A stretch of DNA of 64,000 bases, taken from the NCBI RefSeq assembly GCF_034479515.1, contig NZ_CP140152.1, forward strand, positions 6,200,001-6,264,000. Reading direction: 5' to 3'. This document shows positions 1 through 64,000 of this stretch, piece after piece; within the stretch, counting starts at the first letter, position 1, and each line of letters starts with the position of its first letter. Position numbers and translations under genes: made by a program. This DNA comes from Duganella zoogloeoides. GTDB lineage: Bacteria; Pseudomonadota; Gammaproteobacteria; Burkholderiales; Burkholderiaceae_D. Under the pieces are notes generated by a model. That model ran no database searches. It saw only the letters and a list, made by a program, of their open reading frames with translations, and was not told the DNA's origin.

Positions 1-1029
1 GAAATCCTCGCCAAGCTCGATACCAATGCCGGCGTGCGCCAGGCGGCCGAGCTGAGCAAAAAAGACGTGTTCGACGTGCTGATCGTCGGCGGCGGTCCTG
101 CCGGCGCGGCAGCAGCGATTTACGCTGCCCGCAAAGGCATCAACACCGGCGTATTGGCCGAGCGTTTCGGCGGCCAGGTGCTCGACACCATGGCGATTGA
201 AAACTTCATTTCTATCAAGGAAACCGACGGCCCGAAATTTGCCGTGGCGCTGGAACAGCACGTCAAGTCGTATGACGTCGACATCATGAACACCCAGCGC
301 GCCGCCAAACTGGTGCCAGGCGCCAAGCTGGTGGAAGTGCAGACCGCCAGCGGCGCGGTACTGAAAGCCAAAACCGTGATCCTGGCCACCGGCGCCCGCT
401 GGAGGGAGATCAACGTGCCGGGCGAAAAGGAATACCGCAACAAGGGTGTTGCCTACTGCCCGCACTGCGACGGTCCTTTGTTCAAGGGCAAGCGCGTAGC
501 GGTGATCGGCGGCGGCAACTCGGGCGTGGAAGCGGCGATCGACCTGGCCGGCCTGGTCAAGCACGTCACGCTGATCGAATACGGCGCAGAACTGCGCGCC
601 GACGCGGTGCTGCAACGCAAGCTGCGCAGCCTGCCGAACGTGACGGTGATCGTCTCGGCGCAAACGACCGAAGTGCACGGCGACGGCAAGATCGTCAACG
701 GCCTGTCGTACAACGACCGCGTGTCGGGCGAAGCGAAGAAGATCGAGCTGGAAGGCGTATTCGTGCAGATCGGCCTGGTGCCGAACACCGAGTGGCTCAA
801 GGGCACGGTGTCCTTGTCGCGCCACGGCGAGATCGAAGTGGACGCTCGCGGCCAGACCTCGATCCCCGGCGTGTTCGCTGCCGGCGACGTCACCACGGTA
901 CCGTACAAGCAGATCATCATCGCCACCGGCGAAGGCGCCAAAGCCGCGCTGTCGGCCTTCGATCACCTTATCCGTTCGGATATCGAGGTGGTGGAAGAGT
1001 CGGCCGAGAAGCACGCGCTGACCGCTTAA
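1..1029 (+). CDS. ahpF: Alkyl hydroperoxide reductase subunit F, C-terminal part (partial)
   Basis: The frame is already open at base 1, so the N-terminal part of the gene lies outside the window; 342 codons are visible. AhpF is an FAD- and NADH-dependent disulfide reductase that re-reduces the peroxiredoxin AhpC. The visible part is the thioredoxin-reductase-like module. It has an FAD-binding GGGPAG motif near the start, the redox-active CPHC pair in the middle, the NADH-binding GGGNSG motif just after it, and the FAD-binding GVFAAGDV motif near the C-terminus. The N-terminal thioredoxin-fold domains that separate AhpF from TrxB must lie upstream. AhpF is preferred over TrxB because of the [25 protein letters not shown] end and the linker before the FAD motif. 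A strong terminator follows directly. Confidence 0.93.
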
Positions 1030-1047
1030 TTCTCACCCGCACCACGG

Positions 1048-1082
1048 AAAGCCCGGTCAGTTCGCTGACCGGGCTTTTTTTG
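1048..1082 (+). terminator. Rho-independent terminator of ahpF
   Basis: A 13-bp stem (AAAGCCCGGTCAG / CTGACCGGGCTTT) closes on a TTCG tetraloop and runs into a T tract. It starts about 18 bases after the ahpF stop codon. Confidence 0.93.
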
Positions 1083-1111
1083 TGGCTTCTTCAAGCTTCA
1101 CTTCGGGGTCC

Positions 1112-1198
1112 ACTTCGGGGTCAGTGCCGACATTCGGACACGAACTAAGCCATACGGCTGTTGGGCCCGTGTCCAAATGTCGGCACTGACCCCGAAGT
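1112..1198. repeat. Long inverted repeat, REP/BIME-like (31-bp arms)
   Basis: Two 31-base arms (1112-1142 and 1168-1198) are reverse complements with a single mismatch, separated by 25 bases. The left arm is preceded by an 11-12 base partial duplication of its own start (ACTTCGGGGTC-type motif at about 1100-1120). The right arm touches the stop codon of the convergent transporter gene. It lacks the T tract of a terminator and looks like a dispersed extragenic palindrome. Confidence 0.75.
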
Positions 1199-2322
1199 TA
1201 AACGAGGTCGATGCTGGCCTGCCGCGTGCGCAGGTGGATGGCGTTGCTGTGGCGGGCGCGCAGGCGCGGGTCGGTGATCAGGCGGCCCAGGGTTTCGCCG
1301 ATGACCATGACCACGCCCAGCAGCGGCAGCACCAGCATCAGGCCGGCAATGCCGGCCACCGAGCCGCCGATGAAGATCATCAGGACCGTGATCAGCGGAT
1401 GCATGTGCAGGCTGCGGCCCAGCGTGAGCGGCATGAACACGAAGTCGTCGAGCAGGCGCACGAAGATGAACACGCCGATCGCCAGGTAAGCCACCATCGG
1501 GTTGTTGGGGGCGTCGGTGGACGCCACCATTACCACCAGCATGCAGCCGACGATGGAGCCCACGTACGGCACCCACGCCAGCACCGCCGCCATAAAGCCC
1601 AGCAGCAGCGGCGACGAGACCCCGATCGCCCACAGGCCCAGCGCCAGCACGGCCGTGTCGAGAATGGTGAGCTTGAGCAGGCCCTGGAAGTAGCGGTACG
1701 CGGTCTGGTGCACCTCGTGCAGCAGGAACAGGGTGCGCTCGAAAAATGCGTTCGGCACCGCGCGCGCCAGAAATTTCTTGAAACGCGTGCCATCGCGCAG
1801 GAAGAAGAACGTCAGGAACGGTGCCAGCAGCAGCGACGGCAGCCATGCCGCCACCGAGACCAGGATGTCGGTCAGGTGCTTCTGCACGAAGCCGCCGGTA
1901 AACGACGTCAGGCGGTTGTTGATGTTGCGTGCGAACTTGACCTGCTTGAGAAACGGGAACTGCTGCTCCAGTGCCTGCGTGGTGTGGCGCACGAAATCGA
2001 GCCCGCCGGCCAGGTACACGGACAAGGTATGCTGCCACGATTCCGACGGCGCCGAGCGCCACAGCATGATCAGGAACACGACCAGTCCCACGACCAGCAC
2101 GAACAGCAGCCCCACCAGCAGCGCGGCCACGCTGTGGCTAAAGCCCATGCGCAGCAGCTTGCGCATGGGCGGCAGCAGGATGTAGTACAGCACGATGCCT
2201 AGCAGGAACGGGATCGCCAGAAACAGCATCTGCTGCAGCAGGAACAGCAGCGTGCAGGTGGCGACCACGATGCCGATCCAGACGACCGGACCGGCGCGCT
2301 GATGGGTGGCCAGTACGCTCAT
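1198..2322 (-). CDS. AI-2E family transporter (UPF0118/PerM-like permease)
   Basis: A 374-residue polytopic membrane protein. It has two N-terminal membrane helices separated by the ILLPPMRKLL segment typical of this family, a long amphipathic middle region, and C-terminal helices containing GxxxGIAGLMLVLPLLG. The family includes exporters of autoinducer-2 and Na+/H+ antiporters; the substrate here cannot be told from sequence. The start at 2322 is chosen because its ATG overlaps the stop of the upstream cyclic-nucleotide-binding gene as ATGA, so the two genes are translationally coupled. A longer in-frame reading exists upstream but runs through that neighbour in another frame and is not credible. 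Confidence 0.88.
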   Translation of the reverse strand: MSVLATHQRAGPVVWIGIVVATCTLLFLLQQMLFLAIPFLLGIVLYYILLPPMRKLLRMGFSHSVAALLVGLLFVLVVGLVVFLIMLWRSAPSESWQHTLSVYLAGGLDFVRHTTQALEQQFPFLKQVKFARNINNRLTSFTGGFVQKHLTDILVSVAAWLPSLLLAPFLTFFFLRDGTRFKKFLARAVPNAFFERTLFLLHEVHQTAYRYFQGLLKLTILDTAVLALGLWAIGVSSPLLLGFMAAVLAWVPYVGSIVGCMLVVMVASTDAPNNPMVAYLAIGVFIFVRLLDDFVFMPLTLGRSLHMHPLITVLMIFIGGSVAGIAGLMLVLPLLGVVMVIGETLGRLITDPRLRARHSNAIHLRTRQASIDLV

Positions 2323-2798
2323 AACACTTCGGTGCGCGAGGCGCCCACCATCCATTCGCGCAGGCGGCCGCCCAGGTGGCGCGCCAGGGCCAGCGCGATC
2401 TTGTAGCCGATGACGGCATCGGTTTCCATCAGGCCCATGAAGTCGCCACGGAAGAACACGGCCAGCTCGCAATTGTCGATGGCGCGCGTTTGGGCGTTGC
2501 GCGGGGCGTTGTCGAGCAAGGCCATGTCGCCGAAGAAGTCGCCCGGTTCCAGCTCGGCCACCAGTTCGCGGCCGCCATGGTGCAGGCGGCTGATCAGCAC
2601 CCGGCCGGAGATGACCAGGTATAGCGCCTGGCCTTCCTCGCCCTCGTCGAAAATGATTTCATCGGCCAGGTAGCGGCGCTCATGGATCAGGCCATCGATC
2701 GATTGCAGTTCGAGCGGCGTGAGCGTGTTGAACAGCGGCGAGGCCTTGAGCTGCAACAGCCGCGGCGACAGGGTGGGGGACTTGAGGAAACCGAACAT
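2319..2798 (-). CDS. Cyclic nucleotide-binding domain protein (no DNA-binding domain)
   Basis: 159 residues, almost entirely one Crp-type cNMP-binding beta-barrel (about residues 20-135). It contains LYLVISGRV, GDFFGDMALLD and the phosphate-binding-cassette-like segment APRNAQTRA. No helix-turn-helix follows, so this is a sensor or adaptor module and not a Crp/FNR transcription factor. Its stop overlaps the start of the AI-2E-type transporter by 4 bases (ATGA). It probably controls or interacts with that transporter, which is inference from coupling. The start ATG at 2798 gives a normal N-terminus; earlier in-frame codons encode low-complexity Arg/Ala sequence antisense to the next gene. Confidence 0.85.
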   Translation of the reverse strand: MFGFLKSPTLSPRLLQLKASPLFNTLTPLELQSIDGLIHERRYLADEIIFDEGEEGQALYLVISGRVLISRLHHGGRELVAELEPGDFFGDMALLDNAPRNAQTRAIDNCELAVFFRGDFMGLMETDAVIGYKIALALARHLGGRLREWMVGASRTEVL

Positions 2799-2923
2799 CG
2801 GGACAAACTCCGCTAGCGAACTGAAGGCAAGCCACCATTGTCGCCGGTTTGCCGCATTGTTTGTCATTCTGGCAGTGTCTCGAGTGAAATATTTTAGCGA
2901 TGTAGTACACCGCGCCACAGCCG

Positions 2924-3541
2924 TTACAACTGCAGCGTGCACGCCAGCGGCAGTTCCGGTTCCAGGTGGCTGGTGAGCACGATGCACTGGCGCGCCAGCC
3001 GTGCGGGATCGGCCAGTTGGCGGCGCAGGCAGGCCATCGCATCGGCATCGAGGCCGTTGAACGGTTCGTCGATCAGCAACAGGCGCACCGGCAGCGCCAG
3101 GGCCAGTGCCAGTTGCACCTTCTTGTGCTGGCCCAGCGACAGCGTGGTCAGTGGCTGCTCGAGCGCGCCGCCCAGGTGCAGCGCCTGCACCTGCGCATCG
3201 AGCAGCGCGGCGTCGGTGGCCGGGTACAGCGACAGGTGCAGGTCCAGCAGTTCGCGCACGGTCAACCACGGGAGTTGCGGCAGGTCGCCACCGCAGTAAA
3301 ACGCCTGCAGGCGATAGGCCAGTGGTTGCTGCACGATGTCGATGCCGTCGAGGCGGATGCTGCCGCCGTGCGCATCGAGCGCGCCGCCAGCCAGCTTCAA
3401 TAACGTGGTCTTGCCGGCGCCGTTTTCGCCGCGCAGCCAGGTCACACCGGTACCCAGTTGCAGATCGAAGTTGCGAAACAGCGCGCGGGCCGGGTGGTTG
3501 AAATTCAGTTGTTCGATGGTCAGCACGGCGGTCAGTTCCAT
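2924..3541 (-). CDS. ABC transporter ATP-binding protein (CcmA-like, short)
   Basis: A compact 205-residue ABC ATPase. It shows Walker A (GENGAGKTT, about residues 38-46), a slightly unusual signature (LSLGQHKK in place of LSGGQ), Walker B (LLLIDEPF) and the switch His in LTSHLEPE. Its length and signature resemble the CcmA/heme-exporter class, but its partner is not CcmB. It overlaps the 3' end of the permease gene by 10 bases, so the two form an operon encoding one exporter. Substrate unknown. Confidence 0.88.
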   Translation of the reverse strand: MELTAVLTIEQLNFNHPARALFRNFDLQLGTGVTWLRGENGAGKTTLLKLAGGALDAHGGSIRLDGIDIVQQPLAYRLQAFYCGGDLPQLPWLTVRELLDLHLSLYPATDAALLDAQVQALHLGGALEQPLTTLSLGQHKKVQLALALALPVRLLLIDEPFNGLDADAMACLRRQLADPARLARQCIVLTSHLEPELPLACTLQL

Positions 3542-4764
3542 AATTCGCTTCCGATGGCGGTGAGTATGAGGATGGCGCCGATGACCAGCGCCACCCGGCC
3601 GCGCGCAGTGAGCGTGCGCAGCCCGACGATGGCCAGTTGCGCCACGCCGGCGCAGGCCAGCCAGACCAGCGCCACGGTGTGGCTCACGCCATGGCTAATG
3701 GCGCCAGCTGCACCCGCGCTCATGCGCGCCTCCACCGCATGGCCTGCAGCACCAGCAGCACCAGCAAGATTGACAGCGCCAGTACCAGCAGCAGCGGCGA
3801 CAGGAACGTCAGCACCAGCAGCGAGCACCAGCGCCGCGAAGCACGCCATCACTACCGCGCCCGGCAACAAGGCCGCCACGATCGCGCTGACAAACAGGCG
3901 TTCCATCGACAGCGGCCATTGGGCCACCACCGGGCGCAGGCGCGCGATCTGTTCCGCCACGGCCTTGTCACCGCGATCGGTCAGCAGTATCAACAGCATG
4001 GCGGTGCCGGCGCCCCACACGGCTGGCGGCATCCAGGCCACCAGCGGCGGGCGCCACAGCCACAGGCCAAGGCTGAGCAAGGCGCCGAGAAAGAGGCAGG
4101 TCTGCTGGATGCCGACCACGCTTTCGCCGCGCCAGCATGGCAGCCAGAACAACTGGCGCCAGTACGCCAGTGCAGGCAAGCGCGCCCGCGATGGCGCGGC
4201 GTAATGCGCCGGCGCCCTGGCCACGGCCACGGCAGCAGCACGCGGCGCACCGGGCCGGGCCCGCCGCATCAGCAGCACCGTCGCCAACACCCACCCCAGC
4301 AACAACGACAGCACCGCGCACGCCAGTGCCTGCGGCGCCACGGGCCGCAGCCAATCGGGCCACTGGTACCACCACACCGCGCACGATACCGCGTGCGCGA
4401 GCGCCACCGGTCCGACGATCAGGCCGGCGACCGACGCTTCCGCCTGCCACTGCTGGCGCGACGAGATGGGCAGCGCCCGGCTCCAGCGCGCCACGTCCAG
4501 CGGATGCAGGCGCTGGCGCAGCAGCCACACGGGTGCGGCCACCAGCAGTATTTGCGCGGCCAGCAGGCCAAGGGCCTCGAACCACGGCAGCGTGGGCGCC
4601 AGCAGCCCGGGCAGGGCGATGCACGCGAACAGGCCCAGCATGACGGGCGCGAAAGCGAGCAACACCATTTCAAGCGAGTTGACCACGCTGGCAATAAACT
4701 GCACCAGCGCCGCGCGCGCCAGGCGGCGGCGGAAGGACAGATAGGAATAGGGGAGCGTCTTCAT
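3532..4764 (-). CDS. ABC transporter permease-like integral membrane protein
   Basis: 410 residues, very rich in Ala, Leu, Val and Trp. There are about ten hydrophobic segments, including two near the N-terminus (about 28-55 and 60-80) and several after residue 215. A low-complexity Ala/Gly/Val stretch sits at about 320-350. No catalytic motif is visible. The gene immediately precedes and overlaps the ABC ATPase gene by 10 bases, which is the basis for calling it the membrane subunit. I do not recognise a named family. Confidence 0.7.
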   Translation of the reverse strand: MKTLPYSYLSFRRRLARAALVQFIASVVNSLEMVLLAFAPVMLGLFACIALPGLLAPTLPWFEALGLLAAQILLVAAPVWLLRQRLHPLDVARWSRALPISSRQQWQAEASVAGLIVGPVALAHAVSCAVWWYQWPDWLRPVAPQALACAVLSLLLGWVLATVLLMRRARPGAPRAAAVAVARAPAHYAAPSRARLPALAYWRQLFWLPCWRGESVVGIQQTCLFLGALLSLGLWLWRPPLVAWMPPAVWGAGTAMLLILLTDRGDKAVAEQIARLRPVVAQWPLSMERLFVSAIVAALLPGAVVMACFAALVLAAGADVPVAAAAGTGAVNLAGAAGAAGHAVEARMSAGAAGAISHGVSHTVALVWLACAGVAQLAIVGLRTLTARGRVALVIGAILILTAIGSELWN

Positions 4765-4805
4765 CGGGTTCCAGCATATTGCCTGAAACTGATGCGGAAA
4801 TGAAT

Positions 4806-4838
4806 AAGGGCCCGAAGCGCATAACGCTTCGGGCCCTT
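4806..4838 (-). terminator. Hairpin terminator downstream of the tRNA operon
   Basis: A 14-bp near-perfect stem (AAGGGCCCGAAGCG and its complement) with a 5-base loop lies 9 bases past the tRNA-Asp CCA end. The following T-rich tract on the minus strand is weak. It may also terminate leftward transcripts from either side. Confidence 0.7.
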
Positions 4839-4847
4839 AAGGAATGT

Positions 4848-4924
4848 TGGCGGAGTGGACGGGACTCGAACCCGCGACCCCCGGCGTGACAGGCCGGTAT
4901 TCTAACCAACTGAACTACCACTCC
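4848..4924 (-). tRNA. tRNA-Asp (anticodon GTC)
   Basis: On the minus strand a 77-base cloverleaf starts GGAGTGGTAG and ends with an encoded CCA. The acceptor stem pairs GGAGTGG with CCACTCC, the T-loop is GGTTCGAGTCC, and the anticodon loop reads CTGTCAC, giving GTC. Confidence 0.97.
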
Positions 4925-4944
4925 ATTCGTTTTTTAAGTTTTCC

Positions 4945-5020
4945 TGGTGGGTGCTGAGAGGCTCGAACTCCCGACCTACGCCTTGTAAGGGCGCCGCTCT
5001 ACCAACTGAGCTAAGCACCC
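4945..5020 (-). tRNA. tRNA-Val (anticodon TAC)
   Basis: A 76-base cloverleaf on the minus strand starts GGGTGCTTAGCTCAG and ends with an encoded CCA. The acceptor pairs GGGTGCT with AGCACCC and the anticodon loop is CTTACAA (TAC). It lies 20 bases upstream of tRNA-Asp and is probably cotranscribed with it. Confidence 0.97.
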
Positions 5021-5063
5021 AGAAAACTTATCAGCGTTTGTCACAACTGCTGAACGAGGCCGT

Positions 5064-5093
5064 ATTCTACAGGGGCGTTTCGCATGTCCGCAA
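5064..5093 (-). promoter_or_regulatory. Predicted sigma70 promoter of the tRNA-Val/tRNA-Asp operon
   Basis: On the minus strand a TTGCGG -35 box (5088-5093) and a TAGAAT -10 box (5064-5069) are separated by 18 bases. The -10 lies about 44 bases before the mature tRNA-Val 5' end. Confidence 0.5.
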
Positions 5094-5138
5094 GGGGTTT
5101 TATAAATTATTTAGAAAATTGCCGGGGAAGGCCCTATC

Positions 5139-6455
5139 ATGGGCGCCGCCGCATTCACTACCGGGAATCCCATCATGTCCGACAATCCGCATGCCCACAA
5201 CGCGCTGTACCGCCGCGTAAGCTGGCGCCTGATGCCGTTCCTGTTCCTGTGCTTCGTGGCGGCCTATCTCGACCGCGTCAACGTGGGCTTCGCCAAGTTG
5301 CAGATGCTGGCCGACCTGCGCTTTTCCGATACCGTCTATGGCGTCGGCGCCGGCATGTTTTTTATCGGCTATTTCCTTTTCGAGGTGCCGTCGAATTTGC
5401 TGATGACGCGCGCCGGCGCCCGCCTGTGGATCGCGCGCATCATGATCAGCTGGGGCCTGATCTCGTCGGCGATGATGTTCACCAACAGCGTGACCACCTT
5501 CTACGTGCTGCGCTTTCTGCTGGGCGCGGCCGAGGCGGGCTTCTTCCCCGGCATCATCCTGTACCTGACCTACTGGTACCCGGCGCACCGCCGCGCGCGC
5601 ATGGTGGCGCTGTTCATGAGCGGCGTGGCGATTGCCGGCGTGGTGGGCGGCCCGCTGTCGGGCTGGATCATGAAGGCGTTCGATGGCGCGCATGGTTTGT
5701 CGGGCTGGCAGTGGCTGTTCCTGCTCGAAGGCATCCCGTCGGTGCTGCTCGGCATCTGGACGCTGTTCTACCTCGACGACGGCATCCGCGACGCCAAATG
5801 GTTGAGTGACGACGACAAGCGCGTGCTGGAAGCGGCCATCGCCGAGGACCGCGTGGGCCAGCAACACCTGCCGCTGGCGCAGGTGTTCAGGAGCGGCAAG
5901 GTATGGCTGCTGGCGCTGGTGTACTTCCTGTTCGTGATGGGCTTGTATGGCGTGAGCTTCTGGCTGCCGCAGCTGATCAAGAACAGCGGCGTGGCGGACG
6001 TGTTCCACATCGGCCTGCTCACTGCGATTCCATATTTTGTTGCTGCGGTGGTGATGGTGGCCGCTGCCCGCCACTCGGACCGCACCGGCGAACGCCGCTG
6101 GCACGCGGCCTGCGCCGGCGTGGCCGGTGCGCTGGGGCTGATCGTCGCCACCGCCTTCAGCGACAACACGGTGATCGCGCTGGCCGCCCTGAGCTTGGCC
6201 ACGGCCGGCATCCTGTCCACGTTCCCGATTTTCTGGAGCCTGCCCACGGCCATGCTCGGCGGCGCGGCAGCGGCGGCGGGGATTGCGATGATCAATTCGC
6301 TGGGTAACCTGGCCGGTTTCGTCAGCCCGTACCTGGTGGGGGCGATCAAGGATGCGACCAGCAGCACGGCCAGCGGCATCTATCTGCTGGCGGCCAGCCT
6401 GGTGGCGGGGGCGGTGCTGGTCGTCGTTGCGGTGAAGGCACCCTCGGCACGATAG
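5139..6455 (+). CDS. MFS transporter, anion:cation symporter-like
   Basis: 438 residues from this start, or 426 from the alternative ATG at 5175. It has about twelve membrane helices in two halves with a central cytoplasmic loop. The RLMPFLFLCFVAAYLDRVNVGFAK start, the PGIILYLTYWYP segment and the AxxGGPLSGWI motif are typical of the ACS family that imports organic acids such as tartrate, phthalate or galactonate. The upstream start is listed because GGGGAAGG sits 7 bases before it. The downstream start gives the more usual short family N-terminus. It stands alone, without a catabolic operon or divergent regulator, so the substrate is not predictable. Confidence 0.85.
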   Translation: MGAAAFTTGNPIMSDNPHAHNALYRRVSWRLMPFLFLCFVAAYLDRVNVGFAKLQMLADLRFSDTVYGVGAGMFFIGYFLFEVPSNLLMTRAGARLWIARIMISWGLISSAMMFTNSVTTFYVLRFLLGAAEAGFFPGIILYLTYWYPAHRRARMVALFMSGVAIAGVVGGPLSGWIMKAFDGAHGLSGWQWLFLLEGIPSVLLGIWTLFYLDDGIRDAKWLSDDDKRVLEAAIAEDRVGQQHLPLAQVFRSGKVWLLALVYFLFVMGLYGVSFWLPQLIKNSGVADVFHIGLLTAIPYFVAAVVMVAAARHSDRTGERRWHAACAGVAGALGLIVATAFSDNTVIALAALSLATAGILSTFPIFWSLPTAMLGGAAAAAGIAMINSLGNLAGFVSPYLVGAIKDATSSTASGIYLLAASLVAGAVLVVVAVKAPSAR

Positions 6456-6484
6456 GGTTGCAGCCGCCGCTGTTTCCGTAGATA

Positions 6485-6500
6485 CTGTATGTATTCACAG
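6485..6500 (+). promoter_or_regulatory. LexA (SOS) box upstream of dinB
   Basis: The 16-mer CTGTATGTATTCACAG matches the CTGT-N8-ACAG LexA operator exactly and ends 16 bases before the dinB start codon. Repression by LexA and induction by DNA damage are the expected consequence. Confidence 0.85.
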
Positions 6501-6516
6501 TAATCTTTGCAGCGGC

Positions 6517-7668
6517 ATGGTTGAACCCCCACGACGGATCGCCCACCTCGACATGGATGCGTTTTTCGCGTCCGTGGAGTTGTTGCGCTACCCGGAACTG
6601 CGCGGTCAGCCGGTGGTGATCGGTGGACGCCACGCCACGCCGGTGTTGCTGGCCGATGGCAGCCACCAGTTCGCCCGCCTGCGCACTTACGTCGGACGCG
6701 GGGTGATCACCACTGCCACGTATGAAGCGCGGGCGTTTGGCGTCGGTTCCGCCATGGGCATGATGAAGGCGGCCAAGCTGGCGCCCGATGCGATTTTATT
6801 GCCCGCCAATTTCGAGGACTATCGCCACTATTCGCGGCTGTTCAAGCAGGCGGTGGCGGCGATTGCGCCGCAGATCGAGGATCGCGGCATCGACGAGATT
6901 TTTATCGACCTCACCGATGTGGAAGGCGAGACCGATGCACTGGCCGCGCGCATCAAGCAGGCCGTGTTCGACGCCACCGGGTTGACGTGCTCGATCGGCA
7001 TCACGCCCAATAAACTGCTGTCGAAAATCTGCTCGGACTTGAACAAGCCCAACGGCATCACCATCCTTGGTTTCGATGATATTCCGGAGCGCATCTGGCC
7101 GCTCAATGTGCGCAAGGTGAACGGCATCGGCCCCAAGGCCACGGCCAAGCTGGCGTCGCTCGGCATCGAGACCATCGGCCAGCTGGCGCGGGCCGATCAA
7201 GGGATGCTACAGGATTACTTCGGTGCGCATTACGCATCCTGGCTGTCGCAAGCTGCCCACGGCATCGACCAGCGCGTGGTGGCCAACCGCACCATGAGTA
7301 AATCGATGAGCCGCGAAACCACGTTCGAGCGCGATTTGCACGCGCGCCAGGACCGCGAAACGCTGTCGGCCATCCTGGTCACCTTGTGCGACCGGCTGGC
7401 TGAAGACCTGAAACGCAAGGGTTACGTAAGCCGCACCATCAGCATCAAGCTGCGCTACGACGATTTCCAGATCGTCAGCCGCAACGTCACCGTGCCCGCG
7501 CCGGTGGCCGATGCGGCCGCCATCCTGCAGGCTGCGCGCGAGTGCCTCAAACGCGTGCCGCTGCAACGCAAGCTGCGCCTGCTCGGGGTGCGCGCCAGCA
7601 CCCTCGAAGTACCGGGCGCAGCCGCGCACAAGCCGCTCCCCGTACAGGGCGACCTGTTCAGTTCATAA
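6517..7668 (+). CDS. dinB: DNA polymerase IV (Y-family translesion polymerase)
   Basis: A 383-residue Y-family polymerase for error-prone or translesion synthesis. Metal-binding carboxylates are in HLDMDAFF (N-terminus) and IDEIFIDLT (the SxDE-type motif, about residue 128). The steric-gate region is DAFFASVE. A helix-hairpin-helix segment (VRKVNGIGPKATAKLASLG) marks the thumb, followed by the little-finger domain. A Pro/Leu-rich C-terminal tail (KPLPVQGDLFSS) contains QGDLFS, close to the QLxLF beta-clamp-binding type. A perfect LexA box lies directly upstream, and rdgC follows 73 bases later. Confidence 0.95.
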   Translation: MVEPPRRIAHLDMDAFFASVELLRYPELRGQPVVIGGRHATPVLLADGSHQFARLRTYVGRGVITTATYEARAFGVGSAMGMMKAAKLAPDAILLPANFEDYRHYSRLFKQAVAAIAPQIEDRGIDEIFIDLTDVEGETDALAARIKQAVFDATGLTCSIGITPNKLLSKICSDLNKPNGITILGFDDIPERIWPLNVRKVNGIGPKATAKLASLGIETIGQLARADQGMLQDYFGAHYASWLSQAAHGIDQRVVANRTMSKSMSRETTFERDLHARQDRETLSAILVTLCDRLAEDLKRKGYVSRTISIKLRYDDFQIVSRNVTVPAPVADAAAILQAARECLKRVPLQRKLRLLGVRASTLEVPGAAAHKPLPVQGDLFSS

Positions 7669-7741
7669 ACGGTTCAGCGCCGCCATCACCGTGTAAAATG
7701 GCGCTCTTTTGGTACATTCAATTCAGGACAAGGCAACACTC

Positions 7742-8638
7742 ATGTGGTTCAAGAATCTTCAGATTTATCGTCTGCCGGCCCCGTGGGCCTACACCCCCGA
7801 ACAACTGGAAGCAGCGCTCGAACCGCACGCGTTTGTTCCTGCCAGCAGCAACGAACTGCTGCGCCAGGGCTGGGACAAGCCGCGTCCTAACGGCGGCCTG
7901 GTCCACGTGGTCAACAAGCAAATGCTGATCGTGCTGGGCACCGAGAAAAAACTGCTGCCGTCGAGCGTGATCAACCAGGTGGCCAAGGCCCGCGCCGCCG
8001 AGATGGAAGAAGCGCAAGGCTTTGCTCCGGGCAAAAAAGCCATGAAGGAATTGAAAGAACGCGTGGCCGACGAGCTGCTGCCGCGCGCCTTCTCGATCCG
8101 TGGCAATGTCTGGACCTGGATCGACCCGGTCAACGGCTGGCTGGTGGTCGATGCGGCCAGCCCGGCCAAGGCCGACGAAGTGATCAAGCTGCTGTTGAAA
8201 GCGGTCGATAAACTGCCGCTGGAAAGCCTGCGCGTGCAGCGCTCGCCGGTGGGCGTGATGACCGAATGGCTGCAAACGGACGAGGCGCCGGCCGGTTTCA
8301 CGGTCGATATGGACACCGAGCTGCGCGCCACGGGCGAGAGCAAGGCTGCCGTGCGCTACGTGCGCCACACGCTGGAACCGGCCGAAGTGCGCCGTCACAT
8401 CGAAGCGGGCAAGCAGTGCACCCGCCTGGCGCTGACGTGGGACAGCAAGATCTCGTTCGTGCTGACCGAATCGCTGGCGATCAAGAGCGTCAAGGCGCTG
8501 GACGTGCTGGCCGAGAAGGAATCGAGCACCCGCAACGATGAAGAGCGTTTTGACGGCGACTTCATGCTGATGACGGGCGAGCTTGCCAAGATGATGGCCG
8601 ACGTGGTCGAAGCGTTGGGCGGCGAAGCCAAGGCTTAA
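7742..8638 (+). CDS. rdgC: Recombination-associated protein RdgC
   Basis: 298 residues, the normal RdgC length. RdgC is a ring-forming DNA-binding protein that modulates RecA-dependent recombination at forks. Family hallmarks are the [12 protein letters not shown] start, [18 protein letters not shown], the charged middle region [22 protein letters not shown], and the C-terminal [26 protein letters not shown]. The start is the ATG at 7742, which matches the conserved N-terminus; an in-frame codon 11 positions upstream would add unrelated residues. Confidence 0.96.
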
Positions 8639-8661
8639 AGCTTCATCGATGAACCCGGGGT

Positions 8662-8750
8662 TCTATGGATCCCTGCGTTCGCGGGGATGACGGCTCAAGT
8701 GCCAGCGGCTTAAAATCTGTCGTCCTCGCGCATGCGGGGACCCCATAGAC
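8662..8750. repeat. Dispersed extragenic inverted repeat, copy 1
   Basis: Imperfect inverted arms (about 8662-8692 and 8721-8750) carry the core ATGGATCCC-TGCG-TTCGCGGGGATGACG and its complement, separated by about 28 bases. The same core recurs at 16156-16272. It lies between the convergent rdgC and asparaginase genes. Confidence 0.7.
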
Positions 8751-8762
8751 AGCATGTTTTAC

Positions 8763-9248
8763 CTACAACGGCTGGAACACCCCAGCCGCTTTGTTTTTCT
8801 GCACATTATCCCAGGCAAAAATCTTGCCGTTCATTGCCACGTACACGCCCGGCGGCTGGGTCTGCGCCACGGCGCAGGCAAAGCCGAGATTGAACATCGC
8901 ATCCGAGTTCGCAATCGAATAGGGAATCATCGCGCCGGTCAGCACGATGGTCTGGCCCAGCTCGGCTGGTCCCAGCACGGCGGCCGTTTGCGGCATGGTG
9001 TCGGTACCGTGGATGATGACGATCGCCTTTTCGGTGGCGGCGCGGCACGCGGCCAGGATGCGTTCGCGGTCGGCGTCGACCATGTCGAGCGAATCCATCA
9101 GCGGCAACTGTTCCAGCGCCACGTCCACCGTCAGGCGGCAACGCTCGAGCAGGGCGGGCACATGGCTGTCCGCGAAGCCCAGGGTGCCGTTCAGTTCGTT
9201 GTAGTGTTTGTCGAAAGTGCCGCCGGTGGCGAGGATGCGCAGGGTCAT
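8763..9248 (-). CDS. Single-domain asparaginase-like protein
   Basis: 161 residues, about half the usual length of a type I/II L-asparaginase. Only the N-terminal catalytic domain is present. The first catalytic Thr is in LATGGTFDK and the second with its Asp in IHGTDTM; the PYSIANSDAMFN segment follows. All the classic catalytic residues of the family sit in this domain, so activity is possible. The missing C-terminal domain normally helps build the tetramer and the active-site partner loop. The reading ends cleanly with a short tail, and no remnant of a second domain is seen downstream. Substrate (Asn, Gln or another amide) is unknown. Confidence 0.82.
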   Translation of the reverse strand: MTLRILATGGTFDKHYNELNGTLGFADSHVPALLERCRLTVDVALEQLPLMDSLDMVDADRERILAACRAATEKAIVIIHGTDTMPQTAAVLGPAELGQTIVLTGAMIPYSIANSDAMFNLGFACAVAQTQPPGVYVAMNGKIFAWDNVQKNKAAGVFQPL

Positions 9249-9407
9249 GGTGAAAGCTCGGTTCAGTAAAAATGATCTGCATCATAACCCAAACCGCTGC
9301 GCAAAAAGAATCCGGAAGCCGCCGTCTTCGCACTGGAAATATCGGCGTACTATGCCTATATTGTCTGTTTGCGGGCCCCTCCTGAGGCCCCTGTTCGTGG
9401 ATAGTCT

Positions 9408-10166
9408 ATGAAAGCACTTGCACCCGGAACTGTCATTTTTCACCGCCATCGCGGCTATGGCGTGATCACGGCCGTCAACTTGCTGACCGGCTGGATTTCC
9501 GCGCGCTTCGGCAGCGAAGCGCGCACGCTCGACCTCAATTTATCGACCGACGCCGTGCAGTACGCCGATGGCGAAGCGATCCTGTTCCGCCGCGCGCCGC
9601 CCGACCGCATGCCCCACGCGCGGCTGATGGCCGTGGTGCGCGCGCTGCACCAGGCCGGCTATCAGAAACTGTATTTGTATGCGTGGCCCAAGCCGTCCGG
9701 CCTGCACTGGCGCTGGCACCTGTTCACCGGCAAGCGCGACTGGATGCAGCGCTCGTGGCGCGAAGGCTGGTACGGCTCCGGCGCCGACTACAACAGCAAT
9801 CCCGTGATGGGGTGGGGCGACAACCCGGGCGCCTCCACCGAGGAGCTGATCCACGCGCTGGCCAAATTCGACCCGCAAGGACTGGCGCAGGCACTGGGCC
9901 GCGACGACGACCACACCGCCTGGTTCGCCAGCGTGTGCGACGCGCTGCTGCCCGGCTATATGTACAGCCTGGACATGCAACGTCCCGCAGGCGCACCGCT
10001 GATCGACATGCCGCCGGTGCCGGTGGTCCCGGTGCGCGCTACCTTGCCGCCGTACAGCGGCCCGGACATCACCTGGCCGCCCGGCTGGGCCGGCTTGTGG
10101 AGCAAGGTGCATGTGATGCCTGCGCCGCGTGTCAATCTGACCGGCCTGCCGGAAGAAACCGATTGA
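9408..10166 (+). CDS. Conserved hypothetical protein, Trp-rich
   Basis: 252 residues that I do not recognise. The N-terminal 40 residues (GTVIFHRHRGYGVITAVN, then SARFGSEARTLDL) resemble a small beta-barrel of the CarD/SH3 type, but this is only a resemblance. The middle is unusually rich in Trp, Tyr and Gly (WHLFTGKRDWMQRSWREGWY). The C-terminus is Pro-rich. There is no signal peptide or membrane helix, so it is probably cytoplasmic. It is monocistronic, convergent with the dehydrogenase gene downstream and divergent from the asparaginase gene. Confidence 0.7.
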   Translation: MKALAPGTVIFHRHRGYGVITAVNLLTGWISARFGSEARTLDLNLSTDAVQYADGEAILFRRAPPDRMPHARLMAVVRALHQAGYQKLYLYAWPKPSGLHWRWHLFTGKRDWMQRSWREGWYGSGADYNSNPVMGWGDNPGASTEELIHALAKFDPQGLAQALGRDDDHTAWFASVCDALLPGYMYSLDMQRPAGAPLIDMPPVPVVPVRATLPPYSGPDITWPPGWAGLWSKVHVMPAPRVNLTGLPEETD

Positions 10167-10283
10167 GAACTGTCCCGGTAGCGAGGGCGCAGCAAAGAAG
10201 CACGACACGTCCTGCGTTGACGAGCAACGCCGGCCCCGCTGCCGGGGCATGCAAGCGGCGCTTTGTGCACCACCGGGCTGAAA

Positions 10284-11291
10284 CTAAGGCGACAGTTTGC
10301 GCGCGTTGTGCTGGAAATCGGGATTGTTGATCGCATCGAACTTTCCGGCCGCGAAATCGACGATGTTCTGGAATGCATGGCGGAAGTACAGCTCATAGCT
10401 GTCCTGCTCCACGTAACCGAGGTGCGGCGTGGCCAGCACGGTCGGAATGCGCAGCAGCGCGCTGGTTGGCGCCAGCGGTTCCGATTCGAATACGTCGAGC
10501 GCTGCATAGCCGGGCCGGCCTTGTGTCAGCGCTTGTTCCAGCGCGCCGGTGGCCACCAGCTCGGCGCGGCTGGTGTTGACGAACAGCGCCGTTGGCTGCA
10601 TGCGCGCCAGGTCGGCAGCGGTGACGATGCCACGGGTGGCGTCGTTCAGGCGCAGGTGCACGCTGAGCACATCGGCCTCGGCAAAAAACGCCTCGCGTGA
10701 CGCGGCGGCCGCGTAGCCATCGGCCACTGCCTTGTTGCGGCTGGTCTCGCTGCCCCACACCACCACCTGCATGCCGAATGCGCGGCCATAGCCGGCCACC
10801 AGCTGGCCGATCTTGCCATAGCCCCAGATACCGAGCTTGCGGCCCTTGAGCACGAAGCCCAGGCCGTTCAATTGCGGATTGACGGAAGCGGTTTGCCACA
10901 GTCCGTCGCGCAGGTTGTTCGCGTACGGCACGATCTTGCGCGCTGCCGCCATGATCAGGGCCCAGGTCAGCTCGGCCGGTGCGGTGGGGGAGCCGACACC
11001 CTCGGCAATCGCGATGCCCAGCTCGGTCGCGGCCGCCACATCGACATGGCCGGCCAGCTTGCCGGTCTGCGAAATGAGTTTCAGATTGGGCAGCTTGGCC
11101 AGCAGCGCACGGTTGAGTGCAGTGCGTTCGCGGATCAGCACCAAGGCATCGAACGGCGCCAGGCGGATTGCCAGCTGGCCGAGGCCGCGTGTTGTATTGT
11201 TGAACACTTTTACCTCGTGTCCGTTCAATATCTGATAACTTTTTATTCCGGAGCTCGCGTTCTGGTAATCATCAAGTATGGCGATTTTCAT
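10284..11291 (-). CDS. D-2-hydroxyacid dehydrogenase family protein
   Basis: 335 residues. It is a member of the NAD(P)-dependent D-isomer-specific 2-hydroxyacid dehydrogenases (SerA/LdhA/GhrA superfamily). The Rossmann motif is GIWGYGKIG (about residue 152). The catalytic triad is visible as Arg in FVNTSRAELV, Glu in DVFESEPL and His in LATPHLGY. The N-terminal MKIAILDDYQN start is characteristic of a subgroup usually annotated only as a family protein, so the substrate is open. It is transcribed away from pckG; the 335-base gap between them must hold both promoters. Confidence 0.88.
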   Translation of the reverse strand: MKIAILDDYQNASSGIKSYQILNGHEVKVFNNTTRGLGQLAIRLAPFDALVLIRERTALNRALLAKLPNLKLISQTGKLAGHVDVAAATELGIAIAEGVGSPTAPAELTWALIMAAARKIVPYANNLRDGLWQTASVNPQLNGLGFVLKGRKLGIWGYGKIGQLVAGYGRAFGMQVVVWGSETSRNKAVADGYAAAASREAFFAEADVLSVHLRLNDATRGIVTAADLARMQPTALFVNTSRAELVATGALEQALTQGRPGYAALDVFESEPLAPTSALLRIPTVLATPHLGYVEQDSYELYFRHAFQNIVDFAAGKFDAINNPDFQHNARKLSP

Positions 11292-11626
11292 GTCAGTTAA
11301 CCGATCTTAGGTTGAAATTCGTAGCGGAATAACGGGCGCTGCAAAAAGCTGAATAGCTTACTACTTTAGTCAACAATTTCTCCTACATTTCTGTTGAATC
11401 GTGGGGCCAGCGGTGTACAATCGCTCAAAAAATGAACAGCCGAACATCGATTTTGCTGTCACTGCCGGGTTCGCAGAACCTGGTCCCACGACAAGACCGC
11501 CGTAGAGTACGCCGAGGCGCCGACCCATCCCGGATGGGCTTCCGCGCGCCAGGCTATTCAAGCTTTATTCAAGCTGATATTGACGACGATCCTGCCGAAA
11601 GAATTTTAATTGGCATTGGAGGTAGT
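11292..11626. other. Divergent intergenic region between the hydroxyacid dehydrogenase gene and pckG
   Basis: 335 bases. The left half is AT-richer than the surroundings. A predicted sigma70 promoter for pckG is listed separately, leaving a 5' leader of roughly 200 bases. Part of the leader is open in the pckG frame but has neither a ribosome-binding site nor homologous-looking sequence. I see no riboswitch-like fold that I could name. Confidence 0.5.
11394..11421 (+). promoter_or_regulatory. Predicted sigma70 promoter of pckG
   Basis: TTGAAT (11394-11399), a 16-base spacer and TACAAT (11416-11421). It predicts a long untranslated leader ending at the GGAGGT ribosome-binding site at 11618-11623. 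Confidence 0.5.
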
Positions 11627-13492
11627 ATGAATCAGCCCATCATGGGTGGCGTTGCAACGCTGAACGTCCCAGCTTACATCAAGCATCAAAAACTGATCAA
11701 TTGGGTCACGGAAATCGCCGCGCTGACCAAGCCGGACCGCATTTACTGGTGCGATGGCTCGCAAGAAGAGTACGACCGCCTGTGCGCGGAAATGGTTGCC
11801 GCCGGCACCATGAAAAAACTCAACGAAGCCAAGCGTCCGAACTCCTACCTGGCCCTGTCCGATCCGACCGACGTGGCGCGCGTGGAAGACCGCACCTACA
11901 TCTGCTCGGCCACCAAGGAAGAAGCCGGCCCGACCAACAACTGGATGGCGCCCGACGAAATGCGCGCCACCCTGAACCCGCTGTTCGACGGCGCCATGAT
12001 CGGCCGCACCATGTACGTCGTGCCGTTCTCGATGGGCCCGTTGGGTTCGCCGATCGCGCACATCGGCGTGGAACTGTCCGACTCGCCGTACGTGGCCGTC
12101 AACATGCGCGTGATGACCCGCATGGGCAAGGCCGTCTACGACGTGCTGGGCACCGATGGCGAATTCGTGCCATGCGTACACACCGTCGGCGCACCGCTGG
12201 CAGCCGGCCAGAAAGACGTGGCCTGGCCATGCAATGCCACCAAGTACATCGTCCACTACCCGGAAACCCGCGAAATCTGGTCGTACGGTTCGGGCTACGG
12301 CGGCAATGCGCTGCTGGGTAAGAAATGCTTCGCTTTGCGTATCGCTTCCACCATGGGTTACCAGGACCAGGCCAAGGATGGCATGGGCTGGTTGGCCGAA
12401 CACATGCTGATCCTGGGCGTGGAATCGCCGGAAGGCAAGAAGCACTATGTGGCTGCCGCCTTCCCGTCGGCCTGCGGCAAGACCAACTTCGCCATGCTGA
12501 TCCCGCCAGGCACTTTCGACGGCTGGAAAGTCACCACCATCGGCGACGACATCGCCTGGATCAAGCCGGGCGCCGATGGCCGCCTGTACGCGATCAACCC
12601 GGAAGCCGGTTACTTCGGCGTGGCCCCTGGCACCAACGAAAAAACCAACTTCAATTGCATGGCCTCCATGCGTGAAAACACCATCTTCACCAACGTCGCG
12701 CTGACCGACGACGGCGACGTCTGGTGGGAAGGCCTGACCAAGCAGGCTCCCGATCACCTGGTGGACTGGCAAGGCAAGGACTGGACCCCGGCGTCCGGGA
12801 CCAAGGCTGCCCACCCGAATGCGCGCTTTACCGTGGGCGCTACCCAGAATCCCGTCATCGACGCGGCCTGGGACGATCCTGCCGGTGTGCCGATCTCGGC
12901 CTTCATCTTCGGCGGTCGTCGTTCGACCACCGTGCCGCTGGTCACCGAAGCGCGTAACTGGGTGGAAGGCGTGTACATGGCCGCCACCATGGGTTCGGAA
13001 ACCACGGCAGCTGCTGCCGGCCAGATGGGCATCGTGCGCCGCGATCCGTTCGCCATGCTGCCGTTCATGGGCTACAACATGAGCGACTACTTCCAGCACT
13101 GGCTCAACCTGGGCGAAAAACTGGGCAAGATCGACGGCGCCACCCTGCCGAAAATCTACTGCGTCAACTGGTTCCGCACCGACGACCAGGGTCATTTCGT
13201 CTGGCCTGGCTTCGGCGACAATATGCGCGTGCTCAAGTGGATGCTCGAGCGTATCGAAGGCAAAGCCGGCGGCGTCGAAAACATCTTCGGCACCACCCCG
13301 CGCTACGGCGACATTCACTGGGACGGCCTGCCGTTCACGCCTGAAGAATTCGAGACCATCACCTCGATCGACAAGGATGCCTGGCGCGAAGAACTGAAAC
13401 TGCACGAGGAACTGTTCACCAAGCTGGCCTACCACCTGCCGCAAGAATTGACGGCGGTGAAAGCCGAGCTGGAGAAGCGCCTGGCAAAATAA
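11627..13492 (+). CDS. pckG: Phosphoenolpyruvate carboxykinase, GTP-dependent
   Basis: 621 residues, the normal length of GTP-type PEPCK, which converts oxaloacetate and GTP to PEP, GDP and CO2 in gluconeogenesis. The nucleotide-binding P-loop is [13 protein letters not shown] (about residue 285). The metal-binding kinase-2 motif is GDDIAWI, and [12 protein letters not shown] with [18 protein letters not shown] are signature segments of the GTP class. The start is the ATG at 11627: a full GGAGGT ribosome-binding site lies 3 bases before it. The in-frame extension to 11432 lacks a ribosome-binding site. A terminator closes the gene. Confidence 0.97.
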
Positions 13493-13514
13493 GCCGGCCT
13501 GAGGTGGAGACGGA

Positions 13515-13546
13515 AGCGACGCATGGAAACATGCGCCGCTTTTTTT
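13515..13546 (+). terminator. Rho-independent terminator of pckG
   Basis: AGCGACGCATG-GAAA-CATGCGCCGCT forms an 11-bp stem with one mismatch and a GAAA loop. It is followed by seven T residues, about 23 bases after the pckG stop. It argues against any coding start for the next gene before about 13550. Confidence 0.9.
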
Positions 13547-13605
13547 CGTGTATGCTGGCTCGGCTGACCGGCTCAACCGACCACTCCTACGCCATCGAGG
13601 ACCAC

Positions 13606-14223
13606 GTGAACCGCAAGCTCATCATTTTCGACTTCGACGGTACCCTGGCCGACACCTTTCCCTGCTTCGTACGCGTGTTCGACGAAGCGGCGGCCAAATA
13701 CAAGTTCAAACCGCTCGACCGCGCCAACGCCCAGGCTTTGCGCGGGCTCGATGCGCGCCAGATCATGGCGCTGCACGACATCCCGCTCTGGAAAACCCCG
13801 GCCATCGCCCGTTTCATGCGCACCCGCATCGGCGACGAGGCGCATTCGATCACGCTGTTCGCTGGCGTCGAGGCGGCGCTGCGCACGTTGAAGGAGCGCG
13901 GCGTGGTGCTCACCATCGTCACCTCGAATGCGCGCGCCAACGTGCAGCGCATCCTTGGCCCCGAGTTGCTGGCGCTGTTCGACCAGGTGGAGTGCGGCGC
14001 TGGCCTGTTCGGCAAGCTGCCCAAGGTGCGCAAGGTGCTCGCTGCCACCGGCATCGCGGCAGCCGATACCTTGTTGATCGGCGACGAGATCCGCGATGCG
14101 CGTGTGGCGGCGGAAGCGGGCCTCGATTTCGGCGCGGTGGCGTGGGGTTTCAATCATGTCGATGCGCTGGTAGCACAGGGGCCGAAGCGCGTATTTCACC
14201 AGGTAGCCGACCTACTGGTCTGA
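13606..14223 (+). CDS. HAD-superfamily hydrolase (phosphoglycolate-phosphatase-like)
   Basis: 205 residues. HAD motif I is IIFDFDGTLADT at the N-terminus, with both catalytic Asp. Motif II is the Ser in IVTSNARAN, and motif III/IV lies around KLPKVRKVL and LIGDEIRDARVA. The helical cap between motifs I and II places it with subfamily IA phosphatases (Gph/CbbY type). The start chosen is GTG at 13606 with GAGG 5 bases upstream, which leaves four residues before the first strand. Longer readings from 13504 would be translated through the pckG terminator. Substrate not deducible. Confidence 0.85.
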   Translation: MNRKLIIFDFDGTLADTFPCFVRVFDEAAAKYKFKPLDRANAQALRGLDARQIMALHDIPLWKTPAIARFMRTRIGDEAHSITLFAGVEAALRTLKERGVVLTIVTSNARANVQRILGPELLALFDQVECGAGLFGKLPKVRKVLAATGIAAADTLLIGDEIRDARVAAEAGLDFGAVAWGFNHVDALVAQGPKRVFHQVADLLV

Positions 14224-14350
14224 ACAAGCGCCCCGGCCCAGCGCAGCGGCACGCAGTTCACGGCGGCATTCGTGCAGCCTGTCACAAAGCGTCACTGGCA
14301 GTGGCCGGCTTCGCTTACAGTGCAGGCTCCACCTTTTTTGACCTGCCACC

Positions 14351-16150
14351 ATGACAAATGCAATGACCCGAATGGGCGCCGCCAGCGCCTTGCTGTTTGC
14401 CCTGATGCTGGGCGTGGCCCACGCCGATACCGCCGTACCCGACCTCGAAGCGCGCCGCGCGGCGCTGAACTCCCTGATCAAGGAGCAGTGGGACTACACC
14501 ATGCGCAACAGCCCGGAATGGGCGTCGATGCTGGGCGACAAGCGCTACAACGACAAGCTGTCCGACTTCTCGCAGGCGGGCATCGAGGCCGACATCAAGG
14601 CCAGCGCCGACTTCCTCCAGCGCTTCGAGGCGATCGACACCGCCGGCTTTCCCGGCCAGGAGCAGTTGAACAAGGAACTGATGGTGCGCCAGCTGCGCCA
14701 GACCGTGGACGGCGCCCGCTTCAAGGACTGGGAGATGCCGCTGGCGCAAAACTCCGGCATCCACATCGACCTGCCGATGATCGTCTCGGCCTGGAATTTC
14801 GAGACGGTGAAGGACTACGACGACTACATCTTGCGCCTGCAGGCAGTGCCCCGGCTGTTCGAGGAAAACCGCGTGCAAATGCAGAAGGGCGTGGCCGACG
14901 GCCTGATGCCGCCCAAGTTCCTGATTCCGCAGATCGTCAAGCAGTGCGAGGACATGGCTGCGCACAAGCCGGCCGATTCGCCCTATGCGCTGCCACTGAA
15001 AAAATTCCCCAAGACCTTCTCGGCCGCCGACAAGGCGCGGTTGACCAAACAGGTTCTGGCCGCAATCAAAAAGGACGTGGCGCCCGCGTATAAAAAACTG
15101 GCTGTCTTTACCAAGACCCAGTACCTGCCGCACGGCCGCAAGGACGTGGGCATGTGGTCGCTGCCCGATGGCGCGGCGCGCTACACCTTCAAGGCCAAGG
15201 CTTCCACCACCACCGACATGACGCCGGAAGAAATCCACCAACTGGGGCTGGCGGAGGTGGCGCGCATCGAAGCGCAGATGCTGGCGACGGCTCAAAAGCT
15301 CGGCTACAGCGACCTGGCGTCGTTCAACAAGACGCTCAAGGAAAACAAGGCACTGCGCCCGACCTCGCGCCAGAATATCGTCGACCTCTATCAGAAGTAC
15401 ACGGACCAGATGTATGCGCAACTGCCGCAGCAGTTCGGCGTGCTGCCGAAGGCCAAAGTGGAGATCACCGAGGTGGAACGCTTCCGCGAAAAAGGCGCGG
15501 CGGCGGCGTCGTACCTGCCGGGTTCACCGGACGGCAAGCGCCCGGGCCGGGTGATGGTCAACACTGGGGACTTCCAGGATCGCTCCGTGATCGGCATCGA
15601 AACCACGGCGCTGCACGAAGGCGTGCCCGGACACCATATGCAGATCAGCATTGCCCAGGAAATCGTCGGCTTGCCGGACTTCCGCCAGCAGGGCAACTAC
15701 ACGGCGTACGTGGAAGGGTGGGCGCTGTATTCCGAACGGCTGGGCGAAGAGCTGGGCTTTTACAAGGACCCTTACAGCTACTACGGCCACTTGCAGGACG
15801 AGATGCTGCGCGCGATCCGGCTGGTGGTCGATACGGGCCTGCACTATAAGCAGTGGAACCGCCAGCAGGTGGTGGACTTCTTCCATGCCCACTCGGCGAT
15901 CGAGGAAGTGGATGTGCAGAGCGAGACCGACCGCTACATCGTGTGGCCGGGCCAGGCGCTGGGCTACAAGATCGGTCAGTTAAAAATACTGGAACTGCGC
16001 GATTATGCGCGCAAGGAACTGGGAGACAGGTTCGACATCCGCAAATTCCACGACCACGTGCTGGGCGCAGGCGCGCTGCCGCTTGATGTGCTGGAGACGC
16101 ATATCAAGGAGTGGGTGGCGGGGGAGAAGAAGGTGGTAGCCAGCCAGTAA
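14351..16150 (+). CDS. DUF885 family protein, secreted metallopeptidase-like
   Basis: 599 residues. A signal peptide (cleavage after about AHA, residue 25) directs it to the periplasm or outside. The DUF885 family is related to M32/M3-type zinc peptidases. The zinc motif is visible as ALHEGVPGHHMQ (HEGxPGHH, about residue 422), and the downstream EGWALYSERLGEELG supplies the second Glu. Length and order match the family. It stands alone after the HAD gene. Peptide substrates are presumed; nothing in the sequence narrows them. Confidence 0.85.
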   Translation: MTNAMTRMGAASALLFALMLGVAHADTAVPDLEARRAALNSLIKEQWDYTMRNSPEWASMLGDKRYNDKLSDFSQAGIEADIKASADFLQRFEAIDTAGFPGQEQLNKELMVRQLRQTVDGARFKDWEMPLAQNSGIHIDLPMIVSAWNFETVKDYDDYILRLQAVPRLFEENRVQMQKGVADGLMPPKFLIPQIVKQCEDMAAHKPADSPYALPLKKFPKTFSAADKARLTKQVLAAIKKDVAPAYKKLAVFTKTQYLPHGRKDVGMWSLPDGAARYTFKAKASTTTDMTPEEIHQLGLAEVARIEAQMLATAQKLGYSDLASFNKTLKENKALRPTSRQNIVDLYQKYTDQMYAQLPQQFGVLPKAKVEITEVERFREKGAAAASYLPGSPDGKRPGRVMVNTGDFQDRSVIGIETTALHEGVPGHHMQISIAQEIVGLPDFRQQGNYTAYVEGWALYSERLGEELGFYKDPYSYYGHLQDEMLRAIRLVVDTGLHYKQWNRQQVVDFFHAHSAIEEVDVQSETDRYIVWPGQALGYKIGQLKILELRDYARKELGDRFDIRKFHDHVLGAGALPLDVLETHIKEWVAGEKKVVASQ

Positions 16151-16155
16151 ACGCA

Positions 16156-16272
16156 AATCCGTCATTCTCGCGCACGCGGGGATCCATAGAGCCTGTGCGT
16201 CGTGGTAGCTTCGCATTCAGCCAACACAACTTAACCGGGTTATGGATCCCCGCATTCGCGAGGATGACGGAT
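16156..16272. repeat. Dispersed extragenic inverted repeat, copy 2
   Basis: The arms at 16156-16188 and 16241-16272 are imperfect reverse complements carrying TATGGATCCCCGC-TTCGCGAGGATGACG, separated by about 52 bases. The core matches the copy at 8662-8750. It sits between the convergent DUF885 and uvrA genes. Confidence 0.72.
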
Positions 16273-16315
16273 CTTAGGGCGCCAATCTTGCCGGCACCCA
16301 CATTGGCTTACGCGC

Positions 16316-19162
16316 TTAATTCAACAACGGTCCGAGGTACTTGCCGGTCACGCTGTTCGCATTGGCCGCCACATCCTCCGGCGTACCGGTGGCAATGATC
16401 TTGCCGCCACCGGCACCGCCTTCCGGCCCCAGGTCCACCACCCAGTCGGCCGTCTTGATCACGTCGAGATTGTGCTCGATGATGACCAGCGTGTTGCCCT
16501 GGTCGCGCAGGCGATGGATCACCTTCAGCAGCAGATCGATATCGTGGAAGTGCAGGCCGGTGGTCGGCTCGTCCAGGATGTACAGCGTGCGGCCCGTATC
16601 GCGCTTGGACAACTCCAGCGACAGTTTGACGCGCTGCGCCTCGCCACCGGACAGCGTGGTCGCGCTTTGCCCCAGCTTGATGTAGCCGAGGCCCACGTCC
16701 AGCAGCGTATGCAGCTTGCGCGCGATGACCGGCACCGGCTTGAAGAACTCGTGCGCGTCTTCCACCGTCATGTCGAGGATTTCGGTGATGTTCTTGCCCT
16801 TGTACTGCACTTCGAGCGTTTCGCGGTTATAGCGCTTGCCGTGGCAGACGTCGCACGGCACATACACGTCCGGCAGGAAGTGCATCTCGACCTTGATCAC
16901 GCCATCGCCCTGGCACGCTTCGCAGCGGCCGCCCTTGACGTTGAACGAGAAGCGCCCGGCGCTGTAGCCGCGTTCCTTCGCGGTCGGCACGGTGGCGAAC
17001 AGGTCGCGGATCGGCGTAAACAGCCCGGTGTAGGTCGCCGGGTTGGAGCGCGGCGTGCGGCCGATCGGCGCCTGGTCCACCGAGATCACCTTGTCGAAGT
17101 GTTCCAGGCCGGCGATGGAATCGTGCGGCGCCGGCTCGGTCTGCGAACCGTACAGGTGGCGCGAGAGGGCCGGGAACAGCGTGTCGTTGATCAGCGTCGA
17201 TTTGCCGGAACCGGACACGCCGGTCACGCACGTCATCAGGCCCACCGGCAGCTTGAGGCTGACCTTTTTCAGGTTGTTGCCGGTGGCGCCAGCGATCACC
17301 AGCTGGCGATCGGGATCGGCTTCGTGGCGCTTGGCCGGCACGTCGATCTTGCGGGTGCCGTTCAGGTACTGCGCCGTCAGCGATTTTTTATTCTTGAGGA
17401 TGTCCTTAAGCGAACCGGCCGCAATTACTTCGCCGCCATGCACGCCGGCGCCGGGACCCATATCGACGATGTAGTCGGCGGTGCGGATCGCGTCTTCGTC
17501 GTGCTCCACCACCAGCACGCTGTTGCCGATATCGCGCAGGTGGCGCAGGGTGTCGATCAGGCGGTCGTTGTCGCGCTGGTGCAGGCCGATCGATGGTTCA
17601 TCGAGCACGTACATCACACCGGTCAGGCCAGAACCGATCTGCGACGCCAGGCGGATACGTTGCGCCTCGCCGCCGGACAGCGTGTCCGCGCTGCGGTCGA
17701 GCGACAGGTAGTCGAGGCCGACGTTATTGAGGAACTGCAAACGCGAGATGATTTCTTTGACCACGCGGTCGGCGATTTCCTTCTTGGCGCCCTTGAGCTT
17801 CAACTGCTCGAAGAACGACAGCGATTCGCGCAGCGGCTTCTCGGCGATCTCGTAGATCGCCTTTTCCTGCTTGCCGGTGCCGACCTTCACGAAGCGCGCC
17901 TCGATGCGCAGGCGCGCGCCCTCGCACGACGGACACTTTTTCTCGTTGATGAACTTGGCCAGTTCTTCCTTGACCGCCATCGAATCGGTTTCGCGGTAGC
18001 GGCGCGCCAGGTTGTTGACCACGCCTTCGAAGGTGTGCTCCTTGACCACGGTGCGGCCGCGCTCATTCACGTACGTAAACGGGATCGCGGTCTTGCCCGA
18101 GCCGTTTAGGACCGCGTCCTGCGCCGGCTTGGGCAACTGCTCGAACGGCACGTCGAGGTCGAACTCGTAGTACGCGGCCAGGTTGGACAGCATCTGGTAG
18201 TAGAACTGGTTGCGTCGGTCCCACCCCTTGACGGCGCCGGAAGCGAGCGACAGGTTGGGGAACGCGACGATGCGTTTCGGGTCGAAGAACTCGATGTGGC
18301 CGAGGCCATCGCACTCTGGGCAGGCGCCCATCGGGTTATTGAACGAGAACAGGCGCGGTTCCAGCTCTTGCAGCGAGTAGCCGCACTGGTTGCAGGCGAA
18401 CTTGTTCGAGTACACGTGTTCGACGGCGGTGTCCATTTCCAGCGCCACGGCGCGGCCGTCGGCCAGGCGCAGCGCGGTCTCGAAGCTTTCGGCCAGGCGC
18501 TGCTTGATGTCGGCGTTGACCTTCACGCGGTCGATCACCACGTCGATCGTGTGCTTCTCGGTTTTTTTCAGTTTGGGCAGCTCGTCCACTTCGTAGATCT
18601 TGGCTTCATGGGTGCCGCTCTGCACGCGGAAGCGTACAAAACCCTGCGCCTGCATCTGCTCGAACAGGTCAGAATGCTCGCCCTTGCGGTTGGCCACCAC
18701 GGGCGCCAGTACCATCAATTTCGTCCCCTCGGGCATGGCCAGCACCGCATCGACCATCTGCGACACGGTCTGCGCGGCCAGCGCCTGGTCCGGGTGGTTG
18801 ATGCAGTACGGTGTACCGACGCGCGCGTACAGCAGGCGCAGGTAATCGTGAATCTCGGTGACCGTGCCGACGGTGGAGCGCGGGTTGTGCGACGTGGCCT
18901 TCTGTTCGATCGAGATGGCCGGCGACAGGCCTTCGATCAGGTCCACATCGGGCTTTTCCATCAGTTGCAGGAACTGGCGCGCGTACGCCGACAGCGACTC
19001 CACGTAGCGGCGCTGGCCCTCGGCATACAGGGTGTCGAACGCCAGCGACGATTTGCCGGAACCGGACAGCCCGGTGATCACGACCAGCTGGTTGCGCGGC
19101 AGGTCGAGACTGATGTTTTTGAGGTTGTGCGTACGTGCGCCGCGAATGCGGATCTGTTCCAT
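16316..19162 (-). CDS. uvrA: Excinuclease ABC subunit A
   Basis: 948 residues, full length. UvrA is the damage-sensing ATPase of nucleotide excision repair that loads UvrB. Two ABC modules are visible: Walker [10 protein letters not shown] (about residue 31) and GVSGSGKST (about residue 645), with signature LSGGEAQR in both halves and Walker [11 protein letters not shown] and [10 protein letters not shown]. Zinc-binding CxxC pairs are present in [24 protein letters not shown] and [16 protein letters not shown]. It is transcribed away from ssb with a LexA-like box in the shared region, as in Escherichia coli. Confidence 0.98.
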
Positions 19163-19253
19163 GGAGTAAGCCCTTAGATATCAACCCGTCATCATAGCGG
19201 GCTTTGAAAAGATGCGCCGTCCTTGCGCTGGATCACGCGCGGGAGGCTTGACA

Positions 19254-19269
19254 CTGTATATAATACCAG
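19254..19269. promoter_or_regulatory. LexA-like (SOS) box between uvrA and ssb
   Basis: CTGTATATAATACCAG differs from CTGT-N8-ACAG at one position. It lies 92 bases before uvrA and 171 bases before ssb. A TTGACA hexamer directly abuts it (19248-19253), so LexA would cover a promoter. In E. coli the divergent uvrA-ssb pair shares an SOS box in the same place. Confidence 0.65.
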
Positions 19270-19439
19270 TATTTGCTTGCGTCGATTCAACAGGCTTCGG
19301 CGCAGAACAGGCTACATGGGTACGGCAGCCAAAATTGGTAGGGCAAGTGGTGGCTCGGCATCCCATTCGTCTATAATCCCTGTTTAGATTTCACTACACA
19401 GCCTGCCCACGCGGCCGTTGTTACTCAGGAGTTTTATTC

Positions 19440-19994
19440 ATGGCATCAGTCAACAAAGTCATCATCGTCGGCAATCTGGGTCGCGATCCGGAGATCCGCT
19501 ACATGCCTAGCGGTGATGCAATCGCCAACATTGCCGTGGCGACCTCATACAAGTCGAAAGACCGCAACACCGGTGAGCAAAAAGAGACCACCGAGTGGCA
19601 CCGCATCTCGTTCTTCGGCAAGCTGGCCGAAATCGTTGGCCAGTACCTGAAAAAAGGCTCGTCCATCTACGTCGAAGGCCGCCTGCAAACCCGCAAGTAC
19701 ACCGATAAAGACGGCGTCGAAAAGTACGCAACCGACATCGTCGCTGAAAACATGCAAATGCTGGGCGGCCGTCAAGGCGCCGGCGGCATGGACGACGGCG
19801 GCGGCTACGGTGGTGGCGCTGGCGGCGGTGGTGGTTACGGCGGTGGCAATGGCGGCGGCGGCGGTTACGACGCGCCACCACAGCGCCAGGCCGCACCTCA
19901 GCAACAACGCCCGGCCATGGCGCCACCGGCACCACGCCCGGCACCAAAGCCGGCGCCGAATTTCTCGGATATGGATGACGATATACCGTTCTAA
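19440..19994 (+). CDS. ssb: Single-stranded DNA-binding protein
   Basis: 184 residues. The N-terminal OB-fold (about 1-112) begins [18 protein letters not shown] and includes the [15 protein letters not shown] and [14 protein letters not shown] segments. A long Gly-rich then Pro/Gln-rich flexible linker follows (about 114-175). The acidic tip DMDDDIPF recruits RecQ, RecO, exonuclease I and other partners. AGGAG lies 9 bases before the start. A terminator follows. Confidence 0.97.
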
Positions 19995-20022
19995 TTCAGA
20001 GTAAACGTATTTCCGTCGATTC

Positions 20023-20057
20023 AAGCCCACTCTTTACCGTAGAGAGTGGGCTTTTTC
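20023..20057 (+). terminator. Rho-independent terminator of ssb
   Basis: An 11-bp perfect stem (AAGCCCACTCT / AGAGTGGGCTT) with a 9-base loop and a T-rich tail, 28 bases after the ssb stop. Confidence 0.9.
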
Positions 20058-20159
20058 TTTGATTATTTCGTTTTCCCCTTGGAAAGAGGCGGGGAATATT
20101 AAGAACGCTCCCAGAGACTCAATGTAATCGAAAAATTCACGAATTAGCATTCCTAAATT

Positions 20160-20507
20160 TCAGAATGATGGCAGAATAGGTCGAAGAAGTATAATCGTGA
20201 TAGTTAGCGTAACAAGTAACTTGCCTATAATGATCGAATTTTGCAGATGGTCCGTTCTGTTTAGCTTATGGAGTGATGGTTCAATGTTTAGCCAGAAAAG
20301 TGTTAGCAACATTCCAATCGGAAAATAGTCAATGGATTTGGAGTTAAGCAGGGAGGGACTGAGAAGCACGGCCGTTCCTATGCAGCACAATGGGAGCAAA
20401 GCAAGCAACACCATGACTCGGTCACGGTACCCTTGTAACTTCTTAATCACCATGTCAGCGACCAAAATCATACTTACGCCTAAAGCAAGAAAACCAAAAT
20501 GTCCCAT
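20160..20507 (-). CDS. Small hypothetical membrane protein
   Basis: 115 residues with about four hydrophobic segments (around residues 1-20, 32-52, 64-76 and 92-110) and no motif that I recognise. GAAGGAT stands 5 bases before the ATG, a good ribosome-binding site. It is divergent from the cupin-led operon with only 25 bases between start codons, so the promoters must overlap coding sequence. Composition is AT-rich like the rest of the island and unlike the flanking genes. It could be the membrane part of the same cassette. Confidence 0.5.
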   Translation of the reverse strand: MGHFGFLALGVSMILVADMVIKKLQGYRDRVMVLLALLPLCCIGTAVLLSPSLLNSKSIDYFPIGMLLTLFWLNIEPSLHKLNRTDHLQNSIIIGKLLVTLTITIILLRPILPSF

Positions 20508-20532
20508 TTTTATCCTTCATCGTGTGAAATCT

Positions 20533-21168
20533 ATGCAGACCAATTCTAACGCAGATCAGCTCATCCAAGCGGTAGTAAACGATACATCGAATGGGCTACT
20601 GATGACCTATCTTGAGAAAATTTTGAGAGATCCTCAGCGGTTGAGGGAAATCGCACGGAGCTCATACAGGCATCAATTGGGATTTCTAAAAATTGCACTT
20701 CGAAATGATCCAAGTGGGCACTCACTAAGGCTACATATCTGGGATAGTAACACCATTGCTTTGGAAGACATTCATTCCCATTGCGCTGATTTTATGTCAC
20801 GTGTCGTTTCAGGTGGCATTGAAGAAAGCCGTTATGAACTGGAACCAGGGGCTAATTTTAGTCTATTTCGCTATCGTTTTGACGAGAGAGCCTGCCGACA
20901 CATAGCACAAAAAAATGGCATGACTAATGTATTTCAGACGAGTAAGGTAACTTTTTTAGAAGGTGCAATTTATCAACGTAAGTCGCATGAGTTACATACC
21001 GTAAGAAATATAGATTCAAAAACAATAACATTATCTGCGTGGGGCATTCGTTCTAAAGATGCAATTGTTTTAAAATCAGCGTCGGCTCGTGCTGAAGATT
21101 GTGTGGCTGCAATCGGCGTGTCGCCGAATCTAGTGAGGACCGTGCTAACTGACATTGTGGGAGGTTGA
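20533..21168 (+). CDS. Cupin-fold protein, thiol-dioxygenase-like
   Basis: 211 residues, first gene of a tight three-gene operon in AT-rich DNA. A helical N-terminus (about 1-60) leads into a cupin with a metal-site pattern: HSH in LEDIHSHCADF (about residue 78), a following GGIEESRYEL strand, and a later His in KSHELHTV (about residue 155). This resembles the three-His arrangement of cysteine- or thiol-dioxygenases (IHxH ... GxxxExxY ... LHxV). The similarity is motif-level only and the substrate is unknown. The start at 20533 is the first plausible Met; a longer frame overlaps the divergent gene. It ends exactly where the next gene begins. Confidence 0.68.
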   Translation: MQTNSNADQLIQAVVNDTSNGLLMTYLEKILRDPQRLREIARSSYRHQLGFLKIALRNDPSGHSLRLHIWDSNTIALEDIHSHCADFMSRVVSGGIEESRYELEPGANFSLFRYRFDERACRHIAQKNGMTNVFQTSKVTFLEGAIYQRKSHELHTVRNIDSKTITLSAWGIRSKDAIVLKSASARAEDCVAAIGVSPNLVRTVLTDIVGG

Positions 21169-21981
21169 ATGCTTCTACCTAGCCAGGATATCGAGTCTTT
21201 GTGCGTGCCAACCAGCACAAGACTGATCGAGCCATTTGATAAAGAGAATTTACGAGGAAGTTCATATGACCTCACAATTGGAGAGGAATACTATGTAGGG
21301 CAGGATCTCAGCGGCACTAAGTTAACCACAGAAAAGCTAGAACCCGCCCAAGCTTTTTGGATTCCACCTCATGCAGTATGCTTTATTCTATCAACCGAAA
21401 CTCTTAACCTTCCAAAAGGCATATCTGCTAGAGTTTCTTTGCGCATGTCTTACATCTATGATGGGCTTGTTTTGACCTCTCAGCCCCCATTTGATCCGGG
21501 TTATAAAGGCCGTGCTATTTTTATGTTACATAATCTTTCATCTGAATCAATTTCTATGCGCAGGGGCGAGCGGGTAGCAACAATCGAGTTCTTGGAACTA
21601 CGATCCAACACTACGTTAAGTAAAGTGCATAGGTCTGTACAAACACTTGGGGGGCAGATAGATCGACCGTTGACGAGTAGCTTGTCCAAAATTGCGAGTC
21701 AATCAAGAGCGGCTTACAATCAAGTACAAGTCATGACCGGGCAAATGTTTTTGTTCGCAGGGCTGATTGTGGCAGTGTTGGCGGTACCAGGATTTTTTTC
21801 TTTTACGAACATACTCGATCGAGTAAATGAACAAAAAGCGGAGATCGCTGAGCAAAAAAAACAGTTGCAAGAATACAAAGACGCCTTGGATGCTGTGAAG
21901 TTGAGAATAAACCAAGAGCTAGATCCAAAAGGAAAGTCACAGGGGCAGCAAGCAAAACCTGAATCAAGAGTGGAGGGATAA
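21169..21981 (+). CDS. Membrane-anchored dCTP deaminase/dUTPase-fold protein
   Basis: 270 residues. Residues about 10-150 match the dCTP-deaminase/dUTPase fold: LRGSSYDLTIGEEYYV, then ISARVSLRMS, FDPGYKGRA and the closing RRGERVATIEFLEL. Aligning DPGYKGRAIFMLHN with the E. coli Dcd segment DPGWSGCIVLEFYN, recalled from memory, puts Met where the catalytic Glu should be, so deaminase activity is doubtful. A single membrane helix follows (about 195-215), then a charged coiled coil (about 218-250) and a Lys/Gln-rich tail. GGAGGT precedes the ATG, which directly abuts the previous stop; its own stop overlaps the next ATG by one base. A nucleotide-sensing or regulatory role at the membrane is inference. 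Confidence 0.68.
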   Translation: MLLPSQDIESLCVPTSTRLIEPFDKENLRGSSYDLTIGEEYYVGQDLSGTKLTTEKLEPAQAFWIPPHAVCFILSTETLNLPKGISARVSLRMSYIYDGLVLTSQPPFDPGYKGRAIFMLHNLSSESISMRRGERVATIEFLELRSNTTLSKVHRSVQTLGGQIDRPLTSSLSKIASQSRAAYNQVQVMTGQMFLFAGLIVAVLAVPGFFSFTNILDRVNEQKAEIAEQKKQLQEYKDALDAVKLRINQELDPKGKSQGQQAKPESRVEG

Positions 21982-23024
21982 TGGTACGGCTAACTGATAT
22001 TGGTGAAAAGGCTTTCCTTTCAAGCTTATTGCCGCAACTTGCGGTGGACCCGTCCTTCGTCAATGGCTTCGGACATGATGCCAGTATTATCGACGTAGGG
22101 CTGGCTCAAAACTTGGCGGTGAAAATTGATCGAGCCCCTTATCCTGTGGCCTTGCGCCATGGGTTGGGTACATATAATACTTGGGGACGTTTAGCAGTTG
22201 TAGCTAATGTTAGTGACTTACTAGCGGTAGGTGCGTTACCCAAGGCGATGATGCTATCTATGGTTTTGCCCCGAGAATTTTCCGCTGTCGATGCGCGGGC
22301 GATTGTTGAAGGCTGCGCTGAGGCATGCATAGATCATGGTATCGCATTCTTAGGTGGCGATACCAAGGAAGGTTCTAGCGCTCAAATAGTAGGTGCAGCA
22401 TGGGGTATCGTTGAAAAGCAACGACGCCTAGGTAGGGCCAAAGCGGGATTGGGAGATGCTTTGTTTGTTGCGGGTTCTTTGGGCGGATTTGCTGCCGCCC
22501 TCACTCTAATGCGAAAACAACAAGGCCATGGTGCGGGGAATGACCGCTTCACTCAAGTTTTAACTTTGCCAACTGCTCGCATCAAGGAAGGTGAGTTATT
22601 ACGCAAAGACGAAGCCATCGTGGCCGCGTGCGATCTTAGTGACGGTTTAGCTGAGGCCATTGATATTTTTTGCGGCGTAGACATCGGCATCACTTTAAAC
22701 GAAGCACGGTTGCCGCTGCATGCACTTGTTGCTGAGGCAGCCTCGGTTACAGGTGCTCCAGGCTGGCGCTTTGCACTTGCTGCCGGTGATTGGGCTGTTG
22801 CTTTTGTAGTCAACAAGTCTCAGGTGAGCAGCTTCCAAGCAGCCATTGAAAATAAATTTGACGTCCATCAGTTGGGATCGTTTGATGACAGCGGAAGTAA
22901 GCGGATCCGGGACTCGAACGGGGTATTACACCCAATTCCACATTTTATAAACGAGCAATTCAAGAGTCGCATCGAAGACGAGGGGATTTATCTGGAACTG
23001 TTGCTAGGAAAGGCCCTTGATTAG
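21981..23024 (+). CDS. ThiL/AIR-synthase (PurM) superfamily protein
   Basis: 347 residues, the usual length for thiamine-monophosphate kinase-like proteins. N-terminal GFGHDASIIDVG corresponds to the metal/ATP-binding GxGDDAAV of ThiL with one Asp replaced by His. It is followed by VANVSDLLAVGALP, LGGDTKEGS and CDLSDGLAEAID, all positioned as in ThiL/SelD/PurM enzymes that phosphorylate or activate small molecules with ATP. Thiamine biosynthesis genes are absent here, and partners in the operon are a cupin and a dCTP-deaminase-like membrane protein, so a ThiL housekeeping role is unlikely. It starts on TAATG overlap with a GGAGGG ribosome-binding site. Its last 4 bases overlap the convergent regulator gene. 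Confidence 0.75.
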   Translation: MVRLTDIGEKAFLSSLLPQLAVDPSFVNGFGHDASIIDVGLAQNLAVKIDRAPYPVALRHGLGTYNTWGRLAVVANVSDLLAVGALPKAMMLSMVLPREFSAVDARAIVEGCAEACIDHGIAFLGGDTKEGSSAQIVGAAWGIVEKQRRLGRAKAGLGDALFVAGSLGGFAAALTLMRKQQGHGAGNDRFTQVLTLPTARIKEGELLRKDEAIVAACDLSDGLAEAIDIFCGVDIGITLNEARLPLHALVAEAASVTGAPGWRFALAAGDWAVAFVVNKSQVSSFQAAIENKFDVHQLGSFDDSGSKRIRDSNGVLHPIPHFINEQFKSRIEDEGIYLELLLGKALD

Positions 23025-23392
23025 CAGATTTTATCAACGCTTGTCAGTTTTACTTTTCTTCTATTGAGGCAGCGGTTTGCCTCCGCGCCCGGCGCCGCTG
23101 CAACCATCCCGCATCCCGCATCCTGCAGACGCCGCCCGACAATATTATCTCGCGCCACGTCGTGGATATCCTTCTCCAATCCCAGCACCGCGAATAAGTG
23201 AAAACAATTCCCCATCGTAACCGAGCTACTTCCCAACTTGATTCTCGATAAGGTATGGCGGCTAATACCAGCTCGGGATGCGACAGTTTCAGCCGAAAGA
23301 TGACGGCGCAAACGCGCGTCCTTTAGCTGAACCTCCAGCGTTGTAGCGTCCTGACCGAGTTGGGAAATAGAAATTGTCGGTGGCTTAGGCAT
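23021..23392 (-). CDS. XRE-family regulator, HipB-like, orphan
   Basis: 123 residues. A lambda-repressor-type helix-turn-helix occupies about residues 22-80 (LKDARLRRHLSAETVASRAGISRHTLSRIKLG). The VARDNIVGRRLQDAG segment after it is typical of HipB antitoxins that precede hipA. No hipA follows: the next DNA is the convergent ThiL-like gene. The last 30 residues (Arg/Lys-rich, ending KIC) do not resemble HipB and may be read-out across a rearrangement junction. A 17-bp palindrome lies 30 bases upstream of the start and could be its operator. Confidence 0.75.
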   Translation of the reverse strand: MPKPPTISISQLGQDATTLEVQLKDARLRRHLSAETVASRAGISRHTLSRIKLGSSSVTMGNCFHLFAVLGLEKDIHDVARDNIVGRRLQDAGCGMVAAAPGAEANRCLNRRKVKLTSVDKIC

Positions 23393-23421
23393 AACGTCAC
23401 CTATTATTTCCAAAAAGCCGG

Positions 23422-23438
23422 CTATTTGTAAAAAATAG
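23422..23438. promoter_or_regulatory. Palindrome upstream of the HipB-like gene, possible operator
   Basis: CTATTT-GTAAA-AAATAG is a perfect 6-bp inverted repeat with a 5-base spacer, 30 bases upstream of the regulator start. Autoregulation is the usual pattern for such regulators; binding here is inferred. Confidence 0.45.
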
Positions 23439-23469
23439 ATTACGCTTTCGATAAGATAGTAGGTCTGCT

Positions 23470-24006
23470 TTACCCATGCGGCGACGGATCCGCCGCCGCC
23501 CCCAAGCTGCTCTTCTCGCTCTTCTGCTCCACCAGCGTCGTCATCAATATCACCGTCAACAACTCCGCCTGCGGCGAGGCATCGAGTAACTCGATGCTGT
23601 GCCGCGTCCGCAAGGTCATGATCTTGGCCTGCGCCCTGGCCATGACCTGACCGTGGCGTGACAGCTCGAAACCCATATCCCACAAGCCGCCGCGCAAGAT
23701 AGCGCCGTCAAAGCGTCCACCCACGACGGCCACTTGCCGCCGCCAGCTCCACAGCTTGCCGCGCAGCTCGAAATTTTCGTCATTGGTATGCACGTACCAG
23801 GTGGGGGCGAATGACAGGAATTTGCGCCTGACCACCGCCACTTCGCAGCCGTCTTGCGTGATGCGCCATGGACGGATGAACCAGCGCCACTGGGCGGCAG
23901 CTTCGTACACGACATTGTCGTCGTCATCGGTGATCTGGATTTTTCCTAGTAGTGACAGCAGCTTGCGGGCGATGTGCAGCGTTTTGGGGGCGGCGTAATC
24001 GTTCAT
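23470..24006 (-). CDS. LURP-one-related (tubby-like fold) family protein
   Basis: 178 residues. The pattern LLSLLGKIQITDDDDNVVYEA, then VAVVRRKFLSFAPTWYVH and GKLWSWRRQVAVVGG follows the repeated beta-hairpins of the LOR/tubby-like family. Function in bacteria is unknown and often connected with membrane or phospholipid binding. No signal peptide or membrane helix. It lies just upstream of the HipB-like gene on the same strand, about 77 bases away. Its composition is GC-rich like the chromosome, so it marks the right edge of the AT-rich island. Confidence 0.68.
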   Translation of the reverse strand: MNDYAAPKTLHIARKLLSLLGKIQITDDDDNVVYEAAAQWRWFIRPWRITQDGCEVAVVRRKFLSFAPTWYVHTNDENFELRGKLWSWRRQVAVVGGRFDGAILRGGLWDMGFELSRHGQVMARAQAKIMTLRTRHSIELLDASPQAELLTVILMTTLVEQKSEKSSLGAAADPSPHG

Positions 24007-24248
24007 GGTGGCCTTTCGGCTGTGGGTTCGCTGCGATTCTACAACTTCGCCGCAAGACAGGCTTTTTCAGCCATGCTGGTTCTTCTGAACGGGTGGCATG
24101 TCACGCATTGTGCTTTATCCGCCTCTCATCAGGCATGCGGCCCTGTCCTAAGAGAGGGCATGGCTGGTACCTGACCCGATGGCAGGTGGAATGCGGGGCA
24201 TGGCTGGGTATAGTGGACTGACGATTTTCCACCTTCAAGGAGTCATCC

Positions 24249-25145
24249 ATGATCACCCATACCTTCCGCAACCGCATTGCATCCGCCATGCTGTCCCTCG
24301 CCCTGGTTGCTCCGGCGCTGGCGCTGGCTGCGCCCGACGTCGCGGTCGCGCCGCAGTACGACACCACGCACGTGTATGTGGCCAACGCCGATCTCGATGC
24401 GTTCGTCGCCAGCTTTGTCGGCATCTTCGGTGGCCAAGCCTCTCCGCGCGCGGTGTTTACGGTCACGCCCACGCCAAGCAAGACCGCGTCGCAATACGTG
24501 CAGACGCCGGTGGGCATGCTGTCGGTGTTCGCGTTCCAGACGCCGATCCCGTACGGCTTCGGCGCAGAACGCACCGGCTACCTGGTCACCGATATCCAGG
24601 CGGCGCGCGATGCTGCGGTGGAAGCGGGGGCCGACGTGGTGGTGGAGCCGTTCGATGACCCGATCGGCAAGGATGTGCTGATCCAGTGGGCCGGCGGTGT
24701 CAACATGCAGCTGTACTGGCATACCAGGGCGCCGTCGTACGCGCCGCTGCACTCGGTGCCGGACAACCGCGTGTACATATCAAAAGTCTCGGCCGATAAA
24801 TTCCTCAATCAGTTCAAGACCTTCGCCCATGCGAAGATCGTGGCCGACAGCCAGATCGACGGTGGCGAAATCGGCCGCGCCGGCGACACCATCCGCCGCG
24901 TGCAGCTCGTATCGACATTCGGCAAGATGACGGTGTTCGTCACCGACGGCAAGCTGACCTTCCCGTACGGCCGCGAGACCACCGGCTACCAGGTGGACGA
25001 CATGGCGGACACGCTGAACAAGGCTGCTGCCAACGGCGCCACCGTGCTGGCCGCGCCGCGCCAGACCAGTACCGGCAACATGACGGCAATGCTGCAATTC
25101 CCGGGCGGTTACATCAGCGAGATACACGATGCAGCCAAGCGTTAA
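24249..25145 (+). CDS. Secreted VOC (glyoxalase-fold) protein
   Basis: 298 residues with a signal peptide (cleavage after about ALA, residue 27). Two beta-alpha-beta-beta-beta VOC modules can be followed: DTTHVYVANADLDAFVASFVGIFGG ... GTxYLVTDIQAARDAAVEAGADVV, and NRVYISKVSADKFLNQFK ... TGYQVDDMADTLNKAAANGATVLAAP. Periplasmic VOC proteins are often glyoxalase/bleomycin-resistance annotated without known substrate. AAGGAG precedes the start. Its 3' end overlaps the next gene by 17 bases, so both are probably cotranscribed. Confidence 0.8.
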   Translation: MITHTFRNRIASAMLSLALVAPALALAAPDVAVAPQYDTTHVYVANADLDAFVASFVGIFGGQASPRAVFTVTPTPSKTASQYVQTPVGMLSVFAFQTPIPYGFGAERTGYLVTDIQAARDAAVEAGADVVVEPFDDPIGKDVLIQWAGGVNMQLYWHTRAPSYAPLHSVPDNRVYISKVSADKFLNQFKTFAHAKIVADSQIDGGEIGRAGDTIRRVQLVSTFGKMTVFVTDGKLTFPYGRETTGYQVDDMADTLNKAAANGATVLAAPRQTSTGNMTAMLQFPGGYISEIHDAAKR

Positions 25146-26754
25146 CGCCAGCCGCAAGGCCGCGCGCTGCAAGCGCTCAACGAAGTTGCTGGTCTTGCTG
25201 GCCAGCGCGAGCGCACTGTCCGGGGTGGCTACCGCACAGGTGCCCGCTGCGGGACCCGCAGGGGCGCCAACGGCAGCAGCAACTGCAACACCAGCGGCAA
25301 CGGCAGCAGCGCCGGCAACGGCAATGCCAGCGGCAGGAGCGATGGTGGCAGCAACGACGGCACCAGCGCCAACAATAGCAACGGCGCCTGCACTGGCGCC
25401 AACGATAGCAACGGCGCCTGCACCAGCGCCAACAGCATGCAACGCCAAGCGCCCGGCCATCAACTTCAATCGCTGGGCCGAGAACTGGGACGTGCTGGCC
25501 AGCTCCTGCCTGCCGCGCCAGCCGCTCGACGGCCTCAAGTACATCCCGTTTGGCAATGGCAGTTCTTACCTGTCGCTGGGCGCCGGCTTGCGCGAGCGTT
25601 ACGAGCATATCGATGCGCCATCGTATGGCGCCGGCGCCGCACCGGCCGACGGCTACGTGATCCAGCGCGCCAACGTCCATGCGGACCTGCGACTGGGGCC
25701 GTACGTACAAGTGTTCGGCCAGCTGGTCGACGCGCGCACGTTCGACAAGAAGACGATTGCCCCGCCCGACCGCGACAAGCTCGATGTCGAGCAGCTGTTC
25801 GTGACCGTGGCCGTGCCCACGGCGGACGGCGCGGTCAAAATGCGCGTGGGCCGGCAGGAGATGGCGTTCGACTTGCAGCGCTTTATCGCCGCGCGCGACG
25901 GCCCCAATGTGCGCCAGTCGTTCGACGGGGTGTGGGCCGACTGGGAACATGGCCCGTGGCGCGTGATCGGCTACGTGACGCAGCCGGTACAAAACCGCAG
26001 CGAAAAATCGTTCGACGATTATTCCAACGGCCACCTGACCCTGAACGGCCTGCGCCTGGAACGGCAGGGATTCGGGCCGGGCGACATCTCCGGCTACTAC
26101 TCGCGCTACCGGCGCGACGATGCGCGCTTCCTCGACGCCACCGGCAATGAACGCCGCGACGTCTATGATTTACGCTACAGCGGCATCACCGGCAACGTGG
26201 ACTGGGACGTGGAGGGCATGCTGCAACACGGCCAGGTCGGCGCCAAGCGTGCATCAAGCTGGGCGCTGGGCTCGATCGCCGGCTATACCTTTGCCAATGC
26301 GACCTGGTCGCCGCGCGTGGGCCTGCAATTCGACATGGCCTCGGGCGACAGGCACGCCGGAGACGGCAAGCTGGGCACCTTCAACCCGCTGTTCGCCAAC
26401 GGCTATTATTTCTCGCTGGCGGGCCTGACCGGCTACAGCAACCTGGTACACGTAAAACCCTCGATCAAGATCAAGCCGATCAAGTCCTTGAGCGTGACCA
26501 CGGCGCTGGGCCTGCAATGGCGCCAGACCACGGGCGACGCGGTGTACGTACAAAGCATGGCCGGCGTGCCGCGCACGGCGGGCCAGGGCTCACGCTGGAC
26601 CGGCGCCTACGCCCAGCTGCGCACCGACTGGGCGGTCACGCCGAATGTGACGGCGTCGCTGGAGGCGGTGCACTTCCAGGTGGGCGACAGCTTGCGTCGC
26701 GCTGGCGGGCGCGATGTGGATTACCTGGGGATGGAACTGAAGTTCGGGTGGTAA
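25129..26754 (+). CDS. Alginate-export (AlgE-like) outer-membrane porin family protein
   Basis: 541 residues. A signal peptide (to about residue 36) is followed by a low-complexity Ala/Pro/Thr linker (about 38-102), then a beta-barrel-like region rich in alternating aromatic and polar residues. The barrel starts SLGAGLRERYEHIDAP and contains QLVDARTFDKK and VKMRVGRQEMAFDLQRFIA-type strands; it ends in YLGMELKFGW with a terminal aromatic typical of outer-membrane proteins. This matches the alginate_exp family, whose members are porins for diverse polysaccharides or small solutes. No alginate genes are nearby. The linker is encoded by a GC-rich minisatellite. Confidence 0.8.
   Translation: MQPSVNASRKAARCKRSTKLLVLLASASALSGVATAQVPAAGPAGAPTAAATATPAATAAAPATAMPAAGAMVAATTAPAPTIATAPALAPTIATAPAPAPTACNAKRPAINFNRWAENWDVLASSCLPRQPLDGLKYIPFGNGSSYLSLGAGLRERYEHIDAPSYGAGAAPADGYVIQRANVHADLRLGPYVQVFGQLVDARTFDKKTIAPPDRDKLDVEQLFVTVAVPTADGAVKMRVGRQEMAFDLQRFIAARDGPNVRQSFDGVWADWEHGPWRVIGYVTQPVQNRSEKSFDDYSNGHLTLNGLRLERQGFGPGDISGYYSRYRRDDARFLDATGNERRDVYDLRYSGITGNVDWDVEGMLQHGQVGAKRASSWALGSIAGYTFANATWSPRVGLQFDMASGDRHAGDGKLGTFNPLFANGYYFSLAGLTGYSNLVHVKPSIKIKPIKSLSVTTALGLQWRQTTGDAVYVQSMAGVPRTAGQGSRWTGAYAQLRTDWAVTPNVTASLEAVHFQVGDSLRRAGGRDVDYLGMELKFGW
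25265..25436 (+). repeat. Minisatellite encoding the Ala/Pro/Thr linker
   Basis: Short degenerate GCAACGGCAGCA-like repeats run from about 25265. At about 25365-25436 a 30-base unit (CCAACxATAGCAACGGCGCC plus CTGCACxxGCG) occurs twice, with a partial third copy. All keep frame. Copy-number change would lengthen or shorten the periplasmic linker of the porin. Confidence 0.6.
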
Positions 26755-26765
26755 CAACTGCGCAC

Positions 26766-27002
26766 TTACCCCCGCCGCAACCGCACCGCCAACCGCTGGC
26801 TCGCCCCATGCACCAGCGGTCCGCACACCATCACCACCGTAAATGCCGCTGGCCACGCGGCCATGAAGGCATACCGCCAGCGCGATAAAAAGTCGGGATG
26901 CAGCCCGATGTTGAGCCAGGTCACCCAGCCGCTCATCATCGACGACATCAGCAGGGACATCAGCAGCGCAAATACCAGGCGCAGACGGAACATATCGGAC
27001 AT
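26766..27002 (-). CDS. DUF2798 family small membrane protein
   Basis: 78 residues with two membrane helices (about 5-30 and 40-62) joined by a WLNIGLHPDFLSRW loop, as in DUF2798 proteins. GGAG lies about 5 bases before the ATG at 27002, favouring this start over an upstream one. It is divergent from the LysR gene by 95 bases, a pairing common for this family, so LysR control is likely. Function unknown. Confidence 0.78.
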   Translation of the reverse strand: MSDMFRLRLVFALLMSLLMSSMMSGWVTWLNIGLHPDFLSRWRYAFMAAWPAAFTVVMVCGPLVHGASQRLAVRLRRG

Positions 27003-27097
27003 TGCATCTCCTTCGTCAATTGAAAGACACAGCGTAGTCGCTTGCAACTATCTATACTAGAGCGATAAATCCAATTTCAAATTCCGGAAATGCAATC

Positions 27098-27997
27098 ATG
27101 CTCGATGACCTGGCCCTGTTCGTGACCATCGTGGAGGAGGGCAGTCTGAACGCTGCCGCCATCCGCGAAAACCTGCCGCCGGCCACCGTGACGCGGCGGC
27201 TGCAAAAGCTCGAGGGTGAACTCGGCTACCGCCTGCTCAACCGCAGCGCGCGCCGCTTGCAGCCTACCGCAGAGGGCTGGCAGTACTACGAGCGCTGCCG
27301 GCCGCTGGTGCGGGCGCTGCGCCAGGCCACGCAGCAGCTCGACGCCAGCCTGTCCGATATCTCGGGCACGATCCGGGTGCTGGCGCCGGTTAACTTTGCC
27401 AGCGGCCTGCTCACTCCGGCATGGGCCAGCTTCATGCACCAGTACCCGGACATCAGGCTCGAACTGGAATTGTCGAACCGCCTGCAAGACCTGGTGGCCA
27501 GCGGCGCCGACCTGGCCATACGCGTCGGTGCGCTCGACGATTCGTCGCTGATGCAGCGGCGCCTGGGCAGCGCCGGCCTGGTGATGGTGGCGGCGCCGTC
27601 GTACCTGGCGCGCGCGGGCGTGCCGCAGGACCCGTCGCAACTGGCGCAGCACGAGCTGATCGTGGCCGAGCCGCTGCGTACCTGGCGCCTGCGCCGGCCC
27701 GGTGACGGCGCCGAAGTCGTGATTTCGCCGCAGGCCCAGGCGCGGCTGCGCGTCAACGAAATGCGGCTGGCGGTCGAGATGGCGCATGCGGGACTGGGTA
27801 TCTTGCTGTGTCCCTTGCTGCAAAGCCGGCTCGAAGTGGCCGATGGCAGCCTGGTGCAGGTGCTGCCCGCATGGATGCCGGAGCCGCGCCACGTGTACGC
27901 GGTCTGGACCCAGCGCCGCTACCTGCCGGCGCGGGTACGGGTGCTGCTCGAACACCTGGCCGAATTTGCCGCCAGCAGCCCCTTGCTGCAACAATAA
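27098..27997 (+). CDS. LysR-family transcriptional regulator
   Basis: 299 residues. The N-terminal winged helix (about 1-60) reads DDLALFVTIVEEGSLNAAAIRENLPPATVTRRLQKLE. The C-terminal effector domain has the periplasmic-binding fold of the LysR family (SGTIRVLAPVNFASGLLTPAW, then the LELELSNRLQDLVASGADLAIRVG segment). Its divergent neighbour is the DUF2798 gene, the most likely target. Effector unknown. Confidence 0.92.
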   Translation: MLDDLALFVTIVEEGSLNAAAIRENLPPATVTRRLQKLEGELGYRLLNRSARRLQPTAEGWQYYERCRPLVRALRQATQQLDASLSDISGTIRVLAPVNFASGLLTPAWASFMHQYPDIRLELELSNRLQDLVASGADLAIRVGALDDSSLMQRRLGSAGLVMVAAPSYLARAGVPQDPSQLAQHELIVAEPLRTWRLRRPGDGAEVVISPQAQARLRVNEMRLAVEMAHAGLGILLCPLLQSRLEVADGSLVQVLPAWMPEPRHVYAVWTQRRYLPARVRVLLEHLAEFAASSPLLQQ

Positions 27998-28114
27998 GCA
28001 AGACAGTAGCCAGCAAGAAACCAGTTGTGTTCTACAGCGAACATAGTGTGGACAGGGATGCCCCTAGAATCGATGAGGACGATTCCCGTATTTTCTTCAT
28101 TTCCAGGACACCCC

Positions 28115-28627
28115 ATGAAAAAACTGATGCTAGCCTTTGGCGTGGTTCACGCCATCACCGCCCTGCTGTTTGCCGCCGGCGGCATATGCCTGATCGTGAT
28201 CGGCGCCCAGATCGGCTGGGAGGCCATGTCGGCCGGTGAAGCCGGATTGACCGCCGCCCAGGACGTGATCGAGGCGATCGGCATCCTGGCCGCCGCCGTG
28301 GTGGCCTTGCAGATCGCCGAAACCATCGTCGAGGAAGAAGTCGTGCGCGATGCCGACATCAGCGCGCCCACCCGCGTGCGCCGCTTCCTGTCGCGCTTTT
28401 TCGTGGTGGTGGTCGTGGCGCTCGGTATCGAGGGTTTGGTGGCGACATTCCACGCCGTGCACGATGACTTGAGCGAACTGGTTTATGCGGCAGCCCTGAT
28501 CGGCAGCGTCGGTATCCTGCTGGCGGCATGGGGCGTATTCGTGCACCTGAACCGCTCGGCCGAGGAGCTGGAACCCGATGCGATGCAGGATGCCAAGAAC
28601 GAGGACGAAAAAATCACGGGCGAATAA
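28115..28627 (+). CDS. Hypothetical membrane protein with four helices
   Basis: 170 residues. Hydrophobic segments lie at about 4-30, 48-72, 88-108 and 122-142, and the acidic C-terminus (EELEPDAMQDAKNEDEK) is probably cytoplasmic. No family that I recognise by name. The start at 28115 follows an AGGA ribosome-binding site; an upstream in-frame codon lacks one. The gene is followed by a 10-base tandem repeat and a bidirectional terminator. Confidence 0.75.
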   Translation: MKKLMLAFGVVHAITALLFAAGGICLIVIGAQIGWEAMSAGEAGLTAAQDVIEAIGILAAAVVALQIAETIVEEEVVRDADISAPTRVRRFLSRFFVVVVVALGIEGLVATFHAVHDDLSELVYAAALIGSVGILLAAWGVFVHLNRSAEELEPDAMQDAKNEDEKITGE

Positions 28628-28652
28628 GAACCAATAAGAACCAATAAGAACC
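28623..28652 (+). repeat. Three tandem copies of a 10-base unit
   Basis: AATAAGAACC is repeated exactly three times. The first copy contains the stop codon of the preceding membrane-protein gene. A slippage-prone microrepeat without obvious function. Confidence 0.85.
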
Positions 28653-28693
28653 CAAGCGTCACTGGCGTGCTGCCAATCCACAGCCGCCGGTAT

Positions 28694-28732
28694 AACGGGC
28701 CGGATCTCGCCAAAGATCCGGCCCGTTCTTGT
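28694..28732. terminator. Bidirectional terminator between convergent genes
   Basis: A 14-bp perfect stem (AACGGGCCGGATCT and complement) with a 6-base loop is followed by CTTGTT on the plus strand. It separates the plus-strand membrane-protein gene from the minus-strand LpxR-like gene. Confidence 0.8.
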
Positions 28733-28748
28733 TGACCGGTTTGACCGT

Positions 28749-29753
28749 TCAGCGCAGTGCAGTCGTATAGGTCAGCGACCCATACGCCTTGCGCCGCCCG
28801 CTGCCCGTGGTCAGCGCGCTGGTGTTTTGCAGCGAGAACGACAGCGACGAGTCACCCCAGCCATAGGCGATGCCGGCCTGGCCGATCACCTGCGATTCGC
28901 GCAGCTCGGCGCGGGTGCCGCCCGGCGGCAGGTCGTTGCTGATGCCGGCGTGCGAGAAGAAGTGGTCGCCGTGCACGGCCAGGTACGCCATCCAGCCACG
29001 GCCGAAAATCAGGGGATCGCCGCTGCGCGCCAGTTGCCGCACCGACGACGCGTAACTGCGCTTGAGCGACGTGCCATACCGCAGCATCACGCTGCCGCCC
29101 ACTGATGACAACATATTGCCGGCCTCGGCGCCGCCAAGCACGATCGCGTCCAGCGAAGGCGCCGCGCTGTTGCCGTCGCCGCTGGCAAAGCGCATCGCGC
29201 GGTAGCGCTCGATGCCGTACAGCAGCCGGTTCGAGACCTGGCTGTCCCAGCCCTGGGGGCGGGTCGATCCCGTGATGCGGTGGATAAAGGTCTGTGCCTG
29301 GCGCGCGCCCGACGCGGGTCCGATCATGCCGAGGTTGAGGCTGAACATGTCGGCCACATCGCCTTGCACCGACACCTGCGCCGCGCGCACCCACAGCGCG
29401 CCCAGGTATGGCGCGTCCATCGGGTTCGGCTCCCTGGTGGTGATGTCGCGCGGGGTGATCATGACCTGGTTGAGCGAGACCGACGTCATCGCCGCCGGTC
29501 CCACGGCCAGGAACGGCGCGACCGGCGCCAGCAGCCAGTGCGGCGCCAGTTCCGTTTCGCCGGGCGCCGTGCTGCGCACGTAGGCGATGGCCAGGCCGTT
29601 GGTGTAGCCGCCACCGTCGGTACCGGCAAAGACATCGTTTTGCAGCATCGCCGCCAGGTGCTTTTCCTCGGCACGGGCAGTGCCGGTAACAGCGAGGGTG
29701 CTCAAGGTGAACAAGGCAAAGGAAATGCGTGCGGCAAGTGGTGTCGGTGTCAT
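28749..29753 (-). CDS. LpxR-like outer-membrane lipid A deacylase family protein
   Basis: 334 residues. A signal peptide (cleavage after about ARA, residue 27) is followed by LQNDVFAGTDGGGYTNGLAIAYV, the LpxR N-terminal signature whose Asn-Asp pair lies in the active site of LpxR 3'-O-deacylases. The rest is an antiparallel beta-barrel with Gly/aromatic strands, closing near YGSLTYTTALR. The known enzyme removes the 3'-acyloxyacyl chain of lipid A in the outer leaflet. Whether all catalytic residues are kept needs alignment. The start at 29753 gives a normal signal peptide. Confidence 0.75.
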   Translation of the reverse strand: MTPTPLAARISFALFTLSTLAVTGTARAEEKHLAAMLQNDVFAGTDGGGYTNGLAIAYVRSTAPGETELAPHWLLAPVAPFLAVGPAAMTSVSLNQVMITPRDITTREPNPMDAPYLGALWVRAAQVSVQGDVADMFSLNLGMIGPASGARQAQTFIHRITGSTRPQGWDSQVSNRLLYGIERYRAMRFASGDGNSAAPSLDAIVLGGAEAGNMLSSVGGSVMLRYGTSLKRSYASSVRQLARSGDPLIFGRGWMAYLAVHGDHFFSHAGISNDLPPGGTRAELRESQVIGQAGIAYGWGDSSLSFSLQNTSALTTGSGRRKAYGSLTYTTALR

Positions 29754-29942
29754 GATGAATAGAAGGAAGGGATGGTTGGCGGAATGCCGAGGCCATACCA
29801 TCGAGTCTGCGCACCGGCCTGAGCCCGGTCAAGCGAACGTGGGCCGCGAGCGTGAGAAAGGACACCGTGCAGGGAAAATAGTCATCATTTTGGGAGAGGC
29901 GCAGCGCACCCTGGGTGAGCGATCTCTCATCTCAAAGGCCGG

Positions 29943-30503
29943 TTACCTCGATTTCGGCTTGCGCGCGATGATGTCGGCGATCTGCTTCTTTTCCTTGTCG
30001 GTAGCCTTGCGCAGCAGCGTTTCGTGCTGCTCGGCCACCTCCAGCGCGCGCTCGATGTCGGGCGTGATCGCCGCCGCCTTGCCGATGCGGTAGGTGACAT
30101 AACCGGTCACCAGGCAGGCCGCCAGCGCGCAGGCGATATAGCCGGCGTTCCACCAGGCGGCGCGGCCGTGGGCGCGATGGAGGTCGCTGCAGACGTGCTC
30201 GGCCTGCCTGGTGACGGCGGTCAGTTGCGCCACGGACGCGGCCACTGCCTTGGTGGCCGCTTCGGTCGCCGCGCGCGCGGCTTCGCTGGCGCTGGCTTCC
30301 ACGATGGCAGCGGCGCGCGCCTCCACCTGGGCGGCTGCGGCGATGCGGTCGTCGATCTGGTTGAGGCTGATATTCGCCATGCGGATCAGCTTGTCGCAGC
30401 TGGCCACCTGGCGCGTAAAATTTTGCAGGTCCGCCTGCAAGCGTTCGGCCTGGGTGTTGAAGAACTCGCCTTGCGGATGCGCGGTCAGGTCGTCTTTGTT
30501 CAT
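29943..30503 (-). CDS. Hypothetical coiled-coil protein with one membrane helix
   Basis: 186 residues. The N-terminal half (about 15-115) is a long Ala/Gln/Glu-rich helix suited to a coiled coil. A single membrane helix lies at about 118-140 (GYIACALAACLVTGYVTY) and a charged cytoplasmic helix ends in IIARKPKSR. The layout recalls mobilisation- or plasmid-linked helper proteins, but no relaxase or mobility gene is near. GGAAG precedes the start at 30503. Function unknown. Confidence 0.65.
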   Translation of the reverse strand: MNKDDLTAHPQGEFFNTQAERLQADLQNFTRQVASCDKLIRMANISLNQIDDRIAAAAQVEARAAAIVEASASEAARAATEAATKAVAASVAQLTAVTRQAEHVCSDLHRAHGRAAWWNAGYIACALAACLVTGYVTYRIGKAAAITPDIERALEVAEQHETLLRKATDKEKKQIADIIARKPKSR

Positions 30504-30516
30504 CAGGGCTTCCGAT

Positions 30517-30554
30517 AGAAAAGGGGCGTGCTGCACACCGTGCAACACGCCCCT
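30517..30554 (-). terminator. Rho-independent terminator of the PAP2 lipoprotein gene
   Basis: On the minus strand the AGGGGCGTG/CACGCCCCT stem continues through an internal mismatch into a TGCAC/GTGCA stem, followed by TTTTC. It lies about 20 bases after the PAP2 gene stop and just before the start of the next minus-strand gene, which it should insulate. Confidence 0.85.
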
Positions 30555-30575
30555 ATCATACCGTTTTGGCGCCGC

Positions 30576-32513
30576 TTAGTTGGTGACCGTCAAAGTCAGG
30601 GTCGTACCGCTATAGGTTGGCGTCACCTTGGCAAAGCCCGCCACCGTGATGGTGGTGAACGTGCCTTGCAGGCGGCCAGCGCCGAGCACGGTGATGGTGT
30701 CGCCTGCTTTCGGCTTGTAGCTGCCCGGGAACTTGATGCTCAGCGCGCCGCCGCCGATGGTGGCGTCGCCAGCCACGGTCAGGCCGGCCTGGGTAGCGGA
30801 CAGGGCATTGATTTCCAGCACAGTGGCGCCGGCCAGCTGGGTGTACTTGGCGGCCTTGACCGGGGTCGCCGCATTGGCGACCAGGGTGCCGCCACTCACG
30901 TACACGTCACCGGCGCCAAACGCGGTGCTCGAGATCGCTTCCAGGATGCCGGCGGTCAGCTCGGTGCCGCCGGTCCAGGTGTTGTTGCCGCCCAGTTTCA
31001 GCGCGCCCGTGCCTTGCTTGACCAGCTTGCCGGTGCCGCTGATGTTGTTGCGCCAGCGGTCGGCCGCGTTGAAGCCGCCCTTCGATGCATCCATGTTGAC
31101 CACGACATTGCCCTTGAAAGCGGCATAGCCGTCGGCTGCCGCGAACAGGTTCAAACGGCCCCAGCCTTCAGCATCGTCCATCACCGGGTAGCCGGAAGCG
31201 AGGGCGGTGGTTTTGAGTACCACGCGGCGCTGCTCCGCGCTCAAATACGGCAAGCGGGTTTCGATCAGCACCTCGGCGCCCTTCGGCACCACTGCCGCTG
31301 CCGTGGTGCTGGCGATCTGCGGGAAGCCGTAGGTGCTGCGGCGGATGTAGTTGGCCTTGTTGGTGGCGTAGTCGGCAAAGCGGTCGGTGCTCAGCGTGCC
31401 CGATTGCGCGAACGACGCGTACGTGGTGGCGGTGGTGGACGTGGCCGCCATCAGCGTGGTGTGGGCCTGGGCGTAGGCGTTGGCTTTCAGGGCCTGGTTG
31501 GCCGGGTCGGCCAGGTTGCCGGCGACGACAGCCTCGCCGTGGATACGGCCGCTCAACACGTCCAGCGGCGAGTGCATGCCGGCCAGGATGCGCGATTCGC
31601 CCAGTTCCAGGCCACGGCTCAAGATTTCCTGGAAGCGTTCCGGCACCACGTAGGCCATCGCCAGCGCGTTGCGCATCGCTTCGGCCGAGTGGCCGCTGGT
31701 GAACCCGCCGTCGGTGGCCGGGGTGCTCGAACGCGCTGGCAGCAGCGCCGGCACCACCTGCACCGCGCTGCTCCAGCGGAACGGACGCGCATACTTGTAG
31801 AAGCGCTTGGCCGGTTCGGTCGAACCGTTGGCGCCGACCATGTTGACGAAATCGACCACGGTGCCGAAGTTGGCGTTGGCGGTGCCGCCCACGCCGTTGT
31901 TGTTGCCGCCGTCGTTGTACAGCACGGTGGTGGCGTCGGCCGGCACGTTATTGATGGTGGTAGTCTGCTGCGTCGAGGCGCGCCAGGCGGCGGTCAGCGG
32001 GCCCATCGCATCGGTCACGCTGTAGCCCTTGCCACGGCGGTCGTCGAAGTAGGCCAGCGTGGTCTGCTCGGCGGTGCGGCCGGTGGTGGCCTTGACCACG
32101 TAATCGATATTGTAGTTGTGGACGGTGGCGTTGCGGATGGTGCCGCCGTTGGTGCCATCGTTCGGCACGCCGGTCCAGGCGGAGGCGGCGACGGCAGGGA
32201 AGGTGCCCACGGCCGGGGCGGTCTGGCCCGCATCGACCAGCTGGGTGAGCGGGGTCCAGATGTCGAGCATGCCGGCCAGCACGCGCACGCCGGCGTTGGT
32301 TTCGAGCGTGGCATAGCGGGCGTCGCCGCGCTGGTTGGTGGCGATGGTGTCCACAAACGCGGTCACGCTTGGTACCGGCGCCGTATCGGCCGCACCCTGG
32401 TCGGCCGGTGCGGCCGGAATGACCAGCGGGCCTTCATGGTAGGTGCCACCGCAGGCGCTGAGCGCGACGGCGATGCTGAGGGCGAGGATGAGCGGGCGTG
32501 GCGAAACTTGCAT
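30576..32513 (-). CDS. PAP2-family phosphatase lipoprotein with autotransporter-type beta repeat
   Basis: 645 residues. A lipoprotein signal peptide (lipobox LSAC, Cys about residue 19) places it on the outer or inner membrane surface. The acid phosphatase/vanadium haloperoxidase (PAP2) motifs are in order: KYARPFR (KxxxxxxRP-type), the GGFTSGHSAEA His motif and SRILAGMHSPLDV. After about residue 470 the protein changes to Gly/Thr/Ala-rich beta-strand sequence (GTGKLVKQGTGALKLGGNN, then TWTGGTELTAGILE) like autotransporter passenger repeats, but no C-terminal translocator barrel follows. The combination suggests a surface phosphatase. The start is set at the signal-peptide Met. Confidence 0.82.
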   Translation of the reverse strand: MQVSPRPLILALSIAVALSACGGTYHEGPLVIPAAPADQGAADTAPVPSVTAFVDTIATNQRGDARYATLETNAGVRVLAGMLDIWTPLTQLVDAGQTAPAVGTFPAVAASAWTGVPNDGTNGGTIRNATVHNYNIDYVVKATTGRTAEQTTLAYFDDRRGKGYSVTDAMGPLTAAWRASTQQTTTINNVPADATTVLYNDGGNNNGVGGTANANFGTVVDFVNMVGANGSTEPAKRFYKYARPFRWSSAVQVVPALLPARSSTPATDGGFTSGHSAEAMRNALAMAYVVPERFQEILSRGLELGESRILAGMHSPLDVLSGRIHGEAVVAGNLADPANQALKANAYAQAHTTLMAATSTTATTYASFAQSGTLSTDRFADYATNKANYIRRSTYGFPQIASTTAAAVVPKGAEVLIETRLPYLSAEQRRVVLKTTALASGYPVMDDAEGWGRLNLFAAADGYAAFKGNVVVNMDASKGGFNAADRWRNNISGTGKLVKQGTGALKLGGNNTWTGGTELTAGILEAISSTAFGAGDVYVSGGTLVANAATPVKAAKYTQLAGATVLEINALSATQAGLTVAGDATIGGGALSIKFPGSYKPKAGDTITVLGAGRLQGTFTTITVAGFAKVTPTYSGTTLTLTVTN

Positions 32514-32633
32514 GTCGAGTCCAGGGCGGATGAAGGAGGCCATAGGGTAATGACTGGATATGACGTGCTTGTTACAAGCGGGGGTGCCGGATGAAAAAAA
32601 TTCTCGCCTGACGTTGTTTGCTACAATGGCCCG

Positions 32634-33005
32634 GTGAAAAAACTCCTGCTCATTTTTCTGCTGACCATCTTGCCGATCCAGTACGCCTGGTCGATGGCGG
32701 CCGTCTATTGCCAGCACGAGGAAAGCAGCCAGCAGCATCCTGCCACCCATTTCGGTCATCACGGTCACCAGCACCAGGCGCAAGCCGGCGACGATGACGA
32801 CGATGGCGATGACCAGCAGCCGGGCAAGACCAAGGCCCACAGCGACTGCGAAGTCTGCCACCACGCGGTGCAGGCCTCGGTGCTCGACGAGCACGGCGTG
32901 GCCGCACCGGTCACCGCCACCGGTTACGCGCCGCCGCTCACTCCCCAGTATCTATCCCATATTGCCGAAGGGCCGCCCCGGCCCAATTGGCTGCTCGTTG
33001 CTTAG
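32634..33005 (+). CDS. czcI: CzcI-like His-rich periplasmic protein of a metal-efflux operon
   Basis: 123 residues with a signal peptide (MKKLLLIFLLTILPIQYAWS) and a His/Asp-rich metal-binding stretch (FGHHGHQHQAQAGDDDDDGDD), then a CEVCHH motif. This size, position and composition match CzcI, the small periplasmic protein before czcC in cobalt/zinc/cadmium resistance operons. The start codon is GTG at 32634 with no ribosome-binding site, while a TACAAT -10-like box ends 6 bases before it, suggesting leaderless translation. A large hairpin separates it from czcC. Confidence 0.78.
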   Translation: MKKLLLIFLLTILPIQYAWSMAAVYCQHEESSQQHPATHFGHHGHQHQAQAGDDDDDGDDQQPGKTKAHSDCEVCHHAVQASVLDEHGVAAPVTATGYAPPLTPQYLSHIAEGPPRPNWLLVA

Positions 33006-33113
33006 AACCTGTTTCGGTAGGGAAGAGGCGCGCAAGCAGCGCCTCATTCCCTGCCGCGACAGGTTCTCCAGCGACGAGACGTTCGTTTAACCCCTGACGC
33101 CACCGTCTCGTCG
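33005..33113 (+). promoter_or_regulatory. Two inverted repeats between czcI and czcC
   Basis: The first (33005-33066) is a long interrupted stem: GAACCTGT pairs with ACAGGTTC, GGGAA with TTCCC, and GAGGCGC with GCGCCTC around a small loop. The second has perfect 10-base arms, CGACGAGACG (33072-33081) and CGTCTCGTCG (33104-33113). There is no T tract after either. They may set the ratio of czcI to czcCBA message by processing or attenuation, which is inference. Confidence 0.6.
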
Positions 33114-33139
33114 AATTTCCCTTTATTCTGGAGAATTCG

Positions 33140-34381
33140 ATGGTCAAGTATTTCCTGCCGCTCTGTGTAGCGGCATGGCCGGCGTTCGCGCTGGCCGCAT
33201 CTTTCAATCTGCCCGCATCGGAGCCGGCCGCACCGCTCACCTTGCAGACTGCGCTGGCGCTGGCTGCCGACGCCAATGCCGACCTGTCGGCCGCCCGCCA
33301 CGAGCTGTCGGCCACCGACGGCGCCGTGCAACAGGCCGGCCTGCTGCCCAACCCCACGCTCGAAGTCGAACGTGTCGATCGCAAGCGCGCCGACGATGTC
33401 CGCGAAACCACGTTTTTGATCAGCCAGCCGCTGGAACTGGGCGGCAAGCGCGGCGCCCGCGTGCAGGCCGCCGAGCGTGGCCGCGACAGCGCCGCTGCCG
33501 CGCTCACCGCGCGCCAGGCCGAGATCCGCGCCAATGTGATCGACGCCTGGTTTGCCGTGCTGGCCGCGCAGGAGCAACTGCGGCTGGCCCAGGAATCGTC
33601 GGAACTGGCGCAGCGCGCGGCGCAAGCCACCGGCCGTCGCGTGGTCGCCGGCAAGGTCTCGCCGGTGGAGGAAACGCGGGCCAAGGTGGCGGCCGCCTCG
33701 GTCACGCTGGAACTGCTGCGCGCACGCAGCGAACTGGCGGTGGCGCGAAAAAAATTGTCGGCAATGTGGGGCAACCCGTCGCCACGGTTTGAAAAAGCCG
33801 ATGGCGATATCGACCAGTTGCCGGCGCTGCCCGACCAGGCCATGCTGCACCACCGGCTGGCGCAGGCGCCGGCGATGGCGCTGGCGCGCTCGGAACTGGC
33901 CAGCCGGCAGTCGCTGGCGCAGGTGGAGCTGTCCAGGCGCGTGCCGGACGTCACCCTCAACCTGGGCAGCAAGCGCTCGGAGGAACTGGGCCGCTCGCAA
34001 TTGATCGTGGGCTTCTCGGTGCCGCTGCCGCTGTTCGACCGCAACCAGGGCAATGTACTGGAGACTGCGCGCCGGGTGGACAAGGCAAGGGATGAACTGT
34101 CATCGACCGCGCTGCGGCTGGACTCGGACCTGGCGCAGGCGCGCGAGGATTTCGACCTGGCCCGCGAGCAGGCGCTGGCGCTGCGCACCGACATCGTGCC
34201 CGGCGCCCAAAGCGCCTACGCCGCCGCCACGACCGGCTTTGAAAACGGCAAGTTCGGCTTCCTCGACGTGCTCGATGCCCAACGTACGCTGCTCGACGCC
34301 CGGTCCCAATACCTGAACGCCCTGGCCCAGGCGCACCGCGCCCATGCTGCCATCACCCGCATCCTCGGAGCAGAACAATGA
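33140..34381 (+). CDS. czcC: Outer-membrane channel of a heavy-metal RND efflux system
   Basis: 413 residues, TolC/outer-membrane efflux protein family. Signal peptide to about residue 20, then two repeats of long helices with barrel strands. LQTALALAADANADLSAARHEL and GLLPNPTLEVE are typical of CzcC/CusC-type proteins, as is NPTLxxE followed by QPLELGGKR. TGGAG precedes the ATG. It is the first of three tightly packed genes; its stop overlaps the czcB start by 4 bases. Confidence 0.9.
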   Translation: MVKYFLPLCVAAWPAFALAASFNLPASEPAAPLTLQTALALAADANADLSAARHELSATDGAVQQAGLLPNPTLEVERVDRKRADDVRETTFLISQPLELGGKRGARVQAAERGRDSAAAALTARQAEIRANVIDAWFAVLAAQEQLRLAQESSELAQRAAQATGRRVVAGKVSPVEETRAKVAAASVTLELLRARSELAVARKKLSAMWGNPSPRFEKADGDIDQLPALPDQAMLHHRLAQAPAMALARSELASRQSLAQVELSRRVPDVTLNLGSKRSEELGRSQLIVGFSVPLPLFDRNQGNVLETARRVDKARDELSSTALRLDSDLAQAREDFDLAREQALALRTDIVPGAQSAYAAATTGFENGKFGFLDVLDAQRTLLDARSQYLNALAQAHRAHAAITRILGAEQ

Positions 34382-35640
34382 ACAAGAAACAAAAAATCAT
34401 CATCGCCGTGATGGCGGTCATCGGCCTGCTGCTGGCCGCGTGGATCCTGGCGCCGAAACAGGCCGGCGAGTCGCACGACGACCACGGCCACGATGGCAAG
34501 GAAAAAGCGCCGGCCAAGGCGGCCGCAGCGCCGCCTGCGGGTGAACTCGCGCACGCGGATGGAGAGGTCCCGGAAAAAATCGTCCTCGATGCCGCCCAGG
34601 TAAAAGCCGCCGGCATCGCGCTGGCCGCCGCCGCGCCGGCAAAAATCAGCGTGGTGACATCGCTGCCCGGCGAGATCCGTTTTAACGAAGACCGCACCGC
34701 CCACGTGGTGCCCAAGCTGGCCGGCGTGGTGATGGAAGTGCACGCGGACCTGGGCCAGAGCGTGAAACAGGGGCAGGTGCTGGCGGTGATCGCCAGCAGC
34801 GGCTTGTCCGACCAGCGCAGCGAGCTGCTGTCGGCGCAGCGCCGCCTGGCCCTGGCATCGACCACGCTCGAGCGCGAAAAGCGCCTGTGGCAGGACAAGA
34901 TCTCGGCCGAGCAGGACTATTTGCAGGCGCAGCAGGCCATGAGCGAGGCGGAAATCGCGGTGCAGAATGCGCGCCAGAAGCTCAGCGCCATTGGCGCCGG
35001 CGTTGGGTCTGGTACCGGTTCCGGCTCCGGAAAAAACCTCAATCGACTGGAACTGCGCGCGCCATTTTCTGGCGTGGTGATGGAAAAACACCTGGCGCAG
35101 GGCGAGGCGGTCAAGGAAGACGCCATCGTGTTTACGCTGTCGGACCTGTCCACGGTGTGGGCCGAAATTGCCGTGCCGCCGCGCGACCTCAACCTGATGC
35201 GAGTGGGCGAGACGGTCACCGTCAAGGCCACCGCCTTTGCCGCCGAAGCCAAGGGCAAGATCATCTACGTGGGCGAGCTGCTGGGCGAGCAAACCCGCAC
35301 CGCCAAGGCGCGCGTGGCGCTGGCCAACCCGGACCGCGCCTGGCGCCCGGGCCTGTTCATCACGGTCGATGTGCTCTCCGGGTCTGCCAATCGTAACGCC
35401 AATGCGGCCGATGCGGCGGTGGCCGTGGCGTCCGACGCGGTGCAGATGGTCGAGGAAAGGCCGGTGGTGTTCGTCGAAACAGCGGGGGGCTTCCTGGCGC
35501 AGCCGGTAAAGCTGGGGCGCAGCGACGGCAAGATGACCGAAGTGCTGGCCGGCCTTAAGCCGGGCGTGCGCTACGTCGCTACCGGCAGCTTCGTGCTGAA
35601 GGCGGAGCTGGGCAAAGACAGCGCCGAACACACCCACTGA
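34378..35640 (+). CDS. czcB: Periplasmic adaptor of a heavy-metal RND efflux system
   Basis: 420 residues. An N-terminal membrane anchor (about 7-25) is followed by a His/Asp-rich metal-binding stretch (SHDDHGHDGKEK). The adaptor core starts at about residue 60 with a split lipoyl domain (AGVVMEVHADLGQSVKQGQ and LELRAPFSGVVMEKHLAQGE), a helical hairpin between them, and beta-barrel domains after. It connects the CzcA pump to the CzcC channel. ATGA overlap with czcC indicates translational coupling. Confidence 0.92.
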   Translation: MNKKQKIIIAVMAVIGLLLAAWILAPKQAGESHDDHGHDGKEKAPAKAAAAPPAGELAHADGEVPEKIVLDAAQVKAAGIALAAAAPAKISVVTSLPGEIRFNEDRTAHVVPKLAGVVMEVHADLGQSVKQGQVLAVIASSGLSDQRSELLSAQRRLALASTTLEREKRLWQDKISAEQDYLQAQQAMSEAEIAVQNARQKLSAIGAGVGSGTGSGSGKNLNRLELRAPFSGVVMEKHLAQGEAVKEDAIVFTLSDLSTVWAEIAVPPRDLNLMRVGETVTVKATAFAAEAKGKIIYVGELLGEQTRTAKARVALANPDRAWRPGLFITVDVLSGSANRNANAADAAVAVASDAVQMVEERPVVFVETAGGFLAQPVKLGRSDGKMTEVLAGLKPGVRYVATGSFVLKAELGKDSAEHTH

Positions 35641-35653
35641 GACCGGAGACCCT

Positions 35654-38600
35654 ATGTTCGAACGTCTGATTCAATTCGCCATCGGCCAGCGGTCGCTGGT
35701 GATGCTGGTGGTTGCCGCCATGGCGGCGCTGGGCATCTACAACTATCAAAAGCTGCCGATCGACGCGGTGCCCGACATCACCAACGTGCAGGTGCAGATC
35801 AACACGTCGGCGCCCGGCTACTCGCCGCTTGAAACCGAGCAGCGCGTGACCTTCCCGCTCGAAACCGTGATGGCCGGCCTGCCGCACCTCGAGCAAACCC
35901 GCTCGCTGTCGCGCTACGGCCTGTCGCAGATCACCGTGATCTTCAAGGATGGCACCGACATTTTCTTCGCCCGGCAGATGGTCAATGAACGCCTGCAGGA
36001 AGCGCGCAACCAGCTGCCGGCCGGCGTGTCGCCGGCGATGGGGCCAATTTCCACCGGCCTCGGTGAAATCTACCTGTGGACGGTGGAAGCGAAAGAGGGC
36101 GCCAAAAAAGCTGACGGCACGCCATACACGCCCACCGACCTGCGCGAGATCCAGGACTGGATCATCAAGCCGCAGCTGCGCAACGTGCCGGGCGTGACCG
36201 AGATCAATTCGATCGGCGGTTACGCCAAGGAGTACCAGGTGGCGCCCGATCCGCAGCGCCTGGCATCGTATGGGCTGACCTTGCAGGACGTGGTGGCGGC
36301 GCTCAACCGCAACAACGGCAACGCCAGCGCCGGCTACATCGAAAAGCGCGGCGAGCAGTTGCTGGTGCGCGCGCCGGGACAGGTGCAGTCCTTGGACGAC
36401 ATCCGCAACATCATCCTGGCCAATGCCGGCGGGGTGCCGGTGCGCGTGCGCGACGTGGCCGAGGTGCTGATCGGGCGCGAGCTGCGTACCGGGGCGGCCA
36501 CCGAAAATGGTCGCGAGGTGGTGCTGGGCACGGTGTTCATGCTGATCGGCCAGAACAGCCGCGCCGTATCGCAGGCGGTGGACCAGAAAATGGTGGAGAT
36601 CAACCGCAGCCTGCCGGCCGGAGTAGAAGCGATCACCGTGTACGACCGCACCGTGCTGGTGGACAAGGCGATCAACACGGTCAGGAAAAACCTGCTGGAA
36701 GGGGCGGTCCTGGTGATCGCGGTGCTGTTTGTCTTCCTCGGTAATATCCGCGCGGCGCTGATTACCGCCATGGTGATCCCGTTGTCGATGCTGTTTACTT
36801 TTACCGGCATGGTCACCTTCAAGGTCAGCGCCAATCTGCTGAGCCTTGGTGCGCTGGACTTCGGCATCATAGTCGATGGCGCGGTGGTGATCGTGGAGAA
36901 CTGCGTGCGTCGCCTGGCGCACGCGCAGGCGCAGGCGGGTCGCAAGCTCACCCGCGCCGAGCGGTTTGTCGAGGTGTTCGCGGCAGCGAAGGAGGCGCGC
37001 CGTCCGCTGCTGTACGGCCAGTTGATCATCATGGTCGTGTACCTGCCGATCTTCGCGCTCACCGGCGTGGAGGGGCGCATGTTCCACCCGATGGCGCTGA
37101 CGGTGGTGATGGCGCTGGCTGGCGCCATGCTGCTGTCGATCACCTTCATTCCGGCCGCCGTGGCGCTGTTCATCGGCGACAACGTGGTGGAAAAGGAGCA
37201 CAAGCAGCTGGGGGCCTGGTATGGCCGCGTGCTCGAACGCGTGCTGGCCAATACGCCGGTGGTGCTGGCGTTTGCCGGCATCGCGGTGGTGCTGTCGGTG
37301 CTGCTGGCCACGCGCCTGGGCAGCGAGTTCGTGCCGAGCCTGAACGAAGGCGATTTCGCCATCCAGGCGCTGCGCATCCCCGGCACCAGCCTGACGCAGT
37401 CGGTGGCAATGCAAAAACAGATCGAGGTCACGCTCAAGAACAAATACCCCGAGATCGACCGCATTTTTGCGCGCACCGGCACGGCGGAAATCGCATCCGA
37501 CCCGATGCCGCCGAATATTTCGGATGGCTACATCATGCTCAAGCCGCAGTCGGAGTGGCCCAAACCTCGTAAAACGCGCGACGAGCTGCTGCAAGATATC
37601 CAGGCCACGCTGGCGCGCCTGCCCGGCAACGGCTACGAGTTCTCGCAGCCGATCCAGCTGCGCTTTAACGAATTGATCTCGGGCGTGCGCAGTGACGTGG
37701 CGGTCAAGCTGTTCGGCGACGACACGCAGGTGCTGAACGACACCGCCGCGAAAATCGCCGCCACCCTGGGCAGCGTAGCCGGCGCCGCCGAAGTGAAGGT
37801 GGAGCAGACCACCGGCCTGCCGATGCTGACCGTGCAGATCGACCGCGAGAAAACCGCGCGCTATGGCCTCAACGTGGGCGACGTGCAGGACACGATTGCC
37901 ACCGCCATCGGCGGCACCGAGGCCGGTACGCTGTTCGAGGGCGACCGCCGCTTCGACATCGTGGTGCGGCTGCCGGACGCACAGCGCCAGGACCTGGAAG
38001 CCTTGCGCCGGCTGCCGGTGCCGCTGCCCAGGGGCGCGGCTGGCGTCAACTTCATCCCGCTTGGCGAGGTGGCCAGTTTCACCATCGCGCCCGGTCCCAA
38101 CCAGATCAGCCGCGAGGACGGCAAGCGCCGCGTGGTCATCAGCGCCAATGTGCGCGGGCGCGACATCGGCTCGTTCGTGGCCGAGGCGGAAAGCACGCTG
38201 CGCACCCAGGTCCAGGTGCCGCCCGGCTACTGGACTGCGTGGGGCGGCCAGTTCGAGCAACTGCAGTCGGCGTCGCAGCGCCTGCAACTGGTGGTGCCGC
38301 TGGCCCTGGCGCTGGTGCTGATCCTGCTGTTTGCCATGTTCGGCAGCATGAAAGATGGTTTGCTGGTGTTTAGCGGCATCCCGTTCGCGCTCACCGGCGG
38401 CATCGCCGCGCTGGCGCTGCGCGGCATCCCGTTGTCGATTTCGGCGGCGGTGGGCTTTATTGCGCTGTCGGGCGTGGCGGTGCTCAACGGCCTGGTGCTG
38501 ATTTCGTTCATCCGCAAGCTGCGCGACGACGGCCTGACGGTGGAGCAGGCGATCCGGGCGGGCGCGCTGGGCCGGCTGCGGCCGGTGCTGATGACGGCGC

Positions 38601-38776
38601 TGGTGGCGTCGCTGGGCTTCGTGCCGATGGCGCTGGCCACCGGCACCGGCGCCGAGGTGCAGCGCCCGCTGGCGACGGTGGTCATCGGCGGCATCCTGTC
38701 GTCCACTGCCCTGACTTTGTTGGTGTTGCCATTGTTGTATCGGCTGGTGCATGGCCGCAGCAGGCAGGCAGCCTGA
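35654..38776 (+). CDS. czcA: Heavy-metal RND efflux pump, CzcA/CusA family
   Basis: 1040 residues, full length for the inner-membrane proton-driven HME-RND pump. Twelve membrane helices are arranged in two halves with large periplasmic loops. The proton-relay motif of the divalent-cation class is visible as DFGIIVDGAVVIVEN (about residue 403). The N-terminal signature DAVPDITNVQVQINT is typical of CzcA/NccA. The proton-relay motif plus the neighbouring czcI favour Zn/Co/Cd over Cu/Ag. Only 13 bases separate it from czcB. Confidence 0.94.
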   Translation: MFERLIQFAIGQRSLVMLVVAAMAALGIYNYQKLPIDAVPDITNVQVQINTSAPGYSPLETEQRVTFPLETVMAGLPHLEQTRSLSRYGLSQITVIFKDGTDIFFARQMVNERLQEARNQLPAGVSPAMGPISTGLGEIYLWTVEAKEGAKKADGTPYTPTDLREIQDWIIKPQLRNVPGVTEINSIGGYAKEYQVAPDPQRLASYGLTLQDVVAALNRNNGNASAGYIEKRGEQLLVRAPGQVQSLDDIRNIILANAGGVPVRVRDVAEVLIGRELRTGAATENGREVVLGTVFMLIGQNSRAVSQAVDQKMVEINRSLPAGVEAITVYDRTVLVDKAINTVRKNLLEGAVLVIAVLFVFLGNIRAALITAMVIPLSMLFTFTGMVTFKVSANLLSLGALDFGIIVDGAVVIVENCVRRLAHAQAQAGRKLTRAERFVEVFAAAKEARRPLLYGQLIIMVVYLPIFALTGVEGRMFHPMALTVVMALAGAMLLSITFIPAAVALFIGDNVVEKEHKQLGAWYGRVLERVLANTPVVLAFAGIAVVLSVLLATRLGSEFVPSLNEGDFAIQALRIPGTSLTQSVAMQKQIEVTLKNKYPEIDRIFARTGTAEIASDPMPPNISDGYIMLKPQSEWPKPRKTRDELLQDIQATLARLPGNGYEFSQPIQLRFNELISGVRSDVAVKLFGDDTQVLNDTAAKIAATLGSVAGAAEVKVEQTTGLPMLTVQIDREKTARYGLNVGDVQDTIATAIGGTEAGTLFEGDRRFDIVVRLPDAQRQDLEALRRLPVPLPRGAAGVNFIPLGEVASFTIAPGPNQISREDGKRRVVISANVRGRDIGSFVAEAESTLRTQVQVPPGYWTAWGGQFEQLQSASQRLQLVVPLALALVLILLFAMFGSMKDGLLVFSGIPFALTGGIAALALRGIPLSISAAVGFIALSGVAVLNGLVLISFIRKLRDDGLTVEQAIRAGALGRLRPVLMTALVASLGFVPMALATGTGAEVQRPLATVVIGGILSSTALTLLVLPLLYRLVHGRSRQAA

Positions 38777-38782
38777 GGCCAA

Positions 38783-38833
38783 CCCGGTGCGCGCAGCAGT
38801 GTACAAACGGTACAATCTGCGGCGCGCACCGGG
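38783..38833. repeat. Perfect 12-bp inverted repeat after czcA
   Basis: CCCGGTGCGCGC (38783-38794) and GCGCGCACCGGG (38822-38833) flank a 27-base AT-richer loop containing TGTACAAACGGTACA. No T tract follows. It may be a processing hairpin or weak terminator at the 3' end of the czc transcript, while the loop's TACAAT could serve as a -10 for the next gene. Confidence 0.6.
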
Positions 38834-38859
38834 CGCGGCCTTATTGAAGAGATCACCAG

Positions 38860-39267
38860 ATGCAGGAATTTGAAAAATGGCTGGCGCGGGTATTGTTACT
38901 CAATAGTGCGCTGGCGCTGGGCGTCAGCCTCGGTTTGCTGGGCGAGCCGCAATATGGCGACGCGCTGGCCGTGCTGTTCGGCGTGGCCATGCTTGGCTTC
39001 CTGGCGGCGGTGCTTTCGCTCAAGCGCATGATCAGTGGGCTGATCGGCGGCATTCTCTATTACCTGCCCCAGGTGGGCAGCTATTTCCCCTACGACGGCA
39101 GCTGGCAGTTCAGCGTCAAGGCGGGCGTGAGCCTGGGCCTGGTGGCGCGCTTCGGCCACGGCGTGTTCGTCCTCAACATGGTGGCGCTGGCCTTGTTGGC
39201 CGCCACGGCGGTGATGCTGGCCTGGCGCCTGCGTCGCCGATCCCCTCCAGCGTCTTCAGCACGCTGA
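38860..39267 (+). CDS. Hypothetical four-helix membrane protein
   Basis: 135 residues with hydrophobic segments at about 8-30, 36-55, 62-75 and 98-120 and a short basic/Pro/Ser tail. Nothing ties it to metal transport except position 83 bases after czcA. No named family recognised. Confidence 0.7.
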   Translation: MQEFEKWLARVLLLNSALALGVSLGLLGEPQYGDALAVLFGVAMLGFLAAVLSLKRMISGLIGGILYYLPQVGSYFPYDGSWQFSVKAGVSLGLVARFGHGVFVLNMVALALLAATAVMLAWRLRRRSPPASSAR

Positions 39268-39993
39268 ACCCCTACCCAACAGCAAGTCATTGCACTGTCA
39301 CAATATTAATGCAGAGTATCATTTCACAAAGTTACAGAAGTGAAATACTGTTACGGAAACGATGCTTTATTGCCATTAATCAAGGTTAATTCTGTGAAAG
39401 TAATGCAAGGTAGTCGATTTTGCATCTTTATTGCCCCCTAAATATTGCCGAAAAGTTGGTTGCGGCAACGAGACACGGCATCAAATAAATTCTTTTCAGC
39501 AAGTAACTCGGCTATACTTCGCGCTACTTCGGGCGTTCCGGGTAGCTGGTCAGCTCCCCAGCGGTTGAAAAAAACCTATTTTATTCAAAGACTTATGTTT
39601 TTGGATGCGCAATGAATCAAGCTGCATTGGAATATTTTTCCTGACGGGAATAAGTTTACTTAGTGGAAGATTCGCGCCGGTCGCCCTGTAACCATGCCGC
39701 CGGCTGTCTTTCTCATTGGGCGCTTTGCCCCCGGATTCTTGTGGTGAATTAGATAAGTAATATTTTTTGCATATTGCGCAACGAAAAAAGCTCCTACCGT
39801 TTGCTAAAGTTAACATTTTTGTTGACGTAAAGAACGATACGAGCGCCTTGTTGCGACGGTAGTCACGGGTTGGTTGTAAATACATATTAATAAAACGGCA
39901 TATTGCCACTGACGAAGGCCAACGACGACGGACAGGGCCGTCGTTAACTTTTGGACAGACATCGAATCAGCGCCTTCTTTTAGGAGAATTACA
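39268..39993 (+). other. 725-bp AT-rich gene-free region upstream of the giant repeat protein
   Basis: Much more AT-rich than the flanking genes. It holds TTTCAC-N12-GTGAAA (39322-39345), a symmetric element that could be a regulator site, and a hairpin AACGACG/CGTCGTT (39921-39945) in what is probably the mRNA leader. A clear AGGAG (39982-39986) sits 7 bases before the ATG at 39994. A 119-codon minus-strand frame (39550-39909) is present but has no credible protein features. The region is probably a complex promoter and leader; I could not pick one convincing -35/-10 pair. Confidence 0.55.
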
Positions 39994-42900
39994 ATGGGCT
40001 ATTTCACCGGTTTAAGCACGCAAAACGTTGCCGCAATTTCCACCACGCAGATCGCTGCGCTGGGGACTTCCAATTTCACGGATCTGACGTCTGATCAGAT
40101 TGTGGCGCTGACCACCGACCAGGTGATTGCGCTGCGTTCGCAGCAAATAGCCGCCATCTCCACGGGCACCATTTCGCGCATGGCCACCGAGGACTTCGCC
40201 GCCCTCACCACCAGCGCCCTGGGCGGCCTGACCACTGCGCAAGTACGTGCGCTGTCGTCCGACCAGATCGTGGCACTGACCACCAGCCAGGCTGGCGCGC
40301 TGACCACCGCGCAAGTTGCCGCCTTCGGCACCGACGCCATCGTCGCACTGGAAACCGCTGATTTCGTCGCCCTCAAGACCGCGTCGATCGCGGCCCTGAC
40401 CACCGCCCAGGTCAAGGCCCTGACGACCAGCCAGATCGTCGCGCTGTCCACCGCCGCCGCCAACGCCCTGACCAGCCAGCAAGTTGCCGCCTTCACCACC
40501 GACGCCATCGTTGCGCTGGAAACGGCCGACCTGGCCGCCCTGAAAACCGCCTCGATCGCCGCGCTGACCAGCGCGCAAGTGGCCGCCCTGACCACCACCC
40601 AGGTGCAGGCGCTGTCCACTGCTGCGCTGTCGGCCATCTCCACGGCCAATATCGCCAACGGCCTGACCACTGACCAGATCGTCGCCCTGTCGTCGAGCCA
40701 GGTTGCGGGCCTGACCACCGCGCAAGTGGCCGCGCTGTCGACCGCCAGCATCGTTGCGCTGGAAACGGCCGACCTGGCCGGCCTGACCACCGCCGGTGTT
40801 GCCTCCCTGCGCACGGCGCAAGTGGCTGCCCTGACGACCGGCCAACTGGTCACCCTGTCCACCAACCAGATCGCCGCGCTGACCACCGCCGGCGCTGCCG
40901 CACTGACCACCGACCAGATCGTTGCCTTGACCACCACCCAGGCTGGCGCCCTGACCAGCCAGCAAGTGGCCGGCCTGTCCACCGCCGCGATTGCCGCCCT
41001 GGAAACCGCCGACTTCGCTGCGCTGAAAACCGCCAGCCTGGCTGCGCTGACCACCAACCAGGTGCGTGCGCTGACTACCGACCAGGTGGTTGCCTTGAGC
41101 ACCGCCGGCGCCAATGCGCTGACCACCCAGCAAGTTGCCGCTCTGACCACCGACGCCATTGTGGCGCTGGAAACTGCCGACCTGGTTGCGCTGAAAACTG
41201 CGGCAATCGCCGGCCTGACCTCGGCGCAAGTGGCCGCGATCACCACCGCCCAGGTGCAAGCACTGTCCACCGCTGCGCTGTCGGCCATCTCCACCGCCAA
41301 CATCGCCAACGGTCTGACCACCGACCAGATCGTTGCCCTGTCGTCGAGCCAGGTTGCCGGTCTGACCACCGCGCAAGTGGCCGCGCTGTCGACCGCCAGC
41401 ATCGTTGCGCTGGAAACGGCCGACCTGGCCGGCCTGTCCACCGCTGACATCGCCGCCCTGCGCACCGTGCAGGTGGCCGCCCTGACCACCGGTCAACTGG
41501 TCACCCTGTCCACCAACCAGATCGCCGCGCTGACCACCGCCGGCGCTGCCGCGCTGACCACCGACCAGATCGTTGCCCTGACCACCACCCAAGCCGGCGC
41601 ACTGACCAGCCAGCAAGTGTCCGGCCTGTCCACCGCCGCGATTGCCGCCTTGGAAACGGCCGACTTCGCCGCCCTGAAAACCGCCAGCCTGGCTGCGCTG
41701 ACCACCAACCAGGTGCGTGCGCTGACCACCGACCAGGTGGTTGCCTTGAACACCGCCGGCGCCGCTGCGCTGACCACGCAGCAAGTGGCCGCGTTCACCA
41801 CCGACGCCATCGTCGCGCTGGAAACGGCCGACCTGGCCGCCCTTAAAACCGCGTCGTTTGCCGCACTGACGTCGGCGCAAGTGGCCGCGATCACCACCGC
41901 CCAGGTACAAGCACTGTCCACCGCTGCGCTGTCGGCCATCTCCACCGCCAATATCGCCAATGGCCTGACCACCGACCAGATCGTTGCCCTGTCGTCGAGC
42001 CAGGTTGCCGGCCTGACCACCGCGCAAGTGGCGGCGTTGTCCACCAATAGCATCGTCGCGCTGGAAACGGCCGACCTGGCCGGCCTGTCCACCGCCGATA
42101 TCGCCGCCCTGAAAACTGCGCAGGTTGCCGCCCTGACCACCGACCAGCTGGTGGCCCTGTCGAGCACCCAGGTGGCTGCCTTTACCACCGCCGGCGCTGC
42201 TGCGCTGACCACTGACCAGATCGTTGCCCTGACCACGGCCCAAGCCGGTGCGCTGACCAGCCAGCAAGTCGCTGCGCTGTCCACCAACGCCATCGTGGCG
42301 CTGGAAACGGCCGACTTCGCCGCGCTGAAAACCGCTGCTGTCGCCGCATTGACCACCAACCAGATCAAGGCGCTGACCACCGACCAGGTCGTTGCACTGA
42401 CCACGGCCGGCGCTGGTGCGCTGACCACCCAGCAAGTTGCCGCCTTCACCACCGACGCCATCGTCGCACTGGAAACGGCCGACCTGCGTGGCCTGGATAC
42501 CGCCTCGTTTGCCGCGCTGACCTCGGCCCAGGTTGCCGCCCTGACCACCGTCCAGGTACAAAGCCTGAGCACGTCGGCCCTGGCTGCATTGACCACGGCG
42601 AACATCGCCAACGGCCTGACCACCGACCAGATCGTTGCACTGAGCTCGAGCCAGGTTGCCGGTCTGACCACCGCGCAAGTCGGCGCGTTGTCCACCAATA
42701 GCATCGTCGCGCTGGAAACGGCCGACCTGGCCGGTCTCTCCACCGCCGCCATCGCTGCCCTGAAAACCACGCAAGTTGCCGCGCTGACCACCGACCAGGT
42801 AGTTGCCCTGTCGAACACCCAGGTGGCAGCGTTCACCACCGCCGGTATCGCCGCGCTGACCACCGACCAGGTGGTTGCCTTGACCACCGGCCAGGCCAAT

Positions 42901-45900
42901 GCGTTGACCACCGCGCAAGTGGCAGCCCTGTCCACCAACGCCATCGTGGCGCTGGAAACGGCCGACTTTGCCGCGCTGAAAACCGCCGGTGTTGCCGCTC
43001 TGACCACCAACCAGATCCGCGCCCTGACCACCGACCAGGTCGTCGCACTGACCACCGCTGGCGCCGGCGCGCTGACCACCCAGCAAGTTGCCGCCTTCAC
43101 CACCGACGCCATCGTCGCCCTGGAAACGGCCGACCTGCGTGGCCTGGACACCGCTTCGTACGCTGCGCTGACCTCGGCGCAAGTCGCTGCCCTGACCACG
43201 GCCCAGGTGCAGAGCCTGAGCACGACGGGTCTGGCCGCCCTGACCACGGCCAATATCGCCAACGGCCTGACTACCGACCAGATCGTCGCCCTGACCTCGA
43301 GCCAGATCGCCGGTCTGACCACCGCGCAAGTGGGTGCCTTGTCCACGGCCAGCATCGTCGCGCTGGAAACGGCCGACCTGGCCGGCCTGACCACCGCCGG
43401 CGTCGCCGCCCTGAAAACGGCACAAGTCGCCGCCCTGACGACCGACCAGCTGGTGGCCCTGTCCACCAACCAAATCGTCGCGCTGACCACCGCTGGCGCT
43501 GCCGCTCTGACCACCGACCAGATCGTTGCTCTGACCACCAACCAGGCCGGCGCACTGACCAGCCAGCAAGTGGACGGCCTGTCCACCGCCGCGATTGCCG
43601 CCCTGGAAACGGCCGACTTCGCTGCGCTGAAAACCTCCAGCCTGGCCGCGTTGACCACCAACCAGGTACGCGCCCTGACCACCGACCAGATCGTGGCCTT
43701 GAGTACCATCGCCGCCAACGCGCTGACCACCGCGCAAGTGGCTGCCCTGACCACCGACGCCATCGTGGCGCTGGAAACGGCCGATTTCGCTGCGCTGAAA
43801 ACTGCCGCAATCGCCGGTCTGACCTCGGCGCAAGTGGCCGCGATCACCACCGCGCAGGTGCAGGCCCTGACCACCGCGTCGCTGGCCGCACTGTCCACGG
43901 CCAATATCGCCAACGGCCTGACCACCGACCAGGTTGTCGCGCTGAGCTCGAGCCAGGTTGCGGCCCTGACCACCGCGCAAGTGGGCGCGTTGTCCACCAA
44001 TAGCATCGTCGCGCTGGAAACGGCCGATCTGGCCGGCCTGACCACCGCCGGTGTCGCCGCCCTGAAAACGGCACAGGTCGCCGCCCTGACGACCGACCAG
44101 CTGGTGGCCCTGTCCACCAACCAGATCGTCGCGCTGACCACCGCCGGCGCTGCCGCGCTGACCACCGACCAGATCGTTGCCTTGACCACCACCCAGGCCG
44201 GCGCCCTGACCAGCCAGCAAGTGGCCGGCCTGTCCACCGCCGCGATTGCCGCCCTGGAAACGGCCGACTTCGCTGCGCTGAAAACCGCCAGCCTGGCTGC
44301 GCTGACCACCAACCAGGTGCGTGCGCTGACCACCGACCAGGTGGTTGCCTTGAACACCGCCGGCGCCGCGGCGCTGACCACGCAGCAAGTGGCCGCGTTC
44401 ACCACCGACGCCATCGTCGCGCTGGAAACGGTTGACCTGGCGGCACTGAAAACCGCGTCGTTCGCCGCGCTGACCTCGGCGCAGGTGGCCGCGATCACCA
44501 CCGCCCAGGTGCAAGCGCTGTCCACCGCTGCGCTGTCGGCCATCTCCACGGCCAATATCGCCAGCGGCCTGACCACCGACCAGATCGTCGCCCTGTCGTC
44601 GAGCCAGGTTGCCGGTCTGACCACCGCGCAAGTGGCGGCGTTGTCCACCAATAGCATCGTCGCGCTGGAAACGGCCGACCTGGCCGGCCTGTCCACCGCC
44701 GACATCGCCGCCCTGAAAACCGCGCAGGTTGCCGCCCTGACCACCGACCAGCTGGTGGCCCTGTCGAGCACCCAGGTGGCTGCCTTTACCACCGCCGGCG
44801 CTGCTGCGCTGACCACCGACCAGATCGTTGCCCTGACCACGGCCCAAGCCGGTGCGCTGACCAGCCAGCAAGTCGCTGCGCTGTCCACCAACGCCATCGT
44901 GGCGCTGGAAACGGCCGACTTCGCCGCTCTGAAAACCGCTGCTGTCGCCGCGCTGACCACCAACCAGATCCGCGCCCTGACCACCGACCAGGTGGTTGCG
45001 CTGACCACGGCTGGCGCTGGTGCGCTGACCACCCAGCAAGTCGCCGCCTTCACCACCGACGCCATCGTCGCGCTGGAAACGGCCGACCTGCGTGGCCTGG
45101 ACACCGCTTCGTACGCCGCGCTGACCTCGGCGCAAGTCGCTGCCCTGACCACGGCCCAGGTGCAGAGCCTGAGCACGACGGGCCTGGCCGCCCTGACCAC
45201 GGCAAATATCGCCAACGGCCTGACCACGGACCAGATCGTCGCTCTGACCTCGAACCAGATCGCCGGCCTGACCACGGCCCAGGTTGGCGCCTTGTCCACC
45301 AACAGCATCGTTGCGCTGGAAACGGCCGACCTTGCCGGCCTGACCACCGCCGGCGTCGCGGCGCTGAAAACGGCGCAAGTTGCCGCGCTGACGACCGACC
45401 AGGTGGTTGCCTTGTCGAACACCCAGCTGGCTGCCGTGACCACCACCGGTATCGCCGCGCTGACCACCGACCAGGTCGTCGCCTTGACCACCGGCCAGGC
45501 CAACGCGCTGACCACGGCGCAAGCGGCAGCCCTGTCCACCAACGCCATCGTGGCGCTGGAGACGGCTGATTTCGCCGCGCTGAAAACCGCCAGCCTGGCC
45601 GCGCTGACCACCAGCCAGATCCGCGCCCTGACCACCGACCAGATCGTGGCCCTGAGCACCACCGCCGCCAACGCGCTGACCACGCAGCAAGTCGCCGCCC
45701 TGACCACCGACGCCATCGTGGCGCTGGAAACGGCCGACCTTGCCGCGCTGAAAACCGCTGCCATTGCCGGCCTGACCTCGGCGCAAGTGGCCGCGATCAC
45801 CACCGCGCAAGTGCAGGCGCTGACCACCGCGTCGCTGTCGGCCCTGTCCACGGCCAACATTGCCAACGGCCTGACCACCGACCAGATCGTGGCGTTGAGC

Positions 45901-47676
45901 TCGAGCCAGGTCGCTGGCCTGACCACCGCGCAAGTGGGGGCGTTGTCGACCGCCAGCATCGTTGCGCTGGAAACGGCCGACCTGGCCGGCCTGACCACCG
46001 CTGGCGTTGCCGCGCTGAAATCGACGCAGATCGCCGCGTTGACCACCGACCAGGTGGCAGCATTGTCCAGCACCCAGCTGGCGGCCTTCACCACCGCCGG
46101 CATCCGTGCCCTGACCACCGACCAGGTGGTGGCGTTGACCACTGCCCAGGCTGGCGCACTTGGCACGCTGCAAGTGGCTGCACTGACCACCAATGCGGTT
46201 GCCGCGCTGGAAACGGCCGACCTGAACGCGCTGAAATCGACGTCGATTGCCGCGCTGACCACCACCCAGCTGCGTGCACTGACCACCGACCAGATCGGCA
46301 GCCTGACGACCGCGGCACTGGGCGCGCTGACCACGGCGCAAGTGGCCAACGGTCTGACGACCGACCAGATCGTTGCGCTGGGCACCAGCCAGGCCGCTGC
46401 GCTGAGCACCCTGCAGGTCTCGTCGCTGAGCACGACCAGTGTTGCTGCACTGGAAACGCAGGACCTGAACGCACTGAAAACGGAAGCGGTTGCCGCCCTG
46501 CGCACCAACCAGCTCGCTGCCATCACCACCGACCAGCTGTCGGCGCTGACCACGACCCAGATCGCCAGCCTGAGCACCACGGCCCTGGCCGCCGGCCTGA
46601 CCACTGCACAAGCAGTGGCGCTGTCGAGCGACCAGATCAACGCGCTGACCAGCACCCAGCTGCGCGCGCTGTCCACCAGCAGCATCGCTGCCCTGGAGAC
46701 TGCCGACATCGTGGCGCTGAAAACCGCGTCGCTGGCGGCGCTGACCACGCAGCAGTTCGTGAAGTTGACCACCGACCAGTTCGTGGCACTGTCCACCGAC
46801 CAGATCAAGGCGCTGACCATGGCCCAGGTCGATGCGCTGTACGCCACGACGACGCTGAAAGCGGCGATCACGGCCGACCAGCAAGCAGCGATGCCACTGT
46901 CGAGCCCTATCGTTCTCGATCTGAACGGCAACGGCATCAACACCCTCAACCTGTCGGCCGGCGTGCAGTTCGATCTGCTGGCCACCGGTAACAAATCCAA
47001 CGTCGGTTGGGTGGGTGGTGGCGATGGCCTGCTGGTCCTGGACCGCAACGGCGACGGCGTGATCAACAACGGTAGCGAACTGTTCGGCGAGGGCACCACC
47101 CTGGCCAACGGCCAGAAAGCGGCCAACGGCTACCAGGCGCTGGCGGAACTCGATGTCAACGGCGACGGCGTAATCGATGCCAAGGACACCCAGTTCAACA
47201 ACCTGCGCGTGTGGGTCGATGGCAATGCCGACGGCGTCAGCCAGGCCGATGAACTGAAGTCGCTGGCCGACCTCAACATCGCCAAGCTGAACCTCGACGT
47301 GCAGAAAACGTCCATCGTCGATAACGGCAACCTGATCGGCATGGTCTCGACCTTCGAGACCACCGACGGCGCCGTGCACCAGGCAGCGGACGTCTGGTTC
47401 CAGGACAGCAGCAAGACTGCCGGCAGCCTGACCTCGTCGGTGAGCAGCCTGTCGAACGCCTTGTCGAGCTTTGACGCGGCAGCCACCAGCACCGCCAACA
47501 CGGCCAAGCTGGAACTGCCATCGAGCGTGAACTCGCAAGTGGCCGCCATGGCCAGCGCCATCGGCAACTTCGAGCACAAGCTGACCGCCTCGACCCACCA
47601 GGCGGCCACCGAAGACTCGCTGCGCCTCAAAGCGCTGCAAGGCGGCCATGGCCAAGGCATCCTGGCAGCCAAGTAA
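39994..47676 (+). CDS. Giant octapeptide-repeat protein, predicted type I secreted surface protein
   Basis: 2560 residues. Residues about 3-2295 are an almost unbroken array of octapeptides of the form A-L-T-T-x-Q-V/I-x. Apart from a few Tyr and Phe the array is nearly free of aromatics, and I saw no Cys. Octapeptides are organised in 217-residue blocks (651 nt) ending in an IANGL-type marker that adds one residue to the phase. The tail (about 2300-2560) has PIVLDLNGNG and three EF-hand-like loops starting at about residues 2350 (DRNGDG), 2387 (DVNGDG) and 2409 (DGNADG), as in many type I secretion substrates, then a Ser/Thr/Ala C-terminus. There is no N-terminal signal peptide. An HlyB/HlyD pair follows, supporting one-step export. 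Adhesin or surface-layer role is inference; the fold of the array is unknown. Confidence 0.88.
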   Translation: MGYFTGLSTQNVAAISTTQIAALGTSNFTDLTSDQIVALTTDQVIALRSQQIAAISTGTISRMATEDFAALTTSALGGLTTAQVRALSSDQIVALTTSQAGALTTAQVAAFGTDAIVALETADFVALKTASIAALTTAQVKALTTSQIVALSTAAANALTSQQVAAFTTDAIVALETADLAALKTASIAALTSAQVAALTTTQVQALSTAALSAISTANIANGLTTDQIVALSSSQVAGLTTAQVAALSTASIVALETADLAGLTTAGVASLRTAQVAALTTGQLVTLSTNQIAALTTAGAAALTTDQIVALTTTQAGALTSQQVAGLSTAAIAALETADFAALKTASLAALTTNQVRALTTDQVVALSTAGANALTTQQVAALTTDAIVALETADLVALKTAAIAGLTSAQVAAITTAQVQALSTAALSAISTANIANGLTTDQIVALSSSQVAGLTTAQVAALSTASIVALETADLAGLSTADIAALRTVQVAALTTGQLVTLSTNQIAALTTAGAAALTTDQIVALTTTQAGALTSQQVSGLSTAAIAALETADFAALKTASLAALTTNQVRALTTDQVVALNTAGAAALTTQQVAAFTTDAIVALETADLAALKTASFAALTSAQVAAITTAQVQALSTAALSAISTANIANGLTTDQIVALSSSQVAGLTTAQVAALSTNSIVALETADLAGLSTADIAALKTAQVAALTTDQLVALSSTQVAAFTTAGAAALTTDQIVALTTAQAGALTSQQVAALSTNAIVALETADFAALKTAAVAALTTNQIKALTTDQVVALTTAGAGALTTQQVAAFTTDAIVALETADLRGLDTASFAALTSAQVAALTTVQVQSLSTSALAALTTANIANGLTTDQIVALSSSQVAGLTTAQVGALSTNSIVALETADLAGLSTAAIAALKTTQVAALTTDQVVALSNTQVAAFTTAGIAALTTDQVVALTTGQANALTTAQVAALSTNAIVALETADFAALKTAGVAALTTNQIRALTTDQVVALTTAGAGALTTQQVAAFTTDAIVALETADLRGLDTASYAALTSAQVAALTTAQVQSLSTTGLAALTTANIANGLTTDQIVALTSSQIAGLTTAQVGALSTASIVALETADLAGLTTAGVAALKTAQVAALTTDQLVALSTNQIVALTTAGAAALTTDQIVALTTNQAGALTSQQVDGLSTAAIAALETADFAALKTSSLAALTTNQVRALTTDQIVALSTIAANALTTAQVAALTTDAIVALETADFAALKTAAIAGLTSAQVAAITTAQVQALTTASLAALSTANIANGLTTDQVVALSSSQVAALTTAQVGALSTNSIVALETADLAGLTTAGVAALKTAQVAALTTDQLVALSTNQIVALTTAGAAALTTDQIVALTTTQAGALTSQQVAGLSTAAIAALETADFAALKTASLAALTTNQVRALTTDQVVALNTAGAAALTTQQVAAFTTDAIVALETVDLAALKTASFAALTSAQVAAITTAQVQALSTAALSAISTANIASGLTTDQIVALSSSQVAGLTTAQVAALSTNSIVALETADLAGLSTADIAALKTAQVAALTTDQLVALSSTQVAAFTTAGAAALTTDQIVALTTAQAGALTSQQVAALSTNAIVALETADFAALKTAAVAALTTNQIRALTTDQVVALTTAGAGALTTQQVAAFTTDAIVALETADLRGLDTASYAALTSAQVAALTTAQVQSLSTTGLAALTTANIANGLTTDQIVALTSNQIAGLTTAQVGALSTNSIVALETADLAGLTTAGVAALKTAQVAALTTDQVVALSNTQLAAVTTTGIAALTTDQVVALTTGQANALTTAQAAALSTNAIVALETADFAALKTASLAALTTSQIRALTTDQIVALSTTAANALTTQQVAALTTDAIVALETADLAALKTAAIAGLTSAQVAAITTAQVQALTTASLSALSTANIANGLTTDQIVALSSSQVAGLTTAQVGALSTASIVALETADLAGLTTAGVAALKSTQIAALTTDQVAALSSTQLAAFTTAGIRALTTDQVVALTTAQAGALGTLQVAALTTNAVAALETADLNALKSTSIAALTTTQLRALTTDQIGSLTTAALGALTTAQVANGLTTDQIVALGTSQAAALSTLQVSSLSTTSVAALETQDLNALKTEAVAALRTNQLAAITTDQLSALTTTQIASLSTTALAAGLTTAQAVALSSDQINALTSTQLRALSTSSIAALETADIVALKTASLAALTTQQFVKLTTDQFVALSTDQIKALTMAQVDALYATTTLKAAITADQQAAMPLSSPIVLDLNGNGINTLNLSAGVQFDLLATGNKSNVGWVGGGDGLLVLDRNGDGVINNGSELFGEGTTLANGQKAANGYQALAELDVNGDGVIDAKDTQFNNLRVWVDGNADGVSQADELKSLADLNIAKLNLDVQKTSIVDNGNLIGMVSTFETTDGAVHQAADVWFQDSSKTAGSLTSSVSSLSNALSSFDAAATSTANTAKLELPSSVNSQVAAMASAIGNFEHKLTASTHQAATEDSLRLKALQGGHGQGILAAK
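40000..46592 (+). repeat. Higher-order coding repeat: 24-nt units in 651-nt blocks
   Basis: The marker codon group for I-A-N-G-L begins at 40651, 41302, 41953, 42604, 43255, 43906, 44557, 45208 and 45859, exactly 651 nt apart each time. The first block runs back to 40000, where Y-F-T-G-L stands in the marker position. After the ninth marker two shortened blocks follow (483 and 243 nt, markers at 46342 and 46585). Each block length is a multiple of 24 plus 3 nt (27, 20 or 10 octapeptides plus one residue). Confidence 0.92.
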
Positions 47677-47700
47677 GCTGACGTAGTTGCACCATGAGAG

Positions 47701-47733
47701 CGGCAAGACCTGCGGGTCTTGCCGTTTTTTTTT
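47701..47733 (+). terminator. Strong rho-independent terminator after the repeat-protein gene
   Basis: CGGCAAGACC-TGCG-GGTCTTGCCG is a perfect 10-bp stem with a 4-base loop followed by nine T residues, 25 bases after the stop. It separates the substrate gene from the exporter genes, which therefore need their own promoter or depend on leak-through. Confidence 0.95.
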
Positions 47734-47875
47734 CGGAGCACGCAGCGATTTCATCTGTCGAACAGAAATGTAAAATGGGTTGTGCTTCCAAACAACAAAA
47801 TCCCCCGAAGCAACACCTTGGCGGGTAAAATTCCAAGGCTGGTATCACTCCGGTTCCCCACTCCCACCAGGCCCT

Positions 47876-50026
47876 ATGCAAGATAAATTTCCCCACACCG
47901 CGGTACAGTGCCTGACAGCGATCGCACAGCATCACGGCCTGCAAATCAACCCCGAACGCCTGATCGACGAGTACGCGCTGCGCGCGGAAGAGCCGGGCAA
48001 CGGCATGCTGCTGCGCATGGCGTCCGAGATCGGCCTGAAAGCCAAGGCCGACAAGCTGACCTGGTCGCGCCTGCTGGCGCAGGGCGGCGTGTTCCCGCTG
48101 ATGGCGCGCCTGATCAGCGGCAACATGGTCATCATCGTCGGCGTCAAGCCGGGCGAGGACGGCGCCCCCGACCAGGTGGCGGTACTGAACCCGGCGCTGG
48201 CCAACGCCACCGTGATCATGGTCGCGCGCGCCGAGTTCGAGCAGCGCTGGCAGGGCGAGGTGCTGTTCGTCAAGCGCGAGCACAAGTTTACCGACCCGCA
48301 CCAGCCGTTCGGCCTGCGCTGGTTCATTCCCGAAATCCTGCGCCAGAAGGCGGCGTTCCGCGACATTTTCATTGCCGCCATCGCCATGCAGATCCTGGCG
48401 CTGGCGTCGCCGATCTTCTTCCAGCTGGTGATCGACAAGGTGCTCACGCACCAGAGCGTGACGACCTTGCAGGTGCTGGCCGTGGGCATCACCATGGCGC
48501 TGGTGTTCGACGCGCTGTTCGGCTTCCTGCGCCAGACCCTGACGCTCGCCGCCAGTAATAAAATCGACATGCGCCTGACGCGCCGCGTGTTCGGCCACCT
48601 GCTGTCCCTGCCCATCGACTTTTTCGAGACCACCAGCGCCGGCGTCATCACGCGCCACATGCAGCAGCTCGAAAAGATCCGCAGCTTCCTTACCGGCCGG
48701 CTGTTCTTCACCGCGCTCGACCTGATCTCGCTGCTGGTGTTCATTCCGATTTTGTTCAGCTACTCGTTCAAGCTGACCCTGATCGTGCTGCTGTTCGCGG
48801 CGCTGATCGGCGGCGTGGTGCTGGCCATGGTGCCCACCTTCCAGCGCCGCCTCAACGCGCTGTACACGGCCGAGGGCCAGCGCCAGGGCATGCTGGTGGA
48901 AACCATCCACGGCATGCGCACGGTCAAGGCGCTGGCGATCGAGGCGTCACAGCGCCGCACCTGGGACCAGCGCTCGGCCGAGGCGATCACCATGCACTTC
49001 CGGGTGGGGCAGATTTCGATCGCCGGCAATGCCGTCACCGATTTCCTCGGCAAGCTGCTGCCGGTCACGCTGATCGTGGTGGGCGCGGCCGACGTGTTCG
49101 ACAGTACCCTGTCGGTCGGTGCGCTGATCGCGTTCCAGATGCTGTCGGGCCGCGTCACGCAGCCGCTCATTTCGCTCGTCGGCCTGGTCAACGAATACCA
49201 GGAAACCGCGCTGTCGGTGCGCATGCTGGGCGAGGTGATGAACCGCGCGCCGGAAGGCCGCGCCGGCGCCACCGGCCTGCGTCCGCAACTGGATGGCGAA
49301 ATCAGGTTCGACAACGTGATCTTCCGCTATCCCGGTGCGCAGAACCTGGCCCTCAACAAGGCCAGCTTTACCATCGAGCAGGGCACGGTGGTGGGTATCG
49401 TCGGCCGTTCCGGTTCCGGCAAGACCACCTTGACCAAGCTGATCCAGGGCCTGTACCCGCTACAGGAAGGCATCGTCCGCTTCGACGGCATCGACGCGCG
49501 CGAGATCGAGCTGTCGCACCTGCGGCGCCAGATCGGCGTGGTGTTGCAGGAGAATTTCCTGTTCCGCGGCACGGTGCGCGAGAACCTGTCGGTGACCAAG
49601 CCCGATGCCCCGTTCGAGGAACTGGTGGCGGCAGCCGTCGCGGCCGGCGCCGACGAATTCATCGAGCGGCTGCCCCAGGGCTACGACACCATCCTGGAAG
49701 AGAACGCCTCCAACCTGTCCGGCGGCCAGAAGCAGCGACTGTCGATCGCGCGCACGCTGGTGGCGCGCCCGCGCATCCTTATCCTGGACGAGGCCGCCTC
49801 CGCGCTGGACCCGGAATCGGAAGCGATCTTCATTAAAAATCTGTCGAAGATCGCGGTGGGCCGCACGGTGGTGATGATTTCGCACCGCCTGTCCACGCTG
49901 GTCAATGCCGACAAAATCATGGTCATGCAGCAAGGCTCCCTGGTGGATGCCGGCCGGCATGAAGAACTGCTTACCCGTAGCGACACTTACCAGCATTTAT
50001 GGAACCAGCAAACAAGCCACCTGTAA
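47876..50026 (+). CDS. Type I secretion ABC transporter (HlyB-type) with C39-like domain
   Basis: 716 residues from the ATG at 47876. The N-terminal 125 residues form a C39-like domain (HTAVQCLTAIAQHHGLQINPE). By alignment with HlyB, recalled from memory, the catalytic Cys position is Thr, so it should bind but not cleave substrate. Six membrane helices span about 140-420. The ATPase has Walker A GRSGSGKTT (about 510), signature LSGGQ (about 613), Walker B ILILDEA (about 635) and H-loop ISHRLS. It overlaps the HlyD gene by 28 bases. A longer reading from 47780 lacks a good ribosome-binding site. With the preceding giant protein it forms an exporter-substrate pair; the outer-membrane channel is not in this cluster. 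Confidence 0.92.
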   Translation: MQDKFPHTAVQCLTAIAQHHGLQINPERLIDEYALRAEEPGNGMLLRMASEIGLKAKADKLTWSRLLAQGGVFPLMARLISGNMVIIVGVKPGEDGAPDQVAVLNPALANATVIMVARAEFEQRWQGEVLFVKREHKFTDPHQPFGLRWFIPEILRQKAAFRDIFIAAIAMQILALASPIFFQLVIDKVLTHQSVTTLQVLAVGITMALVFDALFGFLRQTLTLAASNKIDMRLTRRVFGHLLSLPIDFFETTSAGVITRHMQQLEKIRSFLTGRLFFTALDLISLLVFIPILFSYSFKLTLIVLLFAALIGGVVLAMVPTFQRRLNALYTAEGQRQGMLVETIHGMRTVKALAIEASQRRTWDQRSAEAITMHFRVGQISIAGNAVTDFLGKLLPVTLIVVGAADVFDSTLSVGALIAFQMLSGRVTQPLISLVGLVNEYQETALSVRMLGEVMNRAPEGRAGATGLRPQLDGEIRFDNVIFRYPGAQNLALNKASFTIEQGTVVGIVGRSGSGKTTLTKLIQGLYPLQEGIVRFDGIDAREIELSHLRRQIGVVLQENFLFRGTVRENLSVTKPDAPFEELVAAAVAAGADEFIERLPQGYDTILEENASNLSGGQKQRLSIARTLVARPRILILDEAASALDPESEAIFIKNLSKIAVGRTVVMISHRLSTLVNADKIMVMQQGSLVDAGRHEELLTRSDTYQHLWNQQTSHL

Positions 50027-51366
50027 ATCCGGCCAAGGTCCGCCAGCAAAAGGATCAGACCGAGATCGACTTCCTGCCGGACGCCGACGCCATCGAGCGC
50101 GGCCCGCTGCCGCGCTTCGTGCAACTGACCCTGCACCTGCTGGTGCTCACGCTGGTCGGCTTCATCGTCTGGGCCAGCGTCTCGCCGATCGACAAGGTCG
50201 TCATCGCCCATGGCCGCCTGGTCAACCCGCTGCCGAATATCGTGCTGCAGCCGCTCGATACGTCGATTATCCAGAGCATCGACGTGCGGGTGGGACAAAT
50301 CGTCAAAAAGGGCCAGTTGCTGGCCACGCTCGACCCCACCTTCAGCGCGGCCGATGAAAGCCAGCTGCGCATCCGTCTCGACAGCCTGAACAACCAGGCC
50401 GCCGGCCTGCGTGCCGAACTGGGCGGCAAGGCTGGCAGCACCGAGGCGGGCAGCGACGACGCCCGCCTGCAGCAGCAGCTGTCGCTGGAACGGCGCGGCA
50501 ACTACGAGGCGCAAAAATCGAAGATGGATCAGAACATCGCACGCCTGCGCGCCGGCCTGGAAACCAACAAGCACGACCAGGTGGTGCTGGCCCAGCGCGT
50601 CAAATCCCTGCGCGAAGTGGAGGCGATGCAGGAGCAACTGGTCGCCGAGAACTTCGGCGCCAAGATGCATTTGCTCGAAGCGCGCGACCGCCGCCTGGAA
50701 GTCGAGCGCGACATGGATATGCAGCGCAACAAGGCGGTCGAGATGGCCAGCGAACTGGCGTCGGTACAGGCCGAGCGCGCCGCGTTCGAGCGCAGCTGGC
50801 GGCAAAAGGCGATGGAAGATCTGCTGTCCGCCACGCGCGACCGCGACGGCATCAACGAGCAGCTGTCGAAGGCCGACAAGCGCCTGAAAATGGTGCAGAT
50901 GGTCGCGCCAGCCGACGGCGTGGTGCTGGAAATCGCCAAGTTCTCGGTGGGGTCCGTGATCCGCGAGGCCGAACAGATGTTCACGCTGGTGCCGCTGGGC
51001 GCCGAGCTGGAAGCGGAAGTGCAGATCGACTCGGTCGATATCGGCTTCATCAAGACCGGCATGCCGGCCCACATCAAGGTCGATGCGTTCACGTTCATGA
51101 AGCACGGCATGTTGGAGGGCAAGGTGCGCACGGTGAGCCAGGATTCGTTCAAGCGCGACACCGCCGACAAGAACGGCGGCGGCCTCGACACCTATTACCT
51201 GAGCCGGATTCCGTACACGGGGGCATTGAAGAAGGTGGCGCCGGGCACGCAACTGCTGCCCGGTATGACGGTCTCGGCGGAAATCGTGGTGGGCCAGCGC
51301 ACCGTGATGTCGTACCTGCTGTACCCGCTCACGCGGGCGCTGGACGAGTCGATACGCGAACCGTAA
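49999..51366 (+). CDS. Type I secretion membrane-fusion protein (HlyD family)
   Basis: 455 residues. A cytoplasmic N-terminus (about 1-40) precedes one membrane helix (about 45-62, LTLHLLVLTLVGFIVWASV). Next come the barrel-lipoyl segment (VLQPLDTSIIQSIDVRVGQIVKKGQLLATLDP), a long coiled-coil region (about 110-300) and the C-terminal lipoyl/barrel part (VQMVAPADGVVLEIAKFSVGSVIREAEQ, then the closing TPLxGMTVSAEI-type segment). It links the ABC transporter to an outer-membrane channel. Its start lies inside the transporter gene, so the two are translationally coupled. Confidence 0.92.
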   Translation: MEPANKPPVNPAKVRQQKDQTEIDFLPDADAIERGPLPRFVQLTLHLLVLTLVGFIVWASVSPIDKVVIAHGRLVNPLPNIVLQPLDTSIIQSIDVRVGQIVKKGQLLATLDPTFSAADESQLRIRLDSLNNQAAGLRAELGGKAGSTEAGSDDARLQQQLSLERRGNYEAQKSKMDQNIARLRAGLETNKHDQVVLAQRVKSLREVEAMQEQLVAENFGAKMHLLEARDRRLEVERDMDMQRNKAVEMASELASVQAERAAFERSWRQKAMEDLLSATRDRDGINEQLSKADKRLKMVQMVAPADGVVLEIAKFSVGSVIREAEQMFTLVPLGAELEAEVQIDSVDIGFIKTGMPAHIKVDAFTFMKHGMLEGKVRTVSQDSFKRDTADKNGGGLDTYYLSRIPYTGALKKVAPGTQLLPGMTVSAEIVVGQRTVMSYLLYPLTRALDESIREP

Positions 51367-51641
51367 TCCGGCACCAATGTCGGTAACGAAAACCGCTGCT
51401 TGTCAGCGGCGGCGGTTCCTGTATCGATGCTGGATTACTCTGCTGCAGGCGCGTCCGGCGTTAGATATCGGATGATGCGGGCGCCTTCCAGCAAGACCGT
51501 GAATTGCCAGACCGTTGGCGCGCGCCGTGGGCCTGTGCTGCCTAACCGGAATTGAGCACGCGTTTGAACGCCCCTTCGAGGGCGGCTGGATGATGCGGCA
51601 TCGGTCGATATGAGATATAAAATTCTTTTCGAAATGACAGA

Positions 51642-52523
51642 TCAGACTTGCCGGAGAGTGGCCACGTAGTCTCGGTAGCGCTGGTGTGCCGGCGCCATTT
51701 GCACGAATACGTCGTGCAAACGGGCGCTGACGTCGGCCACCTGGGCCTCCAGCGCGAGTAACTCTTCGGTGTTGATGACGCCGGCCTCATGACTGACAAC
51801 GAGCAGATCGATGTAGTCCGAAAAACAGTTGCCGAAATACGGATTGGCATTGATATTGGAATTCGACTCGAGCCGGGGGTCGTGGCGGAAATAAGTGAGC
51901 TCTTCATCGATATAGAAGGCCTGGCCGTCGCGCGCCAGGTTGATGTAAGCCGCCACGTCCGCCAGACCGCGCGTGAAATCGTGGCGGCCGATGCGGAACA
52001 GGTCCTTGTAGCCGATCGCCCACAACTTATCGCGGCGGAACATGATGCTGGAAAATTCGCCAACAAAGTTGCGCATGCCCAAAGCCATCGAGCGCTGCAT
52101 GTCGCGCCCGTCGAGGTTGCCGTTGGCCTCGTAGGGGCGGCGGACATCGGTGCGCTGGTTGTCGGAATTGATGACCTGCGAAGCGGAAAAGATCAGCTGG
52201 TTTTGCGGCGACATTTCCATTGCCGACACCATGCGCTCGATACAAAACGGATGCAGCAGGTCGTCGTCGAACAGCGGCTTGATGTACTTGCCCTTGGCAG
52301 AGAACAGCACCGACAGCACATTGTCCTCGCGGATCACCGTGTTGCGCTGATAAATTACCCACGGAAAGCGCGCACAGATATCCTTGATATCCTCGGTGGG
52401 ACAGTTATCGCTGACCAGGATTTCCGTGTTCAGGTAAGTCTGTCCGATGGCTGAACGTAAACATGCCTCGAAATGGACTGCCTTGTACGACGGGATGACA
52501 ATGCTGACTTTGGGTAGAGACAT
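51642..52523 (-). CDS. Glycosyltransferase family 2 protein
   Basis: 293 residues. The GT-A fold starts at the N-terminus with VSIVIPSYKAVHFEACLRSAIGQTYLNTEILVSDNCP, and KPLFDDDLLHPFCIERM supplies the DxD-type metal/nucleotide-sugar site. There is no membrane helix, so it acts in the cytoplasm. The start at 52523 matches the usual GT2 N-terminus. It lies 165 bases beyond the much larger GT41 fusion gene on the same strand and converges on the secretion genes. A role in extending a sugar placed on the repeat protein is inference from location. Confidence 0.85.
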   Translation of the reverse strand: MSLPKVSIVIPSYKAVHFEACLRSAIGQTYLNTEILVSDNCPTEDIKDICARFPWVIYQRNTVIREDNVLSVLFSAKGKYIKPLFDDDLLHPFCIERMVSAMEMSPQNQLIFSASQVINSDNQRTDVRRPYEANGNLDGRDMQRSMALGMRNFVGEFSSIMFRRDKLWAIGYKDLFRIGRHDFTRGLADVAAYINLARDGQAFYIDEELTYFRHDPRLESNSNINANPYFGNCFSDYIDLLVVSHEAGVINTEELLALEAQVADVSARLHDVFVQMAPAHQRYRDYVATLRQV

Positions 52524-52531
52524 GATGGCTG

Positions 52532-52555
52532 TAGTAACCGGAGTAACCGGAGTAG
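52532..52555. repeat. Nine-base tandem repeat upstream of the GT2 gene
   Basis: AGTAACCGG-type units repeat two and a half times (GTAACCGGAGTAACCGGAGTAGCG), just before the GT2 start codon on the minus strand. It may be slippage-prone and could alter spacing to the ribosome-binding site. Confidence 0.55.
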
Positions 52556-52688
52556 CGATAACAGCTGCAAGCAGGCTTCTGGCCGGCAGCCGGCGTCTGG
52601 ATCGAAGGGTCTCGAAGTTGATTTTAAATAATGACAGATGAAATGCCGCGTTGCAAGTCTGGGACACCGCAGAAGGCGTGCCCTGCGG

Positions 52689-55600
52689 CTAGCTGGCCAC
52701 TGCCGTGATCACATATTGCCACGGCAACGCATCTTCCACCGCCTGTACCGGATCGATGCCCGACGCGCCGGCCATCAGGCGGATCGCCGCCAGGTACTTT
52801 TCACGGGCCGGTTCGTCGATGATGCGGGCGCTGCCGCCGCTGACCTGGAAACCCGCCTGCTGGAACAGGTCAAGCGCAGTGCCGCGCGTAAATACCCGCT
52901 TGCGCGACTTGTCCAGTCCATCGGCGCCGTAGCGCAGGTCGCCCGCGTTCAGCCGTGCCTGGGTGCTCCAGTGCTGGAAGTTGTTGATTGTGGCAACGAT
53001 CTTGCCGCCGGGGGCGATGCTGGTGCGGATTTTTTGCAGCAGGCTCCACGGGTCGTCCATGTGCTCGAGCGACTGGTCCAAAATCCAGCAGTCGGCGCCG
53101 CGCACGTGGTCCCAGAAGGCTGCACCGGTGGTGTCGATGTGGTCGTGGAACACGAAGTCGCAATGCTGGCGGGCGGCCTGGGCCGGGCCTGGTTCCGCTT
53201 CGATGCCGGTGATGTTGCAGACCGGGTTACGCTGGCGGTATGCGCGCGCGAACGTGCCGTCGCCGCAGCCCACTTCCACCAGCTTGCGCGCCGTTACCGG
53301 CACGAATTGCAGCAGGTCGACATTGACCGTGGTGGCGGCGCCGGGCAGGTCGTAGTGGTGGGCCAGGACCGGCTTTACCGTACCGGCTGCGGAGCGCTGC
53401 AGGAAGCGGGGCGTGTGGGCGCCGGCGCCGCCTGCGAGATCGGCACGCACCCAGTCGAGGTGCCTGATCAGGTCCGGATTGCCGCCGTGGTCGAGGGCCA
53501 GCATGGCGGCGATCAGCGGCGCGCCGTGCTTGATCGGCAGGGGCCACTGGCGCACCACGTCGAGGTTGACCAGCAGGCAGGCCGGATCCAGGTAGCGCAA
53601 GGCGCCGTCGGGGCGGGCATAACCGAGTTCGTTCACCGCGTGGATGGCGCCCACGCCATACATGCCGGGCGCCAGCTCGGCGTGCAATGCCGCCAGCAGG
53701 CCGTCATTGACCAGCTCCACGTCGGGAGCGAGCAGCAGCGCCTCGCCCGACAGGCCCAGGTGCTCGATGGCCCAGGCCAGGCCGGGGCCGTGGCCGATGT
53801 CGTAGCCAAAAGCGATGAACTCGACATTGTCGTACCGGGCGGCGATGGCGCGGATGCGCTCGGCGACGTCCGGGTTGGAACCGTCGATGATGGTCACGCG
53901 GTTGCTGTGGAAGCGGCGCACACTGGCCAGCAAGGTGTCGATCTGTTGCGGCGCATTGTGCGAGACGGTGATGATCGGAATCTGGTCCAGCCTTGCCGGC
54001 ACGGTTGCCGGCGAGGGCCGTACGGCGTGCGCCGGTGCGGGCAGGCGCGGTGCGGCTGGCTTGGCCACGCGCTGCAAGGCCGCCTCGAAGTTGCGCACGA
54101 AGCGCGGGCTGTCGAATAGCGCACAGTTGAGGCGGTTGGTGGCCAGCTGGCGTTTCATGGCGGCGATGCGGGCCGGGTCGTGGGCCAGGGCCACGGCCAG
54201 TTCCTCGTAGTCGGCCAGGTTGTCGGTGATCAGCTGCGGCAAGTCCACCGCGCGCAGCAGGCTGCCGGCCATGCGCGACGAGAAGGTGCGCCCGGTGCGG
54301 GTAATCAGCGGCAGGCCGGCCCACAGGGCGTCGCTGGCGGTGGTGCCGGCGTTGAACGGATACGTATCGAGGAACAGGTCGGCCAGCTGGTAGCGCGCCA
54401 GGTACTCGGCCGGCACCGCGCGGCTGTTGAAGATCAGGCGCTGGCGGGCGATGCCGGCTTGTTCCGCGTAGCGCCACAGGTTGTCGCGCACTTCGGGGTA
54501 ATCGGCTACCAGCCACAGCACGCTGTTCGGTACGCGGCGCAGGATGTTCATCCAGCTGGCGAACATCTCCTCGGTGAACTTGAAGTTGTTGTTGAACGAG
54601 CAGAACACAAAAGCGTCGTCGGGCAGGTTGACGCTGGCGCGCGTGGGCGTGGGCGCGATCGGGCGCTGGCGGTCGTTGATCTGGAATGCGTCGGGCATGG
54701 TCAGCGGCTTTTCGCTGAAATGCTCGGCCATCTCCGGCGTGATCAAAAATTCGTCCGCCACCACGTAGTCGATGCCGGGCAGGCCGGTGCTGCCGGGGAA
54801 GCCCAGGTAGGTCATCTGCACCGGCGCCGGCCGGTAGGCCAGGATGTTCGGCCGTGCGCCCAGCGTCAGGCCGTGCAGGTCTACCAGGATGTCGATTTCG
54901 TGGGCGCGGATGGTGCGTGCGGCCTGCTCGTCGGTCAGGTGGTCGATGCGGATGTAATGGTCCATGGCCTTGACCACGCGCGCCCGCAGCGGCGAGCCAT
55001 CCTCGCGGCTCCAGCTGAAGGCATAGACCTCGACCTTGCTGCGGTCGTGCAGCTCGTACAGCTCGGCAGTGAGGATCGAGACCGCGTGCGAGCAAAAGTC
55101 CGACGACAGGTAGCCGATGCGCAGGCGCGCGTGGTCGTAGCCGTGTTCGCCGGTCAGCGGGGCGACGGCGGCGTTGACCTTTTCCACCACGAAGCGGCGC
55201 GCGGCGGCCAGCTGCATGGCCGGATCGTCGGACGCGCTGAGCATGGCCAGCGCCGACGTGCCCTCCAGCATGGTGGCCTGCGAAATATGTTCGAGGCCGC
55301 TGTACACGGGCCAGGCGCACTGCTTCTGGCGCAGGTGCACCCAGTGCGTCATCACGTTGGCTTGCTGCGGATCGACGTGCAGGCTGCGCGCCAGCATTGC
55401 TTCCGCTTCCGGGTAGCGTCGGCGGATTTCCAGCAGGCGCCCCAGGTTGTTGAGGGTTTGCACGTACAGCGCAGGCGTGGTCTTGATGTCCGGCACCAGG
55501 CCGTCATCGAGGATCGATTGCCACATGGCCAGCGCCGCATCGGGACGGCCGGTGCGCTCGAGCAGGCTGCCCAGGTTCAGGCGCGCCTCGACAAAATTGG

Positions 55601-55901
55601 CATTGTTGGCGATGGCTTGGCGCAAGGCTGCCTCGGCGCCCACGTCGTCGCCGGTCTGGGACAGCACCACCGCCAGGTTGAAGCAGGCGGCATAGATCAG
55701 CCTTGTGTCGCTGTGGGCGATCCAGGTGCGGTAGAGGGCAATGGCCACCTGCGGCTGGCCGCTTTCGGTCAGCACCGCCGCTGCGGCGAACAGGTCGGCG
55801 ATCGCCAGCCGCCCTTGCGCCGCCAGCGCCATCACATTGTCCAGCGCACTGGCGGGGGTGTTCGTCACGGTAGGGGCGGCGGCAGGGTCAGGAGTGGTCA
55901 T
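52689..55901 (-). CDS. TPR - SPINDLY/OGT (GT41) - GT2-like - methyltransferase fusion
   Basis: 1070 residues with several domains. TPR helices lie at about 30-190. The GT41 region (about 255-620) shows LRIGYLSSDFCSHAVS, VDLHGLTLGARPNILAYRPAPVQ, YLGFPGSTGLPGIDYVVAD, FNNNFKFT and DLFLDTYPFNAGTTASDALW, the hallmarks of bacterial SPINDLY-type O-GlcNAc transferases. A Pro/Ala linker (about 620-640) leads to a GT2-like domain (about 640-830: IITVSHNAPQQIDTLLASV). A class I methyltransferase follows (about 870-1000: VEVGCGDGTFARAY and a later DQSLEHMDDPWSLL). Neither candidate start (ATG 55901, GTG 55943) has a good ribosome-binding site. GT41 enzymes modify proteins in the cytoplasm, including adhesins (HMW1C), so the nearby Thr-rich protein is a likely acceptor; this is inference. 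Confidence 0.88.
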   Translation of the reverse strand: MTTPDPAAAPTVTNTPASALDNVMALAAQGRLAIADLFAAAAVLTESGQPQVAIALYRTWIAHSDTRLIYAACFNLAVVLSQTGDDVGAEAALRQAIANNANFVEARLNLGSLLERTGRPDAALAMWQSILDDGLVPDIKTTPALYVQTLNNLGRLLEIRRRYPEAEAMLARSLHVDPQQANVMTHWVHLRQKQCAWPVYSGLEHISQATMLEGTSALAMLSASDDPAMQLAAARRFVVEKVNAAVAPLTGEHGYDHARLRIGYLSSDFCSHAVSILTAELYELHDRSKVEVYAFSWSREDGSPLRARVVKAMDHYIRIDHLTDEQAARTIRAHEIDILVDLHGLTLGARPNILAYRPAPVQMTYLGFPGSTGLPGIDYVVADEFLITPEMAEHFSEKPLTMPDAFQINDRQRPIAPTPTRASVNLPDDAFVFCSFNNNFKFTEEMFASWMNILRRVPNSVLWLVADYPEVRDNLWRYAEQAGIARQRLIFNSRAVPAEYLARYQLADLFLDTYPFNAGTTASDALWAGLPLITRTGRTFSSRMAGSLLRAVDLPQLITDNLADYEELAVALAHDPARIAAMKRQLATNRLNCALFDSPRFVRNFEAALQRVAKPAAPRLPAPAHAVRPSPATVPARLDQIPIITVSHNAPQQIDTLLASVRRFHSNRVTIIDGSNPDVAERIRAIAARYDNVEFIAFGYDIGHGPGLAWAIEHLGLSGEALLLAPDVELVNDGLLAALHAELAPGMYGVGAIHAVNELGYARPDGALRYLDPACLLVNLDVVRQWPLPIKHGAPLIAAMLALDHGGNPDLIRHLDWVRADLAGGAGAHTPRFLQRSAAGTVKPVLAHHYDLPGAATTVNVDLLQFVPVTARKLVEVGCGDGTFARAYRQRNPVCNITGIEAEPGPAQAARQHCDFVFHDHIDTTGAAFWDHVRGADCWILDQSLEHMDDPWSLLQKIRTSIAPGGKIVATINNFQHWSTQARLNAGDLRYGADGLDKSRKRVFTRGTALDLFQQAGFQVSGGSARIIDEPAREKYLAAIRLMAGASGIDPVQAVEDALPWQYVITAVAS

Positions 55902-56084
55902 GAAGGCAGGGTCAGGTAACAAAAAGACGGCACAAGTGTTCACCTATCATACCGTTTCGCTGCAGGGACATGGTCACATTTTGGCCGTGAAGCAACAATG
56001 TAAAACCCTGCCTGATCGGGGGATGGCGATGGGCAAATCTGAAAGGCGGTAAGATGGGACCCCGCCTGTCACCGAGCCCGCCTT

Positions 56085-56900
56085 ATGCTGTCTACGCCCG
56101 CTACCTTCGAACCCCTGATCCGCCCGCAAGCGGCCGACGCGCCGCGCACCTTTGTCTTCCACCGCGGAGAGTTGTTGCTAAACAACGCCACGCTGGGGTT
56201 GCCGGCGCCCGCCATCGTTGCGGCGTTGCCGATTGCCCCCGAACGCATCCACGCGCTGGGTTTGTGGGAGGGCGTTTACTACCAGCTGGCCTGGCTCGAC
56301 GCACCGCTGGCGCCGGACGCGGAGCACGGCTACCACGGCCTGCGTTCGCTGTTCGGGGTGCTGGACGACGGTTTCCTGGGACTGGCCGGCCGCGCCTTCC
56401 AGCTGGCCGAATGGGCGCGCACCCACCGCTATTGCGGCGTCTGCGCGACGCCGATGGCACAGTTGCAGGGCGAGCGCTGCTACAAGTGCCCGAACTGCGG
56501 CATGATGGCCTACCCGCGCATCTCGCCGGCCATGATGGTCCTGATCCGCAAGGGCGACCAGGTGTTGCTGGCGATGCACACCAATTCGCCGTACAAGCGC
56601 TATACCGCGCTGGCTGGCTTCGTCGAGGCCGGCGAATCGATCGAGGAGGCGGTGCATCGCGAGGTGTACGAGGAAGTGGGCCTGCGGGTACACAACCTGC
56701 AATATTTCGCCAGCCAGTCGTGGCCGTTCCCCCATTCGCTGATGATCGCGTTCACTGCCGACTACCTCGACGGCGAAATCCGCCTCGATGACAGCGAGAT
56801 CGCGGATGCGCGGTGGTTCGGACCGGAGGATGAATGGCCGGAGTCGCCGGTGGTGGTGTCGATTGCGGCCAGGTTGCTGGCGGCGCACAAGCCCGGTTAG
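56085..56900 (+). CDS. nudC: NADH pyrophosphatase / NAD-decapping Nudix hydrolase
   Basis: 271 residues, the NudC length. NudC cleaves NADH and removes 5'-NAD caps from RNA. It shows the zinc ribbon (CGVCATPM ... CPNCG, about residues 113-145), the Nudix box GFVEAGESIEEAVHREVYEEVG (about 186-207) and the family-specific SQSWPFPHS motif that follows it. The last 4 bases overlap the convergent peptidase gene. It is divergent from the GT41 fusion gene. Confidence 0.94.
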   Translation: MLSTPATFEPLIRPQAADAPRTFVFHRGELLLNNATLGLPAPAIVAALPIAPERIHALGLWEGVYYQLAWLDAPLAPDAEHGYHGLRSLFGVLDDGFLGLAGRAFQLAEWARTHRYCGVCATPMAQLQGERCYKCPNCGMMAYPRISPAMMVLIRKGDQVLLAMHTNSPYKRYTALAGFVEAGESIEEAVHREVYEEVGLRVHNLQYFASQSWPFPHSLMIAFTADYLDGEIRLDDSEIADARWFGPEDEWPESPVVVSIAARLLAAHKPG

Positions 56901-58537
56901 CGTTTGAATTCGGCCTTTTCGCGCCACACGGGACCGTCCTTGCCCTGCGCGAACTGGTATCCCGCCTCGAACAGCAGGTTCATGTCCTGCACCGCGCCCC
57001 GTAAGTCCCATTTCGGGTCCACCACGTCGTGCACCGTGTGGTAGACCTGGGCGTGGTAGCGCATCAGCTTGTCCTTGCCCCATGCGGGCGGGCGGCCGAC
57101 GTAGTCCGGGCTCTCGCCCAGGGCGACCACCGGCACGCCGGCGCGGGCGAATTCGAACTGGTCGCCACGGTAGATGTTGCCGAATTCGAGCGGGCCTTCC
57201 GGACGCAGCGTGCGGCCCTGGCGGCGTGCCACAGCGGCCACCACGTCGTCGGCGCTGGACTTGCCCATGCCGCGCAGCAGGACCGAGCTGGTGCGGCCCC
57301 AGACGTTGAGGCCGTGGATGTTCAGGTTCACCAGCGTGTTTTTTAACGGATACAGCGGCTGGCGCGCGTAGTGGCGGGCACCCAGCTGGCCGCGTTCCTC
57401 GGCGGTGGTGGCCAGGAACACGATGGTGCGCTTCGGTGGCACCGGCAGCGCCTGGTACGCTTTGGCGATTTCGAGCAGCGCGGCCACGCCGGCGGCGTTA
57501 TCGAGCGCGCCGTGGAAGATCTGCTGCGCGCGCGGGCCGGGCAGGGTGTCGTCGAGGCCGAAATGGTCCCAGTGCGCGCTGTACAACACGACTTCGTGCT
57601 TCAGTTGCGGGTCCGACCCTTCGATGCGCGCCACCACGTTGCTGGTGGCAACCGTGCGCCAGGCGTTCACTTCCGTGAAATTGAGCGTGGCGCCCAGCGG
57701 TACCGGGTGGAAGTCGCGCTTGCCGGCCTGCCGGGTCAGCTTGTCGAGATCGAAACCTGCGGCCTTGACCAGCGTGCGGGCGCGGTCGTGCTGCAACCAG
57801 CCCGGCACCAGCGGAAAGTCCGGGTTTGGTTCCCTGCTGTCGAGGAAGAAATTTTCGTTGGTCCAGGTGTTGCGCAGCACCTCATACGAGGCGCCGGCCG
57901 TCTTCGGATCGTGGATGAGCAGCGCCCCGGCCGCACCAAGCCGTGCCGCCATCTCGAACTTGTAGGCCCAGCGGCCGTAGTAGCTGCCGGCGCCCGTGCC
58001 GAACTCCTTCACGCCGGGCGGATCGCCGGCCAGCATGACCAGGGTTTTGCCCTTGAGGTCGATACCCTTGTAGTCGTCCCAGCGCAACGCCGGCGCCTGG
58101 ATGCCGTAGCCGACGAACACCAGCTCGGAACCATGGACGTCGATCTCTTTTTGCGGGCGTGCCGACCAGGCCACGTAGTCGTCGCCGAACTTGAGCTGGG
58201 TAGAGTTGCCACCGATGCTGTAGCTGAGCGTGGGATAGCTGGAAATGGCGGCCAGCGACACCGCCTGCACGTAGCTGCCGTCCGGGTTGCCGGGCGCCAG
58301 TCCGAGCTGCCTGAACTGTTGTTGCAGGTAGTCGATGGTGGTTTTTTCGCCGGGCGAGCCGGGCGCGCGGCCTTCGAACTGGTCGGACGACAAGGTGGTC
58401 ACATGGGCCAGCCAGCTGGCGCTGTCGATGGCGCGGCGCGCTGCCGGCGACGGCTGCGCCGTCTGCGATGCAGGCGTGGCTGCCAGGCTGGATGAAATGC
58501 ACAAGGCCACCAGCGCCGCCGACAGAAGGAGTTTCAT
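56897..58537 (-). CDS. Secreted M28-family zinc peptidase with PA domain
   Basis: 546 residues. The signal peptide ends near SLAA (about residue 20). A protease-associated (PA) domain insert is visible at about 120-250 (LVFVGYGIQAPALRWDDYKGIDLKGKTLVMLAGDPP). The M28 zinc site follows: His and Asp in YSAHWDHFG, Asp in GALDNAAGVAALLE, Glu pair in TTAEERGQLGA, and His in YHTVHDVVD. This resembles aminopeptidases that act on peptides in the periplasm or outside. AGAAGGAG precedes the ATG at 58537. Confidence 0.9.
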   Translation of the reverse strand: MKLLLSAALVALCISSSLAATPASQTAQPSPAARRAIDSASWLAHVTTLSSDQFEGRAPGSPGEKTTIDYLQQQFRQLGLAPGNPDGSYVQAVSLAAISSYPTLSYSIGGNSTQLKFGDDYVAWSARPQKEIDVHGSELVFVGYGIQAPALRWDDYKGIDLKGKTLVMLAGDPPGVKEFGTGAGSYYGRWAYKFEMAARLGAAGALLIHDPKTAGASYEVLRNTWTNENFFLDSREPNPDFPLVPGWLQHDRARTLVKAAGFDLDKLTRQAGKRDFHPVPLGATLNFTEVNAWRTVATSNVVARIEGSDPQLKHEVVLYSAHWDHFGLDDTLPGPRAQQIFHGALDNAAGVAALLEIAKAYQALPVPPKRTIVFLATTAEERGQLGARHYARQPLYPLKNTLVNLNIHGLNVWGRTSSVLLRGMGKSSADDVVAAVARRQGRTLRPEGPLEFGNIYRGDQFEFARAGVPVVALGESPDYVGRPPAWGKDKLMRYHAQVYHTVHDVVDPKWDLRGAVQDMNLLFEAGYQFAQGKDGPVWREKAEFKR

Positions 58538-58726
58538 AAAAAGCACAATTGTTAAGATAGGTTATCGCCATTCTGACAGATTTTGTTTCTTGTGTGCACC
58601 TACTAGCAACCTTTCTTATGGCTTTCAGCAGCCTCGCATTTAAACAACACCCCTACTTTATTTATCCGCTGCACAGGAACCATTTCTGTATTCTTGTTCT
58701 CTAAAGAAACAAAAAGGAGACCTGCC

Positions 58727-60340
58727 ATGAACAAACTGTCGTTCCAGCAAAAACTGTGGGTACCGTTGCTGTGCAGCCTGCTGTGCATCACCGTGATCTT
58801 CGTGGTCCACGCCTTTCAGACGCGCGAGCTGCGCGTCGAGGAACGCAAGAACGAGTTGCGCCATATCGACGACGCCGGCCTCTCCATCGTCAAGCAATTC
58901 GGCGACAAGGCCGCGTCCGGCGCCATGAGCAGGGACGATGCGCAAAAGCAGGCGCTCGAACTGATCCGGGGACTGCGCTACGGCAAGGATGGCTACATCA
59001 CCATCACCCGCGGCACGGTTTCGCTGATGAATCCGTTCAAGGCCGAGACCGACGGCAAGGACGTGGGCGACGTCAAGGACCCTCATGGCACGTACCTGTA
59101 CCGCGACATCCTGGCGGCCGGCTCCTCGCCCGAGGGTTCCGGCTTCGTCAACTATTACTGGACCCGCCCGGGCACGACCGAGCCGGTACCCAAGCTCAGC
59201 CGTGTGCAGCGCTACGCGCCGTGGGAGTGGAACCTGGTCACCGGCGTGTACACCGATGACATCGACGGCGCCTTCCGCGCCTCGCTGGCCAGGTCGGGCG
59301 GCTTGTTGCTGGCCGTGTACGCGCTGCTGTGGGGCATCGTCAGCATGGTCAACCGCAGCGTGCGGCGCTCGATCGGCGGCGATCCCGCCTACGTGGGCGA
59401 AGTGGCGCGCCGCATCGCCGAGGGCGACCTGAGCGCCGAGATCCGTACCGGCGCCGGCGACCAGGACAGCATCCTGGCTGCCATGAAAGCCATGCAGGCG
59501 CGCCTGTCGGACACCATCGGCGACATCCGCCGCAGCGCCGACACCATCGCCACCGCCTCGAGCGAGATCGCCAGCGGCAATATGGACTTGTCGGCCCGCA
59601 CCGAATCGCAGGCCAGCTCGCTCGAAGAAACGGCCGCATCGATGGAGGAACTGACTTCCACTGTGACCCAGAACGCCGCCAACGCAGTGCAGGCCAACAA
59701 CCTGGTGCAGTCGGCCTCGAGCGTGGCGGCGCAGGGCGGCAAGGTGGTGTCGCAGGTGGTGCAGACCATGGAAACCATCAATGCCTCGGCCACCCGCATC
59801 GTCGATATCATCTCGGTGATCGATGGTATCGCCTTCCAGACCAACATCCTGGCCCTGAACGCGGCGGTGGAAGCGGCGCGCGCCGGCGAGCAGGGCCGTG
59901 GTTTCGCGGTAGTCGCTTCCGAGGTGCGCAACCTGGCGCAACGGTCGGCAGCGGCGGCAAAAGAGATCAAGGAACTGATTAACTCGTCGGTGGACAGCAT
60001 CAGCGCCGGCAGCGCGCTGGTGGCCGAGGCCGGCACCACGATGGACCAGGTGGTGGCCAGCGTCTCGAAGGTCACGCAGATCATGGCGGCGATCACCGAC
60101 GCATCGAGCGAGCAGAGCACGGGGATCGGCCACGTCAACATGGCGATTACTGAGATGGATTCGGTGACGCAGCAAAACGCTGCGCTGGTGGAACAGGCTG
60201 CCGCTGCGGCCGGCAGCATGCAGGAGCAGGCGGGGAACCTGGCGGAGCTGGTGAGCCGGTTCAGGCTGGGTGGGGACGGTGGTGCCGTCGTGGCAAAGCG
60301 TATGCGCCTGGTACCGCAGCGCGTTGCCCTGAGCCGCTAG
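58727..60340 (+). CDS. Methyl-accepting chemotaxis protein with single Cache domain
   Basis: 537 residues. A first membrane helix (about 12-32) precedes a periplasmic sCache_2-like sensor (about 35-185: GLRYGKDGYITITRG and YFW-type YAPWEWNLVTGVYTDDID). A second helix (about 192-212), a HAMP domain and the cytoplasmic signalling domain follow, with the hairpin-tip segment IIDGIAFQTNILALNAAVEAARAGEQGRGFAVVA-type core. No NWETF-like CheR/CheB tether at the C-terminus (it ends RVALSR). AAAGGAGA precedes the ATG at 58727. Ligands of this Cache type are often small organic acids; the one here is unknown. Confidence 0.92.
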   Translation: MNKLSFQQKLWVPLLCSLLCITVIFVVHAFQTRELRVEERKNELRHIDDAGLSIVKQFGDKAASGAMSRDDAQKQALELIRGLRYGKDGYITITRGTVSLMNPFKAETDGKDVGDVKDPHGTYLYRDILAAGSSPEGSGFVNYYWTRPGTTEPVPKLSRVQRYAPWEWNLVTGVYTDDIDGAFRASLARSGGLLLAVYALLWGIVSMVNRSVRRSIGGDPAYVGEVARRIAEGDLSAEIRTGAGDQDSILAAMKAMQARLSDTIGDIRRSADTIATASSEIASGNMDLSARTESQASSLEETAASMEELTSTVTQNAANAVQANNLVQSASSVAAQGGKVVSQVVQTMETINASATRIVDIISVIDGIAFQTNILALNAAVEAARAGEQGRGFAVVASEVRNLAQRSAAAAKEIKELINSSVDSISAGSALVAEAGTTMDQVVASVSKVTQIMAAITDASSEQSTGIGHVNMAITEMDSVTQQNAALVEQAAAAAGSMQEQAGNLAELVSRFRLGGDGGAVVAKRMRLVPQRVALSR

Positions 60341-60341
60341 C

Positions 60342-60794
60342 TTATTGCGCCGGTGCTGGTGCCGGGGTTGCCGGGACCGTAACCGGGACCGGCTCCAGCA
60401 CCGCCTCCTCGAACACGAACTTGCCGCCGTCGTCGCGGAACACGCCGATCAGTTCGCCGCCGTCGCCCTTGACGTCGGGATACATGGTGCAGGTCTGCGA
60501 TTCCACCTGCCACAGTTCGCTGCCCGAGCGCAGGGTCCAGACGTTGTCGCCGCCGGACAGCACTTCGATTTCCACTTCGTCAGCGGGCAGATCGGTCAGT
60601 TCGAAACGGCGCATGCAGTCGGGCAGGCGCTGCATGATCAGCTCGACCGTGGTGACATTACTCCAGAAGTATTTTTGGGCGCGGTGCACGGTCAGCGCAT
60701 GGCTGCCGGCCTTGCCATCAACGAAGTACGAGGCGGAATCATCGACGCAGGCCGTCAACAGCAGCGGCATCAGGAGGATCAGTGTCTTGCGCAT
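60342..60794 (-). CDS. Hypothetical lipoprotein
   Basis: 150 residues with a lipoprotein signal (lipobox LLTAC, Cys about residue 16). The mature part has two further Cys (DCMRRF and QTCTMY) that could form a disulfide, and a Pro/Ala/Val-rich C-terminus. Function unknown. It converges on the chemoreceptor gene, whose stop lies 2 bases from its own. Confidence 0.75.
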   Translation of the reverse strand: MRKTLILLMPLLLTACVDDSASYFVDGKAGSHALTVHRAQKYFWSNVTTVELIMQRLPDCMRRFELTDLPADEVEIEVLSGGDNVWTLRSGSELWQVESQTCTMYPDVKGDGGELIGVFRDDGGKFVFEEAVLEPVPVTVPATPAPAPAQ

Positions 60795-60857
60795 GGGCGT
60801 GTTTCCATTCTTGACGGCAAACGGGATGCCCCATTATAGCGCCCACGCGCAGTGGCC

Positions 60858-61472
60858 TTAGAAGCGGTAACCGACACCCACGCCGACCAGCACCGGATCG
60901 ACCTTCACGCGGCTGGCCTTGGCGCCGCCGATGAACACGTCGCTGCGGATCTGCACTTTTTTCACATCGAAGTTCAGCGACCAGTTCTTGTCGAGCTGGT
61001 AGTCCACGCCTGCCTGCACCGCCAGGCCAAAGCTGTCGTTCTCCAGGTCGGCGCCGCCGCCCAGCAGGTTTACGCTCGAGATGCGCGTGTAGTTGATGCC
61101 GGCGCCCAGGTAGGGCTTGAGCGGCGTGCTGTTGGTGAAGTGGTATTGCAGCAGCAGCGACGGCGGCAGGTGCTTGAAGGTGCCGATCTTGCCGCCGTCA
61201 AGGTACACATCGTGTTTTTGCGGATAGGTGAGGACCAGCTCGGCCGCCCAGTTGGGCGTGAAGAAGTACGAGATATCGACTTCGGGAATGGTCTTGTCGC
61301 TCACGGTGATACGGTCCGACGCGCCCACGCCCGCCACCGGCGCCGACTTGTCGGCCGGATCGAGGTACACCGCGCGGGCGCGCACTTGCCAGGGGCTCTC
61401 TTGCGCCGTCGCGGCGCCAATGTTCAAGGTCAGGGTTGCCAGTACGGCTGCTGCGGCGATCAGTTTGCTCAT
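60858..61472 (-). CDS. ompW: OmpW family outer-membrane protein
   Basis: 204 residues, an 8-stranded beta-barrel porin of the OmpW type. A signal peptide ends at about residue 24, then WQVRARAVYLDPADKS starts the barrel. TVSDKTIPEVDISYFFTPNWAAELVLTYPQKHDV and PSLLLQYHFTNSTPLKPYLGAGINYT are family segments, and the protein closes with a terminal Phe (GVGYRF). The ATG at 61472 has AAAGGA 7 bases upstream, favouring it over a GTG two codons earlier. A FNR-like site lies upstream, consistent with oxygen-dependent control known for ompW elsewhere. Confidence 0.93.
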   Translation of the reverse strand: MSKLIAAAAVLATLTLNIGAATAQESPWQVRARAVYLDPADKSAPVAGVGASDRITVSDKTIPEVDISYFFTPNWAAELVLTYPQKHDVYLDGGKIGTFKHLPPSLLLQYHFTNSTPLKPYLGAGINYTRISSVNLLGGGADLENDSFGLAVQAGVDYQLDKNWSLNFDVKKVQIRSDVFIGGAKASRVKVDPVLVGVGVGYRF

Positions 61473-61593
61473 TTTCACTTCCTTTAAAAGTAACCTGCTC
61501 TCGGTTGGCCGGCAAGCGTGTGCATTGCTGCCGGCGCGACAGAGTATGTGGGCGCCGCCCGTGGCGATAATCTGCCGCTCGGGGTGTACGCCC

Positions 61594-61609
61594 TATGCCA
61601 CACGGCATA
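61594..61609. promoter_or_regulatory. 16-bp palindrome upstream of ompW
   Basis: TATGCC-ACAC-GGCATA is a perfect 6-bp inverted repeat with a 4-base spacer, about 120 bases upstream of the ompW start. It is a possible operator for an unidentified dimeric regulator. Confidence 0.4.
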
Positions 61610-61666
61610 TTTCTACGGGTCGTTTAGTAACAGGAGGAAGTGTATTGATCAGGAGCATGAAAATCC

Positions 61667-61680
61667 TTGATCCAGGTCAA
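61667..61680. promoter_or_regulatory. FNR/Anr-like box upstream of ompW
   Basis: TTGATCCAGGTCAA matches TTGAT-N4-ATCAA with one mismatch. It is about 195 bases before the ompW ATG and just beyond the stop codon of the upstream gene. Confidence 0.5.
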
Positions 61681-61691
61681 AACGGACGGTC

Positions 61692-62417
61692 TTAGCGGTA
61701 GCGGGCGACGATCTGGTCGATCATGCCTTCGCGCGCCATGTCGTCGAGCGCGTTGTTGATGTCGAGGAAGGGTACCCGGCTTTTGCGCGAGACCGCGCAG
61801 TGGGTCTTGAAGGCGGCGAACACCAGCTGCGTCTGCACGGTGAGGGCGGTGTTGTTGCGTCGCAGGTAGGCCAGCGTGGTTTCGCTGAGGATGGTGTACG
61901 GCACCGTGCCCTTGACCATCGCTTGCAGGTTCAGTTCCATGGTGGGCGCATCGACCCGCATGAAATGCGGCCCCAGCACTTGCGAGATGCGCGTGTAGCG
62001 GTAGTGGACCACCGTGCCCACGCGCTTGTCGCGCAAGTCTTTCAGCGACGCGAGCGGCTTAGCGTCGCGCTGGCCGGCGATTACTTCCGCATCGGGAAAC
62101 AGCGGCGAGGTCCACTGGTAGTCGCCGTCGATCCACGCCGGCATCACGTGGCACAGCAAGTCGGCGCGGCCGTCGGACAGCAGCGGCTTGACCTCTTTGT
62201 TGAACGCGGCCACGTACGACGGCTGGCGGCCCAGGCGCTGCGCCAGCGCGTCACCGACGTCCTTGAGCATGCCGCCCGCCAGCACGCCATGCTCGAAGCG
62301 GGCAAGCGGCATGGTCGATTCCTGCGGCGCCACCATGACCAATTCGCCTGCCGCAGCCGTCGGCAACGCGCAGGCCAGCAGCGCGGCGGACATCAGGGCA
62401 GGGAGGCGTACAGGCAT
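61692..62417 (-). CDS. Periplasmic solute-binding protein, SBP_bac_3-like
   Basis: 241 residues with a signal peptide (cleavage after about AAA, residue 23). The two-lobe pattern includes MPLARFEHGVLAGGMLKDVGDALAQRLG, then DKRVGTVVHYRYTRISQVLG and the closing FLDINNALDDMAREGMIDQIVARY, as in family 3 amino-acid-type binding proteins. No permease or ATPase gene is adjacent, so it may act alone or as a sensor-like orphan. Starts at 62417, 62435 or 62441 are all possible; 62417 gives the cleanest signal peptide. Confidence 0.8.
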   Translation of the reverse strand: MPVRLPALMSAALLACALPTAAAGELVMVAPQESTMPLARFEHGVLAGGMLKDVGDALAQRLGRQPSYVAAFNKEVKPLLSDGRADLLCHVMPAWIDGDYQWTSPLFPDAEVIAGQRDAKPLASLKDLRDKRVGTVVHYRYTRISQVLGPHFMRVDAPTMELNLQAMVKGTVPYTILSETTLAYLRRNNTALTVQTQLVFAAFKTHCAVSRKSRVPFLDINNALDDMAREGMIDQIVARYR

Positions 62418-62567
62418 GGTTTTTCCACGAAGCATGAACATCCCGCGATTATAGCGGCCCCGGGGGCGCAAGATGGGCGCAAGGCGCCCGCAATGTTCGT
62501 CCGCGCACAGGCATCGCAGGTAGAGCGTGGCATCTTGATAGGCCCTATCCCACTCACGGAGGACTTC

Positions 62568-63128
62568 ATGAATACGCCCAACAACGGCAGCTTGTCCGGC
62601 AAGCGCATCGCCATCCTGATGACCGACGGCGTCGAACAGGTCGAGTACGAGCAGCCACGCCAGTTCCTGGAAGAACATGGCGCCGAGGTCACGCTGATTT
62701 CGCCGAAAGCCAAGGGCGAACAGGTGCAGGGCTTTGAGCACCTGACGGCCTCGCGCCAGTTCGCGGTGGAACGCGATGTCAAAGAAGCCAACGCCGGCGA
62801 CTACGACGCCCTGGTGCTGCCGGGCGGCGTGGCCAACCCGGACGCGCTGCGCCTGTCGGAACCATCGATCGCCTTCATCCGCGATTTCGGCGCCACCGGC
62901 AAACCGATCGCCTCGATCTGCCACGGTCCGTGGACCCTGATCGACGCCGGCCTGGTGGACGGCCGCAAGCTGACCAGCTGGCCCAGCCTGAAAGGCGACC
63001 TGCGCAACGCTGGCGCGGCGTGGGAGGATGCCGAGGTCGTGGTCGATGGCAACCTGATCACCAGCCGCAAGCCGGACGACATTCCGGCCTTCAATAAGGC
63101 CTTGCAGCAACAACTGCTGACGGCATAA
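62568..63128 (+). CDS. DJ-1/PfpI family protein (type 1 glutamine amidotransferase fold)
   Basis: 186 residues. The nucleophile elbow is ASICHGPWTLIDAG (Cys about residue 117), with an upstream acidic residue in TDGVEQVEYEQP, as in PfpI/YhbO-type proteins. These have been described as peptidases, chaperones or deglycases of glycated proteins; the activity here is not settled by sequence. CGGAGGAC precedes the ATG at 62568. Confidence 0.92.
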   Translation: MNTPNNGSLSGKRIAILMTDGVEQVEYEQPRQFLEEHGAEVTLISPKAKGEQVQGFEHLTASRQFAVERDVKEANAGDYDALVLPGGVANPDALRLSEPSIAFIRDFGATGKPIASICHGPWTLIDAGLVDGRKLTSWPSLKGDLRNAGAAWEDAEVVVDGNLITSRKPDDIPAFNKALQQQLLTA

Positions 63129-63286
63129 AACACGGCGCCTTCGCGCCAGCGAAGGTGCAGATCTGCAAGCCCGTCTGCGTGATCTAAAACGTGCTTTCTT
63201 ATTGGCAAACGAGCGCTAAACTCAAGCCGTAACACGTAGACTGGTATTGCAACCGACCTCATGCGTCTAAACCCAGGGAGACCATC

Positions 63287-64000
63287 ATGACACACGTACT
63301 CGCAGCTGTTTTCGAAACCAGTGCCGAAGCCAACCGTGCCAAGGACGAACTGATACTGAGCGGTTATGACCGCGACACCATCCGTGTGAGCGATTCCGTC
63401 GGCGTTGCCGGCACCCATCACATCAACGACGACGAATCCATCCTCGGCAGCATCAAGACCATGTTCAGCGACCTGCTGGGCCGCGAGCACGCGGACCGCA
63501 GCATCTATGCGGAAGCATTGAATCGCGGCCACGTGGTACTGACCATCAACACCACCAGCCAGGAAACCGCCGAACGCGCCGCCGACATCATCGACGACTT
63601 CAACCCGATCGACATCGACGAGCACGAAACCATGTGGCGCGCCAGCGGGTGGACCGGCGCCGACGCGCTGCGCAGCGGCACCGGCATGCAGCAGACCACG
63701 CTCAACTCGCAGCAGACCGCCGTGCCTGAATACCACGGCATTCGTCCGCGCGAAGAGGCGGTCGATTTCGCCCGCACCGAGCAGCTGGCCACCACCGGCT
63801 CGCTGCAACGCGGCGAGGAGCTGCCACCGGTGATCGAAGGCCTGGCGCCGCCGATCTCGGTGGAGCCGACCGTGCAGCGCAGCGGCATGCGCATCTACCC
63901 GCGCGACGTGGCCACACCGAACCAGGACAGCCTGAACATCCTGCGCGGCGACGACAGCGCCAGCGACCCGGCCTACTTCCGCTCGCACTGGGAGAAGACC
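63287..64000 (+). CDS. General stress protein-like, C-terminus cut by window end (partial)
   Basis: 238 codons are visible and the frame is still open at base 64000. The N-terminal 70 residues (VLAAVFETSAEANRAKDELILSGYDRDTI) resemble the YflT/general-stress-17M-type ferredoxin-like domain that starts many stress proteins. A variable, Thr/Gln-rich middle follows and a segment ending DPAYFRSHWEKT, typical of Oxalobacteraceae stress proteins. GGGAG lies 6 bases before the ATG. It may continue into a further domain outside the window. Confidence 0.7.
   Translation, partial: MTHVLAAVFETSAEANRAKDELILSGYDRDTIRVSDSVGVAGTHHINDDESILGSIKTMFSDLLGREHADRSIYAEALNRGHVVLTINTTSQETAERAADIIDDFNPIDIDEHETMWRASGWTGADALRSGTGMQQTTLNSQQTAVPEYHGIRPREEAVDFARTEQLATTGSLQRGEELPPVIEGLAPPISVEPTVQRSGMRIYPRDVATPNQDSLNILRGDDSASDPAYFRSHWEKT

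Follow-up and report, generated by a model that had tools for sequence, protein, structure and literature searches.

The window analysed here (64,000 nt, positions 6200001-6264000 of a one-contig 6.32-Mb genome from Duganella, a soil bacterium) contains a set of genes whose interpretation as a glycosylated type I secretion locus is well supported by comparison with other genomes. Based on this comparison, an octapeptide (ALTTAQ) repeat protein, the presumed type I substrate, is probably O-glycosylated on Thr in the cytoplasm by the TPR-GT41 enzyme of a sugar island, followed by sugar extension and export through HlyB/HlyD. The five genes named in the initial annotation were all found in place as full open frames, and the features are as follows (window positions).

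39994..47676, + strand: ALTTAQ-repeat protein, 2560 aa, presumed type I substrate and glycosylation acceptor (PF20080, translation)
39994..46803, + strand: repeat core, octapeptides x-A-L-T-T-x-Q-I/V (octad count, AlphaFold model)
46903..47394, + strand: C-terminal module resembling the FrpC self-processing module, scissile Asp replaced (Ser-Pro) (phmmer, Foldseek)
47876..50026, + strand: HlyB-type ABC exporter, C39-like domain without catalytic Cys (TIGR01846, 7sgr)
49999..51366, + strand: HlyD-type adaptor (TIGR01843)
51642..52523, - strand: GT2 glycosyltransferase, 293 aa (PF00535; start as in near relative)
52689..55901, - strand: TPR-GT41-GT2like-methyltransferase fusion, presumed protein O-glycosyltransferase (Pfam, alignments, predicted fold)
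54063..55136, - strand: GT41 catalytic region of the fusion, residues 270-627 (His286 and Lys455 invariant)
53394..53981, - strand: middle GT2-like domain of the fusion, residues 655-850 (PF00535 in near orthologue)
52692..53330, - strand: C-terminal SAM methyltransferase domain of the GT41 fusion, residues 872-1084

The open frame of the exporter begins upstream at TTG 47780, and the ORFs of the GT2 enzyme and the GT41 fusion extend to 52667 and 55943, respectively. Since the GT2 and GT41 genes are convergent to the secretion genes, a single operon was ruled out for the window, although same-strand runs do occur in relatives. The Rfam search at gathering cut-offs returned two tRNAs only.

The repeats of the ALTTAQ protein are regular. 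Eighty-three stretches of PF20080 ("ALTTAQ repeat") were assigned by Pfam, and all 69 matches listed in the genome-wide PF20080 search fall in this gene; the octad count gave 275 octads, with a spacing of exactly 8 in 257 of 274 cases. Thr or Ser occupies position 5 in 273 and position 4 in 209 of the 275 octads. Both the abundance of Thr and the shortage of N-x-S/T sequons noted earlier proved to be real: the 2270-aa core contains 421 Thr residues and one sequon, compared with a mean of 14.3 sequons in 500 shuffles (range 6-24). The core contains no Cys. In the AlphaFold2 model of residues 1941-2560, which was run with ten sequences, each octad forms a helix of 5-6 residues and a turn of 2-3 residues, with pLDDT mostly >90 within the repeats of this segment. 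In the octads checked, the helix begins at position 5 according to the predicted secondary structure. Thr is not required for starting a helix, so the near-invariant Thr at position 5 calls for another reason. The repeats also match the deposited protein HeliScrew4 (9zem, E 1.3e-14), in which most octads have Pro at position 5.

FrpC processes itself at an Asp-Pro site. Residues 2304-2467 of the ALTTAQ protein match this self-processing module (6sjw; E 1.1e-34 by phmmer, 2.3e-11 by Foldseek), and the scissile site reads Ser-Pro in the window and Thr-Pro in nine aligned relatives. Self-processing by the module is therefore not expected.

The ALTTAQ protein is the putative substrate of a type I system, as an HlyB-type ABC exporter and an HlyD adaptor are encoded with it. 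The exporter scored 636 bits against TIGR01846, under the cut-off of 725.55, and matches HlyB (7sgr) at E 6.6e-143; the adaptor scored 312.5 bits against TIGR01843 (cut-off 208.65). The C39-like domain of the exporter does lack the catalytic Cys, as first read: Thr8 aligns with HlyB residue 9, which we take to be the catalytic Cys position, by an extrapolation of three residues from the start of the alignment.

The description of the enzyme at 52689..55901 as a GT41 (SPINDLY/OGT) fusion, a relative of human OGT, was confirmed, and it was found to be incomplete, given that the protein has a further GT2-like domain and a methyltransferase. By Pfam matches, a TPR array precedes the GT41 catalytic region, which scored 284.9 bits against PF13844 (cut-off 25). 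His286 and Lys455, which after work on OGT we assume to be the catalytic residues, are invariant across 32 aligned sequences and both align with XcOGT. The middle domain reached 14.5 bits against PF00535 in the window (below the cut-off of 23.3) and 27.3 bits in a near orthologue.

The survey of co-occurrence that had been proposed for this locus was carried out on 294 genomes of the family, presumably the Burkholderiaceae of GTDB. ALTTAQ repeats (E<=1e-6) were found in 48 genomes, and a relative of the fusion (E<=1e-20) in 171. At E<=1e-60, a relative was present in 46 of the 48 ALTTAQ genomes and in 33 of the 246 without ALTTAQ; at E<=1e-125, the counts were 39 of 48 and 2 of 246. Fisher values for these counts disregard kinship between genomes, and each E-value is for the top match with the whole fusion as query, a match that in G215 falls in the methyltransferase part. 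The ALTTAQ and GT41 genes lie on one contig within 20 kb of each other in 39 of the 48 genomes, from 9 genera, and within 500 bp in 25. This linkage persists while gene order and neighbours change, and the adjacency of HlyB/HlyD is less constant than that of ALTTAQ and GT41. The lack of co-occurrence named beforehand as refuting the proposal was not observed. In the other ALTTAQ genomes, the two genes are on different draft contigs (G120, G019, G065, G087 and G211) or distant from each other (517 kb in G001, 38 kb in G027), or no GT41 was detected at E<=1e-5 (G255 and G284, 2 of 48).

Around the fusion itself (+-10 kb), an ALTTAQ gene was found in 37 of the 45 named loci fetched, the exceptions being L065, L066, L096, L097, L098, L101, L102 and L109; for L103-L108, six of the 37, the match is confined to the middle and methyltransferase domains of the fusion, and with the count restricted to loci with GT41 it becomes 31 of 39. 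No ALTTAQ gene was seen in 12 control loci (L139-L150) around GT41 matches of ALTTAQ-free genomes, among which the GT41 gene itself was not recovered by the gene finder in two (L141 and L144). These controls and the 33 ALTTAQ-free genomes with a relative indicate that GT41 enzymes also have other uses. An HlyB-like gene was present in control loci L142 and L148, and in L142 the GT41 is paired with another HlyB/HlyD set.

The pairing was also observed beyond the family in two wider draws, for which GT41 was counted in the ALTTAQ-bearing genomes. In the class draw (321 genomes), ALTTAQ was found in two genomes besides our own, both with GT41: in one (L112), GT41 and ALTTAQ are 3.9 kb apart and flank an HlyB gene, and in the other the two are on different contigs. 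In the phylum draw (398 genomes), ALTTAQ was found in 24 others; GT41 was present in 18 of these and not found in 6, and same-contig linkage within ~11 kb was observed in at least nine (G967, G650, G647, G677, G640, G681, G706, G737 and G946). A GT41 tree was built from 68 rows, hand-picked out of 113, by a short search with long branches flagged; its "none" labels depend on the length of flank fetched. Most ALTTAQ-linked GT41s form one clade of 48 (support 97). Because the linked groups L122/L123 (support 100) and L121/L136/L138 (support 99) fall outside this clade, the tree suggests that the pairing arose or was exchanged at least twice, and probably three times; the separation of these two groups from each other has a weaker support of 84.

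The linked genes often form part of a larger island. The direct same-strand order ALTTAQ, GT41, GT2, FdtA was found in 21 of the 45 named loci, with FdtA usually followed by a DegT aminotransferase and an acetyltransferase; some islands add glucose-1-phosphate cytidylyltransferase and CDP-glucose dehydratase, and at the opposite end of the islands of L075, L084, L085 and L090 stands another ALTTAQ gene, with HlyB and HlyD, oriented towards the island. FdtA together with a DegT aminotransferase constitutes the route to dTDP-3-amino-3,6-dideoxyhexoses. Both the isomerase and the aminotransferase are encoded in the genome of the window, as a pair at about 969-970.6 kb (~1 Mb from the window locus) that is 98.5% and 94.9% identical to that of the island of Duganella sp. 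Leaf126 (G040, L046/L066). An acetyltransferase, present in many relatives' islands, was not seen beside this pair. The window resembles G040, where an ALTTAQ gene lies past HlyD and none on the distal side of GT41; compared with that island, the genes between HlyD and GT2 are missing. By its gene content, the window locus appears to be a reduced version of a dedicated amino-deoxysugar island.

The GT2 of the window locus is 88.7% identical to that of the L066 island (dN/dS 0.09). Among named entries of the genome collection, Duganella phyllosphaerae has the closest relative of the GT41 protein (92% identity), with a dN/dS of 0.067 for the TPR and GT41 part and 0.133 for the whole fusion, and these ratios indicate that the fusion is under purifying selection. 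A decayed function of the reduced island was rejected given this low dN/dS of the TPR and GT41 part, the full length of the fusion, and the FdtA-DegT pair kept elsewhere.

An acceptor role of the octad Thr predicts less of it in genomes that lack GT41. At positions 5 and 6 combined, Thr/Ser per octad was 0.45, 0.57 and 0.49 in the GT41-free genomes G255, G284 and G987, and its median was 1.08 (range 0.47-1.83) among 52 GT41-bearing genomes (Mann-Whitney 0.0026, kinship ignored). Position 4 was not lower in Thr/Ser in four GT41-free proteins (0.56-0.78). Pro at position 5 accounted for 9-30% in GT41-free proteins and for <7% in the others except G156, G167, G184 (11%), G189 and one G946 protein. 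Proteins with <10 octads or <15% octads were excluded, among them the G793 gene and two of the four fetched ALTTAQ-tail genes of G255, and the table leaves out the GT41-free genomes G660, G787, G796 and G872. As the GT41-free sample is three genomes, two of one genus, the depletion is suggestive evidence for an acceptor role. Position-5 Thr as a sufficient mark was weakened by G184, with its 11% Pro, and by four other genomes: G156 has its GT41 2 kb away, yet a value of 0.47; G167 (0.72) and G189 (0.82) take intermediate values although only 1 bp separates ALTTAQ and GT41 in them; and in G946, the GT41-adjacent protein (1.12, versus 0.75 for the non-adjacent one) has its Thr/Ser chiefly at position 6.

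Three other roles of the GT41 enzyme were weighed against O-glycosylation of the ALTTAQ protein. Modification of Asn in the secreted protein by an N-glycosyltransferase of the HMW1C type has a precedent, HMW1C being the GT41 known to glycosylate an adhesin ahead of its secretion, and NGT did appear as a distant match. However, the predicted GT41 fold is nearest to XcOGT, OGT and SPINDLY and more distant from HMW1C/NGT (the structural comparison of the fusion spanning mainly residues 43-632), so that the closest kinship is not with HMW1C/NGT; nor is the repeat core, with its single sequon, an N-x-S/T-rich substrate of their kind. This role is thus extremely improbable, and the initial preference for O- over N-glycosylation is consistent with both the fold and the depletion of sequons. 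An OGT-like regulator of cytosolic proteins with no tie to secretion, of the kind that eukaryotic OGT and SPINDLY represent among nucleocytoplasmic proteins, is very unlikely, since the enzyme gene is so often linked to that of a single repeat protein and to genes for amino sugars, and since the enzyme is fused to further glycosyl- and methyltransferase domains.

The glycan of the island may instead serve another surface target (flagellin, lipopolysaccharide or exopolysaccharide), with ALTTAQ merely a neighbour in a hot spot of surface genes. FdtA/DegT and CDP-sugar genes are also used for O-antigens, the genes of the window are convergent, and in L119/L120 a flagellin-like gene (by motif only) is found ~1 kb past ALTTAQ, at a distance of 6.5 kb from GT41. 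Against this stand the <=20 kb linkage in 9 genera despite changing order and neighbours, the lower repeat Thr/Ser in the three measured GT41-free genomes, and the action on proteins of GT41s of known function. Moreover, a second GT41 of the same genome, at 3.39 Mb, is 3.2 kb from a flagellin gene (PF00669/PF00700) with flagellar-export-like genes beyond it; flagellin therefore has its own candidate enzyme and is an unlikely target of the window GT41. Taken with these points, a role for the island at another surface target appears unlikely.

For glycosylation of the ALTTAQ protein before type I export, the sequences show which genes are present, their linkage and their conservation, and the folds are predicted; we infer the modification itself, the target residue, the order of the steps, the export signal and the surface role. 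The TPR-GT41 enzyme would bind the octapeptide protein in the cytoplasm once it is made and glycosylate Thr/Ser of many octads, chiefly at position 5. Extension or capping of this sugar would then fall to the GT2 enzyme and to the fusion's own GT2-like and methyltransferase domains; the nucleotide sugar would be, at least in part, of the FdtA/FdtB type, a 3-amino-3,6-dideoxyhexose. The C-terminal part of the glycoprotein would direct it through HlyB/HlyD and an outer-membrane channel, and the ALTTAQ tail would fold outside the cell on Ca binding, giving a sugar-coated, Ca-stabilised extracellular fibre. A bolder version, which we put forward tentatively and at somewhat less than even chances, is that nearly every octad is O-glycosylated at its helix-start Thr (~270 glycans per molecule, added in the cytoplasm), with the TPRs reading the octad register and the densely glycosylated chain threaded through the type I channel. 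If so, this would be a mucin-like or SRR-like proteobacterial surface fibre made by an unseen route, with repeat and enzyme co-evolving.

The coated protein may function in adhesion, in biofilms, or as a shield against phages or grazers. We know of no natural substrate for many bacterial OGT-like enzymes, and glycosylation of the repeats would provide one. How a chain bearing sugars gets through the HlyB-HlyD-TolC channel would then need an explanation. The octapeptide register would be a simple acceptor code open to testing, and the enzyme-repeat pairs of several genera a ready tool set for glyco-engineering.

Cytoplasmic glycosylation before export occurs in two-partner adhesins, flagellin and Gram-positive repeat adhesins, and a type I substrate that has its own GT41 and sugar island would extend this list. 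Exported repeat proteins with a dedicated cytoplasmic glycosylation machinery are known, and the coupling to type I secretion would be what is new here. The literature search, of incomplete coverage (few subscription papers, no preprints), found no description of an ALTTAQ-GT41 pairing and nothing on ALTTAQ, HeliScrew, or type I secretion combined with an O-GlcNAc transferase. HMW1A/HMW1C is similar in that a soluble GT41 gene lies beside that of a large secreted adhesin-like protein and its product acts before secretion; it uses two-partner secretion and an Asn-linked hexose, whereas the Duganella locus has type I secretion, an OGT/SPY-type GT41, Thr-rich repeats and amino-deoxysugar genes. 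The serine-rich repeat glycoproteins (GtfA/GtfB and accessory Sec) likewise have dedicated cytoplasmic O-glycosylation of long Ser/Thr repeats and their own exporter, but they are Gram-positive and rely on another glycosyltransferase family and on Sec rather than type I export.

FlmG of Caulobacter crescentus is described as a modular cytoplasmic flagellin O-glycosyltransferase with an N-terminal substrate-binding domain, whose substrate is exported afterwards (PMC7591256). It differs from the window enzyme in its substrate, flagellin, and its sugar, pseudaminic acid, and the main text of that paper mentions neither GT41 nor type I secretion (PMC7591256); as far as that description goes, the second GT41 in the flagellin cluster at 3.39 Mb resembles FlmG (PMC7591256). 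XcOGT XCC0866 (568 residues) and the Thermobaculum terrenum OGT (529 residues) are without the fused GT2-like and methyltransferase domains. FrpC of Neisseria meningitidis has the same C-terminal Ca-binding module (6sjw/6sjx), but the body of FrpC is RTX, whereas the window protein consists of octapeptide repeats and, with its relatives, has a Ser-Pro or Thr-Pro site.

Further open frames and repeats were found in the window:
25265-25434: 30-bp tandem repeats, within the open frame at 25129-26754
40012-47754, antisense to the gene of the octapeptide-repeat protein ALTTAQ: open frame of 2580 aa

The antisense open frame probably arises as a side effect of the GC-rich repeat.

The second GT41 glycosyltransferase of this genome was found together with a DegT aminotransferase gene, with a flagellin gene 3.2 kb away (stretch L013:7453-14812), and it is likely to act in flagellin glycosylation. 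GT41 matches occurred by the dozen in some genomes of other classes (50 in G647 and 43 in G702), and a near-tandem run of six GT41 genes was observed in a Caulobacteraceae MAG (L109:4401-17633).

In the ALTTAQ loci of Roseateles, Pelomonas and Paucibacter (L103-L108), the ALTTAQ genes are divergent from a GT2-like+methyltransferase fusion gene, and GT41 was absent from the fetched stretch; the initiating enzyme at these loci is possibly of another kind. In two genomes of ~3 Mb each (loci L119 and L120), the ALTTAQ gene is flanked by a divergent GT41 on one side and, on the other, by a flagellin-like gene, called from motif only.

Another HlyB/HlyD pair, adjoined by two GT41 genes, was observed at a control locus (L142:8097-16068) whose genome yielded no ALTTAQ match, and the partner of GT41 there is perhaps another type I substrate.
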